A program made the position numbers and the translations under genes. From positions 62,001 through 126,000 of the forward strand of contig JAHRWA010000020.1 of NCBI GenBank assembly GCA_019090455.1: 64,000 bases of DNA, in the 5' to 3' direction. The stretch is from Pseudomonadales bacterium. Its GTDB lineage: Bacteria > Pseudomonadota > Gammaproteobacteria > Pseudomonadales > DC-out160. The notes under the pieces were generated by a model, which was not told where the DNA came from, made no database searches, and saw only the letters and a program-made list of their open reading frames with translations. Shown one piece after another: positions 1-64,000 of the stretch (positions within the stretch are counted from its first letter, which is position 1; each line of letters starts with the position of its first letter).

Positions 1-237
1 ATAGATATCGTCATGCCAGACATAGATGGGCTCGAACTGATACAGTGGTTGGCGGACAGAAAGTTGAAGACACCGGTTATTTTTACTAGCGGTTGTGATG
101 AAGAATATTTAGAGGACACGATACAGCTGGCCGCTAGATCCGGTCTCGATGTCAGGGCAGTCTATAAAAAACCCATTATGCTTCATGATTTAGAAATAAG
201 CCTAACGTCGATCTACCACCGACTCATTTCCAACTAA
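1..237 (+). CDS. Response regulator receiver domain, 3' part only
   Basis: The reading frame is already open at base 1, so the start lies outside the window. The visible 78 residues begin in the middle of a CheY-like receiver domain. The stretch IDIVMPDIDG holds the usual phosphoacceptor aspartate (second visible codon) followed by the MPxxDG turn. Further on, VIFTSG supplies the conserved Ser/Thr position and YKKP the conserved lysine-proline pair. The protein ends soon after the receiver fold, so no DNA-binding or enzymatic output domain follows it. An output or sensor domain could still precede it, outside the window. The riboflavin synthase gene follows after 45 bp on the same strand. The partner kinase cannot be named. 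Confidence 0.85.
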   Translation: MDIVMPDIDGLELIQWLADRKLKTPVIFTSGCDEEYLEDTIQLAARSGLDVRAVYKKPIMLHDLEISLTSIYHRLISN

Positions 238-282
238 ACAAACTCCACTCGTCGATTTTCCTTCTATAAAGGCTACTCATCC

Positions 283-945
283 ATGTACACAGGTATTGTC
301 AGAGGTGCATTTCCGGTCACTTTCTTTAACAATAAACCCGGTTTACTCACCTACGGTGTTCAATTACCCCCTGAACTAATGGACGAGATTTCATTAGGTG
401 CGAGCGTCAATATCGACGGAGTCTGTCAAACAGTCATAAAAATTGAAAACGATGCACTTTATTTTGATGCCTCAACGGAGACTCTACGTATCACCACATT
501 AGGTGATATCAAATTGGGCGACTATGTGCATGTGGAGCGCTCCGCTAAGCTATCTGATGAAAACGGTGGACATATACTATCTGGGCATATTGATGGGAAG
601 GCCAAAATAATTAAAATAGCTAAATCGAACTTCGAAACCATTATTACCATTGAAATCCCCCAGCCATTCCGAAAATACCTGTTTAACAAGGGGTTCGTTG
701 CACTACACGGTTGCAGCTTAACTATCTGTAACTACGAGCTAAAAAGCGGTCGATTTGACATCAACCTCATCCCCGAGACGATTCGACTCACACAATTTGG
801 GGAAAAATCCGCAGGGGATGAAATCAATTTAGAAATCGATCGCCAGACACAAGTTCTAGTGGACACCATCGAACGTACTTTAGAGCAAACCTTAGGAGAT
901 TCACTAGCTCGAATATTAGGAAAAGCTTCTAATATAAAAATATAG
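283..945 (+). CDS. ribE: Riboflavin synthase (RibE/RibC type)
   Basis: This 220-residue protein has the duplicated lumazine-binding fold of riboflavin synthase, which converts two 6,7-dimethyl-8-ribityllumazine molecules into riboflavin and a pyrimidine. It starts MYTGIV (family: MFTGIV) and follows the enteric enzyme along its whole length, with matching blocks ETLRITTLGD, GGHILSGH, LIPETIRLT and EIDRQTQ. The catalytic-region cysteine (DGVCQTV), histidine (SGH) and serine (HGCSLTI) are kept. One oddity is Gln where most members have Leu in the first xLTV motif. It lies 45 bp after a receiver-domain gene with no other rib genes nearby, so it may be a second copy. No FMN riboswitch fits in the short upstream gap. 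A lumazine-binding antenna protein is the main alternative. Confidence 0.85.
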   Translation: MYTGIVRGAFPVTFFNNKPGLLTYGVQLPPELMDEISLGASVNIDGVCQTVIKIENDALYFDASTETLRITTLGDIKLGDYVHVERSAKLSDENGGHILSGHIDGKAKIIKIAKSNFETIITIEIPQPFRKYLFNKGFVALHGCSLTICNYELKSGRFDINLIPETIRLTQFGEKSAGDEINLEIDRQTQVLVDTIERTLEQTLGDSLARILGKASNIKI

Positions 946-1095
946 CATTAAACATTAAGGCCTTAGATCTTTTTTAACAAAGCCAAAACCGTATAGAACT
1001 GCATGCCATGAATCCGACAATAGTTATAATTAATCTGAATATTCAACGTCAACTAGAGCACAGATTTTGTACAACAAACGAACTAACATTACTAT

Positions 1096-2385
1096 ATGGC
1101 TATCTCACAGCAAAAAGTTTTTACGCAAGATCTAGAAGTTGGTATGTTCGTGTGCAATCTGGACAGGCCCTGGTGTGAAACTCCTTTTTCAATCCAAGGC
1201 TTCTATATTGAAAACGCCAGTGATGTCACCAAACTCTCTGGCCTTTGTAATCACGTTTATGTTGACATACTTCGCGCTCGCATTGTTGATGAAAAAACAG
1301 TAATCGATATCAATACTAAACCAAAAAAACGGTGGAATGGGGACGAGAAAAGAAATACGCATAGAGAACTCTTCATTCCATCCTATCACTTCACACGAAA
1401 CACCTACCCTGTGGTATCAGCTGCGGATCAAGAAATACGGCATGCTCAGAAAATTCAAAATGAAGTGTACGGTTCAATCGAAACGCTAATGAAATCGGTT
1501 GGCAGTTCCGGCTGTGTAGATATGACTAAAACCCGTCAAACTGCTAAAAAAATGGTTGATAGCATAGTTCGTAATCCTGATGCCTTCGTTTGGTTATCCC
1601 GATTAAAAATGAACAAATCACATAGCTATAGTCAATCTGTAAACGCTTCAATTTGGGCTATCGTTTTTGGTCGTCATCTAGGGCTTAAAAAGAAATCTTT
1701 GGAGGCTCTGGCGACTGGACTCCTGCTGGCTAAAATAGGAAAAATCAATTCTATTGAAGGCCTTTCCGGCGAACGCAGCTATGTGGAAGAAAGCATCGAT
1801 ATATTGAAAAGAACCCCAGGCATCAGTAAATCAATATTACTGGTGGTCGCCTATCATCAAGAACGACTTAATGGATCTGGTTTCCCTAGGGGAATTAGTG
1901 GAGAAGATATTCCTATACTAGGGCGCATCGCTAGCCTGGTTAATTTCTATGAAGAAAGAATCAACCCAGAAAGTGGATCAGCGTTAAGCCCATCAGAAGC
2001 GATGGCGCAAATTTACAAATATCGTAATCGGCTCTTTCAACAGGATTTGGGTGAAGAGTTCATCAAGGCGATTGGTGTTTACCCCGTAGGAACGATAGTC
2101 GAACTCACTAATAATGAAGTGGGTATCGTTATGGAGCAAAATGAAGAAAAGAAACTACACCCTAAAATCATGATGCTGTTGAATCAAAAAAAATCCATTA
2201 TCAGACGCAAAAGAGTGCTCAATCTATGCGATGAAATTTATAAAGATGAAAACCCGGTGTCAATTCGTCGTACATTACCTGTCGGCTCATTCGACATGGA
2301 TATATCCAAGCTTTGTCATGCAGGGCACGGATGGAAACCACTGTCGACATTAAGCCAATGGTGCGGGTCTTTATTTGAAGCTTAA
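1096..2385 (+). CDS. DUF3391/HD-GYP protein with degenerate catalytic motifs
   Basis: This 429-residue protein has the layout of cyclic-di-GMP phosphodiesterases: an N-terminal DUF3391 region (about residues 8-65, with DLEVGMFV) and an HD-GYP domain (about 165-325). The frame of the domain is clear: HSYSQSVNAS at 176, FGRHLGL, and GSGFPRGISGEDIP, in which GYP is GFP. The metal-binding HD dyad is not there. The segment that normally reads LLHDIGK is LLLAKIGK, with Ala212 and Lys213 in place of His and Asp. The HHE triad reads HQE (254-256). In known family members these residues bind the di-iron or tri-metal centre, so I infer loss of hydrolysis and perhaps a c-di-GMP sensing or scaffold role. 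An unknown gene follows after 56 bp. Confidence 0.85.
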   Translation: MAISQQKVFTQDLEVGMFVCNLDRPWCETPFSIQGFYIENASDVTKLSGLCNHVYVDILRARIVDEKTVIDINTKPKKRWNGDEKRNTHRELFIPSYHFTRNTYPVVSAADQEIRHAQKIQNEVYGSIETLMKSVGSSGCVDMTKTRQTAKKMVDSIVRNPDAFVWLSRLKMNKSHSYSQSVNASIWAIVFGRHLGLKKKSLEALATGLLLAKIGKINSIEGLSGERSYVEESIDILKRTPGISKSILLVVAYHQERLNGSGFPRGISGEDIPILGRIASLVNFYEERINPESGSALSPSEAMAQIYKYRNRLFQQDLGEEFIKAIGVYPVGTIVELTNNEVGIVMEQNEEKKLHPKIMMLLNQKKSIIRRKRVLNLCDEIYKDENPVSIRRTLPVGSFDMDISKLCHAGHGWKPLSTLSQWCGSLFEA

Positions 2386-2441
2386 AACTCCATAAAAGCA
2401 TAAAATCTGATGTGATTTTTTTTCAGAGCAAGGTACGATAA

Positions 2442-2819
2442 ATGACAAACTTGTCTCCAACTGAGAGTAATAACGATCCCGCTATTTTTAGTCGCGGCAG
2501 TCTCAAACTTACGTACGATCTCATTCGAAAAAACAATCCACGACTTGCTCTCAACGTGCGAAATATAACAGCTGGGAAACCAATAACACCAAATTCAGCA
2601 GATCCAAAAAACAACCACAATGATCACTTTAGGGTTGAATTGGACTCGTTTGAGGTGCGCAGCATTGTAGAAAGCTTAATGGAACAAACTCAACAAAACG
2701 TGATGGGAAATGATAATCCAGGCTTAGTTTTATTAGCTAAAACGCTTATTGAAGACTGGATGTGCTTAGCGCATAAAATGATTGCTGAAATCGATGAATC
2801 CAACACAAAGACCTCTTAG
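2442..2819 (+). CDS. Hypothetical protein, 125 aa
   Basis: I do not recognise this small protein. It is hydrophilic, has no signal peptide, membrane segment or cysteine cluster apart from one Cys, and has an Asn-rich middle (residues 40-60). The second half (about 65-118) looks helical, including FEVRSIVESLMEQ and LAKTLIEDWMCLAHKMIAEI. It follows the HD-GYP gene by 56 bp on the same strand, with a purine-rich AGAGCAAGG stretch before the ATG, so the two may be cotranscribed. Its stop codon overlaps the end of the convergent HugZ-like gene by four bases. Codon use resembles the neighbours, which supports a real gene. Confidence 0.65.
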   Translation: MTNLSPTESNNDPAIFSRGSLKLTYDLIRKNNPRLALNVRNITAGKPITPNSADPKNNHNDHFRVELDSFEVRSIVESLMEQTQQNVMGNDNPGLVLLAKTLIEDWMCLAHKMIAEIDESNTKTS

Positions 2820-3520
2820 GCTCGCGCCATCGCGACTAATCGTTCACGAATCGATACCGCATTTTCAGCTAAGGTAGCGAAAGGAATACGGGTCACACGT
2901 TCACCCACTCTTAAGTGACAACCGTAACAATCGATCCCTACCATGATCGGCTCTTCTGTATCCATTACAGCAACATCATAATCACCACAATACTTCTGAA
3001 TCGCATCCAAATGATCATTATTCATGTGATCTACCATTCCATGCTCTTCCTTACCGTCAAAAGAATGGCTCAGCAATAACTCGTCAGCAGGCACCCAGTG
3101 TATCCGCCCAAACCCGCCGATAAAGCGCGCTTTTACCGTATGTAGCCGATAAAATTCAAAATCATGTTGTAAGTGATAGTCTTTAGCTGGTGGAAAAAAA
3201 CGATAATAACGCTCTTTAACATCATCATTATCCGCCACTTTTTCCGCCTCAGCCAATAACGTTAAACGGGCCGCCGTGTGAATATCATCAACTTCACCCT
3301 CAGTGACAATTAGCGAAACTTTATTATCACTATCAATATTTTTAGTATGTTGGGCAATGCTACTAATGAGAATAACCACATGTCCCTCTGCATCTAAACA
3401 GTAGGGGGCGACTGATCCAAATGGGAAACCTTTCACATCAACTGAGTGAGTTGAAAGCACGCCATGATACTCACTGAGTAAAAGAGATTTAGCTTGATAC
3501 GCAATATCTTTAGTTACCAT
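2816..3520 (-). CDS. HugZ-family haem/FMN-binding protein
   Basis: This protein of about 234 residues combines an N-terminal split-barrel flavin-reductase-like domain (pyridoxamine oxidase fold) with a C-terminal DUF2470 domain. The DUF2470 part is marked by HMNNDHLDAIQKY and IDCYGCHLR. This is the layout of HugZ haem-degrading proteins and related FMN-binding proteins, in which the C-terminal histidines help place haem. I chose the ATG at 3520 because AAGGGTGA lies eight bases before it. An in-frame ATG six codons upstream (3538) has no ribosome site. No TonB receptor or haem transporter is nearby, so a role in haem iron use is from the family and not from context. It converges with, and slightly overlaps, the preceding gene. 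Confidence 0.8.
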   Translation of the reverse strand: MVTKDIAYQAKSLLLSEYHGVLSTHSVDVKGFPFGSVAPYCLDAEGHVVILISSIAQHTKNIDSDNKVSLIVTEGEVDDIHTAARLTLLAEAEKVADNDDVKERYYRFFPPAKDYHLQHDFEFYRLHTVKARFIGGFGRIHWVPADELLLSHSFDGKEEHGMVDHMNNDHLDAIQKYCGDYDVAVMDTEEPIMVGIDCYGCHLRVGERVTRIPFATLAENAVSIRERLVAMARA

Positions 3521-3701
3521 CTTTGTATCACCCTTCATAAAATTGAGCTAATAACTACAGTATAGAGGAGAATCAAAAAGCGAAAACCGAATAGATAAAT
3601 CATAACCTTCTATAAAAGGTCGAGGGGTATCAAGGCTTGGCATTTAGCTGTTGTGTACCTATCGTCCTCTCTAGTGCAAGATGATCGAAATAGATGCCAA
3701 C

Positions 3702-3733
3702 TTTATATGACTCTGTCTTTATATGACTCTGTC
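3702..3733. repeat. Perfect 16-bp tandem duplication over a stop codon
   Basis: The 16-base unit TTTATATGACTCTGTC occurs twice in direct contact (3702-3717 and 3718-3733). The TAA stop of the aldolase-dehydrogenase gene (complement of 3719-3721) lies inside the second copy, so the duplication repeated the 3' end of the gene and its stop. The length is not a multiple of three. Confidence 0.95.
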
Positions 3734-5740
3734 GTTCCCCCCATCAATCGGTACTTGTGCCCCCGTTGTCATCTTGAAACTATCGCCTAACACGGTACAA
3801 ACTAAACTCGCCACATCCTTTGAGCTAACCTCTTGCTTAAGTAAATTGTTAGTTTTGTAAGCTTGAACACTCAACCCGTATTGCTCCGCCCGGCTCTTCA
3901 AAACACGTTCAGTCCACACGGCCGTATCAAAAACAGCATTTGGATGAACCACATTAACCCGTATACCAAACTCCCCTAACTCCATTGCAGCCACGCGACA
4001 TAACTGAGTTAAACCGGCTTTCGCGACGGAATAAGCAGCAGCTCCTGGTCCCGGTGCAGGAACATTCTTTGAACCGATTATAACGATGGCAGGATCAATG
4101 CCTTGCTTCAAAAACGGAATGGCTGACGTCAAAAGATTCTTGTGACTAGTGAGGTTTAGCGACAGGCTTTTATCCCAAGATTCCTCCTTTAGTGTTTCAA
4201 TCGAATCACCATTGGGGAAGTAGCCCGCATTACTCACCATCAAATCTAATCCACCAAATACAGCAACGGTCTCCTCCACCGCATCTGCTAAATCAATGGC
4301 ATCGGTCACATCACAACAAATAGAAATAACCGAAGGGGTGGTAAATAGCCCCTCCAAAGTGGGACTATTATCCAATGCAGCCACTACAGCACCTTTCGCC
4401 AGTAGCTCATCTACACAGGCACGACCGATACCGCTAGCAGCCCCTGTCACCAACGCAATTTTACCTTGGAATTCTAGACTGGCCGACCCTTTCTTCAGTT
4501 TTGCTTGTTCCAGCTCCCAATATTCCATATCAAATATATCCGCCTCTGATATAGGCATCCAACCACCCAGCTCTTCTGCAATCAAAATCGCCTGAAGCGT
4601 GTGATCAATAATATCCGCAATAATCTTAACGTCTTTAAGAGAGCGACCAAATGCAACGCTACCGACCTTGGGAATGATGCCCCAGCGAGGCGCTAAATCT
4701 AAACATTGAACATCATCAGAAGAGTTATGATCAAAATATTGCTGATAGTTTCTAGCGAAGCTGTCAATAACGGCAGTTACCGGTTCTTGTAAAAATACGC
4801 CTGTGGGTTTCGTTCGGATGACATGATCCGGTGTCAGTGGGCCTCGGGATATCAACTCGGCACAATTCTCTAGCCGAGCGAACTGATTAACTGAAGTGCT
4901 TCGTGAGGTCATCACCAACATGGGCAAACCTTTTAGATCAGATACCGCTTTTCTTGCCTTCGCAATATCCATCAAAGGGAGTGCTGTGCTAGCTATATCG
5001 CCCTTATCAATGCCGCTGACAATCTTAGACAGACTGATAGAGCTCGAATCACAAAATTGCAGATTTGTTGTGTCATACAGATAATCTTCTGCCACAGAAA
5101 CAATGTCTATCATTCTGTCATAGCTATCTTTGGCCGTATCCGCAAAAGTAAAAACCCCGTGATTTAACAATATGATCGCATCCAACTCTTGCCAATTCAC
5201 ATTCCGGGAACGTTCAAATATAGCCCTCGCCAAAATAAAGCCTGGCATGATATACGGAATGATTAAAACGCGATTGCCATAGAGCGCCTTAATACGGGCC
5301 TCTCCCTCCTCCGTATTTGACAAAGCCACCACGGCATCAGCATGAGTATGATCAACAAAAGTGTAGGGAATAATAGCGTGTAGTATTGCTTCGACCGATG
5401 GATTCGGGGCATTGGGATCGGTCATAGCCGCTCGCTGCAATCTGACCATATCCACATCAGTGAGTGTTTCCAGTTCAGCAAGTTTGAGCAACGTATCCAT
5501 CTTGACGGGGGCAAATCCTGGCCTTTCAATCGTATCCAGATCCCAACCACTGCCCTTCACATACAGCAACTCTTCCGATTCGCCGAAATAATTAACTTCG
5601 GTGGATTTAACCGACGTATTTCCGCCGCCATGCAACACCAAACCTGTTTCACGACCGAGTAATTGTGAGCTGTAAACACGCATTGCTAGTAAATCGTGCT
5701 CTAGCCCGTCAACCTCTTGATCATCCCATTGGTTCTGCAT
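3719..5740 (-). CDS. Bifunctional class II aldolase / short-chain dehydrogenase
   Basis: This 673-residue protein is a fusion. Residues 1 to about 400 are a class II (zinc) aldolase related to rhamnulose-1-phosphate aldolase, with the metal-binding HTHADAVV near residue 131. Residues 425-673 are a short-chain dehydrogenase with TGAASGIG near 431, SNAG, and YSVAK near 569. In characterised relatives the aldolase splits a deoxy-ketose 1-phosphate into dihydroxyacetone phosphate and lactaldehyde, and the dehydrogenase oxidises the lactaldehyde. Zinc and NAD sites look intact. A KDPG-type aldolase gene lies 129 bp upstream on the same strand, but no isomerase, kinase or sugar transporter is near. 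The substrate is therefore not settled. The 3' end is tandemly duplicated. Confidence 0.88.
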   Translation of the reverse strand: MQNQWDDQEVDGLEHDLLAMRVYSSQLLGRETGLVLHGGGNTSVKSTEVNYFGESEELLYVKGSGWDLDTIERPGFAPVKMDTLLKLAELETLTDVDMVRLQRAAMTDPNAPNPSVEAILHAIIPYTFVDHTHADAVVALSNTEEGEARIKALYGNRVLIIPYIMPGFILARAIFERSRNVNWQELDAIILLNHGVFTFADTAKDSYDRMIDIVSVAEDYLYDTTNLQFCDSSSISLSKIVSGIDKGDIASTALPLMDIAKARKAVSDLKGLPMLVMTSRSTSVNQFARLENCAELISRGPLTPDHVIRTKPTGVFLQEPVTAVIDSFARNYQQYFDHNSSDDVQCLDLAPRWGIIPKVGSVAFGRSLKDVKIIADIIDHTLQAILIAEELGGWMPISEADIFDMEYWELEQAKLKKGSASLEFQGKIALVTGAASGIGRACVDELLAKGAVVAALDNSPTLEGLFTTPSVISICCDVTDAIDLADAVEETVAVFGGLDLMVSNAGYFPNGDSIETLKEESWDKSLSLNLTSHKNLLTSAIPFLKQGIDPAIVIIGSKNVPAPGPGAAAYSVAKAGLTQLCRVAAMELGEFGIRVNVVHPNAVFDTAVWTERVLKSRAEQYGLSVQAYKTNNLLKQEVSSKDVASLVCTVLGDSFKMTTGAQVPIDGGNDRVI

Positions 5741-5798
5741 TTGTGAATTCCTAGTGCGTCATTTTACTGATGAAGTACATTATTCGTTTGGGTCTATT

Positions 5799-5826
5799 AG
5801 TAACTGACAAGGAGTAACTGACAATT
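5799..5826. repeat. 14-bp near-perfect tandem duplication
   Basis: AGTAACTGACAAGG is followed directly by AGTAACTGACAATT, and a third partial copy (GCTGACAAAC) follows. It lies in the spacer between the two aldolase genes. Twelve of fourteen positions agree between copies one and two. Confidence 0.85.
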
Positions 5827-5869
5827 GCTGACAAACTAATATTGAAGACAATCTATTATTAAATACAAA

Positions 5870-6499
5870 CTATGAACTCTCGTTGACGGACTTCATTATT
5901 TGAATTATGCGTTGTGTTATTTCCTTAAACCCACCGTTAGCAATCAGTTCATTGTTAAAAATACTGCCACCAAAAGCGATGCCAGTAGCACCCTTAGCAA
6001 AATAATCACTGACGTTGTCGGCGTTCACCCCGCCACAAGCCAATAAGGGAATATCGGGGAACGGTCCTCTGAGTTCTTTAATGTATTCCGGACCGAACCG
6101 ACTACAAGGAAAAACCTTGACCATAGATGCTCCCGCTTGATACGCATCAACAATTTCCTGAGGTGAAAAAGCGCCTGGAAAAACGGGAATGCTCTCTTCA
6201 ACACAGGTTGCAACCACCTCTTTCACCAACACTGGCGAAACAATAAATTCAGCTCCTGCTGCAATAGCCATCTCCAACTCTTCACGATTTAACACTGTAC
6301 CTGCACCCACCGTCATACACCCTTTGCTCTGCGACTTTAACTCTCGAATCAATTCCACCGCACCATCCGTGTCCATTGTCACTTCAATATACTTTAACGG
6401 AGTGTCATTTAATGCGGTAACGAGCTCTGCTATAGATTCTAGCTTGATACCTCGCAGTATGCCCATGACGGGCACCCTTAGAAAATCTTCCATTTTCAT
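5870..6499 (-). CDS. KDPG/KDPGal-type (Eda/DgoA family) aldolase
   Basis: This class I aldolase of about 209 residues forms a Schiff base with 2-keto-3-deoxy sugar acids. Family motifs are all visible: GILRG at the start, YIEVTMDT (with the conserved Glu), VGAGTVLN, FIVSPV, FPGAFSP and MVKVFPCSRFGP with the Schiff-base lysine (about residue 128), then ACGGVN. I placed the start at 6499 because a GGAAGGAC ribosome site lies about nine bases upstream. Another in-frame ATG at 6547 would add 16 atypical residues. It is upstream of the aldolase-dehydrogenase on the same strand (129 bp apart), which suggests one sugar-acid pathway. Whether the substrate is KDPG, a galactonate or a deoxy-rhamnonate derivative cannot be told from sequence. 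Confidence 0.85.
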   Translation of the reverse strand: MKMEDFLRVPVMGILRGIKLESIAELVTALNDTPLKYIEVTMDTDGAVELIRELKSQSKGCMTVGAGTVLNREELEMAIAAGAEFIVSPVLVKEVVATCVEESIPVFPGAFSPQEIVDAYQAGASMVKVFPCSRFGPEYIKELRGPFPDIPLLACGGVNADNVSDYFAKGATGIAFGGSIFNNELIANGGFKEITQRIIQIMKSVNESS

Positions 6500-6647
6500 T
6501 ACGTCAAGTCCTTCCTGTATAACCCTGCCATTTTTCTTGTCTCGCACTGCTCGAACAATCGAATCGCTACGACAAAATTAGAGATGAGAATTAACCGAGT
6601 GTAATAAAGCGAAATTAAAAAGTGGAGTTTTTTTGCATCTCATTTTC

Positions 6648-6701
6648 GGATAACAGCACTTAGAACTTATCCCCAAATTCTGTGGATAAGTTCTTGGATA
6701 A
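6648..6701. promoter_or_regulatory. Cluster of four DnaA-box-like sites with an inverted repeat
   Basis: Within 54 bases there are four TTATCC/GGATAA cores, at 6648-6653 (-), 6667-6672 (+), 6684-6689 (-) and 6696-6701 (-). The one at 6681-6689, read on the minus strand, is TTATCCACA, the exact DnaA consensus. 6667-6675 is TTATCCCCA, one mismatch. The central pair also forms a perfect 10-bp inverted repeat (GAACTTATCC at 6663-6672 and GGATAAGTTC at 6684-6693). The 382-base gap between the aldolase start (6499) and the crotonase stop (6882) holds nothing else I can support. A DnaA-binding site is inferred; a palindromic operator is the alternative. Confidence 0.45.
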
Positions 6702-6881
6702 CCTTCGGTAAAGGTCTTACAGGCGTTATATCTAATGCGCTCCAAGATATTGTTCTACTTTTAATCACCCATCGAAAAAGGTTATTCTCAGCGTAAATTC
6801 TTGGAGCAAGTTCTCGGAGAAAAGAGATAATGCGAATTGCAGAGCAAAGGTTTTGAGTGCGATGACAACCAACACCAGTGA

Positions 6882-7664
6882 TCACGACTGGCTTTTTCGG
6901 CGCCCTCGCTCCATCACCATTATGCGTCTCTGTTCTAAAAACTCGGGAGTCGTATCTTTCATGTGTTCTCGATTAGCCTTCGACTCAATTTTAAGACCCT
7001 CTTCTAAACTGGTACTCCATCCCGCATCCATGACTTTCTTTACCGTTGACAAGGTTCGCGTGTCGGCACCCGCAATTTCTTCGCCCATGGCTTGGCAAAC
7101 TTCCAGTAATGACTCAGCAGAAACCACTTGATTCACCAATCCCCACCTCTCCGCCTTTTCGGCACCTAAAAAGCTACCGGTAAAACTCAACTCTTTCGCG
7201 CGATTAATGCCGATGAGCCGAGGTAATCGTTGCGATATCCCCCACCCTGGTACAATGCCCACTTGTGAATGCGTGTCGGCAAATTTTGCATTATCAGAAG
7301 CGATCATGAAATCACTCATTAATGCAAGCTCAAATCCACCGGTAATAGCAAAGCCATTAATGGCGCCAATGATAGGTTTACCCACTCCCATCACTGAGGC
7401 CTTTAAGGACAAATCTAAGACTGCTTCGTCATTGTCTTTTTTTCCTGACCCCAATTCTTTGAGATCCAAACCTGCACAGAATGCACGCCCCTTTCCCGTC
7501 AAGATGATTGCCCCTACATCCGTATCCGATGATAACTCTTGAAAAACAGTGGCAACTGCCACCCTCATTGCTGACCCAAGCGCATTTAAGGTTTTCGGTC
7601 TATTCAGAGTGACCGTAGCCACGCCGTTATGCTTATCGACTAACACTAATTTTTCTGTAGTCAT
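6882..7664 (-). CDS. Enoyl-CoA hydratase/isomerase family protein
   Basis: This 260-residue crotonase-fold protein should act on a CoA thioester. The oxyanion-hole region is plain (GRAFCAGLDLKEL, then NGFAITGGFELAL). The first catalytic glutamate of the enoyl-CoA hydratases lies in GGFELAL. The second is replaced: the segment FADTHSQVGIVPGWG has His where hydratases have Glu, as in a common FADTHxxxGxxPGWG subgroup. The reaction may therefore not be classic hydration. The gene stands alone between divergent neighbours; a good GGAG-like site (AGGCTCC on the plus strand) lies just before the ATG. A second crotonase lies 2 kb away, but the two are not close copies. Confidence 0.85.
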   Translation of the reverse strand: MTTEKLVLVDKHNGVATVTLNRPKTLNALGSAMRVAVATVFQELSSDTDVGAIILTGKGRAFCAGLDLKELGSGKKDNDEAVLDLSLKASVMGVGKPIIGAINGFAITGGFELALMSDFMIASDNAKFADTHSQVGIVPGWGISQRLPRLIGINRAKELSFTGSFLGAEKAERWGLVNQVVSAESLLEVCQAMGEEIAGADTRTLSTVKKVMDAGWSTSLEEGLKIESKANREHMKDTTPEFLEQRRIMVMERGRRKSQS

Positions 7665-7887
7665 AGGAGCCTCGTTAAATTTAACTAAGATGAAAAACTG
7701 GCTAAAATAAAGCGATTATTTGATGTTGTCTATATTTATTAAGGCTCGTCTACTTTTATTCAGAGCCGCGAACAGTTGTCGAGCATCAACATAATCAAGC
7801 TTTCACTCTTTTCGAGAAACACGCATAATCCGCGATCGACGGTCGTTGCTCACAAGATAAAATTTGGGATAAAGCAGAAAAACGATA

Positions 7888-9186
7888 ATGAAGACTCTTT
7901 TTACCGCCTTGGTATTTTTCGCTCTTGGATTGACTTTAGGTTGGGTAAGCTCTCCGTATATAGATACTTTGTCTTCAGAAACTCTGTCCTCAGTAACTCT
8001 GTCCTCAGTAACTACGTCATCACATAGAGAACAGATGTCCTTACAATCAGAATTTACGACACAGACTTCATTGCCGATAGCGCCATCGTGTCGCTCTGAA
8101 AACACTCCCCCCCTCTCAGTCGATCAAACCTGCAACAATGACACTGCACCCCCCTCCATTAATTTTGAAGACAACCTGAATCGATTAATTGACCGGCAAG
8201 AAGTACACGGAACACTAACCATTTTGCGTACGATGGAAATCGATTTAAATAAAGTAGAGAATCGATTTATTTTGCAAGCCATTAATAATAATTTGTATGA
8301 GCTGTTGGAACGAAAGAGCGGTACTTCTCTCAATCAATGGATTACGGAATTGCTAGCAGATGGGTATGACTATAGCGCTCTACATAGCATTAACGCAAAA
8401 TATAACCTGAACCAGGGAAATACCGTTGCCGCAATGAATGCTCTATTCTTAGCAAAACACCATAGCATCACAGCGGATGAAGTTCAGAAGGTTCAAACCG
8501 AAATAGAACAGCTAGTCCTAAATGTCATGGATCGAGATAAAGAAAAAAGCCATGGAGTCAGTGAACAATCAGCACTTGAGTTACTGCAATTCGTCATGGA
8601 AAAACAACCAGAGAATCCCCTTTTTGGCATAGAAATGGCAACTCTTCACGCTGATCTAGGTGATATTGAAGCGGCTATTGAAACACTCAATCTCATCCCC
8701 TATCACGAGCAATTCCAAAATCAGATAGTGTCTCTAAAAACGAAATGGTTGAATGAACTCAATCTCTCTCAAATTACAACGACCGAAATGACAGCCACTG
8801 CTATCCCACTCAAGCACCTGAACCAACACTATATTGTCACCATAGTGATAAACCAAGAACAAACTTTCGATTTACTAATCGATACAGGTGCAACAACCTC
8901 CTCGCTCAGTAAAGAGGCCATAGAGGATCTTAAGCACGCGGATATTATTGAAAATAAAGTAGGTTCTACAAGAATCAATACAGCGAATGGGCCCACTGTT
9001 GTCGACTACTACCAAGTCAAACTTTTTGCCATAGGACAATATGTTGTTGAGGACTTTCACCTATTAGAGGTGGAACTTAATGACGAGGAAGAGTTTGACG
9101 GATTATTAGGTATGAATTTTCTCTCTCTATTCGAATTTGAGTTAGATCAAATCAATCAACAGCTGTTCTTAACGCCTGTGCATTAG
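7888..9186 (+). CDS. Membrane-anchored retropepsin-like aspartic protease
   Basis: The 432-residue protein begins with one hydrophobic segment (residues 4-22) that acts as anchor or signal. A low-complexity stretch (about 26-45) is built from repeats of TLSSE/TLSSV. Residues 75-285 are helical and look TPR-like (for example PENPLFGIEMATLHADLGDIEAAIETL). The last 140 residues are a clan AA (retropepsin-like) protease domain with the catalytic LLIDTGATTSSLS (Asp332) and the C-terminal GLLGMNFL motif. Such single-domain proteases work as dimers. Related bacterial proteins are periplasmic or membrane-bound and their substrates are mostly unknown. The gene appears monocistronic and faces away from the crotonase. 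Confidence 0.8.
   Translation: MKTLFTALVFFALGLTLGWVSSPYIDTLSSETLSSVTLSSVTTSSHREQMSLQSEFTTQTSLPIAPSCRSENTPPLSVDQTCNNDTAPPSINFEDNLNRLIDRQEVHGTLTILRTMEIDLNKVENRFILQAINNNLYELLERKSGTSLNQWITELLADGYDYSALHSINAKYNLNQGNTVAAMNALFLAKHHSITADEVQKVQTEIEQLVLNVMDRDKEKSHGVSEQSALELLQFVMEKQPENPLFGIEMATLHADLGDIEAAIETLNLIPYHEQFQNQIVSLKTKWLNELNLSQITTTEMTATAIPLKHLNQHYIVTIVINQEQTFDLLIDTGATTSSLSKEAIEDLKHADIIENKVGSTRINTANGPTVVDYYQVKLFAIGQYVVEDFHLLEVELNDEEEFDGLLGMNFLSLFEFELDQINQQLFLTPVH
7966..8020 (+). repeat. 15-bp tandem repeat encoding TLSSx, about 3.5 copies
   Basis: Units at 7966-7980, 7981-7995 and 7996-8010 read ACTTTGTCTTCAGAA and twice ACTCTGTCCTCAGTA, then a partial unit. They encode TLSSE, TLSSV, TLSSV and TTSS just after the membrane anchor of the protease-like protein. 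Confidence 0.95.
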
Positions 9187-9225
9187 TCATTTAATGAAGC
9201 TCTAAGTCGCCTCGCCTTACATGAT

Positions 9226-9627
9226 TCAATTCATGCTCATCATCGCGTCAAAAATATCAGGGGGGATGACGTACCACTTTTCTTCCTCTTTTTCGACAAC
9301 ACACAGAGGAAGACCTTGAGCTTGGTCAAACTGGCCTTTGGGGTCGACTTTATAATCGTCTAAACAAATTGATTTGGCTGTAAAGATATTACCCTGCACA
9401 CAACAACTTTTATTGAGAGCCCCTGTTTGCAAACCCTTCAATAATTGACGATAGGTATCAGGGGATGCGAGATAAAATGCGGCTAGGGTACTGGAATGAT
9501 TTCGTTGATGCGTATCATCAATGACAACCGCGATATTCAAATGCATGCCCACAGTCGTTTCAACAATAGATGCAACACCCCAGTCCAATAGGGCACTTAA
9601 ATTAATCTGTGGGAACTCGTCATGCAT
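9226..9627 (-). CDS. Hypothetical protein, 133 aa
   Basis: I do not recognise this protein. It has no signal peptide or membrane segment. The middle reads like a compact alpha/beta fold (VGMHLNIAVVIDDTHQRNHSSTLAAFYLASPDTYRQLLKGL), and the end (EEEKWYVIPPDIFDAMMSMN) is well conserved-looking. Two adjacent cysteines occur in NKSCCVQG. It lies 45 bp after the second crotonase gene on the same strand and may be cotranscribed with it. It converges with the protease-like gene. Size and codon use support a real gene. Confidence 0.6.
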   Translation of the reverse strand: MHDEFPQINLSALLDWGVASIVETTVGMHLNIAVVIDDTHQRNHSSTLAAFYLASPDTYRQLLKGLQTGALNKSCCVQGNIFTAKSICLDDYKVDPKGQFDQAQGLPLCVVEKEEEKWYVIPPDIFDAMMSMN

Positions 9628-9647
9628 AACCTGATTCCTTCATATCC

Positions 9648-9679
9648 ATTAAGACCTCTGTCGATTAAGACCTATTCGC
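9648..9679. repeat. 16-bp imperfect tandem duplication at a gene end
   Basis: ATTAAGACCTCTGTCG (9648-9663) is followed by ATTAAGACCTATTCGC (9664-9679). The first ten bases are identical. The TAG stop of the crotonase gene (complement of 9672-9674) falls in the second copy, as in the repeat near 3.7 kb. Confidence 0.75.
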
Positions 9680-10448
9680 CTAAAAATTCAGGGGCTGCCT
9701 TTTCTCTTTGTGCCGTCACTCCAATTTTTAGATCTTTTGAATGAGCACATTGTTTTTCTCGTTTCTTCGCTTCTGCTTCCACTACCGTGCCATTCGCAAT
9801 TTCATTTAGAGTTCGTTTCATATGTTTTACTGCTAAGGGGGCCAAGCCTTCCAGACGCTCAATTATTTCTCTCTCCCTATCCTTTCGTTGATCGGGATCG
9901 ACTAGGTAATCATATACGCCAGTTCGTAATAACTCCTCCGCATCAAAAGTCTCGTTCCCCACAAGTAACCGCTTAGCCACAGACAAGCCTATTCGATTAA
10001 CATAGCGAGCCAAACCAGAAAACCCATAACATAATCCTAAGCGGGCTGGAGGCACAAAAGCGCGAGAACCTGTTAGTCCGAGAACAAAATCACAGCATAA
10101 AGTGAATTCGACACCACCACCGTATACGTTGCCATTAAGAGAACAGAGAGTGGGCACACTTAAATGCTCAAGTCGATCCATAAGTTCTTCAAAATTACGC
10201 CCATCAAGCTCACCCGCCCCCACTTGATTCAACGCCGCTCCGGCACAAAATGTCTTGTCACCCACTCCAGTGATAACCAGGGTTCGCACTTCGGGGGACT
10301 CTTCAACAACCTTTAGGAAATCGATCATTTTCGCAATATCTTCGTTATGCAATGCATTGTGCTTAGAAGGCCTATTTAAAGTGATTTTAGCTCGCGCCCC
10401 ATCACACTCAACCATCACGCCTTTATCCATCCCGATATCGCTTGTCAT
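9672..10448 (-). CDS. Enoyl-CoA hydratase/isomerase family protein
   Basis: This second crotonase-fold protein (258 residues from the ATG at 10448; a GTG lies just before it) shows VTGVGDKTFCAGAALNQV and NGNVYGGGVEFTLCCDF. These form the CoA-binding and oxyanion-hole regions. The place of the first catalytic Glu is kept (GGGVEFTL). The second active-site segment (FVPPARLGLCYGFSGLARY) has no acidic residue, so hydratase activity is doubtful and an isomerase- or methylmalonyl-CoA decarboxylase-like activity is possible. GGGAG lies about ten bases before the ATG. The hypothetical 133-residue gene follows downstream on the same strand. The true substrate is unknown. Confidence 0.8.
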   Translation of the reverse strand: MTSDIGMDKGVMVECDGARAKITLNRPSKHNALHNEDIAKMIDFLKVVEESPEVRTLVITGVGDKTFCAGAALNQVGAGELDGRNFEELMDRLEHLSVPTLCSLNGNVYGGGVEFTLCCDFVLGLTGSRAFVPPARLGLCYGFSGLARYVNRIGLSVAKRLLVGNETFDAEELLRTGVYDYLVDPDQRKDREREIIERLEGLAPLAVKHMKRTLNEIANGTVVEAEAKKREKQCAHSKDLKIGVTAQREKAAPEFLGE

Positions 10449-10674
10449 CACTATTTGCTCCCGTTTTCAATCTTTCAATAGAATTGTCTACCCAGCATCT
10501 TACCTATTTATTTCTGGGTAAAATGAGGCACGTAAAGCCCGATAAGATACCATCGGACCCCTCCCACTTCATCAGTGAATCAACCCAAACCAACAAAACA
10601 TGACCTTATAACCAACACATCACAGCAAAAAAGGTCTATTATTCGCATCCAAATCTCAACGATGACCCCACCTA

Positions 10675-11676
10675 ATGACGAATATAAATACACTCGATAT
10701 ACAGGATGCTGATCTTAAATGGAAAGGGAGACGCTACTACCCTATCAGCCAATATTTTGTCGAACGTTTCGGTACTCGAGTGGGAAAGGTCTCCGTGAGC
10801 ATCGCAGAAACCTGCCCAAACCGTAGTGAAACGAATGATGATCGTGTTTGTGTATTTTGCGATGAATGGGGATCTGCGGCATACCCGCTCGAAAGAGAAA
10901 AGTCACTGTCGGAGCAAATCCAGCATAATATCAAGCATGTACGCCGTCGACTTAAAACGGATAAATTCTTAGTTTATTTCCAATCCTATACCAACACATT
11001 GGATAAAGTCGCTCTACTCAAAGATCGCTTTGATATTGCATTAGCAGAAGAGCATATTGCGGGTATCGTCATCGGCACAAGACCGGATTGTTTACCTCAG
11101 CGTTTGCTACCTTTATTGGATCAAGTCAGTAAGGAGCATTACGCGATGGTCGAGCTCGGCGCGCAAAGCCTTTTCGATGATCAGCTCGAGTTTTTGCGGC
11201 GTGGTCATACGGCTGAATGTACTCGAGAGGCCGTGGCAAAACTGCATGAGCACACCGATAGCGATGTCTGTTTGCATTTGATGTTCGGCTTACCCAACGA
11301 AACAGACGCCCACATAATTGAAACAGCACAACAGGTGAATGATTTCAACGTATCGAATGTTAAGCTGCACAATCTTCATGTCCTAAAAAATACACCGTTA
11401 GAAGAACTGTATAGAGCAGGGAAATTTGTTCCAGTTGAGCTTGAAGAATATGCTGAGAAAGTCTCCTTATTTTTACGCCATTTGTCACCACATATTGCGG
11501 TACAACGCTTAGCCGCACTGTCTAGCCGCTGGGACGAATTGATAGCACCACAGTGGACACGTCAAAAAATGCCGCCACTAGAATTTATCGAAAATAAGTT
11601 ACGTTCAAGAGAACAATACCAAGGGGATTTATTTCCCTCAAAACAGATTCAACTTCAAACCAGCCCAGAACTATAA
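10675..11676 (+). CDS. TIGR01212-family radical SAM protein (YhcC-like)
   Basis: The 333-residue protein is a radical SAM enzyme of the TIGR01212/YhcC type. The iron-sulfur cysteines are spaced as in that family: Cys47 (AETCPNR), then Cys59 and Cys62 (VCVFCDEWG). The segments MVELGAQS, LRRGHT and LMFGLPNET follow the usual core. Biochemical function of the family is not established here; some members neighbour tRNA- or sulfur-related genes, which are absent in this window. The ATG has only a weak ribosome site. The gene is isolated: a crotonase gene faces away upstream and a 234-bp gap precedes the AraC regulator downstream. Confidence 0.85.
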   Translation: MTNINTLDIQDADLKWKGRRYYPISQYFVERFGTRVGKVSVSIAETCPNRSETNDDRVCVFCDEWGSAAYPLEREKSLSEQIQHNIKHVRRRLKTDKFLVYFQSYTNTLDKVALLKDRFDIALAEEHIAGIVIGTRPDCLPQRLLPLLDQVSKEHYAMVELGAQSLFDDQLEFLRRGHTAECTREAVAKLHEHTDSDVCLHLMFGLPNETDAHIIETAQQVNDFNVSNVKLHNLHVLKNTPLEELYRAGKFVPVELEEYAEKVSLFLRHLSPHIAVQRLAALSSRWDELIAPQWTRQKMPPLEFIENKLRSREQYQGDLFPSKQIQLQTSPEL

Positions 11677-11835
11677 GAATCTCTGTAGTCACATAATTAG
11701 TCGCTATCTAAGCCAGTGATCTACACACGTTGCCCATAATCTTGACCAATAAAAATGGGCCCATTTCCACCTTTCTTCTCTACTTACAAAATGTAATAAA
11801 CCTAAGCACTTAAAAAATCGAGCTATTAAAGGCAT

Positions 11836-11885
11836 TTGATATAAGGCCGAACTTTTTATTATTGCAACCTGCACGGTTCCAGGTT
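11836..11885 (+). promoter_or_regulatory. Possible promoter and palindrome before the AraC gene
   Basis: TTGATA (11836-11841) and TATTAT (11857-11862) are 15 bases apart. A 6-bp palindrome, AACCTG (11866-11871) and CAGGTT (11880-11885), covers the expected start of transcription. The spacing is short for sigma-70, so this is a weak call. Autoregulation is a guess. Confidence 0.3.
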
Positions 11886-11910
11886 ATGTTCAGGCTCAAT
11901 CGGGCTATCG

Positions 11911-12981
11911 ATGAAATACCTACAACCCAATCTGGAGGGTAACGTTATCAGAGGCATCGTTGACATACATAAACCCTGTGAACCTGCATCTTATACAGCC
12001 GCATTTCTTCACTTTTTAGAAAAAGAAAAAGGGTTAAATATTGAGGAAGTTCTGCAAGGAACGAAACTCGAATCCAGCGTTTTAACCGACCCTGAAGGTT
12101 TTGTAACTCCTCTTCAAAGTAATATTATCATCACCAATGCGTTACGTTTATCTGGCGAACCGGATCTTGGTTTTCAGTTTGGACAACGCATGAAAATTTC
12201 AAGTCATGGGTTTCTGGGTTTTGCGGCAATGAGTGCCCCGAACTTACAAGATGCTATTCAGCTTATGCTGAAGTATTTTAAGACTCGTACACATGCTCTA
12301 GAAGTCTACTTTTATATCGAACAAGACCAAGCAGTAATAAAAATTGAAGAGGCCGTTCTATTAGAAGATCTCCTGCCTTTCATCATTGAAACTATGTTCT
12401 CTAGCTTATATTCCACCACCAATAGTGTGCTTGGGGACATAGACGAATCGCAAGTTGAAGTCAGGCTCAGCTACCCAAAACCTGAATATGCTGAAAAGTA
12501 TCAATCAAATTTACCCATAAAACTCTCTTATGACCGCAGCTGCAATGAAATACGTTTTCCAGTTTCATTACTTCAACAATCCTTAGTTTTTTCTGACCCA
12601 ACAAATTCCAAATTAGCAGAAAGCGAATGCGAAAAGCAGCTGGAATTAACGGAAGACTACGAGAGTATTTTAGCCAAAGTTCGCCGTTTACTCACACAAA
12701 ACCCAGGACACTTCCCCAATCTTGAGAAAGTAGCCGAAGAATGCAATACATCGCCTAGAACCTTGAAAAGGCGACTAAAAATGATCAACACTTCTTATCA
12801 AGAGATTCTGGATAACGCCAGAAAACGAATTGCAGTAGATCATCTAGCCAACACAAGTAAAACAGTGGATGAGATAGCGGGATTACTCGGTTATAACGAT
12901 CCTTCAAATTTTGGTAGGGCATTTAAAAAATGGAAAGGCATAAGCCCCTCGGGATACCGCGAATCGGTAAGTGTTAGTTAG
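11911..12981 (+). CDS. AraC-family transcriptional regulator (OruR/ArgR-like)
   Basis: The 356-residue protein has the N-terminal ligand-binding domain of the OruR-like AraC group (PF12625 type, about residues 30-215, with GFLGFAAMSAPNLQDAI) and a C-terminal double helix-turn-helix (about 265-352). In the latter CNTSPRTLKRRLK is the first recognition helix and GYNDPSNFGRAFKKWKGISPSGYR the second helix and signature. Members sense small amphipathic or lipid-like ligands or amino acids. It converges with, and overlaps by eight bases, the SCP2-like gene of the PanP operon. Regulation of that operon or of the lipid genes is plausible but not shown. Confidence 0.88.
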   Translation: MKYLQPNLEGNVIRGIVDIHKPCEPASYTAAFLHFLEKEKGLNIEEVLQGTKLESSVLTDPEGFVTPLQSNIIITNALRLSGEPDLGFQFGQRMKISSHGFLGFAAMSAPNLQDAIQLMLKYFKTRTHALEVYFYIEQDQAVIKIEEAVLLEDLLPFIIETMFSSLYSTTNSVLGDIDESQVEVRLSYPKPEYAEKYQSNLPIKLSYDRSCNEIRFPVSLLQQSLVFSDPTNSKLAESECEKQLELTEDYESILAKVRRLLTQNPGHFPNLEKVAEECNTSPRTLKRRLKMINTSYQEILDNARKRIAVDHLANTSKTVDEIAGLLGYNDPSNFGRAFKKWKGISPSGYRESVSVS

Positions 12982-13363
12982 AACTGCGTGCTGCGTTGAC
13001 GAACCAAACTAAGTTTGCAATATCACCTGCCGGCTTAATTTTTTGCTCTTGTACGCCTTTCATCAAATCCATAGGGTCTTTATTCTTCAGCGTCGTAATC
13101 GCATACGCTGCATCAACAAAACTAAGGGTCGTCGTGGGTTTCACATGTGAACCTAAAATAGATGCCACTGTATTATTCTTAATAATATAATGACGCGATA
13201 TCGCTCTATCTTGTGTTTCAAACTGAAGTACGACATTTTTACCATCTAGAAGTTTTTTAAACTCAGCGTCATTGGTGCATTTATTAGTTAATTTCCTACC
13301 GACTTCCCACAACATGAGATGCAAATGCACTTTTTGTAGCCAAAAAATAAATTTCGTTACCAT
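12974..13363 (-). CDS. SCP2-like sterol/lipid-binding domain protein
   Basis: The 129-residue protein resembles a single SCP2-type lipid-binding domain. LDGKNVVLQFETQDRAISRHYIIKNNTV forms the beta part, and PTTTLSFVDAAYAITTLKNKDPMDLMKGVQEQKIKPAGDIANLVWF is the typical end with the KxxGD(x)xxL segment. Such domains bind acyl chains, sterols or acyl-CoA. It is the last gene of a tight operon, five bases after the acyl-CoA synthetase, so a role in presenting or holding its lipid product is reasonable. It overlaps the convergent AraC gene at the 3' end. The call rests on pattern, not on a search. Confidence 0.65.
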   Translation of the reverse strand: MVTKFIFWLQKVHLHLMLWEVGRKLTNKCTNDAEFKKLLDGKNVVLQFETQDRAISRHYIIKNNTVASILGSHVKPTTTLSFVDAAYAITTLKNKDPMDLMKGVQEQKIKPAGDIANLVWFVNAARSSN

Positions 13364-13368
13364 TCTTT

Positions 13369-14922
13369 CTATCCTGCAGTCCAGTATCGATCCTTTAGCA
13401 ATCGCTTATACAATTTTCCCGTCGGATGCCTAGGCAGTTGTTTCTCAAAGTCGATAGATCGCGGACACTTCAAGTGCGCCAAATGTGCACGGCAGTAGTC
13501 AATCAACTCTTGCTCTAACTGAATACCTGCCGACCCCATTGAGATAGGTTGAACTACTGCTTTCACCTCTTCACCAAACTCATCATTAGGAATACCAAAT
13601 ACCGCAACATCAGCGACTTTCGGATGGTCAATTAGCAGGTTTTCCACCTCTTGTGGATAGATATTCACACCACCGGAAATTATGGTAAATGCTTTCCTAT
13701 CAGTCAGATATAAGTATCCATCAGCGTCCAAATATCCTATATCTCCAATCGTTGACCAGCCCTTAGAGTTTCGAGTTGCCGCTGTTTTTTCCGGGTCTTT
13801 ATGATATTGAAATTCCGTGCCCCCAGAAAAGTAAACGCTACCCGTACTTCCCGGTTCTAATTCGTTCCCCTCATCATCCAATATATGTACTTCGCCCATA
13901 ATTGGTCGCCCCACTGATCCACGATGAGAGAGCCATTCCTCGGTATTAATCGCTGTTGCACCATTCGCTTCAGAGCCTGAGTAATATTCACAAATTATGG
14001 AGCCCCACCAAGCAATCATTTTTTCCTTGATGGGAATTGCGCAAGGTGCTGCAGCGTGTATAGCCATCACCAAACTAGACAAATCATATTTTTGACGAAT
14101 CTGTTCCGGCATTTTCAACAACCGCACAAACATAGTAGGTACCCATTGGCTATGGGTAATTTGATACTTTTCAATTATTCGCAGTGATTCTTCGGCATCA
14201 AATTTTTCCAGAATAATACTCGTCGCTCCTTCTCGCATCATCATCATGTTGTAACGAACAGGTGCTGAATGGTACAGAGGAGCCGTGGACAAATAGCGAG
14301 CCTGATCGGTTACGTTGTGCAGCTTTACTCTTTTCTTATACATCTCAGGCATAGTCCCCAACGGACCACCGTTATGAGGTAACTTAACACCCTTAGGTCT
14401 ACCCGTCGTACCCGATGAATAGAACATTTCAGCACCTTCACATTCATCCTCCAATGGAGTAGAGGGCAATCCCGCAATCGCTTGAGACCAAAGCACCACA
14501 TCATCCGGCAAAGACTGAGTGCTATCACTATCCGTGCCATTCGGTAATAAAATGATTGTCTTAATTTTTGGTAATTGCTGCCGAATACTTTCGATCAAGG
14601 GCCAACATTTTTCCGAGGTCACCAAAACAGAGGCGTCACAATCATTGGCAATATATCTTACTTCTTCGGCCTGGAATTGCGTACTAATAGGAGTGAAATA
14701 CAATCCTGATCGTTGCGCTGCCCAACAGACGACAAAAAATCTCGGATGGTTTTCCAGAAAGACGACGACTCCATCTTTTGATTTCAAACTATATTGTCTA
14801 AATAGGTGGGCTGTTTGATTAGATAATTGATCTAACTGTTGATAAGTCACAACTTCACCTGATGAAGCCATGATGTAGGCGGGTTTCTCAGGAAACTTCC
14901 GCGCATGAATACCGGGGTGCAT
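13369..14922 (-). CDS. Acyl-CoA synthetase (AMP-dependent, ANL family)
   Basis: This 517-residue adenylate-forming enzyme activates a carboxylic acid with ATP and joins it to CoA. All core motifs are present: the P-loop YSSGTTGRPKG near residue 165, YYSGSEANG, TIGDIGYLDADGYLYLTDR with the hinge region, SGGVNIYPQEVEN, and the C-terminal catalytic lysine in PTGKLYKR. The substrate cannot be read from the sequence; medium- or long-chain acyl or aromatic acids are all possible. It starts 11 bases after panP and ends five bases before the SCP2-like gene, with AGGAAG before the ATG. The three genes almost certainly form one transcript. Confidence 0.9.
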   Translation of the reverse strand: MHPGIHARKFPEKPAYIMASSGEVVTYQQLDQLSNQTAHLFRQYSLKSKDGVVVFLENHPRFFVVCWAAQRSGLYFTPISTQFQAEEVRYIANDCDASVLVTSEKCWPLIESIRQQLPKIKTIILLPNGTDSDSTQSLPDDVVLWSQAIAGLPSTPLEDECEGAEMFYSSGTTGRPKGVKLPHNGGPLGTMPEMYKKRVKLHNVTDQARYLSTAPLYHSAPVRYNMMMMREGATSIILEKFDAEESLRIIEKYQITHSQWVPTMFVRLLKMPEQIRQKYDLSSLVMAIHAAAPCAIPIKEKMIAWWGSIICEYYSGSEANGATAINTEEWLSHRGSVGRPIMGEVHILDDEGNELEPGSTGSVYFSGGTEFQYHKDPEKTAATRNSKGWSTIGDIGYLDADGYLYLTDRKAFTIISGGVNIYPQEVENLLIDHPKVADVAVFGIPNDEFGEEVKAVVQPISMGSAGIQLEQELIDYCRAHLAHLKCPRSIDFEKQLPRHPTGKLYKRLLKDRYWTAG

Positions 14923-14933
14923 GCTTTAACTTC

Positions 14934-16646
14934 CTAGGAGTATTGTATTACCAACATATTTAGTTCTTCTATTATGTCTTGTGCTTCGACTGTGGTGGTG
15001 AGTTCTTTTTGCTCGTCTAAGACCGCTTGTAAAATTTCCATGGTAGTCAGTGGATTCGCGAGCACAACTCTAAAGACAACGGTGGCTTGGCGATCATATT
15101 TCACAGGCGTTAATTGAGTACGGGAAACAAAAGCCTTACCCCTGGCCCGCTGCGCTTTTTGTATCCGTTTGGTTACACGATTAAGTACTTCATTGATAGC
15201 TCGAGACTGTTCTGGACTGGCATCGGCCAATAATGCTTGAATAGTTTTTGGCACGTAGCGGTATGTCAAAATATTTAATTCAGGCTTAGATATCAATTCG
15301 AAATCTTCATCATTTCTGATCATTTCAGCAAATTTTCTTGCCTTTTCCAAACCTTGATCAACCAACAGCTCGTAACCCTGACGACCAATGACTTTTAACC
15401 CTGAATGTACCAACATTGCCATACCTGGCCTTGAACCCTCTATAGTATGGCTACCTAAATCCTTAGATCCCCGACGGATAATATACTCCGCATGATGTTC
15501 TATATTCGTTAAAGTCGTCGGATCTTTAAAAACAACTACACCAGCTCCCATTGGAACATAAAGCTGTTTATGAGCGTCAATGGTGACTGAATCAGCTCGA
15601 TCAATGCCCTTTAGGATATCTTTATATTTCCGTGAAAAAAGAGTCGGGCCACCCCATGCCGCATCCACATGAAAATGGCAGTTTTCCCGCTCCGCAACAT
15701 CAGCCAATAAATCTAAAGAATCAACTGTTCCCGTTTCCGTCGTACCGGCAATACCGATAATTGCCATCAGCTTGATATTTTGCTTTTCCAACTCACGGCA
15801 TTTTTCTTCCAATTTAGCGACATCAATTCGGTTTTCACTATCGGTGGGGATAGACACAAGATCTGCGCGACCAATCCCCAATATATCTGTGGATTTACCC
15901 AGCGAATAATGCCCTCGCTCTGAAACCAATACAGCAATACCGTCGTAACCGTAGTGCTTTAACGCTCGATACATACCTTCATGAGAAACGCCCTTAAATT
16001 CGCCTTCAGGTCGCAGTAGTTTGTTTCTCGCCACCCACAATGCAGTGATATTAGCGATTGTACCGCCTGAACAGAACGCGCCTAATGAATTATGGCGGTC
16101 ATGCATATACGCATCGTAAAACCCCTCATTTCCTTCATACACCAGGCGATGCAGCATTCCCAAGACTTGTCGTTCCAGTGGAGTAAATGCCTTAGACGTT
16201 TCAATTTTTACCAAGTTTTGATTCAGTGCCATCATGATTTTTGACAATGGCAGCATAAAATGCGGAAGCGCAGAGGTCATGTGACCAACAAAACTAGGAG
16301 AAGATGTATGAACTGACTGAGCCACTACTTTCTGTAAAAGGAACTCAGCTTGCTCAGAAACGAACATCGGTTTGTTAGGAATAGATGATTCAGAAAAATC
16401 TTTTTCTAACTCAGACAAATCCTTTTCAACCGCAACGATATGCTCCTGCAAGAAACCCACCAAATTTCGAGAAATATCTTGTTCGATTCTCCCAAGGGTG
16501 GAATTCGGTGCTTCAGGAACAGTAAAAATCTGATATAGGGACTCTAGAGTAGCGCTCGCTGATTTTTTTGAATTATCCGGCAAAAAATAAGCCTCTGGCC
16601 TTGCCTGTTTCAAAGAAGCCGCTACGCTTGTAACTTGACTCGTCAT
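14934..16646 (-). CDS. panP: PLP-dependent aspartate 1-decarboxylase type enzyme (PanP)
   Basis: The 570-residue protein belongs to the group II PLP decarboxylases and closely follows the PanP family (putative aspartate 1-decarboxylase, TIGR03799). Family blocks are visible: FTVPEAPNSTLGRIEQDIS near the start, SVHTSSPSFVGHMTSALP, and LGAFCSGGTIANITALWVARN. The PLP lysine is in DAHKQL (Lys360), with HVDAAWGG before it. PanP makes beta-alanine for pantothenate in species lacking PanD. Here it heads an operon with an acyl-CoA synthetase and an SCP2-like protein, which is not the expected setting and may mean another amino-acid substrate. Short 14-bp repeats lie upstream of the start. Confidence 0.88.
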   Translation of the reverse strand: MTSQVTSVAASLKQARPEAYFLPDNSKKSASATLESLYQIFTVPEAPNSTLGRIEQDISRNLVGFLQEHIVAVEKDLSELEKDFSESSIPNKPMFVSEQAEFLLQKVVAQSVHTSSPSFVGHMTSALPHFMLPLSKIMMALNQNLVKIETSKAFTPLERQVLGMLHRLVYEGNEGFYDAYMHDRHNSLGAFCSGGTIANITALWVARNKLLRPEGEFKGVSHEGMYRALKHYGYDGIAVLVSERGHYSLGKSTDILGIGRADLVSIPTDSENRIDVAKLEEKCRELEKQNIKLMAIIGIAGTTETGTVDSLDLLADVAERENCHFHVDAAWGGPTLFSRKYKDILKGIDRADSVTIDAHKQLYVPMGAGVVVFKDPTTLTNIEHHAEYIIRRGSKDLGSHTIEGSRPGMAMLVHSGLKVIGRQGYELLVDQGLEKARKFAEMIRNDEDFELISKPELNILTYRYVPKTIQALLADASPEQSRAINEVLNRVTKRIQKAQRARGKAFVSRTQLTPVKYDRQATVVFRVVLANPLTTMEILQAVLDEQKELTTTVEAQDIIEELNMLVIQYS

Positions 16647-17174
16647 ATCATCAACCGCCGTGATCCGTGTTATTACTCTTCTGTAGGTGTTACTCAGTAG
16701 GTATTACTCGGTAAAATCGGCTGGCAGTATATTAGTTGTGATACAAACGGTATAGAGGCTCCTTACAAATGAGTTAGTTTTTAATACAAAAACACTCAAA
16801 AAAAACCAAATATACCCCGTAAATCAACACATTACCTGATTTCTCGCGATTTTACATTCAACAAAATAAAGCTGCACCACCAACAAGCATGCCTACATTT
16901 TAATCACCCATACATTGAAAAGTATACATTTAAGTTAAATATAACCTGGCGTACTCATACTTTTTGACCGACATTAATGTATGCAATTCGAAGGTAGATA
17001 TTGCTAGCGATACTCAGCATTGTCAAACAGTGTATTCAAGAATTTTAACTAGCTAAAACAGTCACCTTTGGTACCTGAAATATTCGCTAAATAAGAACCC
17101 ATTTAGCCAATTTCGCTATTCCCCCTCCCACTTTATGAACTCATTACTGGAAACGATCAATGCATTCCTGTATC
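16647..17174. other. Intergenic region between panP and rlmG
   Basis: This 528-base AT-rich gap must hold the promoter of the panP operon. Apart from the 14-bp repeats at 16687-16714, I see no convincing gene, terminator or RNA. No clear sigma-70 promoter pair could be picked by eye. Confidence 0.5.
16687..16714. repeat. 14-bp imperfect tandem repeat upstream of panP
   Basis: GTGTTACTCAGTAG (16687-16700) is followed by GTATTACTCGGTAA (16701-16714). A related longer unit, GTGTTATTACTCTTCTGTAG, precedes them at 16667-16686. Confidence 0.7.
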
Positions 17175-18389
17175 TCAGCGCTTTGTAGACCGAAGTACAA
17201 CGAATTTCGAATTACTAGCAACTGTTTCACAATGGCCGAAGCGCTGCTTTAAAATAGCGTGATAGCCGAGATGCCTATTAGCCACCACCCACAGCTCACC
17301 CTTCGTTCCTAACACCTCAAAAGCATGATGAAACATACGATGAGCTGTGTATTTACCCATTGATTTCTGTTGATGAAACGGCGGATTGCAAAAAATACGA
17401 TCTATCCTATTCCGAGCACCAAACTGGAACTTCATTGAAGATAAGCAATCATCAACAATGAATTCAGCCTTATCATCATTAAAATTCGACAAGTAATTCT
17501 CTTTCGCACTCTCTACAGCCATATAGGACTCATCAACAAACATGAGATGTGCATTTTTATTTAGTTTTTTAGCTACTAAGCCTACTACCCCATTACCACA
17601 CGCCAAATCAATTATACATTCACTGCCATTACCCACCGCCATATGCTGCAATAATAAAGCTGTTCCTTGATCTAACTTTTTTCGCGAGAAAACGCTACTC
17701 CTTGATCTCAATATTAGGGACCATCGATCTAACTCATAACTATCTTTAGTAAAACCATCGCTACTCAAACAATCTCCATCCAAATTCAGTTGCTCTAAAT
17801 AGAGTTTTTCAACGTCACCGCTTGAAGTCTCAGCACCGAGAATCTGGTTTTCAGACAAAATAAGCCGAGATTTCTTCCATGCTAAGCTCGTCTGAGTAGC
17901 GCCAACTATTTTTTCAAATAACGCAATCGTTGACGTATGAATATTCTTCGTTTTGTCTGCAGCTATGATTAGCGCGTTAGAATTAACGACAAGCTTTATT
18001 CTTTCTAACTGTTCCTTCAAATGAGCCAAAGATTTGGGTATTTTCATCAGAACGACATCTACATTTTGCGGGAAAGGCTGAGTTTCTTCGATGAAAAAGT
18101 GTTTATCCCTACTTATCGCATTATTCCTACAATTCGCAATATAGGAATTACGGCTAATATAGGAATCGCTAACACTAAAGCAGGACGCACCAGCGTTGAG
18201 CATTGGAATAGTAATCGCACCAAACAAGTCATTCACCACCAGCACTCTCTTGCCTTCCACGCGATAGTGTTCGTTCAGATACCGCAATACATATAAATCA
18301 GCACTATCCCATGCTTGAAGAGATTCATTTTCCTCAGAGAAAAACCGTTTTAAAACAAATTCCCCGTAAGGTGTTTCATATTCAATCAT
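17175..18389 (-). CDS. rlmG: 23S rRNA (guanine-N2) methyltransferase RlmG
   Basis: The 404-residue protein has the two-part layout of RlmG/RsmC: a catalytically silent N-terminal methyltransferase-like half and an active C-terminal half. The SAM-binding motif is IIDLACGNGVVGLVAKKL and the target-base motif is IFCNPPFH near residue 335. The last part (AHRMFHHAFEVLGTKGELWVVANRHLGYHAILKQRFG) matches RlmG closely. RlmG methylates G1835 of 23S rRNA. The size is a little above the enteric enzyme (about 378). It is transcribed alone, with 310 bases separating it from the divergent kinase gene. Confidence 0.88.
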   Translation of the reverse strand: MIEYETPYGEFVLKRFFSEENESLQAWDSADLYVLRYLNEHYRVEGKRVLVVNDLFGAITIPMLNAGASCFSVSDSYISRNSYIANCRNNAISRDKHFFIEETQPFPQNVDVVLMKIPKSLAHLKEQLERIKLVVNSNALIIAADKTKNIHTSTIALFEKIVGATQTSLAWKKSRLILSENQILGAETSSGDVEKLYLEQLNLDGDCLSSDGFTKDSYELDRWSLILRSRSSVFSRKKLDQGTALLLQHMAVGNGSECIIDLACGNGVVGLVAKKLNKNAHLMFVDESYMAVESAKENYLSNFNDDKAEFIVDDCLSSMKFQFGARNRIDRIFCNPPFHQQKSMGKYTAHRMFHHAFEVLGTKGELWVVANRHLGYHAILKQRFGHCETVASNSKFVVLRSTKR

Positions 18390-18699
18390 TTGCTACCCGT
18401 CGCTTATCACCGACAATTTAATAACTACAACTTATCACCTACGAGAAACTACCCGTAAAAAAGAAACACTGCTTCATTCCAGCCTTTCACAACCGACTCT
18501 AACAGCGCCTTATTACCATGTTCTGACCGGCACATCATAAAGCAATAAAAACCTAAGCCAATTCAGCTATATGCCCTTCATTATTGAATATTACAACTAT
18601 AATGATTTTGTGCATTGTTTTTTTGTAGTGAAGATGTGTAAATAGCTAAGCTACAAACCTAGCCAATGGAAAACACAAAGAAATCAAAAACGGTATCCT
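18390..18699. other. Divergent intergenic region between rlmG and the hybrid kinase
   Basis: This 310-base gap must hold the promoters of both divergent genes. I see no further gene, RNA or strong palindrome. CTTATCACC occurs twice (18403-18411 and 18431-18439), which could be chance. Confidence 0.4.
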
Positions 18700-20631
18700 G
18701 TGAACGACTTATCGACAAAATACGTCAAATTTAGGATTATGCTGATCGCAGTCTTGGGTGGCCTAGGCTTTCTATTCTATTTGATTCTTAATTATACCGC
18801 GTCAAAAGACAACGAAAACCAAATTCAACAAATAATAGAAATCGAACTCCCAGTACTTGAAAAAATCACCCTTGCACAAAGTAAATTAAATACCACGAGA
18901 GACCTACTTGCCAACGCCATTGGTCTCGAAGATCCTACCCTGCTAGAAGAGGCACAAGTACTCTCCGAAGAAATAAATGCTGCATTTGCTCATGTTCGAC
19001 TGTCGAAACCGCCACTTGCTGAAGAAGTCGCAGTACTGGAAGAGTTATTTTCTACCTACTACGTTAGCGCCCAACACATATCAGATACCCTTATATCGAA
19101 CCCTCGACTTTTTGACACGTTAGGACAGACTGTCATTCTTAACCAACAAAAATTCAAAGCGCTTCAAAAGCGTTTGGCCGCCACTAGAGATACAAGTTAT
19201 CGTACTTACACCAGCGCTCTGAAATCTGTAGATCAATCAATTCAAAAAACTATCGCCATCGGTTTAGCAGTCGGCGCAAGCACGATCTTCATTCTCGTCG
19301 CATTAGCCTGGACCATCGCCAACCAAGTTATCAGAGCCATAAAGAAAAGCGATCAGCTCAAAGATGAATTTCTCGCCACAGTAAGTCATGAATTACGCAC
19401 ACCAATGAACGGTGTCAATGCATCATTACAACTGATGCGCTCCAACAATCTCGACGAGGAAAATGCAGAATATCTGGATATAGCCTCTCAATCCGCACAA
19501 GACATGATGGACATGGTCAATGGCTTACTCAAATACAGCGAAGCAAAATCAAATGAACTGAAGCCACTCGAAGAGCCTTTCAATATAAAACTAAAAATGG
19601 CTACGATAATTCAACGTTACGAATTTAAATGTCAAGCGAAAGGTTTGGAATTCAATTTTGATTTAGGCTGTGTACCCGACAAGAATTTTATATGTGACGC
19701 TGCGCGGCTATTTCATATCCTTAATATTCTTTTAGATAATGCCGTCAAATTTACTCATGAAGGTAGGGTCAATCTTGATTTCAAAATAGATAGCGCGTCC
19801 AAAGAACGCCCCATCATTCAATTTATCATTTCAGATACAGGAATAGGGATTGCAAAAGAAAATCATGATAAGTTATTCAAATCTTTCCGTCAGGTAGACG
19901 GGGCGTTTAATCGTCGACATGGTGGATTAGGAATAGGTTTGGCGACCTCGATGTTGCTAGCAAAAAGCATGGGCGGCAATATAGAATTCGAATCACAATT
20001 CAACGAAGGGTCGAGCTTTACTTTAATCATTCCTATTAGAAATACAACCAGCCCAAAGCCCGTCAACTCAGCTCAAGTGAACCAGAATGCGTTATCAGAA
20101 GTACCTAAAAAAGGGTCTGCCCCTAGGCTTGCAACAGTAGAGGAATTAAACGCAAAGAAAACTCCCCCTTCGCAAGCACCAACACCTATTCCGGTCAAGC
20201 TGGATACCACTTTTCCTGACCCACTCGCCAACGATATAAAAGTACTTGTTGTGGAGGATAACCCCGTAAATCAAAAGGTATTGTGTGCAATATTGAAAAA
20301 AATAGGGTTCGAAGCCGCTACAGCTAATAATGGACAAGAGGCTGTGGATTTTCTTGATGGAAATACAGTGGACGTCATATTAATGGACTGTCAAATGCCC
20401 ATAATGGATGGATTTGAAGCTACTCAACGCATTAGAAAATGCGACAACGGTAACGCAAATGTCCCCATCATTGCGGTCACAGCTAATGCATTGGCTGCCG
20501 ACAGAGAAAAATGCCTGCAAGTAGGCATGAACGACTACATTAAAAAACCCATAGATAAAACGATCATTCGGCAGATGCTTGAAAAATACCTAACTGCGCG
20601 GGAAAACACCCAATCACAAACTGCATCTTAG
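18700..20631 (+). CDS. Hybrid sensor histidine kinase
   Basis: The 643-residue membrane protein has a first transmembrane segment (about 13-31) and a periplasmic helical sensor (about 35-180). A second segment (about 185-208) leads directly into a HisKA domain with His230 (VSHELRTPMNG). No HAMP domain separates the membrane and the kinase. The ATPase domain shows LLDNAVKFT, DTGIGI and HGGLGIGLA. A Pro-rich linker (about 445-505) leads to a receiver domain with VVEDNPVNQ and phosphoacceptor Asp563 (LMDCQMPIMDG). The start is GTG; no in-frame ATG fits better. No response regulator lies next to it, and no Hpt domain is seen, so its partner is unknown. Confidence 0.92.
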   Translation: MNDLSTKYVKFRIMLIAVLGGLGFLFYLILNYTASKDNENQIQQIIEIELPVLEKITLAQSKLNTTRDLLANAIGLEDPTLLEEAQVLSEEINAAFAHVRLSKPPLAEEVAVLEELFSTYYVSAQHISDTLISNPRLFDTLGQTVILNQQKFKALQKRLAATRDTSYRTYTSALKSVDQSIQKTIAIGLAVGASTIFILVALAWTIANQVIRAIKKSDQLKDEFLATVSHELRTPMNGVNASLQLMRSNNLDEENAEYLDIASQSAQDMMDMVNGLLKYSEAKSNELKPLEEPFNIKLKMATIIQRYEFKCQAKGLEFNFDLGCVPDKNFICDAARLFHILNILLDNAVKFTHEGRVNLDFKIDSASKERPIIQFIISDTGIGIAKENHDKLFKSFRQVDGAFNRRHGGLGIGLATSMLLAKSMGGNIEFESQFNEGSSFTLIIPIRNTTSPKPVNSAQVNQNALSEVPKKGSAPRLATVEELNAKKTPPSQAPTPIPVKLDTTFPDPLANDIKVLVVEDNPVNQKVLCAILKKIGFEAATANNGQEAVDFLDGNTVDVILMDCQMPIMDGFEATQRIRKCDNGNANVPIIAVTANALAADREKCLQVGMNDYIKKPIDKTIIRQMLEKYLTARENTQSQTAS

Positions 20632-20645
20632 CCCTAGCTGAAAAT

Positions 20646-20684
20646 CTTAAAAAGCAATTCTTAAAAAAAATTCTAAAAAGTACT
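20646..20684. repeat. A-rich 12-14 bp tandem repeat, three copies
   Basis: CTTAAAAAGCAATT, CTTAAAAAAAATT and CTAAAAAGTACT follow each other just after the kinase stop codon. The units differ in length, so slippage has acted on an A-rich unit. Confidence 0.6.
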
Positions 20685-20756
20685 GCTTCATTCCCTTTGT
20701 TTAACCAACCCTAACTGTTTGCGACCTCTTACCGACCACCTTAAGCTCGGGATAAA

Positions 20757-20774
20757 GCGGCAATAATTTGCCGC
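20757..20774. promoter_or_regulatory. Short palindrome before the spermidine-synthase-like gene
   Basis: GCGGCAA (20757-20763), a TAAT loop and TTGCCGC (20768-20774) form a perfect 7-bp inverted repeat 28 bases before the ATG. It may be an operator or a leader hairpin. No U-run follows, so it is not a standard terminator. Confidence 0.4.
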
Positions 20775-20802
20775 CCACGAAATACCCTCCTATACTTTTT
20801 GT

Positions 20803-21645
20803 ATGCAGTATGAACAATCTGCCCATTCGCTATGGCGCTTGGGACCGTGTAGTGGCACAAAGTTATACTCAAAGATGACGGAGTTAGGTCAGCTTGAGGT
20901 ACGCGAAGATGCCGGCTTGAGATGGATGCATTACAACAATGGATCTGTAGAATCAGTCATGTCATTGGAGGACCCGTCGAATCCTATCTTGGCTTATGCT
21001 CAGGCGATGATGTCATTTCTACTATTTCAGCAACAACCTAAAAACATCCTAAACCTAGGTCTTGGCGGTGGATCGGTAATTCGATTTTGTTCCCAGTTTC
21101 TCCCCCAATCCAACATTACTACAATAGAAATCAACCCTGATGTGGCCGAAGTGTGCAGTCAATATTTTGGGACTAACACCCACTCTTCAAACCTGATAAT
21201 TGATGATGGGCAACGCTATTTAAACAACTTAGCGCGCGGCAATAGCCCACGCGATACTATAAATTCAAACTGCAAATCCCAGTATGACACCATCCTAGTG
21301 GATCTCTTTCAAGCAGAGGGAATGGCCGACTGCATCAATAACAACACCTTCTACGATGATTGTGTCCAATGCCTATCTCCCAATGGTGTCATGGTGCTAA
21401 ACCTCATTGTAAATGATATCGACCGTATGACAGATTTGTTAAGCAAAGTATGGAAATCATTTTCCGGGAGAGTGATTTGTTTTAGTTTAGATAATTGCTC
21501 CAATATAATCGTACTCGCTTTTCGTGAGCAGTTTCAATTAGATCCACAACATCTACTAAAATCCAGAGCCATCGATCTACAAAACAATACTCGCCTTTCT
21601 TTTACACACTACGCCGATAGCATTCTTAAGAGTAATCACTGGTAA
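20803..21645 (+). CDS. Spermidine synthase-like methyltransferase-fold protein
   Basis: This 280-residue protein has the Rossmann fold of polyamine aminopropyltransferases. ILNLGLGGGSVIRF is the nucleotide/SAM loop, TTIEINPDVAEVC the acidic second strand, and IDDGQRYL the region with the family's aspartate. YDTILVDLFQAEGMADCIN is the catalytic-side strand, in which the usual DxxDP(x)GP motif is missing. Polyamine synthesis is therefore doubtful; many such single-domain relatives have no known substrate. No adenosylmethionine decarboxylase gene is near. A 7-bp palindrome lies just upstream of the start. Confidence 0.75.
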   Translation: MQYEQSAHSLWRLGPCSGTKLYSKMTELGQLEVREDAGLRWMHYNNGSVESVMSLEDPSNPILAYAQAMMSFLLFQQQPKNILNLGLGGGSVIRFCSQFLPQSNITTIEINPDVAEVCSQYFGTNTHSSNLIIDDGQRYLNNLARGNSPRDTINSNCKSQYDTILVDLFQAEGMADCINNNTFYDDCVQCLSPNGVMVLNLIVNDIDRMTDLLSKVWKSFSGRVICFSLDNCSNIIVLAFREQFQLDPQHLLKSRAIDLQNNTRLSFTHYADSILKSNHW

Positions 21646-21736
21646 GCTCAACTCCACATTTACCCTCTAAACATTGCCCTTTTAAATGACACTTGATATA
21701 TAGTATTGACATTGTGCATCAGCAGCGGTCTTTCCT

Positions 21737-22486
21737 ATGGGTAACATTCTTAATTCTGGGTCCAGTAATTCAACACCTAACAAGTTAAAACCCAACAACT
21801 TAAAATCCAAAAAAAAAGACATCGATTCTTTTTTAAAAAAGGTCAAGCAGACGCCTAAAACACCCGCTCTAATTGATAGAGAAAATGGCCGTGTGATTTT
21901 TGCCATGGATGCAACCGCGAGTCGACAACCCTCTTGGGATCGTGCCTGTCATTATCAAGTTGAAATGTTTAATGCCACTCAGAATTGTGGCGGACTTTCC
22001 GTTCAGATATGTTACTACCGTGGTTATGGCGAGTTTGAAGCCAGCACATGGCTGAGCAACAGTAAATCGTTGCAACACACCATGGCAGCAGTATTCTGTC
22101 TCGGTGGATTTACTCAGATTAATAAAGTACTACAACATGCCCTTGAGGAGAACAAATGCAAGAAAGTATCTGCCGTCATTTTTATCGGTGATGCGATCGA
22201 GGAAGATCCTGCTAAGCTTCGTCAGATAGCAGGACAACTGGGTATGTTAAAGGTACCCGTTTTTGTATTTCAAGAAGGTAACGATCGAGATGCAGCGGAG
22301 ACTTTCAAGCAGATAGCCAAACTTAGTGGCGGTGCTTATTCTCTTTTTGATCCCGGCAGCGCATCAATATTGGCAGACTTACTAGGTGCAGTCGCTGTCT
22401 ATGCCACAGGTGGTTCGACCGCACTCAGTGAATTTAGTCAATTAAAATCATCGTCGATCAAACAACTTTTACAACAACTCGAATAG
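21737..22486 (+). CDS. vWA-like domain protein
   Basis: The 249-residue cytoplasmic protein carries a von Willebrand A-like fold (about 50-235). VIFAMDATASRQPSW gives the MIDAS motif in a DxTxS form, GGFTQ the next ligand region, and AVIFIGDAIEE the third. The N-terminal 45 residues are Lys- and Asn-rich and contain a duplicated NKLKP/NNLKS unit. It lies 97 bases before a membrane-anchored J-domain gene on the same strand. The pairing suggests a chaperone-linked adaptor role, which is inference. The protein has no signal peptide or membrane helix. Confidence 0.75.
   Translation: MGNILNSGSSNSTPNKLKPNNLKSKKKDIDSFLKKVKQTPKTPALIDRENGRVIFAMDATASRQPSWDRACHYQVEMFNATQNCGGLSVQICYYRGYGEFEASTWLSNSKSLQHTMAAVFCLGGFTQINKVLQHALEENKCKKVSAVIFIGDAIEEDPAKLRQIAGQLGMLKVPVFVFQEGNDRDAAETFKQIAKLSGGAYSLFDPGSASILADLLGAVAVYATGGSTALSEFSQLKSSSIKQLLQQLE
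21775..21804 (+). repeat. 15-bp tandem duplication in the vWA gene
   Basis: ACCTAACAAGTTAAA (21775-21789) is followed by ACCCAACAACTTAAA (21790-21804), 13 of 15 identical. It encodes a repeated Pro-Asn-x-Leu-Lys unit in the N-terminal tail. Confidence 0.85.
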
Positions 22487-22583
22487 CATTTACTAGTTGA
22501 ATTCAAAAATAATTAGTTTCTAACAAATTGCTTATTAAAAATAATTTTTAAAAATTCGCTTCAAACGACCTACAGGGCCTTCA

Positions 22584-23357
22584 GTGCATCCGATATTAAT
22601 ACTACTGATTTTTTTATTATCTCTACTGGGTGTATGGATTTTTAGATCCCGTAAGTCCCGCCAATCAAAAGACAATATTAAGTGGATTGCGATCATCGCC
22701 ACAGTCATTCTTGCCATACTCGCAGCCAGTGGTCGCGTCCCTTGGCTGAGCGCAGTCATCGCGGGACTGGTTGCCACAGCACGTAGCGCGCTCCCTCTGC
22801 TGTTGAGGTACCTTCCCTTTATTCAGCAACAAATAATGCAAAATAAGCAAAAACAACAATTCCACAAAGCAGGCCAATCCCGTGATAACGGACAAACACA
22901 AGAAAACATATCAACGGTTGCCACCTCTATATTAGAAATGGAACTCAATCACGATACTGGCGAAATGAGTGGTAGAGTCCTTTCCGGCTCCTTTGCAAAC
23001 ATGATGCTAGACCAAATAAATATCGAACAATGTGTGCAGCTACATCAGTTTTGCAGTAGCACTGACCACCAGTCCACTGAGTTATTAGAAGCTTATTTAG
23101 AAAGACGGTTCGGAGAAGAATGGCAAAATCATCATCAACATCAACACCAACAGCAGCAAGCCAACAACCAATCCATCTCTAGCGGCAACATGAGCACAGC
23201 GGAAGCCTTTGAAGTATTAGGGCTTTCTGCACAAGCCAGTAAAGAAGAAATTGTGACGGCTCATCGAAAGTTGATGCAAAAACTACATCCTGATCGAGGT
23301 GGTTCGACCTATTTAGCAACAAAATTAAACCAAGCTAAAGACTGTTTATTAGGGTAA
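22584..23357 (+). CDS. Membrane-anchored DnaJ-domain protein
   Basis: The 257-residue protein starts at GTG. It has two hydrophobic segments (about 2-17 and 31-64, the latter long and hydrophobic). A Gln/His-rich stretch (HHQHQHQQQQ, about 189-200) follows, and a C-terminal J domain (about 208-257) has the LHPDRGG motif needed to stimulate Hsp70. The J domain at the C terminus with N-terminal membrane anchors recalls Tim14-like or DjlA-like proteins. It probably recruits DnaK to the inner membrane. The vWA gene lies 97 bases upstream and may provide its client or partner. Confidence 0.85.
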   Translation: MHPILILLIFLLSLLGVWIFRSRKSRQSKDNIKWIAIIATVILAILAASGRVPWLSAVIAGLVATARSALPLLLRYLPFIQQQIMQNKQKQQFHKAGQSRDNGQTQENISTVATSILEMELNHDTGEMSGRVLSGSFANMMLDQINIEQCVQLHQFCSSTDHQSTELLEAYLERRFGEEWQNHHQHQHQQQQANNQSISSGNMSTAEAFEVLGLSAQASKEEIVTAHRKLMQKLHPDRGGSTYLATKLNQAKDCLLG

Positions 23358-23374
23358 CCCCTAGGGAAAGAGGT

Positions 23375-23451
23375 TATAATCCGCTGTCCTTCGATCATCC
23401 AGGCCATTTCATTAGGCCCCATTCCCTGAGCTAATAAGGGCCCTGGGCCTA
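23375..23451 (+). promoter_or_regulatory. Leader with -10-like box and stem-loop before the EamA gene
   Basis: A TATAAT box lies at 23375-23380, with no clear -35 partner. Downstream, TAGGCCC (23413-23419) pairs with GGGCCTA (23445-23451), with a further inner CCCT/AGGG stem. The hairpin ends 24 bases before the ATG at 23476. It may be a leader structure or a terminator of the J-domain gene; no U-run follows. Confidence 0.35.
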
Positions 23452-23475
23452 CCGGATTTCACCCTTTACTCGAAT

Positions 23476-24372
23476 ATGCAAAAAGATTCCTTACTCAAAG
23501 GTGCGCTCTACATTCTCGCCGCTGAATTTCTATTGTCAGCCATGGCGGCTATCATCAAGCACCTTTCACAAGAGCTGCCCATTGAAATGATTGTGTTTTT
23601 TCGCAATTTTTTTGGATTACTGGCATTACTTCCACTCTTAGCTCACGGCGGTCTATCTCAACTCAGAACTAACCGTATTGGAATGCACCTTTTACGCGGT
23701 CTCACCGGTGTCACAGCCATGTATGGATTCTTTTTTGTCATAGGCAATATCCCTCTGACCGAAGCCGTTCTAGTCAAACTCACCACTCCGTTTTTTCTCC
23801 CTATCATTACTTTTTTGTGGCTGGGAGAAGCCATCCGGAGCAACACCAAATGGGCCATTGTTATTGGCTTTATCGGCGTTATCTTCATTCTTCGCCCAGG
23901 AGCAGATAATTTTGAGCCTTTAGCTATTATCGGTGTGTTTGCCGCTGTCTTTGCTAGCTTTGCCAAAGTTTGCATTCGCCGCATGGCCACCACCGAACCG
24001 AGTATTCGTATCGTTTTTTACTTCGGTCTAATATGCAGTTCTGTCACTGCCATTCCACTCATTTGGAGTTGGCAAACACCTTCTACAGAAACCTGGCTCT
24101 GGCTAATAGGAATGGGCATCATCGGCAGCTGCGGACAGATACTCATGACCCGAGGATACCAAGTCGCGAATCCCGGTCAAATTGGCCCTTACGTCTATTC
24201 CTCTCTGATTTATGCCAGCGCATTCGGGTGGTATTTTTGGGGTGAAACACCCTTATTGACTACAGCGATCGGTTGCGTGTTTATTATCGGCGCTGGACTA
24301 TGGAATATGAAAAAGCCAACGGTACGCCAAAAGCAGGATGCTCAGGATACAATAGCTATCAATAATGGTTAA
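23476..24372 (+). CDS. EamA/DMT-family transporter
   Basis: The 298-residue protein has ten predicted membrane segments in two EamA repeats, as in drug/metabolite transporters (RhaT/YdcZ class). The first repeat contains the FFRNFFGLLALLP and RGLTGVTAMYGFFFVIGNIPLTEAVLVKLTTPFFLPIIT patterns typical of the family. The second has GSCGQILMTRGYQVANPGQIGPYVYSSLIYA. Substrate is unknown; relatives export amino acids, nucleosides or S-adenosylmethionine. It stands between the J-domain gene and rimO on the same strand, with 118 and 127 bases on either side, so it may have its own promoter. Confidence 0.88.
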   Translation: MQKDSLLKGALYILAAEFLLSAMAAIIKHLSQELPIEMIVFFRNFFGLLALLPLLAHGGLSQLRTNRIGMHLLRGLTGVTAMYGFFFVIGNIPLTEAVLVKLTTPFFLPIITFLWLGEAIRSNTKWAIVIGFIGVIFILRPGADNFEPLAIIGVFAAVFASFAKVCIRRMATTEPSIRIVFYFGLICSSVTAIPLIWSWQTPSTETWLWLIGMGIIGSCGQILMTRGYQVANPGQIGPYVYSSLIYASAFGWYFWGETPLLTTAIGCVFIIGAGLWNMKKPTVRQKQDAQDTIAINNG

Positions 24373-24410
24373 CAACTCACTAACGAGTTCTTATTTACAA
24401 ACCACTACTT

Positions 24411-24485
24411 ACAAACCCTAATTAACGAAACATTTTTTACGAAACCCAATTGATAAAATCTGATTCACAAACCCTAATTAACGAA
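24411..24485. repeat. Two exact 19-bp direct repeats before rimO
   Basis: ACAAACCCTAATTAACGAA occurs at 24411-24429 and again at 24467-24485, 56 bases apart. Related fragments (TTACAAACCAC, TACGAAACCCAATTGA, ACTCTAATTAA) fill the space, so most of the spacer is built from degenerate copies of one unit. The second copy ends 14 bases before the rimO start. Confidence 0.9.
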
Positions 24486-24499
24486 CTCTAATTAATACT

Positions 24500-25867
24500 A
24501 TGAGCAATGAAAAAAACAAAGTCGGCTTCGTATCCCTAGGCTGCCCGAAGGCCCTCGTGGACTCGGAACGCATTATGACCCAGCTTAAAATTGAAGGTTA
24601 CGATCTTGTGGCCAGCTACAACGAGGCAGATCTAGTCGTCGTGAATACCTGTGGCTTTATAGACGAGGCCAAAGCAGAATCCTTAGAGGCCATCGGTGAA
24701 GCCATTAGCGAAAACGGTCGCGTCATAGTGACCGGCTGCATGGGCAAAGACACTCAATCTATTACCGACATTCATCCTAGAGTACTCAGCGTAACAGGCC
24801 CTCACGAGTACGCCGAAGTCATGAGTGCGGTACAAGAACACTTACCACCCAGTCAATTTTCAAACCCGCCCGTACACAACCCGCTTATCGACCTCACTCC
24901 CGCTCAAGGTATCAAGCTGACACCCAAACACTATGCCTATTTAAAAATATCAGAAGGCTGTAATCATCGCTGCACTTTTTGCATTATCCCCTCCCTTCGA
25001 GGCGACCTAGTGAGCCGCCCAATAAATGAGGTAATGGAAGAGGCAGAACGACTAAAACAGGCCGGCGTACAAGAGCTTCTCATCATCTCTCAGGATACAA
25101 GCGCCTACGGTTTGGACCTAAAGTATCAAAAAGAAATATGGCGTGGACAATCTAGACAAACACGCCTGTTAGATCTTTGTAACGCACTAGGCGAACTGGA
25201 TCTATGGACAAGATTACATTACGTCTACCCCTACCCTCATGTCGATAAAATCATCCCCTTAATGGCCGAAGGGAAAATACTCCCCTATCTCGACATTCCT
25301 TTCCAACACGGTAGTACTCGAGTACTAAAAGCCATGAAAAGGCCCGGAGCGGTAGAACATAATTTACAACGCATTCAACGCTGGCGAGAAATCTGCCCTG
25401 AGATAACATTACGCAGCACTTTTATCGTGGGATTCCCAGGAGAAACGGAAGACGAATTCCAGGAACTCATCGATTTTATTGAAGAAGCCAAATTAGATCA
25501 TGCCGGCTGCTTCAAATACTCACCGGTTAAAGGCGCCATCGCCAATGACCAAGGCGAGCATATCGATGATGACATTATGGATGAACGATTTAATATTTTC
25601 ATGCGCGTTCAAGGGCAAATCAGTGAAGCGCGATTACAAGAAAAAGTCGGCAAAACCATTGACGTCCTCATCGATGAAGTGGATTCAGAAGGTGCGATTG
25701 GACGCAGTAAGGCCGATGCACCGGAAATTGATGGCAGAGTCATGATAGACGGAGAATCCGATCTAAATCCCGGCGATATTGTATCGGTAAAAGTTACTGA
25801 GGCAGATGAGCATGATTTATGGGGAGAATTAAAAGACACCCGTATTCGGTTTAAACCACTCACTTAG
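24500..25867 (+). CDS. rimO: Ribosomal protein S12 methylthiotransferase RimO
   Basis: The 455-residue protein is a methylthiotransferase. The N-terminal UPF0004 domain starts [23 protein letters not shown], exactly the RimO form, and carries the auxiliary cluster cysteines (GCPK, NTCGF, TGCMG). The radical SAM core has [13 protein letters not shown] with Cys154, Cys158 and Cys161. The C-terminal TRAM domain ends the protein. RimO adds a methylthio group to Asp of ribosomal protein S12. Length agrees with the enteric enzyme (about 441). No strong Shine-Dalgarno is seen before the ATG, only repeated AT-rich spacer sequence. Confidence 0.96.
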
Positions 25868-25922
25868 CGATACCAATACCTTGACCGAACCCTAGCGAGG
25901 AAGTCACTAATCCAAGCTAGGT
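25868..25922. terminator. Possible hairpin after rimO
   Basis: AACCCTAGC and GCTAGGTT form an imperfect inverted repeat with one bulge across 25888-25924. It lies in the 3' spacer of rimO. It has no U-run, so termination here is only possible. Confidence 0.25.
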
Positions 25923-25958
25923 TTGCTCGCTATTTCTATCACTTCTATACTCGAAGTT

Positions 25959-26669
25959 ATGCGATCAAAATCAACCTTAATCACTTATTGCCTAATTGGC
26001 GGCTGTGCCGCGATAGGCGTTGTGCTCGCATTCTTGTTTTTATTCGATTCCTCAGCCAACGTACCTAAAATAGCTAACAGCCAAAATCCTACTCAACAAC
26101 ATTCCTCCACTGCCTTTAACTCGAGTGCATTTACAACTACGCCCGAAACGAAAAAGAAAATGGAGAAGGATTCGGAGCTAGAAGATGATGAAGAGTTAGA
26201 GAATGAAGAAAAGTTAGAAGCCGAATCCGATGAAATCGATCCCATCAGCTTATGGATCCTAGCCACCAGCGATCATTTAGACTCGACCCTGCCCACCCAT
26301 CCAGCAATACACAATCCCTATGCTATTACGCTAGATTCCGACTGGTCGACACAGCTTCAAGAATATGATGAAGTCACATTACACCTACCGAACGAAGACG
26401 CTATCGTCATTATCGAAAACCGATCTGTTTTCCCCAATGGAGACATAAGCTGGAGTGGCCACCTCTCCGGTTACGAAGACCAATACCCAACAGTGATGAC
26501 CATCGGCAAAACCATTAGCTTTGGCACCATCACGACTCCCAATGGTGAATACACAATAGAAGTTAAGGGCACCACGGGTACCGTTTATAAAACTCCCCGA
26601 GTTGATGAGTTATCTTCAGATGATAGTCCTGACTTTTTAATTCCTGACGAGCACTATATCAATCCTTAA
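25959..26669 (+). CDS. Membrane-anchored protein resembling a metalloprotease propeptide
   Basis: The protein of about 236 residues (ATG at 25959; a TTG 36 bases upstream is less likely) has one N-terminal membrane helix (about 6-30) and a Ser/Thr-rich then strongly acidic linker built on an 18-bp repeat. A C-terminal globular part (about 95-220) follows. The segment VFPNGDISWSGHLSGYEDQYPTVMTIGKT followed by TTPNGEYTIEVKGTTGTVYKT resembles the N-terminal prodomains found fused to secreted metalloproteases. A metzincin gene without such a prodomain follows 492 bases downstream. A separate propeptide or inhibitor is my inference. The other reading is simply an unknown envelope protein. Confidence 0.6.
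   Translation: MRSKSTLITYCLIGGCAAIGVVLAFLFLFDSSANVPKIANSQNPTQQHSSTAFNSSAFTTTPETKKKMEKDSELEDDEELENEEKLEAESDEIDPISLWILATSDHLDSTLPTHPAIHNPYAITLDSDWSTQLQEYDEVTLHLPNEDAIVIIENRSVFPNGDISWSGHLSGYEDQYPTVMTIGKTISFGTITTPNGEYTIEVKGTTGTVYKTPRVDELSSDDSPDFLIPDEHYINP
26175..26228 (+). repeat. 18-bp tandem repeat, three copies, coding an acidic linker
   Basis: GAGCTAGAAGATGATGAA, GAGTTAGAGAATGAAGAA and AAGTTAGAAGCCGAATCC follow one another in frame and encode ELEDDE, ELENEE and KLEAES. Confidence 0.85.
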
Positions 26670-27161
26670 CAGGTAAACCCGTTAGTAGAGCTAAGAACTT
26701 TCGTATACTACTAACCGCATTTAATCACTGACCCTATTTGATAATTTACAACATGAAATCACTAGCAGTGCTCAATAAGAAGAACACAGTCACAAAGCAA
26801 TTTAGACGTCGCTCACAAATTTCAACATAAACCGCCACAAATGGTCACACCAAGAATTTCAATCTGACCAAAAGCGGCAGTCTGCTTTTAGCTGTTTCAA
26901 CTGGTTTAACTAAAACAATACGACAACCATAAATAATCAGTATTCCGTCAATTTCGCCAAAAAATAAAACCATTTCGTGTTTTCAAATACTTAAATTTTT
27001 TTCTTGTCTCTTTTCCGCAAAAAGATAAACCTTTTTCTGACATCAACACCAAAACCGATCCTGCCACAATTACTGGCACTCTGCTTGCACCCACACTAAG
27101 GATGGATGAAATAGCCGGGCCTTCAGGAATCGCCCAATTTGAAGAAAGGTGGTATTGACCC
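26670..27161. other. Intergenic region before the metzincin gene
   Basis: This 492-base gap is AT-rich and has no supportable gene. AAAAGC and GCTTTT at 26870-26889 form a weak hairpin. The promoter of the protease gene should be here but is not distinct by eye. Confidence 0.4.
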
Positions 27162-28619
27162 ATGACAGCAGGCATCAACAGACCCTCAACCCTATCGACT
27201 TTAATAGTCAGCCTATTTATCACCTTCACCACATTTTCCTCAATATCCACTCATGTAAAAGCGGAAGAAACCGTTGTAGATATCCTAGTTCTCTACACCC
27301 CCGGCTTAGCTAGCCAATACGAGGGAGACGCCAACACTCGAATCAATCATCTCATCGCAGTCAGTAACAACATCTATGCCGATAGCGGTCTCGACCTAAG
27401 ATTGCGAGTCGTACACTCTACCGAAATCAATTACCCCGACGGCGGTGCCTCCGTCGACGCACTGAAATCTGCCACCAGTGGCACTGGCGTCTTCTCCAAT
27501 GTTCCAGCCATACGCGAACAATATGGTGCAGACATGGTTGTGATCTACCGACCTTATGAATATTCCCACGGCAATTGCGGCATCGCCTGGGTAGGGGGAA
27601 ATAAAACCGGTGGCGATTTTAGCGGTTTCTGGAAGAATTACGCTGTTAGTCATGTTTCCGCGACTGTCTGCCCCGCCTACGTTACCGCCCACGAATTAGG
27701 GCATAACATGGGACTCTATCATTCTCGGAAACAAGATGATCAAGGCGGCACATTCCACTACTCTCTTGGCCACGGCGTTGATAATGAGTTCGTGACCATC
27801 ATGGCTTACCCTAGCGCCTTTAATGTTCCTTGGAATAGCGGCGTACAATACAAACTCTCAAGCCCTGACCTAGACTGCGGTGGTCTACCTTGTGGCGTTG
27901 ACAAAAACGACACCTCAGCCGGTGCCGATGCCGTCGCCACATTAGTGGTTTCCACGCCTCAGATTGCCAACTATTACGCAACTAAAGTGACAGATGATGA
28001 CGGTGGCGATGACGGTAGTGACGGAGGTACTGATGGTGGCGGTGGAACTGATGGAGATGGAGGCACGGACGACGGCTCAGGCGGAACCGATGATGAAGAT
28101 GAAGAGATTCGAATTGCCCGAGAGAATATGGAAGCCGCACTAGCCGAACTCGAGATAGCGACGACGACTCTCAGCACTGCAAAACAAACAAAGGAAGACC
28201 TCGCCACGCAAATAGACAATCTATCCACCACCATCACTCAACTTAAAACCGAACGCAGCGATCTCACCGACCCTTATAAAGAGTCAAGAACGGATTACTA
28301 TGATACAAAACAAGCTTTGGCCACCGCCGAGCTCGCGCAACGATCAGACAGCTCCATTGACATCAGTGATGAAGAAGCCAACTTCGAAGCGGCTGAAGAA
28401 CTCTACAACAACATCAAAGGCCAACGTGCCACAATCAAAGACCAAATTGATGACCAAAAAGCGGACAAGAGAGACTTAAAAGACGAGAAGCGAGATGCAT
28501 CCAGAGCTGTGCGTAGCGCCAAGACTAGCTTTAGAGAAAAGCGTAGAACCTATAAATCAGCAAAACGTATTTACGATAACCTAGTGGACAAAGCTGAAGA
28601 GACACCCGCTCTTTCTTAA
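27162..28619 (+). CDS. Secreted metzincin zinc protease with coiled-coil tail
   Basis: The 485-residue protein has a Sec signal peptide (about 1-34, cut after VKA), a metzincin catalytic domain (about 37-275), a Gly/Asp-rich linker (about 278-318) and a charged coiled coil (about 318-480). The zinc site is HELGHNMGLYH (His177, Glu178, His181, His187), and the Met-turn is IMAYP (Met214), as in reprolysin-like enzymes. The fold starts directly after the signal peptide, so there is no fused prodomain. AAAGGTGG precedes the start. The heptad-rich tail could serve oligomerisation or surface attachment. The upstream gene may encode the propeptide. Confidence 0.88.
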   Translation: MTAGINRPSTLSTLIVSLFITFTTFSSISTHVKAEETVVDILVLYTPGLASQYEGDANTRINHLIAVSNNIYADSGLDLRLRVVHSTEINYPDGGASVDALKSATSGTGVFSNVPAIREQYGADMVVIYRPYEYSHGNCGIAWVGGNKTGGDFSGFWKNYAVSHVSATVCPAYVTAHELGHNMGLYHSRKQDDQGGTFHYSLGHGVDNEFVTIMAYPSAFNVPWNSGVQYKLSSPDLDCGGLPCGVDKNDTSAGADAVATLVVSTPQIANYYATKVTDDDGGDDGSDGGTDGGGGTDGDGGTDDGSGGTDDEDEEIRIARENMEAALAELEIATTTLSTAKQTKEDLATQIDNLSTTITQLKTERSDLTDPYKESRTDYYDTKQALATAELAQRSDSSIDISDEEANFEAAEELYNNIKGQRATIKDQIDDQKADKRDLKDEKRDASRAVRSAKTSFREKRRTYKSAKRIYDNLVDKAEETPALS

Positions 28620-28678
28620 AGTAAAACGTGTCCAATGGACAGACTCTATTTTAAAATGAGCCGCTAGTTAAACGGGCG

Positions 28679-29704
28679 ATGGTCGCAATACTCTCTTATA
28701 CTTCAACCATGAGAATATTAGCGACCATTAAACTATCGTCCATTAAAGAAAGCCCCCTTATCAGGAAAACTTTTAAAGACAGAGCAAGGGGGACTAGCGG
28801 ATTTCCATCTTTGGTTTATCTGTCCACAATACTAGCGCTCCTAGCGCTTACACCCCTTTTCATTTCCTCCTCCCACGCAGCAATAGATAAAGGACGGCAT
28901 TTCTTTTGCCCCGATAGAACTCGAAATTACTATGAGAAAGTTTACTGTGAAATATTTAAGACCGCACCTACGGCACGACTACCTACCGCTCGTGATTTTC
29001 GAAATAATACGCCAGCAATACAAAAACTGATGCTGAAGCCGATCGCTAAAAGGTACAACGTAAAACTGGATTCCGCTTTATTTAAAGCAAGAAAATCAAA
29101 AGCTCGGCCTCAATACAGGTCATCTCAAAACAAGTTATCTAATAATGTTAACTCTACAAAAAAGCTTACCAAAAAAAAATCTACCAAACTACCACCCTAC
29201 AAGCAGCAAGTTATTATTACAGAGAAAACACCGGTCAGCTGCAAACTAATGAAAACGGGAATTGGCTGCAGCGATCAGACTCAATTTAGGCTCGCCAGCA
29301 ATAAAGAGAATTCAGTACTCGAACAGGGCGCATTGAGCGACGCCAACAAAATGGGCCTCAAAAACTACCTTGGCGACAAAGAAAATAAGCAACAACTTTC
29401 GCTATTCATGACGACCCAATACAATCAATACTTATCGAAAATGCTAAGCATCGGATTAGGCAGCACCACCTTGACCTACAATAAATTCGTCGATATATTT
29501 TATATAACAGGAAAATCAAGTAAACGTTTTTCTGACCGCTTCGAAACTATGTTCTCGACACTCAAAAAAGACAAGACCACATTGGGAACACCGAAGAATA
29601 TTCCTTTAACCGACAAGTTAACCATAAAACACTGCCAGCAAATATCAGACACTTTATTTGCCTGCGACCTACTGATGAAGAACTATGTTTTTGTTAAAAC
29701 ATAA
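28679..29704 (+). CDS. Secreted hypothetical protein, 341 aa
   Basis: I do not recognise this family. A hydrophobic signal core (about residues 44-66, ending SSSHAA) follows an unusually long basic N terminus. The true start may therefore be the second ATG (28709) or a later non-ATG codon. The mature part has a Cys-containing segment HFFCPDRTRNYYEKVYCEIF, a Lys/Ser-rich middle (95-145) and paired cysteines (CKLMKTGIGC; CQQISDTLFACDLL). These suggest disulfides in an exported protein. It lies 59 bases after the metzincin gene on the same strand and might be cotranscribed or be a partner. Function is unknown. Confidence 0.6.
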   Translation: MVAILSYTSTMRILATIKLSSIKESPLIRKTFKDRARGTSGFPSLVYLSTILALLALTPLFISSSHAAIDKGRHFFCPDRTRNYYEKVYCEIFKTAPTARLPTARDFRNNTPAIQKLMLKPIAKRYNVKLDSALFKARKSKARPQYRSSQNKLSNNVNSTKKLTKKKSTKLPPYKQQVIITEKTPVSCKLMKTGIGCSDQTQFRLASNKENSVLEQGALSDANKMGLKNYLGDKENKQQLSLFMTTQYNQYLSKMLSIGLGSTTLTYNKFVDIFYITGKSSKRFSDRFETMFSTLKKDKTTLGTPKNIPLTDKLTIKHCQQISDTLFACDLLMKNYVFVKT

Positions 29705-29757
29705 ACTCAAGTTCCTTCTCTTATCATGACTAGCAATTCAGCATCGCCGCACTAAAA

Positions 29758-29785
29758 ATCACACATTCACTATCACACATTCACT
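29758..29785. repeat. Perfect 14-bp tandem duplication
   Basis: ATCACACATTCACT occurs twice in direct contact (29758-29771 and 29772-29785), followed by ATTCGC. It lies between the secreted unknown and the PF10118 gene. Confidence 0.95.
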
Positions 29786-29858
29786 ATTCGCTTTCAGAAT
29801 ATAAACTCGCCCGCCTTATATCTCATTTAATCTGCTACCCCCTGTATCGGCCCTACCT

Positions 29859-29941
29859 TTGACGTATCGACAATGACTTATATAATCAAAGGTATAGTCG
29901 AGTTATACGACTATCCATTTTCGTAGCCAATTTTTGGCTAC
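29859..29941 (+). promoter_or_regulatory. Sigma-70 promoter with operator-like palindrome and leader hairpin
   Basis: TTGACG (29859-29864) and a perfect TATAAT (29881-29886) are 16 bases apart. The expected start point is near 29893. A perfect 7-bp palindrome, ATAGTCG/CGACTAT (29894-29900 and 29908-29914), begins there. A second perfect 8-bp hairpin, GTAGCCAA/TTGGCTAC (29923-29930 and 29934-29941), has a three-base loop and is followed by CCTTTATTT. The first may be an operator and the second an attenuator or leader hairpin. The gene starts 58 bases further on. Confidence 0.65.
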
Positions 29942-29998
29942 CCTTTATTTAACAAATGTTTCTTAGCAAATGAATCCTACCCAATCAGGAGAACAGTT

Positions 29999-30943
29999 AT
30001 GGCATTGATAAATAGAAAAATCGGTTACGATGAAGTGGAAACTCGGGATCTTGTATTCAATATGGATCGCTCCAAAGTCTGTAAATATTGGTTCAACAAT
30101 GATCCCTGGAATACGCTTTTCATGAGCGGTGTTTTAGCCGCCGTTCCCGATGGCGAACGCTGGGTCATGCAGTCGGTCAGAAAGCAGTTGGATATGCTCT
30201 CAGATCCTGCCATTCGAAAAGCCGGTATTGAATTTATTCATCAAGAGCGTATCCATGCACGTGAACATGATGTTATGAACAAAGCCAGCATCGAACATGG
30301 CATTCCCATGGACGATATAGAAAAACCATTTAAAAAGGTCCGCGTATTTCTCCAGAAACACCTCAGTATTAATATGCAAGGGGCTTTAGGCGCTGCGTTC
30401 GAGCATTTCACTGCCACTATCGCCTCGGTGTTAATTGAACATCCGGAAACATTCAAAGACACCAACCCTGAATTACTAGGCATGTTGTTTTGGCATTTTG
30501 TGGAAGAGACGGAGCATAAATCTGTGAGCTTTGACGTGTGCACAGATGCTGCCGGTGGTGGATTCAGAGCGTACTTATTGCGAGTTACGGCGATGACATC
30601 AGCCGCCGCAGCCGGTGCCGCCGTTTTCGCCGCCCCTTTTACTTATCTTTTATATAAAGATAGGCAGTTAACTAACTTCGCATCTGCCAAGAATTTTTTC
30701 CGTACTCAGTTTGTTGATCCCGGTGTATTGCGAAAAGTAGGTTCTATGTTTTTCCCCTACTACCGTCGTGACTTTCATCCTTGGGATGATGATAACCGAG
30801 AAGTGATACATGCATGGAAGCGAGAATTCAATCGCTCTGGAGACACGACCAAAGCATTTTACGCATTATGTGATTGGCTGGCGGTAAACAGATCGACAGA
30901 TACCTCTGAACTTAAGTTGGTCCCTAATTCTGCTGCGAGTTAA
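29999..30943 (+). CDS. PF10118-family predicted metal-dependent hydrolase
   Basis: The 314-residue protein fits the PF10118 (Metal_hydrol) family of all-helical proteins with conserved His and Glu. The key segments are EFIHQERIHAREHD and LFWHFVEETEHKSVSFDV, whose histidines and glutamates could hold a di-iron or similar site as in ferritin-like proteins. The start segment NDPWNTLFMSGVLAAVPDGERW is also typical. AGGAG lies eight bases before the ATG. The family is common in bacteria that use lipids or hydrocarbons, but its reaction is not established. A strong promoter with palindromes lies directly upstream. The convergent DUF2505 gene follows after a shared hairpin. Confidence 0.85.
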   Translation: MALINRKIGYDEVETRDLVFNMDRSKVCKYWFNNDPWNTLFMSGVLAAVPDGERWVMQSVRKQLDMLSDPAIRKAGIEFIHQERIHAREHDVMNKASIEHGIPMDDIEKPFKKVRVFLQKHLSINMQGALGAAFEHFTATIASVLIEHPETFKDTNPELLGMLFWHFVEETEHKSVSFDVCTDAAGGGFRAYLLRVTAMTSAAAAGAAVFAAPFTYLLYKDRQLTNFASAKNFFRTQFVDPGVLRKVGSMFFPYYRRDFHPWDDDNREVIHAWKREFNRSGDTTKAFYALCDWLAVNRSTDTSELKLVPNSAAS

Positions 30944-30965
30944 ATTCATTTTGTGATTTAAAACT

Positions 30966-30998
30966 AGCGGTATATGAATAAAGTAATTCTATACCGCT
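30966..30998. terminator. Hairpin between convergent genes
   Basis: AGCGGTATA (30966-30974) and TATACCGCT (30990-30998) form a perfect 9-bp stem with a 15-base loop between the stops of two convergent genes. The stem overlaps the stop of the DUF2505 gene. No U-run is present on either side, so a bidirectional terminator is only probable. Confidence 0.5.
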
Positions 30999-31524
30999 AC
31001 GCTTGCTTCTGCCCCGCTAGATAAACATTTTCAATGTATTCCAACGCTAGCTGATGTTCATCAGCCATTCCTGTTTTCATTTCGGTTCCAATAAATTGAC
31101 ATAATTTTTTACCCACTAATGGTACTGAACTCTTAATCGTAAGATCCAACTCATTAAGACAACCTGTTTCGTGCGGCTTGATACCAATCGTACCTGAGAT
31201 TTTCGCAGGCACTCCTGACATAGCAACTCGGTAGTGAGCTAACCGTGCGTCGCCCTCGCCCAACTCCCACTCGGTTACCGACTTCATCGTGTGTCGATCA
31301 CTCATCATGTTTTGTAAAATTTTTGGTATTTTATCGGGCATCACCACCAAGATCTCCGCGGTAACACTCACCACAAACCGCCCCTCTTTTTCGCCAAAAT
31401 AATCAATGGAGTAATCCATCACATCGGGCGCATTACAACGTGCAACAATATATTCTTTACTCGTAAATAAATTAAAGAGATCTATTGAGGGAATATCATA
31501 AAAATGCCGTTCTTCAATTTTCAT
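30997..31524 (-). CDS. DUF2505-family protein
   Basis: The 175-residue protein resembles the DUF2505 family, which has a START/SRPBCC-like lipid-binding fold. FNLFTSKEYIVARCNAPDVMDYSID and GRFVVSVTAEILVVMPDKIPKIL are the N-terminal strands and helix. The end LPLVGKKL-like part (SVPLVGKKLCQFIGTEMKTGMADEHQLALEYIE) is the C-terminal helix that closes such folds. A role in binding a hydrophobic ligand is from the fold only. It is convergent with the PF10118 gene. The 5' gap of 354 bases to the MMPL gene should hold its promoter. Confidence 0.7.
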   Translation of the reverse strand: MKIEERHFYDIPSIDLFNLFTSKEYIVARCNAPDVMDYSIDYFGEKEGRFVVSVTAEILVVMPDKIPKILQNMMSDRHTMKSVTEWELGEGDARLAHYRVAMSGVPAKISGTIGIKPHETGCLNELDLTIKSSVPLVGKKLCQFIGTEMKTGMADEHQLALEYIENVYLAGQKQA

Positions 31525-31878
31525 TTTAACTTCTACTCTACTATCTGTTGTCTACCGTCTACTGTACGCAAGAGCTTTCGAGCAAGCCTTGGCACTGCTT
31601 GCAGGCAAAAGATACTACAACACATTTGTACTGCTGCCCAAAGCATCCTAACGAAAACACCACTACGGGTTACACAACAAATACATTAATCAACATTAAG
31701 TATCCCCAAGGTATACGATGCAGCAAAGAGCGTTACACCATCTCGCTTTTCTTAACACAATAGGGTAAACAAACTGCTAACCAAGGGGTATTGCAACGCT
31801 TCAACCTAGCGGGTAGTCTCCATCCAGCAATTTCACTCGATAATTTAGCCAACTCGCGACCGCTGTTATTCAAGGTAG
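31525..31878. other. Divergent intergenic region before the MMPL exporter gene
   Basis: About 350 bases separate the DUF2505 start from the exporter. Short open frames here lack ribosome sites and look like chance. No clear promoter or RNA is visible. Confidence 0.4.
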
Positions 31879-31941
31879 TTGTCGCGACATCTAATACTTC
31901 AATCATTATCAATCCATAGAATCAGCAGGATGGTCAATAAA

Positions 31942-34323
31942 ATGAATTTAGCTTTACAGCGTTGGGTCCTAGATAAGCCATGGCAAGCCATCTTTTTTTG
32001 TATATTTATCACTGTCCTTGCCACTTCAGGCCTTAAAAATTTCACAGAGACGGGAGATCCTCGTGCCTACTTTGCTGAAGACGACCCCGTCTTTATGCAG
32101 TTCACTGCTATTGAAGAAAAATACGCGGGCACTGAAATGCTCGCCTATGTCATTCATCCCAAAGATGACAAAATCTTTACCCGTGAAATACTCAATTTAG
32201 TGGAAACACTCACTGAAGAAGCGTGGCTAATGCCCCACTCCACTCGAGTCGATTCTATTTCAAACTTTCAACATTCTCGTGTAGATGGTGACGATCTTGA
32301 AGTGGAATATATGATAGAAGACGCTCTCAATTACAGCGACGAAAAATTAGCGCAAAGAGAAGACATCATCATGGCTGAACCCACCATGAAAAATGCACTC
32401 ATTTCAGAAAAAGGACATGTGACTGCCGTTTTTATTCGAGTTGTTATGAACGATCAGAATGTAGATGCCGTTGAGATCATGGATTTCGCTCGAGAATTAC
32501 GCGAAAAATATCGCACCCGTTATCCCAATGTTGAACTCATGCTAACGGGAACCGTCCCTTTTTCTCAAGCTGCCATTGAGTCCACGCACAGTGAAATGAA
32601 AATGACCATGCCCATTGGATTGGGCCTCGTCATTATATTGTTATATGCCATGCTCAGAAGTGTTAATTTAACCATGATCTCTCTTGTCTTGGTTATCTTT
32701 TCCATCATGGCAGGTGCAGGCATGGGATCCTGGGTCGGCATTGTCTTTACACCCATGGTCGGAGCGGGTCCAGCCATGATACTCACCTTGGCCGTGGCTA
32801 ATTCGGTGCACATTTTAGTAGCATACTTACAAAGCCGGCGAACGGGTTTGAATCGATATGACGGAATGGCTGAGAGTTTACGCATTAACATGCAGCCGGT
32901 ATTCCTTACCAGTACGACGACAGCGGTAGGTTTTTTATGTCTTAATTTTTCTGACTCTCCTCCGTTTCATGACCTAGGCAATATCGTCGCGATGGGAGTC
33001 ATGGTGAGTTATATATTATCGATGGTGATGATGCCAGCTCTCGTGATGGTCACTCCCGACAAAGAATATAAAGCTGAGTCCGTTGCCTCACACCGAATCA
33101 TGGTGAAATTTGGCGACTGGGTAATTGAATACGCGAAACCTTTATTTTTTATAATGGGCGCAGTGATCGTCGTCCTTGTCGCCTACGTTCCTACCACCAA
33201 GCTCGAAGATAATTGGCATGATTATTTTGACGAGACCTTTGAGGTCCGACGAGCCAATGATTTTATGACTCGCGAATTGACGGGTATGAACCGCTTAGAC
33301 TTTTCATTTCCAGCAAATCCAAATCAAGAACAAGGTGCGCTGGATGTCGTCTACCAACAAAAATTGGATGACTTTACCCAATGGGTAAAAACTCAGCCTA
33401 ATGTGGTATCCGTCAGTACGTTTTCAGATATTGTTAAACGACTCAATCGTGATATGAACCAGGCTAATGAGGATTTTTACAATATCCCCGATAAGCGAGA
33501 ACTCATTTCTCAATACACACTACTGTTTGAATTATCCCTACCCATGGGGCTAGGCATTGATAACCAAATGACGATGGATAAGATGCATTCCATGGTCACT
33601 GTGGTCGCTGACGGCTTATCCTCAGCTGAAGTGAAGGCACTGGAGCGCACTTGTTGGAACTGGATCGATGAGAACTTCCCTGACTATATGAAAGCTAGCG
33701 GAAGTGGGCTAGACCTTATGTTTAGTAACCTGGCTTTGAACAACGTGAACAGCATGATTAAGGGTACTCTCATTGCCATGCTATTGGTCTCGGGATTATT
33801 AATCTTCGCTCTACGATCACTAAAATACGGCATCCTCAGCCTCCTTCCCAACCTGTTACCTGCATTAACCACCTTCGGTGTTTGGGCCATTCTTGTGGGT
33901 AATGTCGGATTACCTGCCGCAGTGGTAGCAAGCTTAACCATCGGTATCGTCGTCGATGACACCGTACACTTTCTAAGTAAGTACGTCAGAGCCAAGCGGG
34001 AATTAAACTACGACACGACAGAAGCCGTTAGGTATGCATTCAATACTGTAGGGGTGGCATTAGTTTTCACTTCTGTTTTACTTTCTGCCAATTTTGGAAT
34101 CTTAGCTTTTTCCCATTTTCAACCCAATGCCAATATGGGAATGCTAACCTCCCTTACGATATTCATGGCATTGATCGTTGATTTCCTCTTCTTTGTGCCA
34201 CTCCTACTTATCATCGATAAGCGCTTGAGCAAAAACAAAGAGAGCGTCCAGAATACTAGCGAAGTTAAAACAGAAGGTGTTAAAGCTGAAGTTCAGATTG
34301 AGCGAGAAGCTGAAGCGATATAG
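31942..34323 (+). CDS. MMPL/RND-superfamily exporter
   Basis: This protein of about 793 residues has the RND layout of MMPL-type lipid exporters: one membrane helix, a periplasmic loop (about 30-225), five more helices with the sterol-sensing-like block, then the same pattern repeated. FFxxEETxDPRAY-like segments (FTETGDPRAYFAEDDPVF) begin the first loop. GIVVDDTVHFLSKYVRAKRELNYDTTEAV near the end is the signature segment with paired Asp residues used for proton transfer. I chose the ATG at 31942, with AGGATGG before it; an ATG at 31930 and a TTG at 31879 are also open. The C-terminal tail holds a 15-bp repeat. Substrate is probably a lipid, by family. Confidence 0.85.
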   Translation: MNLALQRWVLDKPWQAIFFCIFITVLATSGLKNFTETGDPRAYFAEDDPVFMQFTAIEEKYAGTEMLAYVIHPKDDKIFTREILNLVETLTEEAWLMPHSTRVDSISNFQHSRVDGDDLEVEYMIEDALNYSDEKLAQREDIIMAEPTMKNALISEKGHVTAVFIRVVMNDQNVDAVEIMDFARELREKYRTRYPNVELMLTGTVPFSQAAIESTHSEMKMTMPIGLGLVIILLYAMLRSVNLTMISLVLVIFSIMAGAGMGSWVGIVFTPMVGAGPAMILTLAVANSVHILVAYLQSRRTGLNRYDGMAESLRINMQPVFLTSTTTAVGFLCLNFSDSPPFHDLGNIVAMGVMVSYILSMVMMPALVMVTPDKEYKAESVASHRIMVKFGDWVIEYAKPLFFIMGAVIVVLVAYVPTTKLEDNWHDYFDETFEVRRANDFMTRELTGMNRLDFSFPANPNQEQGALDVVYQQKLDDFTQWVKTQPNVVSVSTFSDIVKRLNRDMNQANEDFYNIPDKRELISQYTLLFELSLPMGLGIDNQMTMDKMHSMVTVVADGLSSAEVKALERTCWNWIDENFPDYMKASGSGLDLMFSNLALNNVNSMIKGTLIAMLLVSGLLIFALRSLKYGILSLLPNLLPALTTFGVWAILVGNVGLPAAVVASLTIGIVVDDTVHFLSKYVRAKRELNYDTTEAVRYAFNTVGVALVFTSVLLSANFGILAFSHFQPNANMGMLTSLTIFMALIVDFLFFVPLLLIIDKRLSKNKESVQNTSEVKTEGVKAEVQIEREAEAI
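34264..34293 (+). repeat. 15-bp tandem duplication in the exporter tail
   Basis: GTTAAAACAGAAGGT (34264-34278) is followed by GTTAAAGCTGAAGTT (34279-34293), encoding VKTEG and VKAEV in the cytoplasmic tail of the exporter. Confidence 0.75.
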
Positions 34324-34339
34324 CGTAAAGGGTTAGCCT

Positions 34340-35326
34340 TCAGATTTGGTTAACCCACAACTCTAAACCCTGTGCACTCACCTCAATATCACCCGCTAAA
34401 AGCTTATGGAATTCAGCTTCGCCAAGCTGAATTCCATGTTCTTGAAGGTCCTTTTTCGTTTCTCTCGTCAACGCCTCCACTATGGACTCGAAGAGATTCT
34501 CGGCGCTCTTACAGCCCAGTGCTAAAGCGCTAGAACTCTCGATCCGGCGGCGTATATCAACGGCTAATTCAGGCAAATCATTAACTGCACCAAAGTGGGT
34601 TAAATAGGCTCGTTCGCAGTTTAATTCCATCAGTCGATCCAGTGAGCTATACCAAGCGTCAGGATCAAACTGAGAGGGTGAAGTGGGAGGAATAATAAAA
34701 GGCCCTTTCGAGGATGTTAACTCGGGATAGCAGGCACCAAAAATATCACCCGTGAAGACACCTTTACTCATCTCATCATAAATTACAAAATGGTGTTTCG
34801 CATGCCCGGGGCTATCCAAGAAATTTAAATCACGACCACTCAGACTCACCGTCTCTTTATCCTCCATTATTTGAACGCGGCTCTCCTCCACGGGGACAAG
34901 CTCCCCGTACATCTCGACAAACTCCGCCTCACCATAAACCATCTTGCAGGCTTCAGTGAGTTTTTGAGGAGCAATCATATGACGAGCACCACGGGGGTGA
35001 ATCAACAAAGTGGCTTGCGGGCATTCTTGCATGAGCGACCCCACACCTCCCGCATGATCAAGATGCACATGGGTTGGAATAATTAATTCCACATCGTTAA
35101 CAGATAGGCCTTTATCTCTTAAACATTGCAAAATTAAAGGCACAGAAAAATTTGTCCCCGTTTCAATAATCGCTGCCTTTCCATTGTGGACGATTAGATA
35201 ACAGCAAGCCATTCGTGGACGAATGTATTCAACATCGATACAGGTAATACCGAAATCGAGATCAAAATGGGGGACTGGGGATGTCATTGTAGGATACCAC
35301 TCGTTATAGGGGTTAATTCTGTGCAT
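34340..35326 (-). CDS. MBL-fold metallo-hydrolase
   Basis: The 328-residue protein has the metallo-beta-lactamase fold with the zinc motif THVHLDHAGG near residue 85. The further ligand positions are in SPGHAKHH and in TGDIFG, with a final histidine in LTHFGAV. The C-terminal third (about 225-328) is helical and may be a substrate lid. Relatives are hydrolases of thioesters, lactones or unknown substrates. The ATG at the listed end lacks a good ribosome site, and an internal ATG 13 codons in is also possible. It converges with the exporter gene 16 bases away. Confidence 0.85.
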   Translation of the reverse strand: MHRINPYNEWYPTMTSPVPHFDLDFGITCIDVEYIRPRMACCYLIVHNGKAAIIETGTNFSVPLILQCLRDKGLSVNDVELIIPTHVHLDHAGGVGSLMQECPQATLLIHPRGARHMIAPQKLTEACKMVYGEAEFVEMYGELVPVEESRVQIMEDKETVSLSGRDLNFLDSPGHAKHHFVIYDEMSKGVFTGDIFGACYPELTSSKGPFIIPPTSPSQFDPDAWYSSLDRLMELNCERAYLTHFGAVNDLPELAVDIRRRIESSSALALGCKSAENLFESIVEALTRETKKDLQEHGIQLGEAEFHKLLAGDIEVSAQGLELWVNQI

Positions 35327-35384
35327 AGAGCACTATACCCGAAGGGTTAGCCATCACGTTAGGCTAACCCTTATATTTAGATTT

Positions 35385-36278
35385 CTAGTTGTTAGACAAT
35401 ACGTCAACGTCATTAATTGTTGCACTTTGCAGCTGCCCCGATATTTCACCGTTAAATTCGCTCTGTATAAGTATCCCCGCACCCACCAACAGCCAATTGG
35501 TCATCTCAGTCGTATAGGTCAGATCATCACTGCCTTCGATCGATAACACTTGCACCAAGGTCGAATCGAAGCGACAGGTTTGAAACGTTCCAGCTAAAAC
35601 GGTTAAGGTTTCCACCCCAACGTAAGTACCTGTACGACTATAACTGATTGTTGTGGTACCTAAGCTACCTTCGTCTGTCCCAACCCACTCCTCAGAGAAA
35701 CTTTGACCTTCAGACAAACCAAATGAATACGTAAATCCAGCAGGACTATACCGAGTAACTCCACTAGCTCTATGTATATTACCGTCATTGTAGGTCACGC
35801 TCTCATACTCCGAAGCAAAGGTAGCAATAGTACTTTCTGACACATTGTATATATCGTATCTCGTCATATTTGATTCCGAAACCAAATCTCCAGAATCAGT
35901 TTTAGTGTCGATTAAATATATGCTTTCTAGAACGGCTACTCCTTCATATGTAGTTTGACCAACGGCCTCAGTCACTTCACGCTTAATCCAGTCTTCACTA
36001 CGATGCTCATCGCTAGGCATGAGCGTGGTCCGAATTACTCGGGTACCAGCTGTAATTAGATCGCTGTTAAAACAAGCTGAAATCGTTCCTTCAGTGTCAG
36101 TACCAGTGTCAGTACCAGTGTCAGTGTCAGTAGAATTATCACCGTCCTCTAGACCTGCCGATTGATCGCCATCTTCTGACTCTGTCGATCCATCGCCATT
36201 GCCACCGCCGCACGCGGTAACGGCAATTACAAGGGATAATAATAAGCTATATTTACTGACTGCATTTTTCATAAACAT
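35385..36278 (-). CDS. Lipoprotein of unknown function, 297 aa
   Basis: The signal peptide ends in a lipobox with the acylated Cys at residue 23 (AVTAC followed by GGG), so this is a lipoprotein. A low-complexity acidic tether (about 24-66) contains the DTGTDTGTDT repeat. The folded part (about 67-297) is beta-rich, with segments such as GVTRYSPAGFTYSFGLSEGQSF and LTVLAGTFQTCRFDSTLV. I do not recognise the domain. The gap to the next upstream gene on the same strand is 56 bases, so it may be part of a run of envelope genes reading away from the synthetases. Confidence 0.75.
   Translation of the reverse strand: MFMKNAVSKYSLLLSLVIAVTACGGGNGDGSTESEDGDQSAGLEDGDNSTDTDTGTDTGTDTEGTISACFNSDLITAGTRVIRTTLMPSDEHRSEDWIKREVTEAVGQTTYEGVAVLESIYLIDTKTDSGDLVSESNMTRYDIYNVSESTIATFASEYESVTYNDGNIHRASGVTRYSPAGFTYSFGLSEGQSFSEEWVGTDEGSLGTTTISYSRTGTYVGVETLTVLAGTFQTCRFDSTLVQVLSIEGSDDLTYTTEMTNWLLVGAGILIQSEFNGEISGQLQSATINDVDVLSNN
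36092..36132 (-). repeat. 12-bp tandem repeat, about 3.4 copies, in the lipoprotein tether
   Basis: Units of CAGTGTCAGTAC (36092-36103, 36104-36115), then CAGTGTCAGTGT and a partial unit. They encode the Thr-Asp-Thr-Gly repeats of the lipoprotein tether on the minus strand. Confidence 0.95.
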
Positions 36279-36334
36279 GTCCTCAATTTTGAAGGTACGT
36301 TGAGATTCGATATCACTATTTCAAATATTGATAC

Positions 36335-38509
36335 TTACCAACACGAAAAAGATAACCCTTTATAAGACAAGCAGGTTTTATATTTAGGTCTCGCTGCTTG
36401 CCATGCATCTGAAATACGATCCATTCTTGCATTATCCTTACGGTAGAAATCACCGAAATCCTGAGATTGCCATCCGTTTTCTGTAAAAGTAAAAGTATGA
36501 GACATTTGAGTCTGTCGCCCTACTTCATACTTCGCCATGACCCCTTCTGTAAGAAAAGAGATCTTATTGCTAAACTCATTCAAAGCCACATTTTCATGTA
36601 CAGGTCTCACTCTATATTCGAAGTCATAATCACAGCGAAATGATTTATGATCTACCCGAACACAGCTTTTTACTTTGAGTTTCGTTACCGAGGTATCGGA
36701 ACGCATACTAAACCCCAAGGCTTTAACAGGCATGGACAACGTCGTTTTATTTCGAATAAAGTGCCCATAGCCACGAGCCTTCCAGTGGTTGTCAACGACT
36801 CGAAAGAACACCTTGAAGATAGTATTCTCATTGGGTGCAGGAATAGTGTTAGTGGTGTTAAATTTACCTGATTCCGTAAGATTAGATATTTCGAAAGGCG
36901 TGTAATAAGTCTCCATAAAATATTTGATATCTTCTTCACGTTTAACCGCCACTAAATGCTTTTCTGCAGCAACAAAAGCGGCATATAGATCCGAGTTCTC
37001 GTTAGCCGTTATTTCTTTATCAAAGAAATAACGGCTCTGAAAAAGAGCCAAATTCCGTTTTGATTTAACTCCCTTAATTCTCTCAAATATTTTTTTCTTC
37101 ATGTCAGTCAGAAGCTGTTTTCTCTCCTGCCAGAGCCGACCCTTCACATTTGAATATACCCCAAGATCTTGGTAAAAATGCAGATGAGTCCCTATCTCTT
37201 GCAGGGAGCTCTTGCTTTTCTCTAACCCGCTAAAGTTACGCTCTAAAGCTAATAAATCCTTCGAACTTTTTTCAAATAACCCCGTAGCAATAGCTTGATG
37301 CTGAATGTGAACCTTATTATACATCTCTTGGTCAACTTCAACATTCGGCGTATCTCGCGCTAAGCGGATCGTGTCTTCAAACTCACGATAAGAAATCAAC
37401 TGCGCAAAAGAGAGTTCACCACTTCCAATATTTTTAAGTTTCTCTGCCATTAATCGCTTCACTATACGACCTGACTTATTACTAACGGTTTGATTAATTG
37501 CATTAAACTCATCTTGCCAAAAAGCCTCAGAATTCAGCTTTCTAAGATCAAGAATAAATTCACTAAAGCTCCCTTTAAATAACTCGCCTTTAGACAACCG
37601 TTGCTGCATAGCAAAACCAAAATTTCTTGCACTTGCCACTGCCAGTTTTTCAGTCTCATCCCTTTGCAAACTAAGGAAGCTATAGCTTGACGGCAATATG
37701 GGACGCCCATTTATCCAACCTTGCTTAGAAGAGCCTGAATTTACACAAAACCGCACAAAACCATTAAAATTAGATTTTTGAGATTTAGACGCCTCCACAA
37801 GACTAGTCGTGAAATACTTTGTGAAGATATCATCAGCATAGAGGCGGTAAACCAATGACTTATCTTTACTGGAAGTCGGAGCTGACGGATTTAAGCCTTT
37901 AGCGCGAAGGCTGTCAGCCCAGGACCTTATTACAGGACAAATCGTTTGAATATCGAATCGCTTGAAAGTCTTTTTCAGCTCTTTATCCAAGCTTATTGTT
38001 GATGGACCTTTTTCCCCCGCCGGTGCATCGACAAAAGAAAACTGCATAAACTTTTTATTTTTTATTTCCGACCATCCAACCACACTGCCCCGATAGCTTT
38101 TCATGCCACCAAACTCTTGTTTCTTCCCCATTATATAGAATGAGAAATGAATTCGTTTTACCTTGACTCCGTTTGCTTTACATTTCTTTCCGAGCTTTCC
38201 GGCAATTTTTCTAAAATGTTGATCCTTCAACCTAAAATAAGTGACATGACTAATGGCACGATAACTTAAATTTTTAGAGTCATTTGAATGCAGCTCCACT
38301 TTGACTGGCAGATCCTTTTGACACCAACTTCCACTTTGCACTAAAAATTTATGCGTAAATGAAATATTTTTTGAAAAGGGTCCAATGGGTGCCCGTCCAG
38401 ACAACGATGCAAATTGCTCTACTGCGACTGCTGAACCTAGCATCGATCCTAACAAAAAGATTGTAGCGATCAGCCGGATTGCCAGTTTTGACACAACTTT
38501 ATTTATCAT
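36335..38509 (-). CDS. Large secreted protein of unknown function, 724 aa
   Basis: I do not recognise this protein. A Sec signal peptide (about 1-29, ending SAVAV or AVA) is clear. The mature protein of about 695 residues mixes beta-rich ends and a helical centre (about 320-500) with several Cys (WCQKDLP, GKKCKANG, TICPVI, FCVNSG, SCVRVDHKSFRCDYDF, TCLSYKGLSFSCW). Paired cysteines suggest disulfides and an exported place. It is 56 bases upstream of the lipoprotein gene and 69 bases downstream of the LPP20-like gene, all on the same strand, which suggests a common envelope function. Base composition and Lys-rich codon use are slightly more AT than in the synthetase genes. Confidence 0.65.
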   Translation of the reverse strand: MINKVVSKLAIRLIATIFLLGSMLGSAVAVEQFASLSGRAPIGPFSKNISFTHKFLVQSGSWCQKDLPVKVELHSNDSKNLSYRAISHVTYFRLKDQHFRKIAGKLGKKCKANGVKVKRIHFSFYIMGKKQEFGGMKSYRGSVVGWSEIKNKKFMQFSFVDAPAGEKGPSTISLDKELKKTFKRFDIQTICPVIRSWADSLRAKGLNPSAPTSSKDKSLVYRLYADDIFTKYFTTSLVEASKSQKSNFNGFVRFCVNSGSSKQGWINGRPILPSSYSFLSLQRDETEKLAVASARNFGFAMQQRLSKGELFKGSFSEFILDLRKLNSEAFWQDEFNAINQTVSNKSGRIVKRLMAEKLKNIGSGELSFAQLISYREFEDTIRLARDTPNVEVDQEMYNKVHIQHQAIATGLFEKSSKDLLALERNFSGLEKSKSSLQEIGTHLHFYQDLGVYSNVKGRLWQERKQLLTDMKKKIFERIKGVKSKRNLALFQSRYFFDKEITANENSDLYAAFVAAEKHLVAVKREEDIKYFMETYYTPFEISNLTESGKFNTTNTIPAPNENTIFKVFFRVVDNHWKARGYGHFIRNKTTLSMPVKALGFSMRSDTSVTKLKVKSCVRVDHKSFRCDYDFEYRVRPVHENVALNEFSNKISFLTEGVMAKYEVGRQTQMSHTFTFTENGWQSQDFGDFYRKDNARMDRISDAWQAARPKYKTCLSYKGLSFSCW

Positions 38510-38578
38510 GATTTCCCTCTATATTTATAATTTAAAACATGCAATACGACTAACTCCACTGCCCTAATACGTAACAAA

Positions 38579-39589
38579 TCAACGACAGCTCTTACATTTC
38601 AATACCACATACCAAACCCCATTCTTCTGCTTAACCTTGGATTTCTCATAATCCTGATAGGTTAAGTGTCGTTGTCGAGCGTTGACTGTCGCATCTTCTC
38701 GATAAGTTGATATTGAACTGGCGTCTGCCATTTCAATATATATGCCTGAGCTGGAGGACACCTCGACACCGATGACTTTGGCGAGATCCGCTAGCGCGAC
38801 GTTCATGGCATCTTCTTGGCTGTATCCTTGTCCACAGCCCACATAACCTACACAGGCTTTCAAATACCAATCAGGCGCAGCCACTCTTTTTTTATTTAGC
38901 TCATTCACAATAGTGACGTTAGTGAAATCATCAGGGATTTGAGTCAACCTTTTAAATGTCTGCCTTAATTCTTGCTGTTCTTCTTCACCCGTTAATCTAG
39001 CTTTCGTTTCAGCATAGAGTTCAATACTCTCTGGCATATATTCTACGTCTGTAAAACTAACTTTAAACTCCCTTTTCGACTTAAGCTCAATGAGCTTATA
39101 TCCTTTAACTTTTATTTTTGTACGTTTAGAGCCAAGCTTCTCTACGATTTTATAGCCATCCCTTTTGATAGTTTTTGCAAACTCTGCAGGAACCCTATGG
39201 GCCACCACACGCTGACGAAACGCCCAATGCATAGAATTCAAGGTAAAATACAATTTTTTCTTATCGGCATCGTATTGAAAAGAATCGGCATAAAATTGAT
39301 TATTCGCTTTATAAAGCAACAAACCTAACTCAACTACGGCGTTATCAAACTTCTTAACCAATTTTTCTTCTTTCTTCTTTCTCTTTTTTAAATATTTTTG
39401 AAACTGTTTTTCCAGGCTGGCAATAGTGCGGTTTCGATCATCGACTTCATTCTTATAGTTTTTATAGGACGCGTTAATAACATCGTCACGAATTGCCATC
39501 GCTTTCATAAATCGCGTTTTATAGGCCTTAGTCGTTTCATATTCATTTTTCGTAAACCTTGGCACAGGGGGGAGACCCGGCCTTCTCAC
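38579..39589 (-). CDS. LPP20-like domain protein with GTG start, maybe 5'-truncated
   Basis: The 336-residue reading frame starts at GTG (complement of 39587-39589) and is open a further 30 bases upstream without any start. There is no signal peptide. The first part is basic and helical with a coiled-coil stretch (about 42-75). The end (about 235-336) resembles LPP20/FlgP-like domains: PDWYLKACVGYVGCGQGYSQEDAMNVALADLAKVIGVEVSSS and a final Cys pair CKSC. Such domains sit in envelope lipoproteins. The missing signal and the C6 run near the start suggest loss of the true 5' end by truncation or frameshift, but I could not find the missing part in other frames. Confidence 0.55.
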   Translation of the reverse strand: MRRPGLPPVPRFTKNEYETTKAYKTRFMKAMAIRDDVINASYKNYKNEVDDRNRTIASLEKQFQKYLKKRKKKEEKLVKKFDNAVVELGLLLYKANNQFYADSFQYDADKKKLYFTLNSMHWAFRQRVVAHRVPAEFAKTIKRDGYKIVEKLGSKRTKIKVKGYKLIELKSKREFKVSFTDVEYMPESIELYAETKARLTGEEEQQELRQTFKRLTQIPDDFTNVTIVNELNKKRVAAPDWYLKACVGYVGCGQGYSQEDAMNVALADLAKVIGVEVSSSSGIYIEMADASSISTYREDATVNARQRHLTYQDYEKSKVKQKNGVWYVVLKCKSCR

Positions 39590-39685
39590 CCATCGAGGGA
39601 CCCTCTTTTCAATATCGGATTAGCTTAACCCAGCTTCTCGATGGAGAATGGTATTACGTATTTTTTTAATTTGTTTTGCAACGGC

Positions 39686-40564
39686 TTAACCGACACTGCC
39701 TTCTTTCCGGTAATTCCGAAAATTGACTGCACTGAGAAATTCATTGGTATCCTTGTTTAAAAACATTAAACCGATAATAGGTGTTCCCCCGTCTATTAAT
39801 TTGTAGGCATCCTCAAACGAATTACCAAAATCATTAATATCGACATATACAATCGGCACAATACCGTTATCCGTACCATCCGTTTTGAATTCAGAATAAT
39901 AGTGACGCCGAACAGCATCCAAATCACCGTTACGAATAATGGAATTATATTTTTCTACGGAAAATTGTTTTCGACTTAATCCAATTGTCGTTATTAAACT
40001 TGTACCACCAGATAACACAACGAAACCAGAAGCCGCTAGCCAATGCTCAACTGAGTTCAGCCATCTCCCATTTGTAACTATATATCGCTCGCGTGCGTTA
40101 CATATCTCTGAATTTCTGTTAGAAAAATTTATAGCTAACTGCTCTTCGGGGATATCTCTCTTTGAAAATGGCTCAAGAATTTTAAATATTGGCCACCACC
40201 CACCTAGCCAAGTTCCTATACCACATACTTTTTCAGTGGAACGAAGAACAGGCTTGACAAAACCATTTCGACTGGTAGGTATAGCCAAAACATCCTCTTT
40301 ACCTACCGAATTATCGCATGAGACTGCATTACAGAGGTATTGAGGCCGATCATCTTTATCCACATACAGAGTCATGCGAACATATTTCCCATAACTCAAA
40401 AGATTCACATCCAATGAGTTACTTTCTACATTTAATTCACCTCTTTTTTCTTCAACAATATCGGAGATAGACGGGCCATAGGTTGCACAAGAGGTAGAGG
40501 CGAAGAGAAATACTAAGACAACAGAACGTGAAAATAAAACACAGAATACAGCGGGGAATTTCAT
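39686..40564 (-). CDS. Lipoprotein of unknown function, 292 aa
   Basis: The signal peptide ends in a lipobox with the acylated Cys at residue 26 (FASTSC, then ATYGPS). The rest is not recognised. It has a Cys pair (YLCNAVSCDN), a hydrophobic segment near 175-192 (WLAASGFVVLSGGTSLITTIG) that may be a membrane helix, and a C-terminal part with PIVYVDINDFGNSFEDAYKLIDGGTPIIGLMFLNKDTNEFLSAVNFR. It is the gene next downstream of the last synthetase, on the same strand and 159 bases away. It may be unrelated to peptide synthesis. Confidence 0.7.
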   Translation of the reverse strand: MKFPAVFCVLFSRSVVLVFLFASTSCATYGPSISDIVEEKRGELNVESNSLDVNLLSYGKYVRMTLYVDKDDRPQYLCNAVSCDNSVGKEDVLAIPTSRNGFVKPVLRSTEKVCGIGTWLGGWWPIFKILEPFSKRDIPEEQLAINFSNRNSEICNARERYIVTNGRWLNSVEHWLAASGFVVLSGGTSLITTIGLSRKQFSVEKYNSIIRNGDLDAVRRHYYSEFKTDGTDNGIVPIVYVDINDFGNSFEDAYKLIDGGTPIIGLMFLNKDTNEFLSAVNFRNYRKEGSVG

Positions 40565-40723
40565 GACTACAGGGCTACCTAATTCTAATGACGCAGTGAA
40601 ACATTAGCTAATGCTAGGCTCAGTTTGTGATCATAACACAGTGTTGATATGAAAAATATTTGTGCTTAAATCTATGAGTGAAACCAAACATTAGAAACAA
40701 ATTTGGTATCAGTGTTTACAATT

Positions 40724-43700
40724 TTACAACAACCCCTCAACACGACCCTCTGCTAGACCCTCATCATCCCGAGATTTTTCAACGGACTCAACTGCCCACT
40801 GTGATGCACTAATATACTCAGAGATTTCTGCAATGGTATGTAAGTCAAATAAAGTACGAAGCGGAATTTCCACTTGAAAACTTTTCCGAAATTGAGACGC
40901 AGCCTTAACGGCTAACAAAGAGTGCCCGCCCAAAGCAAAAAAACCATCATGAATACTGACTTTATCCAGCCCCAACACCTCGCACCAAATCGCTGCTAAT
41001 GTTTCTTCAATTTCGTTCCTTGGTGAAACGAATTCTGACATAGAAGAGTGCTGAGGATCTGGCAGTGCGGTTCGATCTATTTTCCCGTTTATTGTTAATG
41101 GCCAAGTCTCTAAAGCCATCACACTAAAAGGAATCATATATTCCGGTAAGAAACTCTGCAGGGCTGTGCGCCAATCGCTGGAGTCAAAAGCTTCTCTACG
41201 AGAAAACTCATTGCACAGCACATATCCCGCAAGCTTTTCCTCTTTTAAAACCACCAATGCATCGGTAATCTTTGGTAACTGGCGCAATGCAAATTCGACT
41301 TCTCCTAATTCAATGCGCAATCCACGTAGCTTAACTTGAAAATCACGACGCCCTATATATTCCAAATCGCCTGTTGGCAGGCAACGAACCCGATCCCCTG
41401 TTTTATATAGATGACCACTGTCAAAAGGGTTATCGATAAAAACGTTATTCGTCAGCGTCTTCTTATTGATATAACCTAACCCAACACCATCGCCAGAAAC
41501 ATAAAGCTCGCCCACCACACCCACAGGTACAGGTTGCAGGTTGTGATCAAGTACTCTGAGGTGAGTATTTTCTATGGCTCTTCCAATGGGAATGACACCA
41601 CTGCTTTCTTCACCTTCAACACACTCTTCATTTTCCAACCAATGAAATGCAACCACATCGCTACACTCCGTGGGACCGTAACTGTTCATCACTCGGCTAT
41701 GACAATCCCCCGAGGATAACCAAGTTGTCAATCTCGATTTCTGTATGGGTTCACCGCCTAGAATAACGCTGCGTAACGTCGACAGATTTTCAAAACATTC
41801 CTGCTCTATCACCTCTTCCTGCATTTCCACAAGTGGATAAAACAGACTCGGAGCGCAGTTGATCACAGTGATCTGAAACTTTTTGATATCCTCAACGATA
41901 CTCTCAGGATCATATCCATCCGTTTTCGGAATCACTAATGCACCACCATTGAGAATAAAGGCAAATAGGTTTTTCTGAGTCAGGTCAAATCCGATTGCAC
42001 TGACTAACAAGCCGCGAGCTGAGGAATCAAGTTTCAACTCTCGCCCGTACCAACGCTGCAGATTACTGACTCCACCATGAGTGATAGCTACGCCTTTCGG
42101 TTCACCTGTTGAGCCAGAGGTATAAATCACATAGATCGAGTCCAAGTTCGATATCGTCAACGATGGGTTGTCGATAGAACATTTATTAATTTCAGGGCAT
42201 CGCGCATCAAGACACAATATCGGAGTTTTAGCCGCTTCTGTATTATCCCTGCTGAATCTCTCGACTATCGCTTGATGCGAGACCAGCAAGGTAATTTGAG
42301 CGTCGTTCACAATATACTGAATTCGCTCTTTCGGCAGAGTGCTGTCGATAGGTATATATGCCGCGCCTGTTTTTACAATCGCTAAAATAGAAATCAGTAA
42401 ATCAGCGCCCTTACCTTCCGCTAGATAATCTAAACATACTCCCACCCTATTACCGGTCTTCATACCCGCATTTAAAAGATAATGGGATAACTGGTTTACC
42501 TTTTCGTTGAGCGCTATATACGTCAAACTATTGTCACCATTGATCAGTGCAATGGCTGTGGGTGTTTCAGCAACCTGTTGTTCAAACAAATCAACGATAG
42601 TCTCAATTGCCCTAGGCTCTTCTGCCTCTAAAAGGTGCTGCTTTAGAATGACTTTTTCTTGCGGCAGAATAAATTCTAAATCCCCCACTCGTTCCACACC
42701 AGACAAAATCTGTTTCACTAGCGATTCAAATCGCGGCAGAAAGTCTAAATCAGAAAACAGACTCGGAAGATAAATAAGCTTTAAATAAAGCCCCTCATCT
42801 TTCAAGGCCGCAACAAGTTGGACAGGACCGCGCAAGTCAGGGTCATAATTCCTTGACCTCGCATACTCCCCTTCAAACTCAATGGTCGGCAAAAAATGGT
42901 AATAATTATAAGTAAAGTGCAACCGACTCGAAGGATGCAGACGTTTCTGTGCAAGGTCCGAAATAAACTGATTGGTCCTCAACTGTTTTGAAAATTGACG
43001 AGCATATTGGCAAATCTCGATAAAGGATTTATCGCCATCAAACAGATGCTGCTCAAATACGAAGGGAATCGATTGAAAATAACATCCCAATGCACGTAAG
43101 TTCTGCCTTGATCTTCCCGCAGAAAACTCCGTCACCACAAAATCAGATTCTGCCCCGCAATAATTATTAATCAATAACCCGTAGATTGATTTTAGAAACA
43201 ACGCAGGGCTGGACCGATTTTGTTTACAATATTGTTTAATCTCTTGCCACAGCTGAATTTCTAAAACATGCTCAACCTCATGGTTTATTTCTCCTTGATC
43301 ATCTTCTTTCAGCTGTCGCGACGGCAACGGAAAATCAAGCGCAACAATATTGTTAAACCGTTCTCGCCAATATTCAAGCACCTCGAAGGTATCGAACTTC
43401 TCTCGATTCTCCGTTATATAATCGGCAAACACATCGGAATAAGTAGGGCATTCTTCATTTTGACATAATCGCGTATAGGCCTCGATCATCGATTTACCAT
43501 GAGTGGAAAAACTAACACCATCCATCAAAATATGATGCGCACTAAACACTCCCCAATAAACGTTCTCCGCGGTTTTTAAAAATTGGTAACTCACTAAAGC
43601 GCCATCGATCTTCCAAGGTCTCTGTATTCGCTGCAACACCAGCTGATGAATCTGCTCATCATTTAATTGCAGATGACTGCAGTCCAAATAATCCATCTCG

Positions 43701-46700
43701 GCCTTTACGCTGGCATCAACCACCTGGTAAGCCACATCCGTATACGGCACATCAGACTCCACCAGCCGAGTGCGCATCAACGATTGACTCGCCGCAACAT
43801 GGGCTTCTGCCTGCTGCCACAAATCCATTCTCATATTATCTGTCTTCAGTTCGACACAATACCCCATGCAATTCTGGCCATAGGACTTGCTCACCAGAGA
43901 ATCCAAATAAATATCTCTCTGTTTAGTGGTCAGACGCCGTATCTCACAGTCTTGCGTTACATCTAATATTCCTCTCAGCTCTTCCTCATTGGCCACTGGG
44001 ATATTGTCAATCAATGCGTCTGGCGCACTGATCATTGAGTACAGGACACGCTGGTACTGAGTAGCAAAACGTTCAATGGTGGATGGCAGAAACAAATCGG
44101 TATTGTATTCCAATACACCACCTATACCCTTCGCGTCTTCTGCCAGAATCAAAGATATTTCATACTTCGACGTTTTGTGTTCTCGCCCCACGACCTCAAC
44201 TATCAAGTCGTCGATTTGACCACCCAACTTTTCCTGCGGCGTATTTTGCCAAGCAAAGCCCACTTGCGCACCGGGAGAAAACGTTTGGCTACGCTCCACC
44301 TGCAAAGCATCGATCAAGAGGTCAGCGGGTATATCCTGATGCGAGAAAGCACCAATCGTTGTCTCTCGAACTTGCTCTAACAATTGGGTCACAGTGGGAT
44401 TGCCCGATACATCTGTGCGGATAACCAAGCCATTTATAAAAAAACCAATAAGGTTTTCAATTTCATCACGATTGCGCCCCGCAATGGGAACCCCTACGCA
44501 GACATCGTCCTGACTGCAATAGCGCGACAATAACAATTGAAATGCCGTCAGCAACAAAATAAAGGGAGTCATCGCATTGCGTTGACAAAATTGAACAATC
44601 TCAGCAGAAAAATTTGGATCAAACCTGATGGCATGATGGGCCCCATTAAAACTCTGCTGCGCAGGTCTGGGCCGATCGGTAGGTAATCGTAGTACCTCCG
44701 GCGCTCCCCTTAATTGCGCTAACCAATAATTCAATTGATTCTGTAACACATCACCCGACAACCACTGCCGTTGCCAGTGTGCGAAATCACGGTACTGGAT
44801 AGGGAGCGGATCTAATGGGGAGGGACGACTCTCTTTAAAGGCTTGGTACAGTAGCCTTATCTCTTTTATCACAAGGCCCAACGACCAACCATCAGAGGCA
44901 ATATGATGCATGCAAAACAATAGGACGAATTCAGAACCAGATAATTTCAACAAACGTGTTCGTAACAATAGATCGCGACGAAGGTCAAAAGGGGTATCCG
45001 CGTCCTCCTCCACATAACGTTGAATCTCATGACTTTGTTCTGGCAGCGAAAGTTCGCTTAAATCCACCACAGGAAGATCCCACTTCCTAGGTGCCTGTAC
45101 CACCAGCTTCACTAATTCCAAATCACCCTTATCTGCGTTTTCTTGCTCGTTTTCTTTAGCACAATCGTCATCGTAATCAATAAAACGAGTTCTCAGCACC
45201 TCATGACGATTAACAATTTCTTCAAATACCCGAGTGACGATATCGACCCGTAACTCACCCTTAATCCGCAATGCCGTTGGAATATTATAAGCAGTCTGAT
45301 CGGGATGCAGCTGATCAATAAACCAAAGTCGATGTTGAGCAAAGGAAACGGTAATCTTTGTATCAGATCCCAGAGCTGTTATCTTGGGCGCCACGTCCGC
45401 CAAACCCATTTCAATAGCAATGCCAATGGCTTTGGACATCCCTACTATTGTTGGCGCTTCAAATATTTTTCGCAGTGGAAGTTCAATCTGAAACCGAGTT
45501 CTCACCCGTGAAATAATTTGAGTGGCAAGAAGTGAGTGGCCGCCTAGATCGAAAAAGCTATCCTCTATACTTACTTGCTTAAGACCTAATACCTCCTTCC
45601 AAATATTTTCTAATGTGATTTCGGTATGAGTGTGAGGAGCCACGTACTCGGTTCCCACATCCATCAGATGACTCTTTTTAGTCAAACTCGCTCTATCAGT
45701 TTTACCATTGAGCGTTTTTGGAATCGCTTCAAGAATTACGAATCCACTGGGCACCATATAATCGGGAAGCCCTGCTTTCAATGATGCCTTGATGAGCCTC
45801 ATTGACTCTTCATCTCGGCTTCTGTGGGGCTTTGAACTTATACCTGCATGTGACTTAAGACCGATATGTGACTTTAAAACAACAAAGCCCACCAATCGTT
45901 TTGCTTGACTCTGATTCAGGCCATCCACCGCTAAGACAATGCAATCATGTACGCCATCCACCTTAGACAAGACTGATTCAATTTCTCCTAGCTCTACGCG
46001 GTAACCCCGGATTTTAACCTGTTTATCAATACGTCCTACATACTCAATTAATCCCTTGGCAACGTAACGCACTAGATCTCCGGTTCGGTACACTTTAGCG
46101 TTTTGATCGCCTGTCTGATGTTGAGCGAAAGAGAAAACCCCATGTGTCAGTTCCTCTTTGCCTAAGTACCCTCGCGTGACACCCGCACCTCCAACAACAA
46201 GCTCTCCTGCAATACCCGCCGGAACCGGTTTCCCTTGTGGGTTAACGATAGCGCAGGTCACATTAGCAATGGCCTTGCCAATGGGAATAGGCGAGCTAGG
46301 CGAGTTAAAGTCAGTCAACTTAAAATCAGTCAAATCGGCCGCCGTAGCCACCACCGTGGTTTCCGTGGGACCGTAGGTATTCATCAATTTAACATGATTG
46401 CCTATCCACTTTTGCCAGAGTGCAACAGAGGAGTGATGCACTCTCTCACCACCGATAATCATCAATCGCAAGGATTCCAACAGAGGACAAATTGCTTTCG
46501 ATAACTGACCCACCAACTCTTGCCAATAAGCCGTAGGCAAACTCAGTACGGTGATGCCATATATTTGAGTCGCAGTAAAAAAGGAATCCGCATCCCCTAA
46601 TAAAGTCTCATCTCGCAACACCAACCGCGCTCCCACGCACAGCGCGGGAAATATTTCTTCGATACTGGCATCGAAACTAATGGAGGAAAATTGCAAGACC

Positions 46701-49700
46701 ACGTCTTTCGAGGTTATCTCATAGAGATCAAGTGCAGAATGAATGTAATGCTGCAAGTTACCATGTTCCGCAACAACCCCTTTAGGTTGTCCAGTGGAAC
46801 CGGAGGTATAAATCACATAGGCTGCATCCGTTGCTGCACTCAAAAAACCTAATGCCGTATCAAGCTGATCATGAGCCTGTTCCACGAACTGATCTAGAAG
46901 AAAAAGTTTCGCCGAATGTTGAGGAAGTTGCGCTAGTAATGGCGACTCCGTCAGGAGCAAGGAGGCTTTCGATTCCTCCAGCATATACGCCAAACGTTCC
47001 TTGGGATAAGCCACATCCAAAGGTAAAAATGCCGAACCTGACTTCACAATTGCCAGCATTGCCACAATCATATCGATAGAACGTTCCACACACAGCCCTA
47101 TCATCACTTCTGGGCCAGCACCTTGAGACACCAAAAAACGAGCCATTTGGTTGGAGCGTTTTTCTAATTGATCATAGGTGAGACTCTGCTCTGAAAACAC
47201 CACTGCCACTTGCTCAGGAAATTGACTCGCCACTTTCGATAACAGTTGTGCCACGCTCTCTTGCGAAAACGGTTTTGATGGCCCTACCCCCAGTTGAACC
47301 AGTTCATTTTCCTCTTGCGGCAAAAGAAAATTCAAGTCCCTCATCTCGCTAACGCCATTGAGCACTTGTTCACTAATAGACTCTAACCGTTGCAACAAGG
47401 ATAATTCATCAAATTGGCCATCATGATAGTGCAGCCCCAGCGCTATTCCCTCTGAGGATTCCGTTGTCACTAGCTTCACGACATTCGGGCCTTCCGGTGT
47501 CACGAACTGTATCTCCGCCTCTTTACCCATAAAGGAAAACGAAGACGTGGCACTGGCTAGACGATAGTTCACTTGAAATTGCAAAACCGGTGTCGGCGTT
47601 AATTGCGACTGGCGGTGTAACGAAAGATATTGATTGTTACCCAAAGTCTGGCGAGTTTGTCGTGAAGCTTTAAAATAGTCTGCTATGCTAGCGCCCGCAC
47701 TTTGCATCTGATAATTGACAACAAAGGGAATGACTTGGATAAAACAACCTAGAGCGACATCAAATTTATCGCTTTCGTTTAGGTTACTGTCTTGTAGATT
47801 TCTGTCTTGTAATTTACTGCCCTGTAAATGTACACGTCGGCCTGCCACCACTTCACCAATAATAAAATCACCGCTAGCACGATGATATTCACTCACCAGC
47901 AAACTAAATAAACACTTAAAATAATTGGCTTTCGAAATAGATTGCTGCTGGCAATATTGTTCAATTTTTTCGGCATGCCGACTTTCAAGACACAGCCTTT
48001 TCTGTTTCGGTTTTCCAGAACCAGAACCAGAGTCAGAACCAGAACCCAAACTCACCGCTAAAGGCTCTACCCCTTTCAGCTTCTCAGCCCAAAAGGCATT
48101 AACCTCAGCAGTATCCGTCTTGGCACGGATCTGCGGAACAAAATTGAAAAATGGATTTTGAGGAAAAGATGGACTTCCCTCTATCGGTTTAGATCCTGTT
48201 GCCACTAAGCTTTCATAAACAGACAACAGCTGTCGTAAATGTTGACTCTCACTCATGCCATCTAAGACACCATGATGACAGGCTAATAAAGGCACGTAAT
48301 GTGTATCAGACAGTTTGATCAATGCATAACTCACCAAAGGGTCTTGATCCAAACAGTAAGGGTGACAAATAAAACCCTCAATCTCTTTTTGAAGATCAGG
48401 ATTATCTTCGTCTTCAGTATGCAAATGAGTAAGATTAATAGTAGTAAAATTCACTTCTATTGATTTTTGTACCACCTGATAAACCGGTTCCAAAGTCGGG
48501 TGACGGCTCTTAACAAACTTTATTCGTAACACATCATTGCGATCAGAGACAATTTTCAAAGCCTGTCGCCATAGACTCTCATCAATTCGGTGATGTAAGT
48601 GAATCGCATAACCCAAGGAGCAGGCTAAGGTCGATTGCTGAGTCTCACTTAAAAAATAGAAATCGCGCTGCATTGCCGTCAATGGCTGAAGAGCGCCGCA
48701 CTCATCATCTAATTTTAAAAGCACTCGCAATTCAGTGTCATCGTGAAGACAAATAGCATCGATCGATTGCGCTGAGTCACTCACAAAACAAGTCAGAATT
48801 CGTTTGTAATGTAGAGCCATCTCCTCGATAGAGTTCTCATCAAATAAATCCGTATTATATTCAAATGAGCCCTCCACTTCGCTACGCCCTGAATCCTGTA
48901 ATAACAGCGACAAATCCACCTTCGCCGTTGTCAGTTCCACATCCATGGGCTCTAGCTCAATACCGGCAAGAATAGGTTGCTGTGAAGAGTCCACGGATTC
49001 AGTGAGAGAAAATGCAACTTGTCGAACCGGTGCATAACTCATATCCCGTTCCACATCCAACACTTCCACTACCGCTTCAAATGGCACATCTTGATGAGCG
49101 TGAGCCCCTAATATACTGGTGCGCTCTCGCTGTATCAGATCCGCCACCGTAGGGTTATCATCAAAACGGGTTCGCGTGACCAAGGAGTTAACAAAAAAGC
49201 CGATTAACGGTTCTAACTCCTGACGATTACGCCCTGCGATAGGCATACCCACCGTAATATCTTGCTGTTGACTGTAGCGGCTCAACAACAGCTTAAAACC
49301 CGCCATCAAGGTCATATAAAGAGTGGCACCTTGCTGACGACTCAATTGTCTCAACTGCTCCACCAAATTTTCGTCCAACACGATGGGTAGATGTGCCCCC
49401 ACTTGAGTCTGTATTCTGGGTCGAGGGCGATCAGTGGGTAAAGTCAATAACGGGGGAGCCCCAAGCAAATGCTGTTGCCAATAGGCGAGTTGTTTTCCCA
49501 ACTCCTCACCCTGCAACCAATCCCGCTGCCATACTGCATAATCCACATATTGAATAGGTAGTGCGGGTATTTCTGCCACTGCTGGACTGACTGGGCTTGC
49601 TGTTGAGTTAGATGGTATTAATTTAAAATGGCGATAGAACTGAGCTAACTCCTGCACCAACACCTCAAGAGACCCGCCATCCGCGACGATATGATGCAGT

Positions 49701-50386
49701 GTCGCCAGTAGGGCATATCGGTGTTCAGACAGTTTGATAAGTCGAGTTCGAAGTAAGGGACCCGTAACCAAATCAAAAGGGCTCTCGATCTCAAGCTGAG
49801 CATGTTTGAGTGCTTTTGCCTCTCGCTCACCCTCATCCAAGAGAGAAAGATCGTGCATAGGTAATTGCCATTCACCTGGCTTTTGATTATCAAACCCTGA
49901 ATCAGCCAAGACCACCTGAACCGCCTCACCATCAACACTCTTAAAAACCGTTCTCAACACTTCATGTCGCTGAACAATCGCCTGAATAGACAGCCGTAGA
50001 GCCTCAACGTCTAGCTCTCCCTTGAGATACAAAGCGATGGGAATATTGTACGTACTACTGTTCGGCTCAAACTGGTCGATAAACCAGAGTCGTTGCTGAG
50101 AAAAGGAAAGCGGGAATTCAGTTCGACCTTGTCTATCCAACACAGGGATCGTTTGTTCGCTGGCTTGCCCCCCAACTCTGACATCCCTAAGAAAGGCGAT
50201 AACCTCCGCCTTATTGGCCACCAACTCCCCTCGTAATGATGGGGTCAGCGCCCCTTTCGGCGCTTTAAATTTGAGTTCGGGTTCTCCTGTCTTCTCGCTA
50301 TTTTCCAACCATAACTGAATCCCTTGAGAACCCAGTTTTTGTATCAGCGCCAAGACACTAGCAGGAGTATTACTATCGCCGCCCAT
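40724..50386 (-). CDS. Two-module NRPS, TubC-C-C'-A-T-C-C'-A-T
   Basis: This 3220-residue non-ribosomal peptide synthetase begins with a TubC-type docking domain (about 10-72, KFKAPKGALTPSLRGEL). Module one has a condensation domain (HHIVADG at about 49.7 kb), a second condensation-like domain (HHGVLDG, about 48.3 kb), an adenylation domain (TSGSTGQPKG, about 46.8 kb) and a carrier domain (GGHSLL, about 45.5 kb). Module two repeats this: HHIASDG (44.9 kb), HHILMDG (43.5 kb), TSGSTGEPKG (42.1 kb) and GGHSLL (40.9 kb). Hand-read specificity codes are DAESIGTVVK (like reported lysine codes) and DLKNIGSDVK (not assigned). No thioesterase follows; the protein ends with a 25-residue tail. Start and upstream stop overlap as TAATG, with AGGAAGGA before it, so translation is probably coupled. 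Confidence 0.93.
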   Translation of the reverse strand: MGGDSNTPASVLALIQKLGSQGIQLWLENSEKTGEPELKFKAPKGALTPSLRGELVANKAEVIAFLRDVRVGGQASEQTIPVLDRQGRTEFPLSFSQQRLWFIDQFEPNSSTYNIPIALYLKGELDVEALRLSIQAIVQRHEVLRTVFKSVDGEAVQVVLADSGFDNQKPGEWQLPMHDLSLLDEGEREAKALKHAQLEIESPFDLVTGPLLRTRLIKLSEHRYALLATLHHIVADGGSLEVLVQELAQFYRHFKLIPSNSTASPVSPAVAEIPALPIQYVDYAVWQRDWLQGEELGKQLAYWQQHLLGAPPLLTLPTDRPRPRIQTQVGAHLPIVLDENLVEQLRQLSRQQGATLYMTLMAGFKLLLSRYSQQQDITVGMPIAGRNRQELEPLIGFFVNSLVTRTRFDDNPTVADLIQRERTSILGAHAHQDVPFEAVVEVLDVERDMSYAPVRQVAFSLTESVDSSQQPILAGIELEPMDVELTTAKVDLSLLLQDSGRSEVEGSFEYNTDLFDENSIEEMALHYKRILTCFVSDSAQSIDAICLHDDTELRVLLKLDDECGALQPLTAMQRDFYFLSETQQSTLACSLGYAIHLHHRIDESLWRQALKIVSDRNDVLRIKFVKSRHPTLEPVYQVVQKSIEVNFTTINLTHLHTEDEDNPDLQKEIEGFICHPYCLDQDPLVSYALIKLSDTHYVPLLACHHGVLDGMSESQHLRQLLSVYESLVATGSKPIEGSPSFPQNPFFNFVPQIRAKTDTAEVNAFWAEKLKGVEPLAVSLGSGSDSGSGSGKPKQKRLCLESRHAEKIEQYCQQQSISKANYFKCLFSLLVSEYHRASGDFIIGEVVAGRRVHLQGSKLQDRNLQDSNLNESDKFDVALGCFIQVIPFVVNYQMQSAGASIADYFKASRQTRQTLGNNQYLSLHRQSQLTPTPVLQFQVNYRLASATSSFSFMGKEAEIQFVTPEGPNVVKLVTTESSEGIALGLHYHDGQFDELSLLQRLESISEQVLNGVSEMRDLNFLLPQEENELVQLGVGPSKPFSQESVAQLLSKVASQFPEQVAVVFSEQSLTYDQLEKRSNQMARFLVSQGAGPEVMIGLCVERSIDMIVAMLAIVKSGSAFLPLDVAYPKERLAYMLEESKASLLLTESPLLAQLPQHSAKLFLLDQFVEQAHDQLDTALGFLSAATDAAYVIYTSGSTGQPKGVVAEHGNLQHYIHSALDLYEITSKDVVLQFSSISFDASIEEIFPALCVGARLVLRDETLLGDADSFFTATQIYGITVLSLPTAYWQELVGQLSKAICPLLESLRLMIIGGERVHHSSVALWQKWIGNHVKLMNTYGPTETTVVATAADLTDFKLTDFNSPSSPIPIGKAIANVTCAIVNPQGKPVPAGIAGELVVGGAGVTRGYLGKEELTHGVFSFAQHQTGDQNAKVYRTGDLVRYVAKGLIEYVGRIDKQVKIRGYRVELGEIESVLSKVDGVHDCIVLAVDGLNQSQAKRLVGFVVLKSHIGLKSHAGISSKPHRSRDEESMRLIKASLKAGLPDYMVPSGFVILEAIPKTLNGKTDRASLTKKSHLMDVGTEYVAPHTHTEITLENIWKEVLGLKQVSIEDSFFDLGGHSLLATQIISRVRTRFQIELPLRKIFEAPTIVGMSKAIGIAIEMGLADVAPKITALGSDTKITVSFAQHRLWFIDQLHPDQTAYNIPTALRIKGELRVDIVTRVFEEIVNRHEVLRTRFIDYDDDCAKENEQENADKGDLELVKLVVQAPRKWDLPVVDLSELSLPEQSHEIQRYVEEDADTPFDLRRDLLLRTRLLKLSGSEFVLLFCMHHIASDGWSLGLVIKEIRLLYQAFKESRPSPLDPLPIQYRDFAHWQRQWLSGDVLQNQLNYWLAQLRGAPEVLRLPTDRPRPAQQSFNGAHHAIRFDPNFSAEIVQFCQRNAMTPFILLLTAFQLLLSRYCSQDDVCVGVPIAGRNRDEIENLIGFFINGLVIRTDVSGNPTVTQLLEQVRETTIGAFSHQDIPADLLIDALQVERSQTFSPGAQVGFAWQNTPQEKLGGQIDDLIVEVVGREHKTSKYEISLILAEDAKGIGGVLEYNTDLFLPSTIERFATQYQRVLYSMISAPDALIDNIPVANEEELRGILDVTQDCEIRRLTTKQRDIYLDSLVSKSYGQNCMGYCVELKTDNMRMDLWQQAEAHVAASQSLMRTRLVESDVPYTDVAYQVVDASVKAEMDYLDCSHLQLNDEQIHQLVLQRIQRPWKIDGALVSYQFLKTAENVYWGVFSAHHILMDGVSFSTHGKSMIEAYTRLCQNEECPTYSDVFADYITENREKFDTFEVLEYWRERFNNIVALDFPLPSRQLKEDDQGEINHEVEHVLEIQLWQEIKQYCKQNRSSPALFLKSIYGLLINNYCGAESDFVVTEFSAGRSRQNLRALGCYFQSIPFVFEQHLFDGDKSFIEICQYARQFSKQLRTNQFISDLAQKRLHPSSRLHFTYNYYHFLPTIEFEGEYARSRNYDPDLRGPVQLVAALKDEGLYLKLIYLPSLFSDLDFLPRFESLVKQILSGVERVGDLEFILPQEKVILKQHLLEAEEPRAIETIVDLFEQQVAETPTAIALINGDNSLTYIALNEKVNQLSHYLLNAGMKTGNRVGVCLDYLAEGKGADLLISILAIVKTGAAYIPIDSTLPKERIQYIVNDAQITLLVSHQAIVERFSRDNTEAAKTPILCLDARCPEINKCSIDNPSLTISNLDSIYVIYTSGSTGEPKGVAITHGGVSNLQRWYGRELKLDSSARGLLVSAIGFDLTQKNLFAFILNGGALVIPKTDGYDPESIVEDIKKFQITVINCAPSLFYPLVEMQEEVIEQECFENLSTLRSVILGGEPIQKSRLTTWLSSGDCHSRVMNSYGPTECSDVVAFHWLENEECVEGEESSGVIPIGRAIENTHLRVLDHNLQPVPVGVVGELYVSGDGVGLGYINKKTLTNNVFIDNPFDSGHLYKTGDRVRCLPTGDLEYIGRRDFQVKLRGLRIELGEVEFALRQLPKITDALVVLKEEKLAGYVLCNEFSRREAFDSSDWRTALQSFLPEYMIPFSVMALETWPLTINGKIDRTALPDPQHSSMSEFVSPRNEIEETLAAIWCEVLGLDKVSIHDGFFALGGHSLLAVKAASQFRKSFQVEIPLRTLFDLHTIAEISEYISASQWAVESVEKSRDDEGLAEGRVEGLL
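42600..43960 (-). other. Atypical second condensation-like domain (C'), module two
   Basis: It opens LTTKQRDIYLDS where ordinary C domains have SFAQHRLWFIDQ. It keeps HHILMDG. It has LGCYFQSIPFVF where C domains have IGFFINGLVIR, and RTNQFIS where they have SHQDIPAD. It shares LVSY and the other changes with the C' of module one, so the two form one subtype. Confidence 0.75.
45842..45877 (-). repeat. 18-bp tandem duplication in NRPS
   Basis: ACCTGCATGTGACTTAAG and ACCGATATGTGACTTTAA (plus strand) encode LKSHIG and LKSHAG in the C-terminal part of the first adenylation domain, 13 of 18 identical. Confidence 0.7.
46304..46333 (-). repeat. 15-bp tandem duplication in NRPS
   Basis: GTTAAAGTCAGTCAA and CTTAAAATCAGTCAA encode LTDFN and LTDFK between core motifs A5 and A6 of the adenylation domain, 13 of 15 identical. 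Confidence 0.85.
47783..47827 (-). repeat. 15-bp tandem repeat, three copies, in C' of module one
   Basis: GTTACTGTCTTGTAG, ATTTCTGTCTTGTAA and TTTACTGCCCTGTAA encode LNxxx/LQDSN/LQDRN-type units in a loop of the C' domain. Confidence 0.9.
48015..48044 (-). repeat. 6-bp tandem repeat, five copies, in C' of module one
   Basis: Five units of CCAGAA or close variants encode the Gly-Ser-rich GSGSDSGSGSG loop of the C' domain. Confidence 0.9.
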
Positions 50387-53300
50387 TATATTGATCCTTC
50401 CTCAAACTCATCATCATCCTCTTCTGTCTCTTCCTTAAAAGACTCGCCACCTACCGCAATAATAATTTCTGCAATACCCGCGATAGTGGCCACTTCAAAT
50501 AACGTTCTTAAGGGTAAGTCCACATGCAATTGTTGAAGTATCCGTGAATGAGCCTTGGTCACCAATAATGAGTGACCACCCAACTCAAAAAAATCATCCT
50601 CAATACCCACTTGAGGTAACGATAATAATTCACGCCAAATTGCCACTAAGGTTGTCTCTACTTGATTTCGCGGCGCGACAATTTCATGAGCGCTCTCCTC
50701 CCCGCCATCCCAAGGAGGTAATGCCCGACGATCAACCTTACCGTTAGCAGTGAGGGGAAACTCTTCCAACAAAATAAAATAGTTTGGGATCATGTAACGT
50801 GGCAGTTTGTTTTTAAGAGTCGCTTTAATCTCGGCGATTGTCACTGTTGAGGAATCCCCTCTTACATCAAGAGGTACATCAGCTTTTATATCAGTTAAGA
50901 CATAAGCCACCAAGTGTTGATTACCCGAATCCACCAGTACCACTGAATTTTGCACACCCGGTACATTTGAAATAGCTTGTTCAATTTCGGCCAATTCAAT
51001 TCGAAAGCCGCGTATCTTCACCTGGTCATCTATACGGCCCAACATTTCAATACTGCCATCTGGCAAGTATCGCCCCCAATCTCCCGTGCGATACAGTAGT
51101 TCACCTTTCAAAAAGGGGTGGGGTATAAAACGTTGTCGCGTCAAATCCTCATCATTTAAATAACCCAGTGCCAGACCCGGTCCACCCGTATAGATTTCAC
51201 CAGGAACGTCAATAGGCACTGGCCGGTGCCGTTTATCCAGTACGTAAACAGTAGAATTAGTATTCGGCTTTCCAATTGGGACCGTTGATACACCCTCAGC
51301 CACCGCATTCACCTCGTGCCAAGTGGAGATAGTGCTGTTTTCAGCAGGGCCGTACAAGTGGATCAGATGACAGGAAAAATCACATTCAATGACCTTACGT
51401 ATCGATTGCGGATCACAAGCCTCACCACCGAACAGAAGATAATCCAAATCTTCAAACACAGCGGGCATCTCCTGCGCATACAAATTGAATAATGCCGTAG
51501 TGAGAAACAGTACTGATATCTCATGGTGTATTATGGTTTCGTAAAACAAACGAGTGGATAACAACTCCTCTTTGCTAATCCCAATCAAGGTGCAACCATT
51601 TAACAAAGCTCCCCAAATTTCCATTGTTGCCGCATCAAAGGAAACATTAGCGGCGAGTGCCACGCGTTGTTTTGGCGAGAAATCAACATAATCGGAGTGC
51701 AACGCGAGCCGAATGACGCCTCGATGAGGGATGCAAACGCCTTTGGGGGTTCCGGTTGAACCTGAGGTGTAAATCACATTCGCGAGTGATTCCCCTCCCG
51801 GCACCCGCTGCACGATTAAATCCACATTAGATTGCGCAGCGATAAGATCCGCTTTTCTGTCTAGGCATAAAAGTTGATGAGTATCACTAACCTCTGAAAG
51901 ATCCGATTCCTTTAGACAACGCTCGTTACTAATAGCGACAGGGCCAGACGCCGAAGAAGGCGTAGCGCGAGCGATGTCTTGTAACATAAACTCGATTCGG
52001 TCACGGGGATAACCGGGGTCTATGGGCACATAAGCTGCACCCACTTTCAATACCGCTAACATAGCAACGATCATTTCTTCGCAGCGGTCTAAACATAAGG
52101 CAATCAAATCCCCCTGTTTAACACCACTAGCGACCAAATAGTGGCTCAGCTGATTGGCTTTTTGATTTAGCTGAAGATAGGTTAATTGTGAAGAGGTTAA
52201 TTGCGTACGGGTTAATTCCGTAGAGGTTAATTGAGAGCCGCCAAACACCGTCGCCACACTGTTTGGCGCACGTGACACTTGCTCAGCAAACACATCTTGT
52301 ATTAACGCACTCTGATCAAATTCCCATTTATTCTCATTCCAGTCGAAAACGCATTGCTGTGTTTCCTCTGGACTTAACAAGGGAAGCCTCTCGATAGGTA
52401 ACTGAGGGTTATCGGCAATCGCTGTCATCATCTGCACTAAATGACCCAGGGCACGTTCTATTGCAGCGGGTTGAAAAACAAAACTATCAAATGAAAAACG
52501 AAGTACGAAATCCTCTCCCGGTAACGCGATTAACGTGAGCGGGAAATTCGTTTGTTGGAAGCTCGCTATATCTCCCACTCCCAGTGACTCTTGATACGCT
52601 TTTAATGCGGAATCCACGGGGTAGTTTTCGAAAACCAAAATACTGTTAAATAAAGGTGATTTACTGGGTACATCACTCCACCGCTGAATATCCACCAATG
52701 AAGATGATTCATAGTTCTTCAACGGTAATTGTGTTTGTTGTGTCGCCTGACACCAGGACACAAAGCTCTGCTCTTCAACAACCTGCAATCTCATGGGTAG
52801 TGTGTTGATAAACAGACCCACCATGCTCTCGATTCCTGGTACCTCTGCGGGACGCCCAGAAACGGTGGTGCCAAAACACACATCCGATTCACCGCTATAA
52901 CGACTTAATAGGATGCCCCAAAACCCTTGTAATATTTGATTGAGTGTTAAATGATTTTGCTTTGCCATTTTTTCTAAAGAACGAAGCAAAGCGGGATCAA
53001 GAATACACTGTCTCTCTTGATAGGCCGCCTGCCCCCCTGAACTGTCTTTTTGATATTGAGCCACTTCGGCTATTGAATTATTGATAATTAATGGCGTCGG
53101 AGCAGTGAAGCCTAGTAGGTAATCTTTCCAAAACAATTCGGCCTCATCTCCATCATTGGATTCTAGCCATTCGATATACTTTTCGTATTTGGGTGCAATC
53201 GCTAATCCAGGAAAAACGTCGGGGGGCTGATGGGTTTTCTGGTCCGGATTTCTCTGGTCCTCGATTTTGACATCACAGAGTTTTTCGTAGACTGCAAAAA

Positions 53301-56300
53301 GCTCACCAAAAACCAGCGGCATTGACCAGCCATCCAGGAGGATATGATGAAAACTCCATATAAACTGATATCGCCCACTGGGTAATTTAATTAACACCAA
53401 ACGACTGATGCTGGATATGGAAAAATCAAAACCGGTATTTCTATCGTCTTCTAAAAATTGTTGCAGTCGTTGATCCACTTTCGCCTCTGCAAGACCTTCG
53501 CCTGAGGAGGACCAATCTAATGCTACAAACGGCAGCGAGATACTTTGCCTTACCATTTGTAACGGACGGGCGACTTCTTGCCAAAGACAACTGGAACGTA
53601 ATATAGGATGGCGCTGATAAATAATTTCCCATGCTTTCACAAAGGACTTGGCGTCCAAATGAGATCCAAGATCGACACTCACCTGATCGAAGTAAACCCA
53701 CGAATCCGGTTCCATAAGACTATGAAACAACATCCCTTCTTGTACCGGCGACAGAGGATATATATTTTCTACATCCCTAATCTCGCCCACCACCGCATCT
53801 AGGGTGACCTGATCCAGCTGGGCCAAAGGGAAATCCGACGGAGTGTAACCGCCGTGTTTGAGTTGGCCATCACTACTATTACTACCATCGCTAACCTCAC
53901 AACAGTGATCAATAATAGTCTTGAGATTATCAACAAACTGATTCGCTAGAGTATCGATGGTGCCGGCATCGTGAATGGCATTGCAATACCGCCAGTTCAT
54001 TTGTAAACAGCCGTCCAATACCCGACCACTGACTTCTAATAGATAATGTCGCGGACCCTGTGGCGAGATTTCAGCGCCTGATGACTCCATCGCAAGTTGA
54101 ATTAACGGTTCAGTAGCAATCGTATTGGAATTATTTTCTAACACACTATCGAGTTGCCCCAAGTAATTAAAACTAATTTGTGCTTGCGGCTGTTGTCTTA
54201 GCTTCAATCGAGTTTGATCATCGGTGCTTCGGTATTTCAACAATCCGTACGACAAACCTTTTTTGGGGACAATATGTAAATATTCCTTTGTCTGTTTTAT
54301 CTGTTTGGCTAAACCCGACTGCTTTTCAGTTGATGGATCGAGAGTTAATGAATCGAGAGTTAATGGATCGACAGATAAAGAAACAGGAAAAATACTGGTA
54401 AACCACCCTACGGTTCTAGACACATCCACAGTGTCTGAGATTTCTTCTCGACCATGACCCTCTAGATCAACCAACACAGTATCGGCATCCGCCCACGGTC
54501 CTAACGTCATCCCCAGAGCCGTCAACAAAAGGTCATTGATCTCAGTGCGATACGCTCCACCTGCCTGAGTCAATAGCTGAGTGGTATCCTCCTCGTTCAA
54601 ACGAATATCGATGGACTCCACCTGCGCAACGGTATTCTCACCGTCACGATCAACGGGCAATAATGTATTGTCACTTTGCTCAGTCAACCAATAGGCTTCA
54701 TCATTGATAACATCAGAACCATGACTGTAATCTTCCAATGCCATCATCCATTGCAACCAAGAACTCGTCTTATCACCTAAATCTACATGAATTAGATTCA
54801 CATGATCCGAACCCACATACCTCAAATCCACATGATCTGAATCAACCAAATCTGGAGTATCTCCGTGAGACGGTGTTAACAGCTGTTCCAAAGCTGTCTG
54901 TAAATCTTCTAGTAATATTCGCCACGAGAACACATCCACAACCAAATGATGGGCGACGGCAAGAAGTCGGTTTCTCTCTCCACTGGGCGTATTAATAAAA
55001 ACAAACCTGACCAACGGCCCCGTAGCCAACACCAAACTCGATTGTGCTGTATTGCAAGCGGAGGTCAACGCCTCCTCAAAACCGGCTTCGGCTACCGTAC
55101 TCAGATCTCGTATTGAAAATACCGCATCCCTTTGCTCATCAGTCCACTCGTCAAAACACATCTCCCGTTGTTGTGTTTCGCCTGCATCATCCGATTTTGA
55201 GTCACGCTGTACCGAAGGTCGTTTAAACGTAGCCCGTAAACTATCATGCTGGCTTAAAATGGCGTATACCGCTATCTGAATTGTCGTTGATGAAATAGTC
55301 TCAGCAGTGGAAAGTAACACCGACTGATTGTAGTGTTTCACCTCATCCTGTGAATCATTGTATTGATCGAGATAAAAACGCTGTACTGGACTCAATTTTG
55401 CTTTACCAATCACCGACCCTTGATCAGCGCAATTTGCTGCACTCAGTTCGGTGGCCACAGCCGCCAACTCAGCGATGGTTTGATACTCGAAAATCTGTTT
55501 TGCTGTCAGTTGTAACCCCGCCGTCTTAGCCCGACTCATTATTTGAATACTGAGAATGGAGTCGCCTCCCAGTTCGAAAAAATTATCCGTGACGCTAATC
55601 GCATCGTTATTCAACACTTGCGTCCAGATGTCTGTAAGAGACTGCTCTTTGTCATTACGCGCAACCACAAAGGTTTCCGCTGCGATCTCTTTATTCGGTA
55701 ACGGCAGCGCCGGCACATCTAACTTACCATTCGCCGTCAACGGTAAAACATCTAATAGGACCATTGCCGATGGCACCATATAACTGGGTAAACTCTTTTT
55801 GAGACCCGCGTTGATCATCTCAATATTTAGCGTTTTATTGGGCGACTGTTCTTCAGATAAGCTCTCAGATAAAGCCCCCACCGACAAATAGGCCACTAAT
55901 CGTTTTTGTCCCGGCTCATCTTCACGCACCAACACAACCGCATCATGAACGCCGTCAAATTCACGCAGCGCAACAGCGATTTCAGCCAACTCGATTCGGA
56001 ATCCTCTTAACTTCACTTGATCATCAATACGCCCAAGGATTTCAATGGCACCATCATCACGATAGCGCCCCAAATCACCGGTCAAATAGAGACGACCCGT
56101 TTCTCCACTCTGTGTCTTGTTAGCTCTTTTCCTCGTAGCAAAGGGATCGGGAATAAACTGCGCCGTCGTTTTTTCTAACTGATTCAGATAACCCAAAGCC
56201 AAACCGTCCCCGCCACACACGATTTCCCCCGCGACTCCAGGGGGCACAGGGTGCCCTGCAGTATCCAGAATATAAGCCGTGGAATTGGAAATGGGATAGC

Positions 56301-59300
56301 CGATAGGGATAGTCACCGCACCTTCAGGCACTTCCTCTACCTTAAACCAAGTGGAATAAACCGTGTTCTCAGTTGGGCCGTACACATGAATTAAGTTCTC
56401 GGGGGGGCTCTCTTTTAAAATACGTCTGACCCGCTGCGGGTCTACCGCCTCACCACCAAACAACATGGTTTTTAAGCGCCCAAACAAGGCAACATGATGC
56501 AATGAAAATGCGTTTAATAATGCCGTGGTGAAAAACAAGGTATTCACCTGGGTTCTATCGACCTTCGCTATAAAATCATCTGGCGATAACATTTCATCTT
56601 TTGAAAACCCCACCACACAAGCGCCGTTACACAAGGCTCCCCAGACCTCAAATGTGGATGCATCAAATGAAGTATTAGAGCAATGTCCTATTCGATCCTC
56701 AAAATCGATATCGATATAATTAGTGTTTCGCACCAATCTCACGACGCCCCGATGAGGAACGCAGATGCCTTTAGGCTTCCCCGTGGAACCAGAGGTATAA
56801 ACGATATAGGCCAGTCGTTCTGATGATTTCTTTTGAACGGAGCTGGCTATATTGCTGGCTAGACCGAAAGTAGGCATGAGCTGAATTGCCTTCTCATCCA
56901 CATCAGCATCAATCAACACCATCTGTTGCTGTTCCGGTTGATAGCTTTCAATACGCGACTTCATATCCGAGCGGGTGATTAACAGTGATGCCTTTGCATC
57001 TTTCAGCATGTAGGTAATTCGATCGTCGGGATAACTGGGGTCTAATGCCAGGTATCCCCCACCGACTTTCAACATGGCCAACTCCGCCACTATCGTCTGC
57101 CAAGATCGCTCTAGCATGATAGCCACAACAGAATCTTCGCCTATCCCAAAGGTGACAAGATAATGTGCTAACTGATTGGCTCGCGCATTTAACTCGCCAT
57201 AGCTAAGTACCACTTCATCAAAAACAACCGCTTGTCTATCCGGGTTTTGCGCGACTTGGTCTTCGAATAACTCATGAATACAACGATGGGCGGGATACTC
57301 TGTCTGGGTGTTATTCCAGTTAATGAGGATTTGTTTTTTCTCAGACGACGTCAGCCACTCTAATTCATCCACACCAACCGCTAGCCCCTGACTCATACTT
57401 TGCAGCAAGACTTCAAGGTGTCCCAACATCCCGGCAATGGTGCTGCTGTCGAATAGACTCGTGTCGTAGGACAATTTTAGTTTTAATTCGGCTCCGGGCT
57501 CAACGATAACAGTCAAGGGATAATTGGTATGCTCAACGCTCTGCACATCCTCCACGGCCAACAGCAACGTTTTATCCTGAAGAACCTGCTCAACAGGATA
57601 GTTTTCAAAAACTAGAATACTCTCAAACAAAGGTTGGTCGCCGGGTACTTCAGATACATGATGAATATCAACCAGAGGAGTGGATTCAAATCGTCGACTT
57701 TCGATTTGCATGTTTTGCATGGTTTGCAACAACGTGATCAACGGTTGATTTTTTTCAATCCGTAATCGTAGGGGCAGCGTGTTAATAAACAAGCCCACAA
57801 TATTTTCCACATCATTTAACTCAGCTGGCCGTCCCGATACGGTGGTACCAAACACCACATCTTGTTCGCCACTATAGCGAGACAGCAATAAGCCCCACGC
57901 TCCCTGCAACAGCGTATTAAAGGTGAGATGTTGATTTTTAGCGAGTGCTTGTAAACTCGCTGTCGTGGTGGTGCTGAGTGACAGTTCCCGCTCTTGGTAA
58001 ACCGATAGTTCTTGCTCTTGATATACCGACATCTTCGATTGTTGTTCTGTCTTCCCTACCCTCTCTGCGTTCTTTTTTACCGTAATGAGAGTGGGTGCAT
58101 TAAAACCCGCTAGATAGGACTGCCAAAACTGAGCGGCTTCAGACGCATCGTTTCGACTCAACCAGGCTATGAATTGATGATATTTTGGCGGCGATGGCAA
58201 TCGCGGTATATTGCCTTTCACTAATTCAGAATAGCTAACAAACAGCTCTCGCATCACAATAGGCAGGGACCAGCCATCCAGAATAATATGATGAAAACTC
58301 CAAACTAATCGAGTCTGATTGTGACTGAATTTAATCAGCGTTAATCGGTTCAAGCCTGGCTTAGAAAACTCAAACCCTTTCTTCGTGTCGCCTTCCAGAA
58401 ACCGAGCCAACTGAATGGCTTTTTCTGCTTCACTCAAATGACAAAGATCCACAACTTCAATCTTTACTGCCAAATCGGAGTAGACCACTTGCAAGGGCCG
58501 AGAAAGCCCTTCCCAAATAAACGCACTACGCAGCACTGCATGACGACGAATGATACTATTCCAAGCTTGTTCAAAACGTAAATGATCAACCTCCCCATGC
58601 AGTGCAACGGTCAATTGCTCCACGTATACCCCGGCATCTACGTCGTCTAACGCCTCCTCGTAAAGCCCATGAAAAAGCATACCTTGCTGCATAGGGCTCA
58701 GTGGATATACGTTCTCAATTGCGGCTGTCTGGCCAAATTGCTGATCAATTGTTTCTTGTGTTAATTCAGCCAATGGAAAGTCTGAAGGTGTATAACCAAA
58801 ATATCGTGTATCAATACAATGCTCAATAATCTCAGTTAACAACGTGATATAGCGACTAGCAACCGTCTCGATGCTCTGCACATTGAAACGCTCATTGCTA
58901 AAGGTCCATTCCAGTTGTAACTGCCCCTCTAGAATATGCCCATTGATATCAAGCCCATGCATTCTCTTTGTTGTGCTCGCTTGATCACCGCCGCGATCTG
59001 CTGTCGTTAGAGAAAATAGAGAACTATTTTCCTTTATCGAATCGAATTGCCCTAGATAATTAAAAGCCACTTCCACCTTTGACAGCACGGCCAGCTTATT
59101 CTGCACTGCGGCATCTTGATTCCATAATCGATGCATCCCGAACCCAAAACCGTGATTGGGGACTCGACGGAGTTGCTCTTTAATCGACTTGATTTGTGCT
59201 TCTAGTGAGGCTTGTTCTCCTTTATCTGAAACAGGTAGAGATATGCCCACAGGATAGAGGGAAGTAAACCACCCTACTGTGCGAGAGAGATCAATCCCCT

Positions 59301-62300
59301 TGGAGTCCAAGTCGCGTGTATCCGTCTCGCGCCCATGCCCTTCGAGATTAATCAGTGCCTGTGAAAACCCAGTCCACCGGCTCAAAGTCTGCATCAGTGC
59401 CGTGAGCAAGATATCGTTAATATCCGTATTGTAAGCCGAGTTCACCTCACGCAATAATGATTGGGTCAACTGGGGATCTAATGCAACAACGACTTTTTTC
59501 TCCTGCGCTACGCAATTTTTTATTGATATATGGTTTATTGCAGTACCCTTTATTTCAGTACCTTTTATTTCAGTAATGTGACCCCTAGAAAAATTCGCTG
59601 GCAGTGCAAAGGTTGAGTCATTTAAAGAAAGCGTATCCGACAACTCCAGCCAATAACTCAGGTCAACGTCAAATCCCCCGGAATCAAAATGCGCTTTATT
59701 CGTCGCTGTCCATTGTCGAAAGGAAGTGGTCTTCTCACCCAACATCGTCGCAGGCGTTTGCGATGAATGACAAGCTTGATTAAAGTCCTCCAATAATATG
59801 CGCCAAGAAACGCCATCCACAACCAAATGATGTATCACCCAATGGAGTAAGCGTTCTCCATTGGGCATTTGGATTGACACCGCCTTTAATAATGGTCCTG
59901 TTTCCAAACATAAACTGGCTTGGTTCTGACGAAGAACATCTGCTAAGGCACTTTCTTCCGTTAGGATCACGGTAGAGAATAACGCTTCAGGCTTAGCGCC
60001 ATAGCGTTGGTGCCAAGACGAGTTTCGGTGTTCAAACTGCATTCGCAGACCGTCGTGCTGATCGACAATACGGCTCAGAGCATATTCTATTGTTTTATTG
60101 CTAAGCTCTCGGCCTAACTTCAATAACACGGCTTGGTTATAGTAGTGGGGTTGCTCTTGCTGTTGACTGAAAAACCACTGTTGAATAGGACTTATTAACG
60201 CCTCACCTTCTAACCTGCCTTGCTCTGCTAACACCGGATGATCAACTTCCGAGGCAGCCCCCGCCAACTCTGCAATGGTTTGGTTTTCAAATAACTGCTT
60301 TACTGTAAGGCGTATCCCCGCCTTCTTTGCCCGACTGATAATTTGAATACTCAGAATGGAATCGCCACCCATTTCAAAAAAGTTATCGTGTAGACCTACG
60401 TTCTTAATATGTAGTACATCTTTCCAGATATTAGTTAAGACCCGTTCTCTCTCTGTGCTCGGTAAGGCTGATTTTGTTTCAGAGTCAATTTCGATGGGTA
60501 GTTTAAGCAACGCCACACGATCAATTTTTCCATTGCGGGTCAGAGGCAAGGAGTCCATCAACATGATGACAGACGGTATCATGTAATGGGGCAATCGCTT
60601 TTTCAAATTCGATCGTAATGTTTTTCCCTCAAGATCGTCCGCGACGAAATAAGCCGCCAAACGTTTAATGCCCGGTTCATCTTCGCGTACAACAACCGCA
60701 ACTTCTCGCACGCCCTCGATCTGAACAATGGCCTCCTCTATTTCAGCCAGCTCAATTCGATACCCCCGAACCTTCACCTGCTGATCCTTGCGGCCTAAAT
60801 ACTCAATGACACCATCAGCCCGATAACGCGCTAAATCACCTGTTTTATAGAGGCGTTCGCTAGACTCATCCCCCGCTAGCGCAAAAGGATTGGGAATAAA
60901 AACACCCTCGTTAAGATTCGAGTCAAGGTAACCTTTAGACAAACCGTCACCAGAGCTACATAGCTCGCCCACCATTCCCACCGGTACGGGCTGCAAATTC
61001 TGATCAAGAATATAAATCGTGGTATTAGCAATAGGACGCCCAATGGGAACTCGCCCTTGCACCTGCTGGCTCTGTGTCATGGGATAGCAGGAAGTAAAAG
61101 TGGTGTTCTCTGTCGGCCCGTATCCGTTCACCAAACAAAGGCCCTGGACTTCATCCAGCACCTTGCGCACCCATTTCGGCGATAAGACATCGCCCCCAAC
61201 CAATAAGGTTTTCAGCGGATGAAAACACTCTATTTTGTATTCGGCAATAACGTGAAACAAGGCTGCCGTTAGCCATAGTGAATTGATGGATTCTGTTTTT
61301 ATCAAATCATTTAATGCATCTACCGTCATCTCACCCGCTGGAGCCACCACTAAGGTGCCACCGTTTAACAGGGGTGCCCAAATTTCCAAGGTTGAGGCAT
61401 CAAAGACAATGGGAGCGTACTGCATAAAAACAGTCGTCTCATCCATCGTCATAAAGTTGTTATTTTTTACCAGCCGGGTCACATTGCGATGGCTGACTTC
61501 AATACCTTTCGGTTTTCCCGTGGAACCAGAGGTGAACATGACATAGGCCGATTGAGCGCCATCAATATCACTCCACATTCTTTTTGAATCTATTGCCGAA
61601 TCGGTTTCCGCCTTATTAACCCACTCTTTGATTTGGCTGCTGGTAACAATATCCATCGGCTTAACAGGCAGGTGATGCACTAGTGAAGAGTCCACCACTA
61701 CTAATTTTAAATTTGCACTATCGATAAGGGTCTGCAATCGCGCTTCAGGGTAATTCCAATCGAGGGGTACATAAGCCGCCCCCACTTTCAAAATACCCAG
61801 CAAGGATGTCATCATATGGAGTGAGCGCTCTACGCAGAGCCCCACACGATCACCCGGCAACACACCACGAGCAAGGAGTATCTGAGCTACCTTGTTCGCA
61901 CGCTGATTCAATTCTCCATAGGTTAACGCTTGCCGTTCGCCACTTTGGGACTGATGCACAACAGCGATATTGTCTAGACGGCTCTCTACTTGTAATTCAA
62001 AGTAGTGAACGATACTGGCGTCACGATCATAATCTGTTTTTAGTTGAGTCTGGGTTTGGGTTTGATTCCACTCGACTAATATCTGTTGACGTTCATTCTC
62101 CTGCATTAAATTAAGAGTCGAAATTTTCTCCGCCGGGTTTTGTAAAATAGCCTTCAATAGAGATCTAAAGTGATTGGCGATTCTAGCGATGGTCGCTTCG
62201 GAAAATAAATCCGTATTGTATTCCCACTCGCCCTTTAGCTGACCTTGATCTTCTTTTAGATTCAAGGATAAATCGAATTTAGACGACGCGGTCTCGGCGG

Positions 62301-63561
62301 GTAGAGTTTCGATGGTAATCCCAGGTAACTCCAAAGACTGACCAGGATGGGTGTTGGTCAAGCTAAACAGTGTTTGAAATAAAGGCGAATGGCTCATGAC
62401 TCGCGACACATTCAGCTCATCCACCAGACGTTCAAAAGGCAATTCTTGATGGCTATACGCTTGTAGAGTAGTATTTTTGACTTGCTGCAATAAGGTTTCA
62501 AAGCTTGGGTCATCTGACATATCCAAGCGCATCGCGAGGGAATTCACAAAGCACCCGATCAAGGGTTCTAACTCAGCTCGCGTCCGATTGGCAATCGGTG
62601 TTCCCACACAAAAATCATCCTGGCGAGAGTACCGGTGCATTAGCACCCCGAATGCAGCCAGCAATGTGGTATAGAGAGTCACGCCTTTGCGTCGACTCAA
62701 ATCATGCAATCCCGCCGCAATCGATGAATCATAGTGCGCAGGCAAATGCGCGCCCCGTGTCCCCAGCTTAGGAGGGCGAATAAAATCAGTGGGGATTTCC
62801 AATACCGGCACATCAGCGAGTTGATGCCGCCAATAGGCTAATTGCTTTTCTAGGATATCGCCTTGCAACCAACTGCGTTGCCAATGCGCAAAGTCGAGAT
62901 ATTGAATCGGCAGCTCAGGTAAGGCATCGGGCTGTTGCAACACCAGGGATTGATAAAGATGCCCCACCTCCTTCACCAGTACGCCGAGAGACCAGCCGTC
63001 TGAGACAATGTGATGCATCGTCACTAACAACACATGCTGAGTATCATTCAACTTTAAGAGTTGCGTTCTCATTAAAGGGCATTGTGCTAAATCAAAGGGT
63101 AATTGCGCCTCCAGAGCAATGGCATTGTCTAATTCTTGCTGTTGCGCTTTCTCGGAAAGATCTGACAATTCGGTTATGGGTAATTGCCAATCCTCTGGAG
63201 AATGGATAATTTGTTGCGCCTTACCGTCGAGGGTAACGAAGGAAGTGCGCAGCGCCTCGTGACGCTCAACGATGCTCGCAAAAACACACCTCAATGCCTC
63301 CACGTCAAGATGGCCATCTAATCTTAAAGCCGCAGAGATGTTATACGATGCACTATCGGATTCGAACTGATCCAAAAACCAGAGCCGCTGCTGAGCAAAA
63401 GACAGTGCGTAGTAATCGCTATTTCGAGGAATGACACCAATGCTCTGGTTTCTACTGGCTCGACCCGATTCGGTTTTTTGTTTCTTGAGTTGTTTTAGGA
63501 GGGCTTCTCTTTTTTCAGGAGAAAGATTGGCAATTCGATCTGATAATGTCTTGTGACTCAT
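50386..63561 (-). CDS. Three-module NRPS, C-A-T-E / C-A-T-E / C-A-T
   Basis: This synthetase of about 4391 residues starts at the ATG at 63561 (a TTG at 63582 is also open). A short helix (SDRIANLSPEKREALL) precedes module one: C (HHIVSDG, 63.0 kb), A (TSGSTGKPKG, 61.5 kb), T (GGDSIL, 60.36 kb) and E (HHLVVDGVSW, 59.8 kb). Module two: C (HHIILDG, 58.3 kb), A (56.8 kb), T (GGDSIL, 55.56 kb) and E with altered HHLVVDV (54.9 kb). Module three: C (HHILLDG, 53.3 kb), A (51.7 kb) and T (GGHSLL, 50.6 kb). Hand-read codes are DALWLGGTFK (Val), DAFFLGVVYK (Ile-like) and DAMFLGLTIK (hydrophobic, not assigned). C domains after E look D-accepting (YPLSPMQQGMLFH). The acidic C-terminal tail may meet the TubC domain of the next protein. 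Confidence 0.93.
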   Translation of the reverse strand: MSHKTLSDRIANLSPEKREALLKQLKKQKTESGRASRNQSIGVIPRNSDYYALSFAQQRLWFLDQFESDSASYNISAALRLDGHLDVEALRCVFASIVERHEALRTSFVTLDGKAQQIIHSPEDWQLPITELSDLSEKAQQQELDNAIALEAQLPFDLAQCPLMRTQLLKLNDTQHVLLVTMHHIVSDGWSLGVLVKEVGHLYQSLVLQQPDALPELPIQYLDFAHWQRSWLQGDILEKQLAYWRHQLADVPVLEIPTDFIRPPKLGTRGAHLPAHYDSSIAAGLHDLSRRKGVTLYTTLLAAFGVLMHRYSRQDDFCVGTPIANRTRAELEPLIGCFVNSLAMRLDMSDDPSFETLLQQVKNTTLQAYSHQELPFERLVDELNVSRVMSHSPLFQTLFSLTNTHPGQSLELPGITIETLPAETASSKFDLSLNLKEDQGQLKGEWEYNTDLFSEATIARIANHFRSLLKAILQNPAEKISTLNLMQENERQQILVEWNQTQTQTQLKTDYDRDASIVHYFELQVESRLDNIAVVHQSQSGERQALTYGELNQRANKVAQILLARGVLPGDRVGLCVERSLHMMTSLLGILKVGAAYVPLDWNYPEARLQTLIDSANLKLVVVDSSLVHHLPVKPMDIVTSSQIKEWVNKAETDSAIDSKRMWSDIDGAQSAYVMFTSGSTGKPKGIEVSHRNVTRLVKNNNFMTMDETTVFMQYAPIVFDASTLEIWAPLLNGGTLVVAPAGEMTVDALNDLIKTESINSLWLTAALFHVIAEYKIECFHPLKTLLVGGDVLSPKWVRKVLDEVQGLCLVNGYGPTENTTFTSCYPMTQSQQVQGRVPIGRPIANTTIYILDQNLQPVPVGMVGELCSSGDGLSKGYLDSNLNEGVFIPNPFALAGDESSERLYKTGDLARYRADGVIEYLGRKDQQVKVRGYRIELAEIEEAIVQIEGVREVAVVVREDEPGIKRLAAYFVADDLEGKTLRSNLKKRLPHYMIPSVIMLMDSLPLTRNGKIDRVALLKLPIEIDSETKSALPSTERERVLTNIWKDVLHIKNVGLHDNFFEMGGDSILSIQIISRAKKAGIRLTVKQLFENQTIAELAGAASEVDHPVLAEQGRLEGEALISPIQQWFFSQQQEQPHYYNQAVLLKLGRELSNKTIEYALSRIVDQHDGLRMQFEHRNSSWHQRYGAKPEALFSTVILTEESALADVLRQNQASLCLETGPLLKAVSIQMPNGERLLHWVIHHLVVDGVSWRILLEDFNQACHSSQTPATMLGEKTTSFRQWTATNKAHFDSGGFDVDLSYWLELSDTLSLNDSTFALPANFSRGHITEIKGTEIKGTAINHISIKNCVAQEKKVVVALDPQLTQSLLREVNSAYNTDINDILLTALMQTLSRWTGFSQALINLEGHGRETDTRDLDSKGIDLSRTVGWFTSLYPVGISLPVSDKGEQASLEAQIKSIKEQLRRVPNHGFGFGMHRLWNQDAAVQNKLAVLSKVEVAFNYLGQFDSIKENSSLFSLTTADRGGDQASTTKRMHGLDINGHILEGQLQLEWTFSNERFNVQSIETVASRYITLLTEIIEHCIDTRYFGYTPSDFPLAELTQETIDQQFGQTAAIENVYPLSPMQQGMLFHGLYEEALDDVDAGVYVEQLTVALHGEVDHLRFEQAWNSIIRRHAVLRSAFIWEGLSRPLQVVYSDLAVKIEVVDLCHLSEAEKAIQLARFLEGDTKKGFEFSKPGLNRLTLIKFSHNQTRLVWSFHHIILDGWSLPIVMRELFVSYSELVKGNIPRLPSPPKYHQFIAWLSRNDASEAAQFWQSYLAGFNAPTLITVKKNAERVGKTEQQSKMSVYQEQELSVYQERELSLSTTTTASLQALAKNQHLTFNTLLQGAWGLLLSRYSGEQDVVFGTTVSGRPAELNDVENIVGLFINTLPLRLRIEKNQPLITLLQTMQNMQIESRRFESTPLVDIHHVSEVPGDQPLFESILVFENYPVEQVLQDKTLLLAVEDVQSVEHTNYPLTVIVEPGAELKLKLSYDTSLFDSSTIAGMLGHLEVLLQSMSQGLAVGVDELEWLTSSEKKQILINWNNTQTEYPAHRCIHELFEDQVAQNPDRQAVVFDEVVLSYGELNARANQLAHYLVTFGIGEDSVVAIMLERSWQTIVAELAMLKVGGGYLALDPSYPDDRITYMLKDAKASLLITRSDMKSRIESYQPEQQQMVLIDADVDEKAIQLMPTFGLASNIASSVQKKSSERLAYIVYTSGSTGKPKGICVPHRGVVRLVRNTNYIDIDFEDRIGHCSNTSFDASTFEVWGALCNGACVVGFSKDEMLSPDDFIAKVDRTQVNTLFFTTALLNAFSLHHVALFGRLKTMLFGGEAVDPQRVRRILKESPPENLIHVYGPTENTVYSTWFKVEEVPEGAVTIPIGYPISNSTAYILDTAGHPVPPGVAGEIVCGGDGLALGYLNQLEKTTAQFIPDPFATRKRANKTQSGETGRLYLTGDLGRYRDDGAIEILGRIDDQVKLRGFRIELAEIAVALREFDGVHDAVVLVREDEPGQKRLVAYLSVGALSESLSEEQSPNKTLNIEMINAGLKKSLPSYMVPSAMVLLDVLPLTANGKLDVPALPLPNKEIAAETFVVARNDKEQSLTDIWTQVLNNDAISVTDNFFELGGDSILSIQIMSRAKTAGLQLTAKQIFEYQTIAELAAVATELSAANCADQGSVIGKAKLSPVQRFYLDQYNDSQDEVKHYNQSVLLSTAETISSTTIQIAVYAILSQHDSLRATFKRPSVQRDSKSDDAGETQQREMCFDEWTDEQRDAVFSIRDLSTVAEAGFEEALTSACNTAQSSLVLATGPLVRFVFINTPSGERNRLLAVAHHLVVDVFSWRILLEDLQTALEQLLTPSHGDTPDLVDSDHVDLRYVGSDHVNLIHVDLGDKTSSWLQWMMALEDYSHGSDVINDEAYWLTEQSDNTLLPVDRDGENTVAQVESIDIRLNEEDTTQLLTQAGGAYRTEINDLLLTALGMTLGPWADADTVLVDLEGHGREEISDTVDVSRTVGWFTSIFPVSLSVDPLTLDSLTLDPSTEKQSGLAKQIKQTKEYLHIVPKKGLSYGLLKYRSTDDQTRLKLRQQPQAQISFNYLGQLDSVLENNSNTIATEPLIQLAMESSGAEISPQGPRHYLLEVSGRVLDGCLQMNWRYCNAIHDAGTIDTLANQFVDNLKTIIDHCCEVSDGSNSSDGQLKHGGYTPSDFPLAQLDQVTLDAVVGEIRDVENIYPLSPVQEGMLFHSLMEPDSWVYFDQVSVDLGSHLDAKSFVKAWEIIYQRHPILRSSCLWQEVARPLQMVRQSISLPFVALDWSSSGEGLAEAKVDQRLQQFLEDDRNTGFDFSISSISRLVLIKLPSGRYQFIWSFHHILLDGWSMPLVFGELFAVYEKLCDVKIEDQRNPDQKTHQPPDVFPGLAIAPKYEKYIEWLESNDGDEAELFWKDYLLGFTAPTPLIINNSIAEVAQYQKDSSGGQAAYQERQCILDPALLRSLEKMAKQNHLTLNQILQGFWGILLSRYSGESDVCFGTTVSGRPAEVPGIESMVGLFINTLPMRLQVVEEQSFVSWCQATQQTQLPLKNYESSSLVDIQRWSDVPSKSPLFNSILVFENYPVDSALKAYQESLGVGDIASFQQTNFPLTLIALPGEDFVLRFSFDSFVFQPAAIERALGHLVQMMTAIADNPQLPIERLPLLSPEETQQCVFDWNENKWEFDQSALIQDVFAEQVSRAPNSVATVFGGSQLTSTELTRTQLTSSQLTYLQLNQKANQLSHYLVASGVKQGDLIALCLDRCEEMIVAMLAVLKVGAAYVPIDPGYPRDRIEFMLQDIARATPSSASGPVAISNERCLKESDLSEVSDTHQLLCLDRKADLIAAQSNVDLIVQRVPGGESLANVIYTSGSTGTPKGVCIPHRGVIRLALHSDYVDFSPKQRVALAANVSFDAATMEIWGALLNGCTLIGISKEELLSTRLFYETIIHHEISVLFLTTALFNLYAQEMPAVFEDLDYLLFGGEACDPQSIRKVIECDFSCHLIHLYGPAENSTISTWHEVNAVAEGVSTVPIGKPNTNSTVYVLDKRHRPVPIDVPGEIYTGGPGLALGYLNDEDLTRQRFIPHPFLKGELLYRTGDWGRYLPDGSIEMLGRIDDQVKIRGFRIELAEIEQAISNVPGVQNSVVLVDSGNQHLVAYVLTDIKADVPLDVRGDSSTVTIAEIKATLKNKLPRYMIPNYFILLEEFPLTANGKVDRRALPPWDGGEESAHEIVAPRNQVETTLVAIWRELLSLPQVGIEDDFFELGGHSLLVTKAHSRILQQLHVDLPLRTLFEVATIAGIAEIIIAVGGESFKEETEEDDDEFEEGSI
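52181..52240 (-). repeat. 15-bp tandem repeat, four copies, in adenylation domain three
   Basis: GTTAATTGTGAAGAG, GTTAATTGCGTACGG, GTTAATTCCGTAGAG and GTTAATTGAGAGCCG encode QLTSS/QLTRT/ELTST-type units. They extend the loop before the usual YxQLNxxANQLA (A1-A2) segment and make it about 15 residues longer than in the other adenylation domains. Confidence 0.95.
54328..54372 (-). repeat. 15-bp tandem repeat, three copies, in the module-two E domain
   Basis: AGTTGATGGATCGAG, AGTTAATGAATCGAG and AGTTAATGGATCGAC encode DPLTL/DSLTL/DPST units. Confidence 0.92.
54796..54855 (-). repeat. 30-bp tandem duplication in the module-two E domain
   Basis: Two units of 30 bases (54796-54825, 54826-54855) encode SDHVDLRYVG and SDHVNLIHVD-like segments. 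Inside each, HVDL/HVNL recurs, so a 15-bp sub-unit is likely. Confidence 0.75.
57980..58027 (-). repeat. 24-bp tandem duplication in the condensation domain of module two
   Basis: Two 24-base units (57980-58003 and 58004-58027) encode SVYQEQEL and SVYQEREL in an otherwise ordinary condensation domain. Confidence 0.9.
59541..59578 (-). repeat. 15-bp tandem repeat, 2.5 copies, in the module-one E domain
   Basis: CAGTACCCTTTATTT and CAGTACCTTTTATTT (14 of 15 identical) and a partial CAGTAATG encode EIKGT, EIKGT and HIT. Confidence 0.95.
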
Positions 63562-63600
63562 TAATGAGGGCCTTAACGGCAAAAAGTACTTCCGATGTTT

Positions 63601-64000
63601 CTAGATGGGCTCTTCGTCTTCTAGCCCTTCAATTTGAGTTAACAATGCTGCCAATTCTGCATCATCCAACTCATCGACTTCCGCTTCTACTATCTGTAGT
63701 GCAATGTACTCAATAGTAGGTTGCTCGAACAAAATACTCAATGCCAATTCAACATCAAACTCATCCCGAATACGAGAAACCAACTGGGTCGCCAATAAAG
63801 AATTGCCACCCACATCGAAAAAGTTATCTCGAACGCCCACTTTTTGTAAATCCAATACATGACACCAAAGAGCCACAATCTCCTGCTCGGTTTGATTTCG
63901 AGGCTCGACATACTCTATGGAGGAATCCCGATTGTCAGTGGGCTTAAGCAGCGCTCCTTTATCAATTTTTCCGTTTGATGTCACCGGTAAACTATCCAGT
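63601..64000 (-). CDS. NRPS, 3' end: adenylation-domain end and carrier domain
   Basis: The reading frame stays open to the right edge, so only the last 132 residues of a larger synthetase are visible. The first residues (LDSLPVTSNGKIDKGALL) are the final adenylation core motif with the catalytic lysine. A carrier domain follows with the phosphopantetheine serine in DNFFDVGGNSLLATQLVSRIR. The protein ends in an acidic helical tail (DELDDAELAALLTQIEGLEDEEPI). The next synthetase starts 39 bases downstream on the same strand. The sequence shows the peptide is already at least one residue long when it reaches the three-module protein. Confidence 0.92.
   Translation of the reverse strand, partial: LDSLPVTSNGKIDKGALLKPTDNRDSSIEYVEPRNQTEQEIVALWCHVLDLQKVGVRDNFFDVGGNSLLATQLVSRIRDEFDVELALSILFEQPTIEYIALQIVEAEVDELDDAELAALLTQIEGLEDEEPI

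What the first reader, a model, noticed from the sequence alone, without database searches (positions are those of the whole stretch)
40724..48790. Two NRPS modules with paired condensation-like domains (C-C'-A-T twice)
In the last two modules an ordinary LCL-type condensation domain is followed directly by another condensation-like domain with no carrier between. Both C' domains keep HHxxxDG (HHGVLDG, HHILMDG). Both share changes not seen in ordinary C domains: an RDxYxxS start, GCxxQxIPF in the middle, and NNQYLS/TNQFIS in place of the HQDVPFE-type motif. They look like one subtype present in both modules. Known C-like extra domains (P450-recruiting X domains, hydroxylase-recruiting interface domains, dehydrating or modifying C domains) may offer a comparison. 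X and many interface domains have lost the HHxxxDG motif, which is intact here. C' might modify the aminoacyl group, recruit an enzyme, or acylate a side chain, for example of a Lys-like residue.
Basis: partly seen in the sequence, partly recalled or inferred. Interest (0 to 1): 0.78.

Follow-up and report, generated by a model that had tools for sequence, protein, structure and literature searches.

The report
Second acyl-transfer domain in NRPS modules
A marine gammaproteobacterium has peptide-making enzyme modules with two condensation domains in a row; the second belongs to its own catalytic branch and most likely adds an extra acyl group to amino acids that carry a free hydroxyl or amine, which would give peptides decorated at several places by a route not yet described.

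Summary
P0001 (window 40724-50386, minus) is TubC-C-C'-A-T-C-C'-A-T, with both HHxxxDG motifs intact. It is no assembly error: C'1 and C'2 are 32.5% identical, and a related MAG has the same order. C' is a family. This genome has 12 copies; 28 of 391 same-order genomes have it, and three more were found elsewhere in the class. Trees separate it from starter, DCL, LCL and E domains. The catalytic His is kept in 74 of 75 copies. Interface, X-type and dehydrating roles fit badly: one complete genome with five C' has no TauD hydroxylase.

Two facts point to acylation. Four C' open proteins with no docking domain and no upstream carrier, in clusters without a FAAL module, so their donor must be free. 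Internal C' almost always precede A domains predicted to load a residue with a side-chain OH or NH2 (dereplicated 47 of 48, against 30 of 74 modules without C').

Best reading: C' acylates the residue of its own module, probably on the side chain, while the first C makes the peptide bond. Icosalide-type alpha-N-acylation is the main rival. No product was identified; substrate, donor and site are inferred.

The parts
40724..50386 (-). NRPS gene P0001 (3220 aa): TubC-C-C'-A-T-C-C'-A-T, no TE
50186..50350 (-). TubC-type N-terminal docking domain
   Evidence: Pfam PF18563, 52.5 bits
48728..50119 (-). first C domain (LCL type, HHIVADG, HQDVPFE)
47300..48691 (-). C'1 (HHGVLDG at 48257-48277, GCFIQVIPF, NNQYLS)
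45671..47245 (-). A1, code DAESIGTVVK (Lys-like, assignment from memory)
45416..45616 (-). T1 carrier domain
43967..45367 (-). second C domain (LCL type, HHIASDG, HQDIPAD)
42647..43942 (-). C'2 (HHILMDG at 43517-43537, GCYFQSIPF, TNQFIS); predicted full C-domain fold, mean pLDDT 94.6
41051..42589 (-). A2, code DLKNIGSDVK (homoserine type)
40796..41005 (-). T2 carrier domain, last domain of the protein
50386..63582 (-). upstream NRPS P0002: C-A-T-E-C-A-T-E-C-A-T, helical N-terminal docking sequence, acidic tail
63601..63984 (-). C-terminal carrier of the first NRPS of the line (FAAL-T-C-A-T-C-A-T, continues beyond the window to C14:134567)

Best explanation
C' is a catalytically competent acyl-transfer clade of the condensation-domain superfamily. 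It takes an acyl group from a donor not tethered to the preceding module (acyl-CoA or a free acyl carrier) and transfers it to the amino acid held on the carrier of its own C'-A-T unit. At the start of an assembly line it acylates the alpha-amine of the first residue, as a starter C domain does. Inside a C-C'-A-T module it most probably acylates the side-chain hydroxyl or amine (homoserine, Dab, Lys, Orn, Ser, Thr), while the preceding ordinary C domain joins the alpha-amine to the growing chain. The window line would then make a lipopeptide with an N-terminal acyl group (from the FAAL module) and two further acyl groups. Shown: architecture, family, catalytic-residue conservation, chain-starting position of N-terminal copies, bias in predicted substrate. 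Inferred: substrate identities, donor, acylation site, order of the two reactions.
For: Second His of HHxxxDG kept in 74 of 75 C'. Four C' open proteins that lack TubC or helical docking sequence; in C39 and G151 the partner NRPS proteins carry TubC and no FAAL module was found, so these C' start the chain and have no donor carrier. They form a subclade of C' beside the internal ones. Internal C' precede A domains with Hse, Dab, Ser, Lys, Orn or Thr codes in 75 of 76 cases (47 of 48 dereplicated, against 30 of 74 modules without C'; Fisher p 5e-12, still inflated by relatedness). No Dab, Lys or Orn module was seen without C'. The Hse code is from published assignments; the Dab code is supported by an EctB equivalog adjacent to the G066 cluster. 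The bias recurs in another family of the class (f163: Hse plus one Thr). C domains that precede C' cluster on the tree whatever residue follows (3 label changes, shuffled mean 39), so C-C' behaves as a unit.
Against: No product or biochemistry. A-domain substrates are read from 10-residue codes, and the Lys and Orn assignments are from memory. One internal C' precedes a Gly-type code (C2a, a divergent copy). Many Hse, Ser and Thr modules lack C', so the side chain alone does not call for it. C' does not group with starter C domains, and its sister group is not settled (C' plus starter as one clade not rejected, p-AU 0.39). No dedicated acyl-donor gene was recognised for the internal C'. One C' (G028, HESVMDS) has decayed, so its reaction is dispensable there.
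Confidence: 0.45

Rival explanations
1. Icosalide-type embedded chain initiation: C' puts a beta-hydroxyacyl group on the alpha-amine of the residue in its module, and the preceding C domain then esterifies that beta-hydroxyl (or uses the side chain) with the upstream peptide, so fatty acids or side chains enter the backbone.
For: Two condensation domains before A-T, the second acting as an internal initiator: in the icosalide synthetase a Cstart embedded in module 3 acylates the following Ser in vitro (PMC8949500). Same chemistry as the N-terminal C' here.
Against: Does not explain why residues with a side-chain nucleophile are almost always present. C' is not in the starter-C clade.
Confidence: 0.22
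2. C' protects or edits: it holds or transiently acylates Hse, Dab, Orn or Lys thioesters, which can cyclise onto their own thioester, so that the final product carries no extra group.
For: Hse, Dab and Orn thioesters can self-cyclise to lactone or lactams (general chemistry); Dab, Lys and Orn never occur without C' here.
Against: 23-24 Hse modules work without C'; Ser and Thr cannot self-cyclise in that way; N-terminal C' on a Val/Ile module has no such need.
Confidence: 0.12
3. C' modifies the residue without acylation (dehydration, lactam or lactone formation, epimerisation).
For: Related C domains are thought to do such reactions (Dhb/Dha formation in laxaphycin-type lines).
Against: No single such reaction fits Hse, Dab, Lys, Orn, Ser, Thr and an N-terminal Val/Ile; C' lies apart from E domains.
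Confidence: 0.1
4. Recruitment or scaffold domain of the interface or X type, with no catalysis.
For: Interface domains also belong to the C superfamily and are now detected as parts of NRPS modules (antiSMASH 8; details from memory).
Against: Second His kept in 74 of 75; no TauD in a complete genome with five C' and none beside the C-C' clusters studied (the only TauD-like neighbour is below cut-off and beside the single-module C2b protein); X is one of the weaker PDB profile matches (41 bits against 171 for the best).
Confidence: 0.06

Closest known systems
Icosalide synthetase module 3 (embedded Cstart-A-T)
   Same: A module with an extra condensation domain that works as an internal acylating domain on the residue of that module (PMC8949500).
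   Different: Icosalide's domain is classed as a starter C; C' is outside the starter clade tested here, recurs up to five times per line, and sits with nucleophilic-side-chain codes.
Starter C domains (RzmA-Cs, CDA-C1)
   Same: Four C' occupy the chain-starting position without an upstream carrier; full C fold and catalytic His.
   Different: Separate clade; PDB profile score 56 bits for RzmA and 33 for CDA-C1 against 100-171 for DCL-type entries.
DCL condensation domains (bacitracin synthetase 3, tyrocidine synthetase 2, PvdL, SrfA-C)
   Same: Closest solved relatives by sequence profile; sister group in the free trees (support 87-90).
   Different: No E domain upstream of C'; it follows another C, not a carrier; GCxxQxIPF and NQxxS motifs; long stem branch.
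Interface domains of siderophore NRPSs
   Same: C-superfamily extra domain inside a module (position from memory).
   Different: No TauD partner; active site intact.

Membership tests
Starter condensation domain (Cs) | falls in the Cs clade | tested here: not met
   17 Cs including RzmA form their own clade and C' another; grouping the two as sisters is not rejected (p-AU 0.39)
Starter condensation domain (Cs) | first domain of the line, donor not carrier-bound within the NRPS | tested here: inconclusive
   met by N-terminal C', not by the internal ones
Starter condensation domain (Cs) | acylates an aminoacyl carrier from acyl-CoA | not testable with these tools
   needs an assay
Icosalide-type embedded initiator | C followed by a second condensation domain with intact catalytic His, then A-T | tested here: met
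   70 internal C'
Icosalide-type embedded initiator | second domain is of the starter subtype | tested here: not met
Icosalide-type embedded initiator | beta-hydroxyacyl chain placed in the backbone | not testable with these tools
   no product
Interface domain (beta-hydroxylase partner) | paired TauD hydroxylase in the cluster or genome | tested here: not met
   G028: five C', zero TauD; none beside the C-C' clusters studied
Interface domain (beta-hydroxylase partner) | degenerate HHxxxDG | tested here: not met
   74 of 75 keep the second His
Interface domain (beta-hydroxylase partner) | sequence clade of interface domains | not tested
   no reference sequences could be fetched
X domain | lost active site, placed between the last T and TE | tested here: not met
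   active site kept; placed before A
DCL condensation domain | follows an E domain and accepts a D-configured donor | tested here: not met
   C' follows C or opens a protein
Epimerisation domain | follows T; E clade | tested here: not met
Dual, Cglyc, dehydrating, CT, heterocyclisation C domains | sequence clade of each subtype | not tested
   only PDB profile scores were seen, all below the best DCL entries
Condensation superfamily fold | full C fold with HHxxxDG | tested here: met
   pLDDT 94.6; TM (by query) 0.72-0.82 to C domains of several subtypes

The most novel reading that the evidence does not exclude
An undescribed clade of condensation domains acylates amino-acid side chains while the residue sits on its carrier, so that NRPS lines with two to five C' make multiply acylated lipopeptides without separate tailoring acyltransferases.
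Probability: 0.4. Interest if true: 0.75.

Novelty: new variant of a known kind. Interest (0 to 1): 0.62.

Why it matters
If true, it is a built-in, position-specific way to add acyl groups along a peptide, and a possible portable C-C' cassette for lipopeptide engineering. It would also mark a clade that subtype tools may read as ordinary C or DCL domains (not tested here), so predicted structures of many gammaproteobacterial peptides would be wrong at those residues.

Tried and rejected
Interface-domain idea: rejected on TauD absence and intact active site. Assembly error: rejected. Starter-clade membership: not met, though a sister relation is not excluded. A first genome-contig scan with the 10-row alignment failed for lack of a conserved stretch; the 3-row one gave seven named loci. 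I tried to match the conserved 14-module cluster of genus g55 to turnercyclamycins of Teredinibacter by published m/z but could neither name g55 nor read the structure, so it is not used as evidence; rough arithmetic by hand gave no match. The icosalide and turnercyclamycin structure papers and the siderophore interface-domain paper were not held. Literature searches for tandem C domains found no report of this arrangement, but the library holds open-licence papers only. An AU test on the large tree did not finish; a smaller one did. The residue at RzmA position 148, which sets acyl length there, was compared but does not separate internal from N-terminal C'.

Full report
Observation. P0001 reads TubC-C-C'-A-T-C-C'-A-T on the minus strand. 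The stated interval leaves out the first C domain (48728-50119). The two C' share 32.5% identity and a MAG locus repeats the arrangement, so this is real sequence.

Context. The line begins beyond the window with FAAL-T-C-A-T-C-A-T, continues in P0002 (C-A-T-E-C-A-T-E-C-A-T) and then P0001. Docking sequences fit this order: a helical docking sequence on P0002, TubC on P0001. P0001 has no TE; a likely continuation lies on contig C63, which breaks off inside an NRPS. That last point is inference from the similar G066 and G028 clusters.

Family. The genome holds 12 C' copies in several clusters. Profile searches found C' in 28 of 391 genomes of the order, in 4 of 369 of the class sample (the window's genome and three from other families), and in none but the window's genome in the phylum sample. 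Named loci are Pseudomonadales MAGs, one uncultured Gammaproteobacteria MAG and a BD1-7 clade genome. All six genomes held for genus g55 carry five copies each, in NRPS genes of like sizes.

Phylogeny. C' is a clade with full support in every tree. Starter C, DCL, LCL and E domains each form other clades. The free trees put C' beside DCL (support 87-90) and PDB profile scores agree, but a C' plus starter grouping is not rejected (p-AU 0.39). Inside C', the chain-starting copies form their own subclade; in one tree they are the deepest split, in another the base is unresolved. The fold is a complete C domain with no preferred subtype among solved structures.

Activity. The second His of HHxxxDG is kept in 74 of 75 copies; the first His may be Asn or Cys. 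One copy, in G028, has decayed.

Donor. In C39 and G151 the protein that opens with C' is the only NRPS of its cluster without a TubC docking domain, and no FAAL module was found there. These C' must therefore use an untethered donor. L027 and C2b start the same way but are partial or single-module loci.

Acceptor. A-domain codes after internal C' were Hse 58, Dab 11, Ser 2, Lys 2, Orn 1, Thr 1, Gly 1. Codes of modules without C' spread over aliphatic, Ala, Gly, Gln, Thr, Ser, Hse and others. Dereplicated, 47 of 48 against 30 of 74 carry a side-chain OH or NH2. The p values are inflated by shared descent, but the same pattern recurs in family f163. Hse codes rest on two papers. Dab rests on an EctB equivalog beside the G066 cluster and on memory; Lys and Orn codes rest on memory.

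Unit. On a tree of 117 LCL domains, those before C' need three label changes (shuffled mean 39), whereas those before Hse without C' are scattered. So C and C' are inherited together, or the C domain is fitted to a residue already changed by C'; the data do not separate these.

Interpretation. An active acyl-transfer domain whose N-terminal kin use an untethered donor, placed with residues that have a second nucleophile, beside an ordinary C domain that keeps its own job: side-chain acylation explains most of this. The icosalide precedent shows that an extra condensation domain inside a module can mean internal acylation, there by a starter-type domain. The present evidence does not settle which nitrogen or oxygen is acylated. 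Interface and X roles fail on active-site and partner tests.

Limits. No product, no assay, no interface or icosalide sequences in the tree, substrate codes only. The literature at hand is open-licence only, so a description of this clade elsewhere cannot be excluded.

Noticed in passing
G000:C2 11120-16853 (L011): Single-module protein C'-A[DLIGIGITLK]-T next to a KamA-family radical SAM protein (lysine 2,3-aminomutase-like) and a TauD-like protein below the TauD cut-off.
   Followed up: partly
G000:C39 47673-48905; G151:C17 70105-71331: Similar membrane proteins beside the clusters that start with an N-terminal C'; the G151 one matches PF01757 acyltransferase-3 just over cut-off; the own-genome one was not scanned.
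   Followed up: partly
G066:C1 457790-459034; G028:C1 1952110-1953414: Stand-alone condensation-like protein (weak Pfam match in G066, below cut-off; the G028 one judged by its start only) in the clusters that also hold a diaminobutyrate transaminase.
   Followed up: no
G000:C63 56704-67632; G028:C1 1912887-1922933: Modules C-T without an A domain where G066 has C-A[DLKNFGSDIK]-T; loading may be in trans.
   Followed up: no
G028:C1 1897971-1907318: First C' of this protein has HESVMDS in place of HHxxxDG, a decayed copy.
   Followed up: partly
G056:C4 95871-107999: C-C' followed directly by T with no A domain detected.
   Followed up: no
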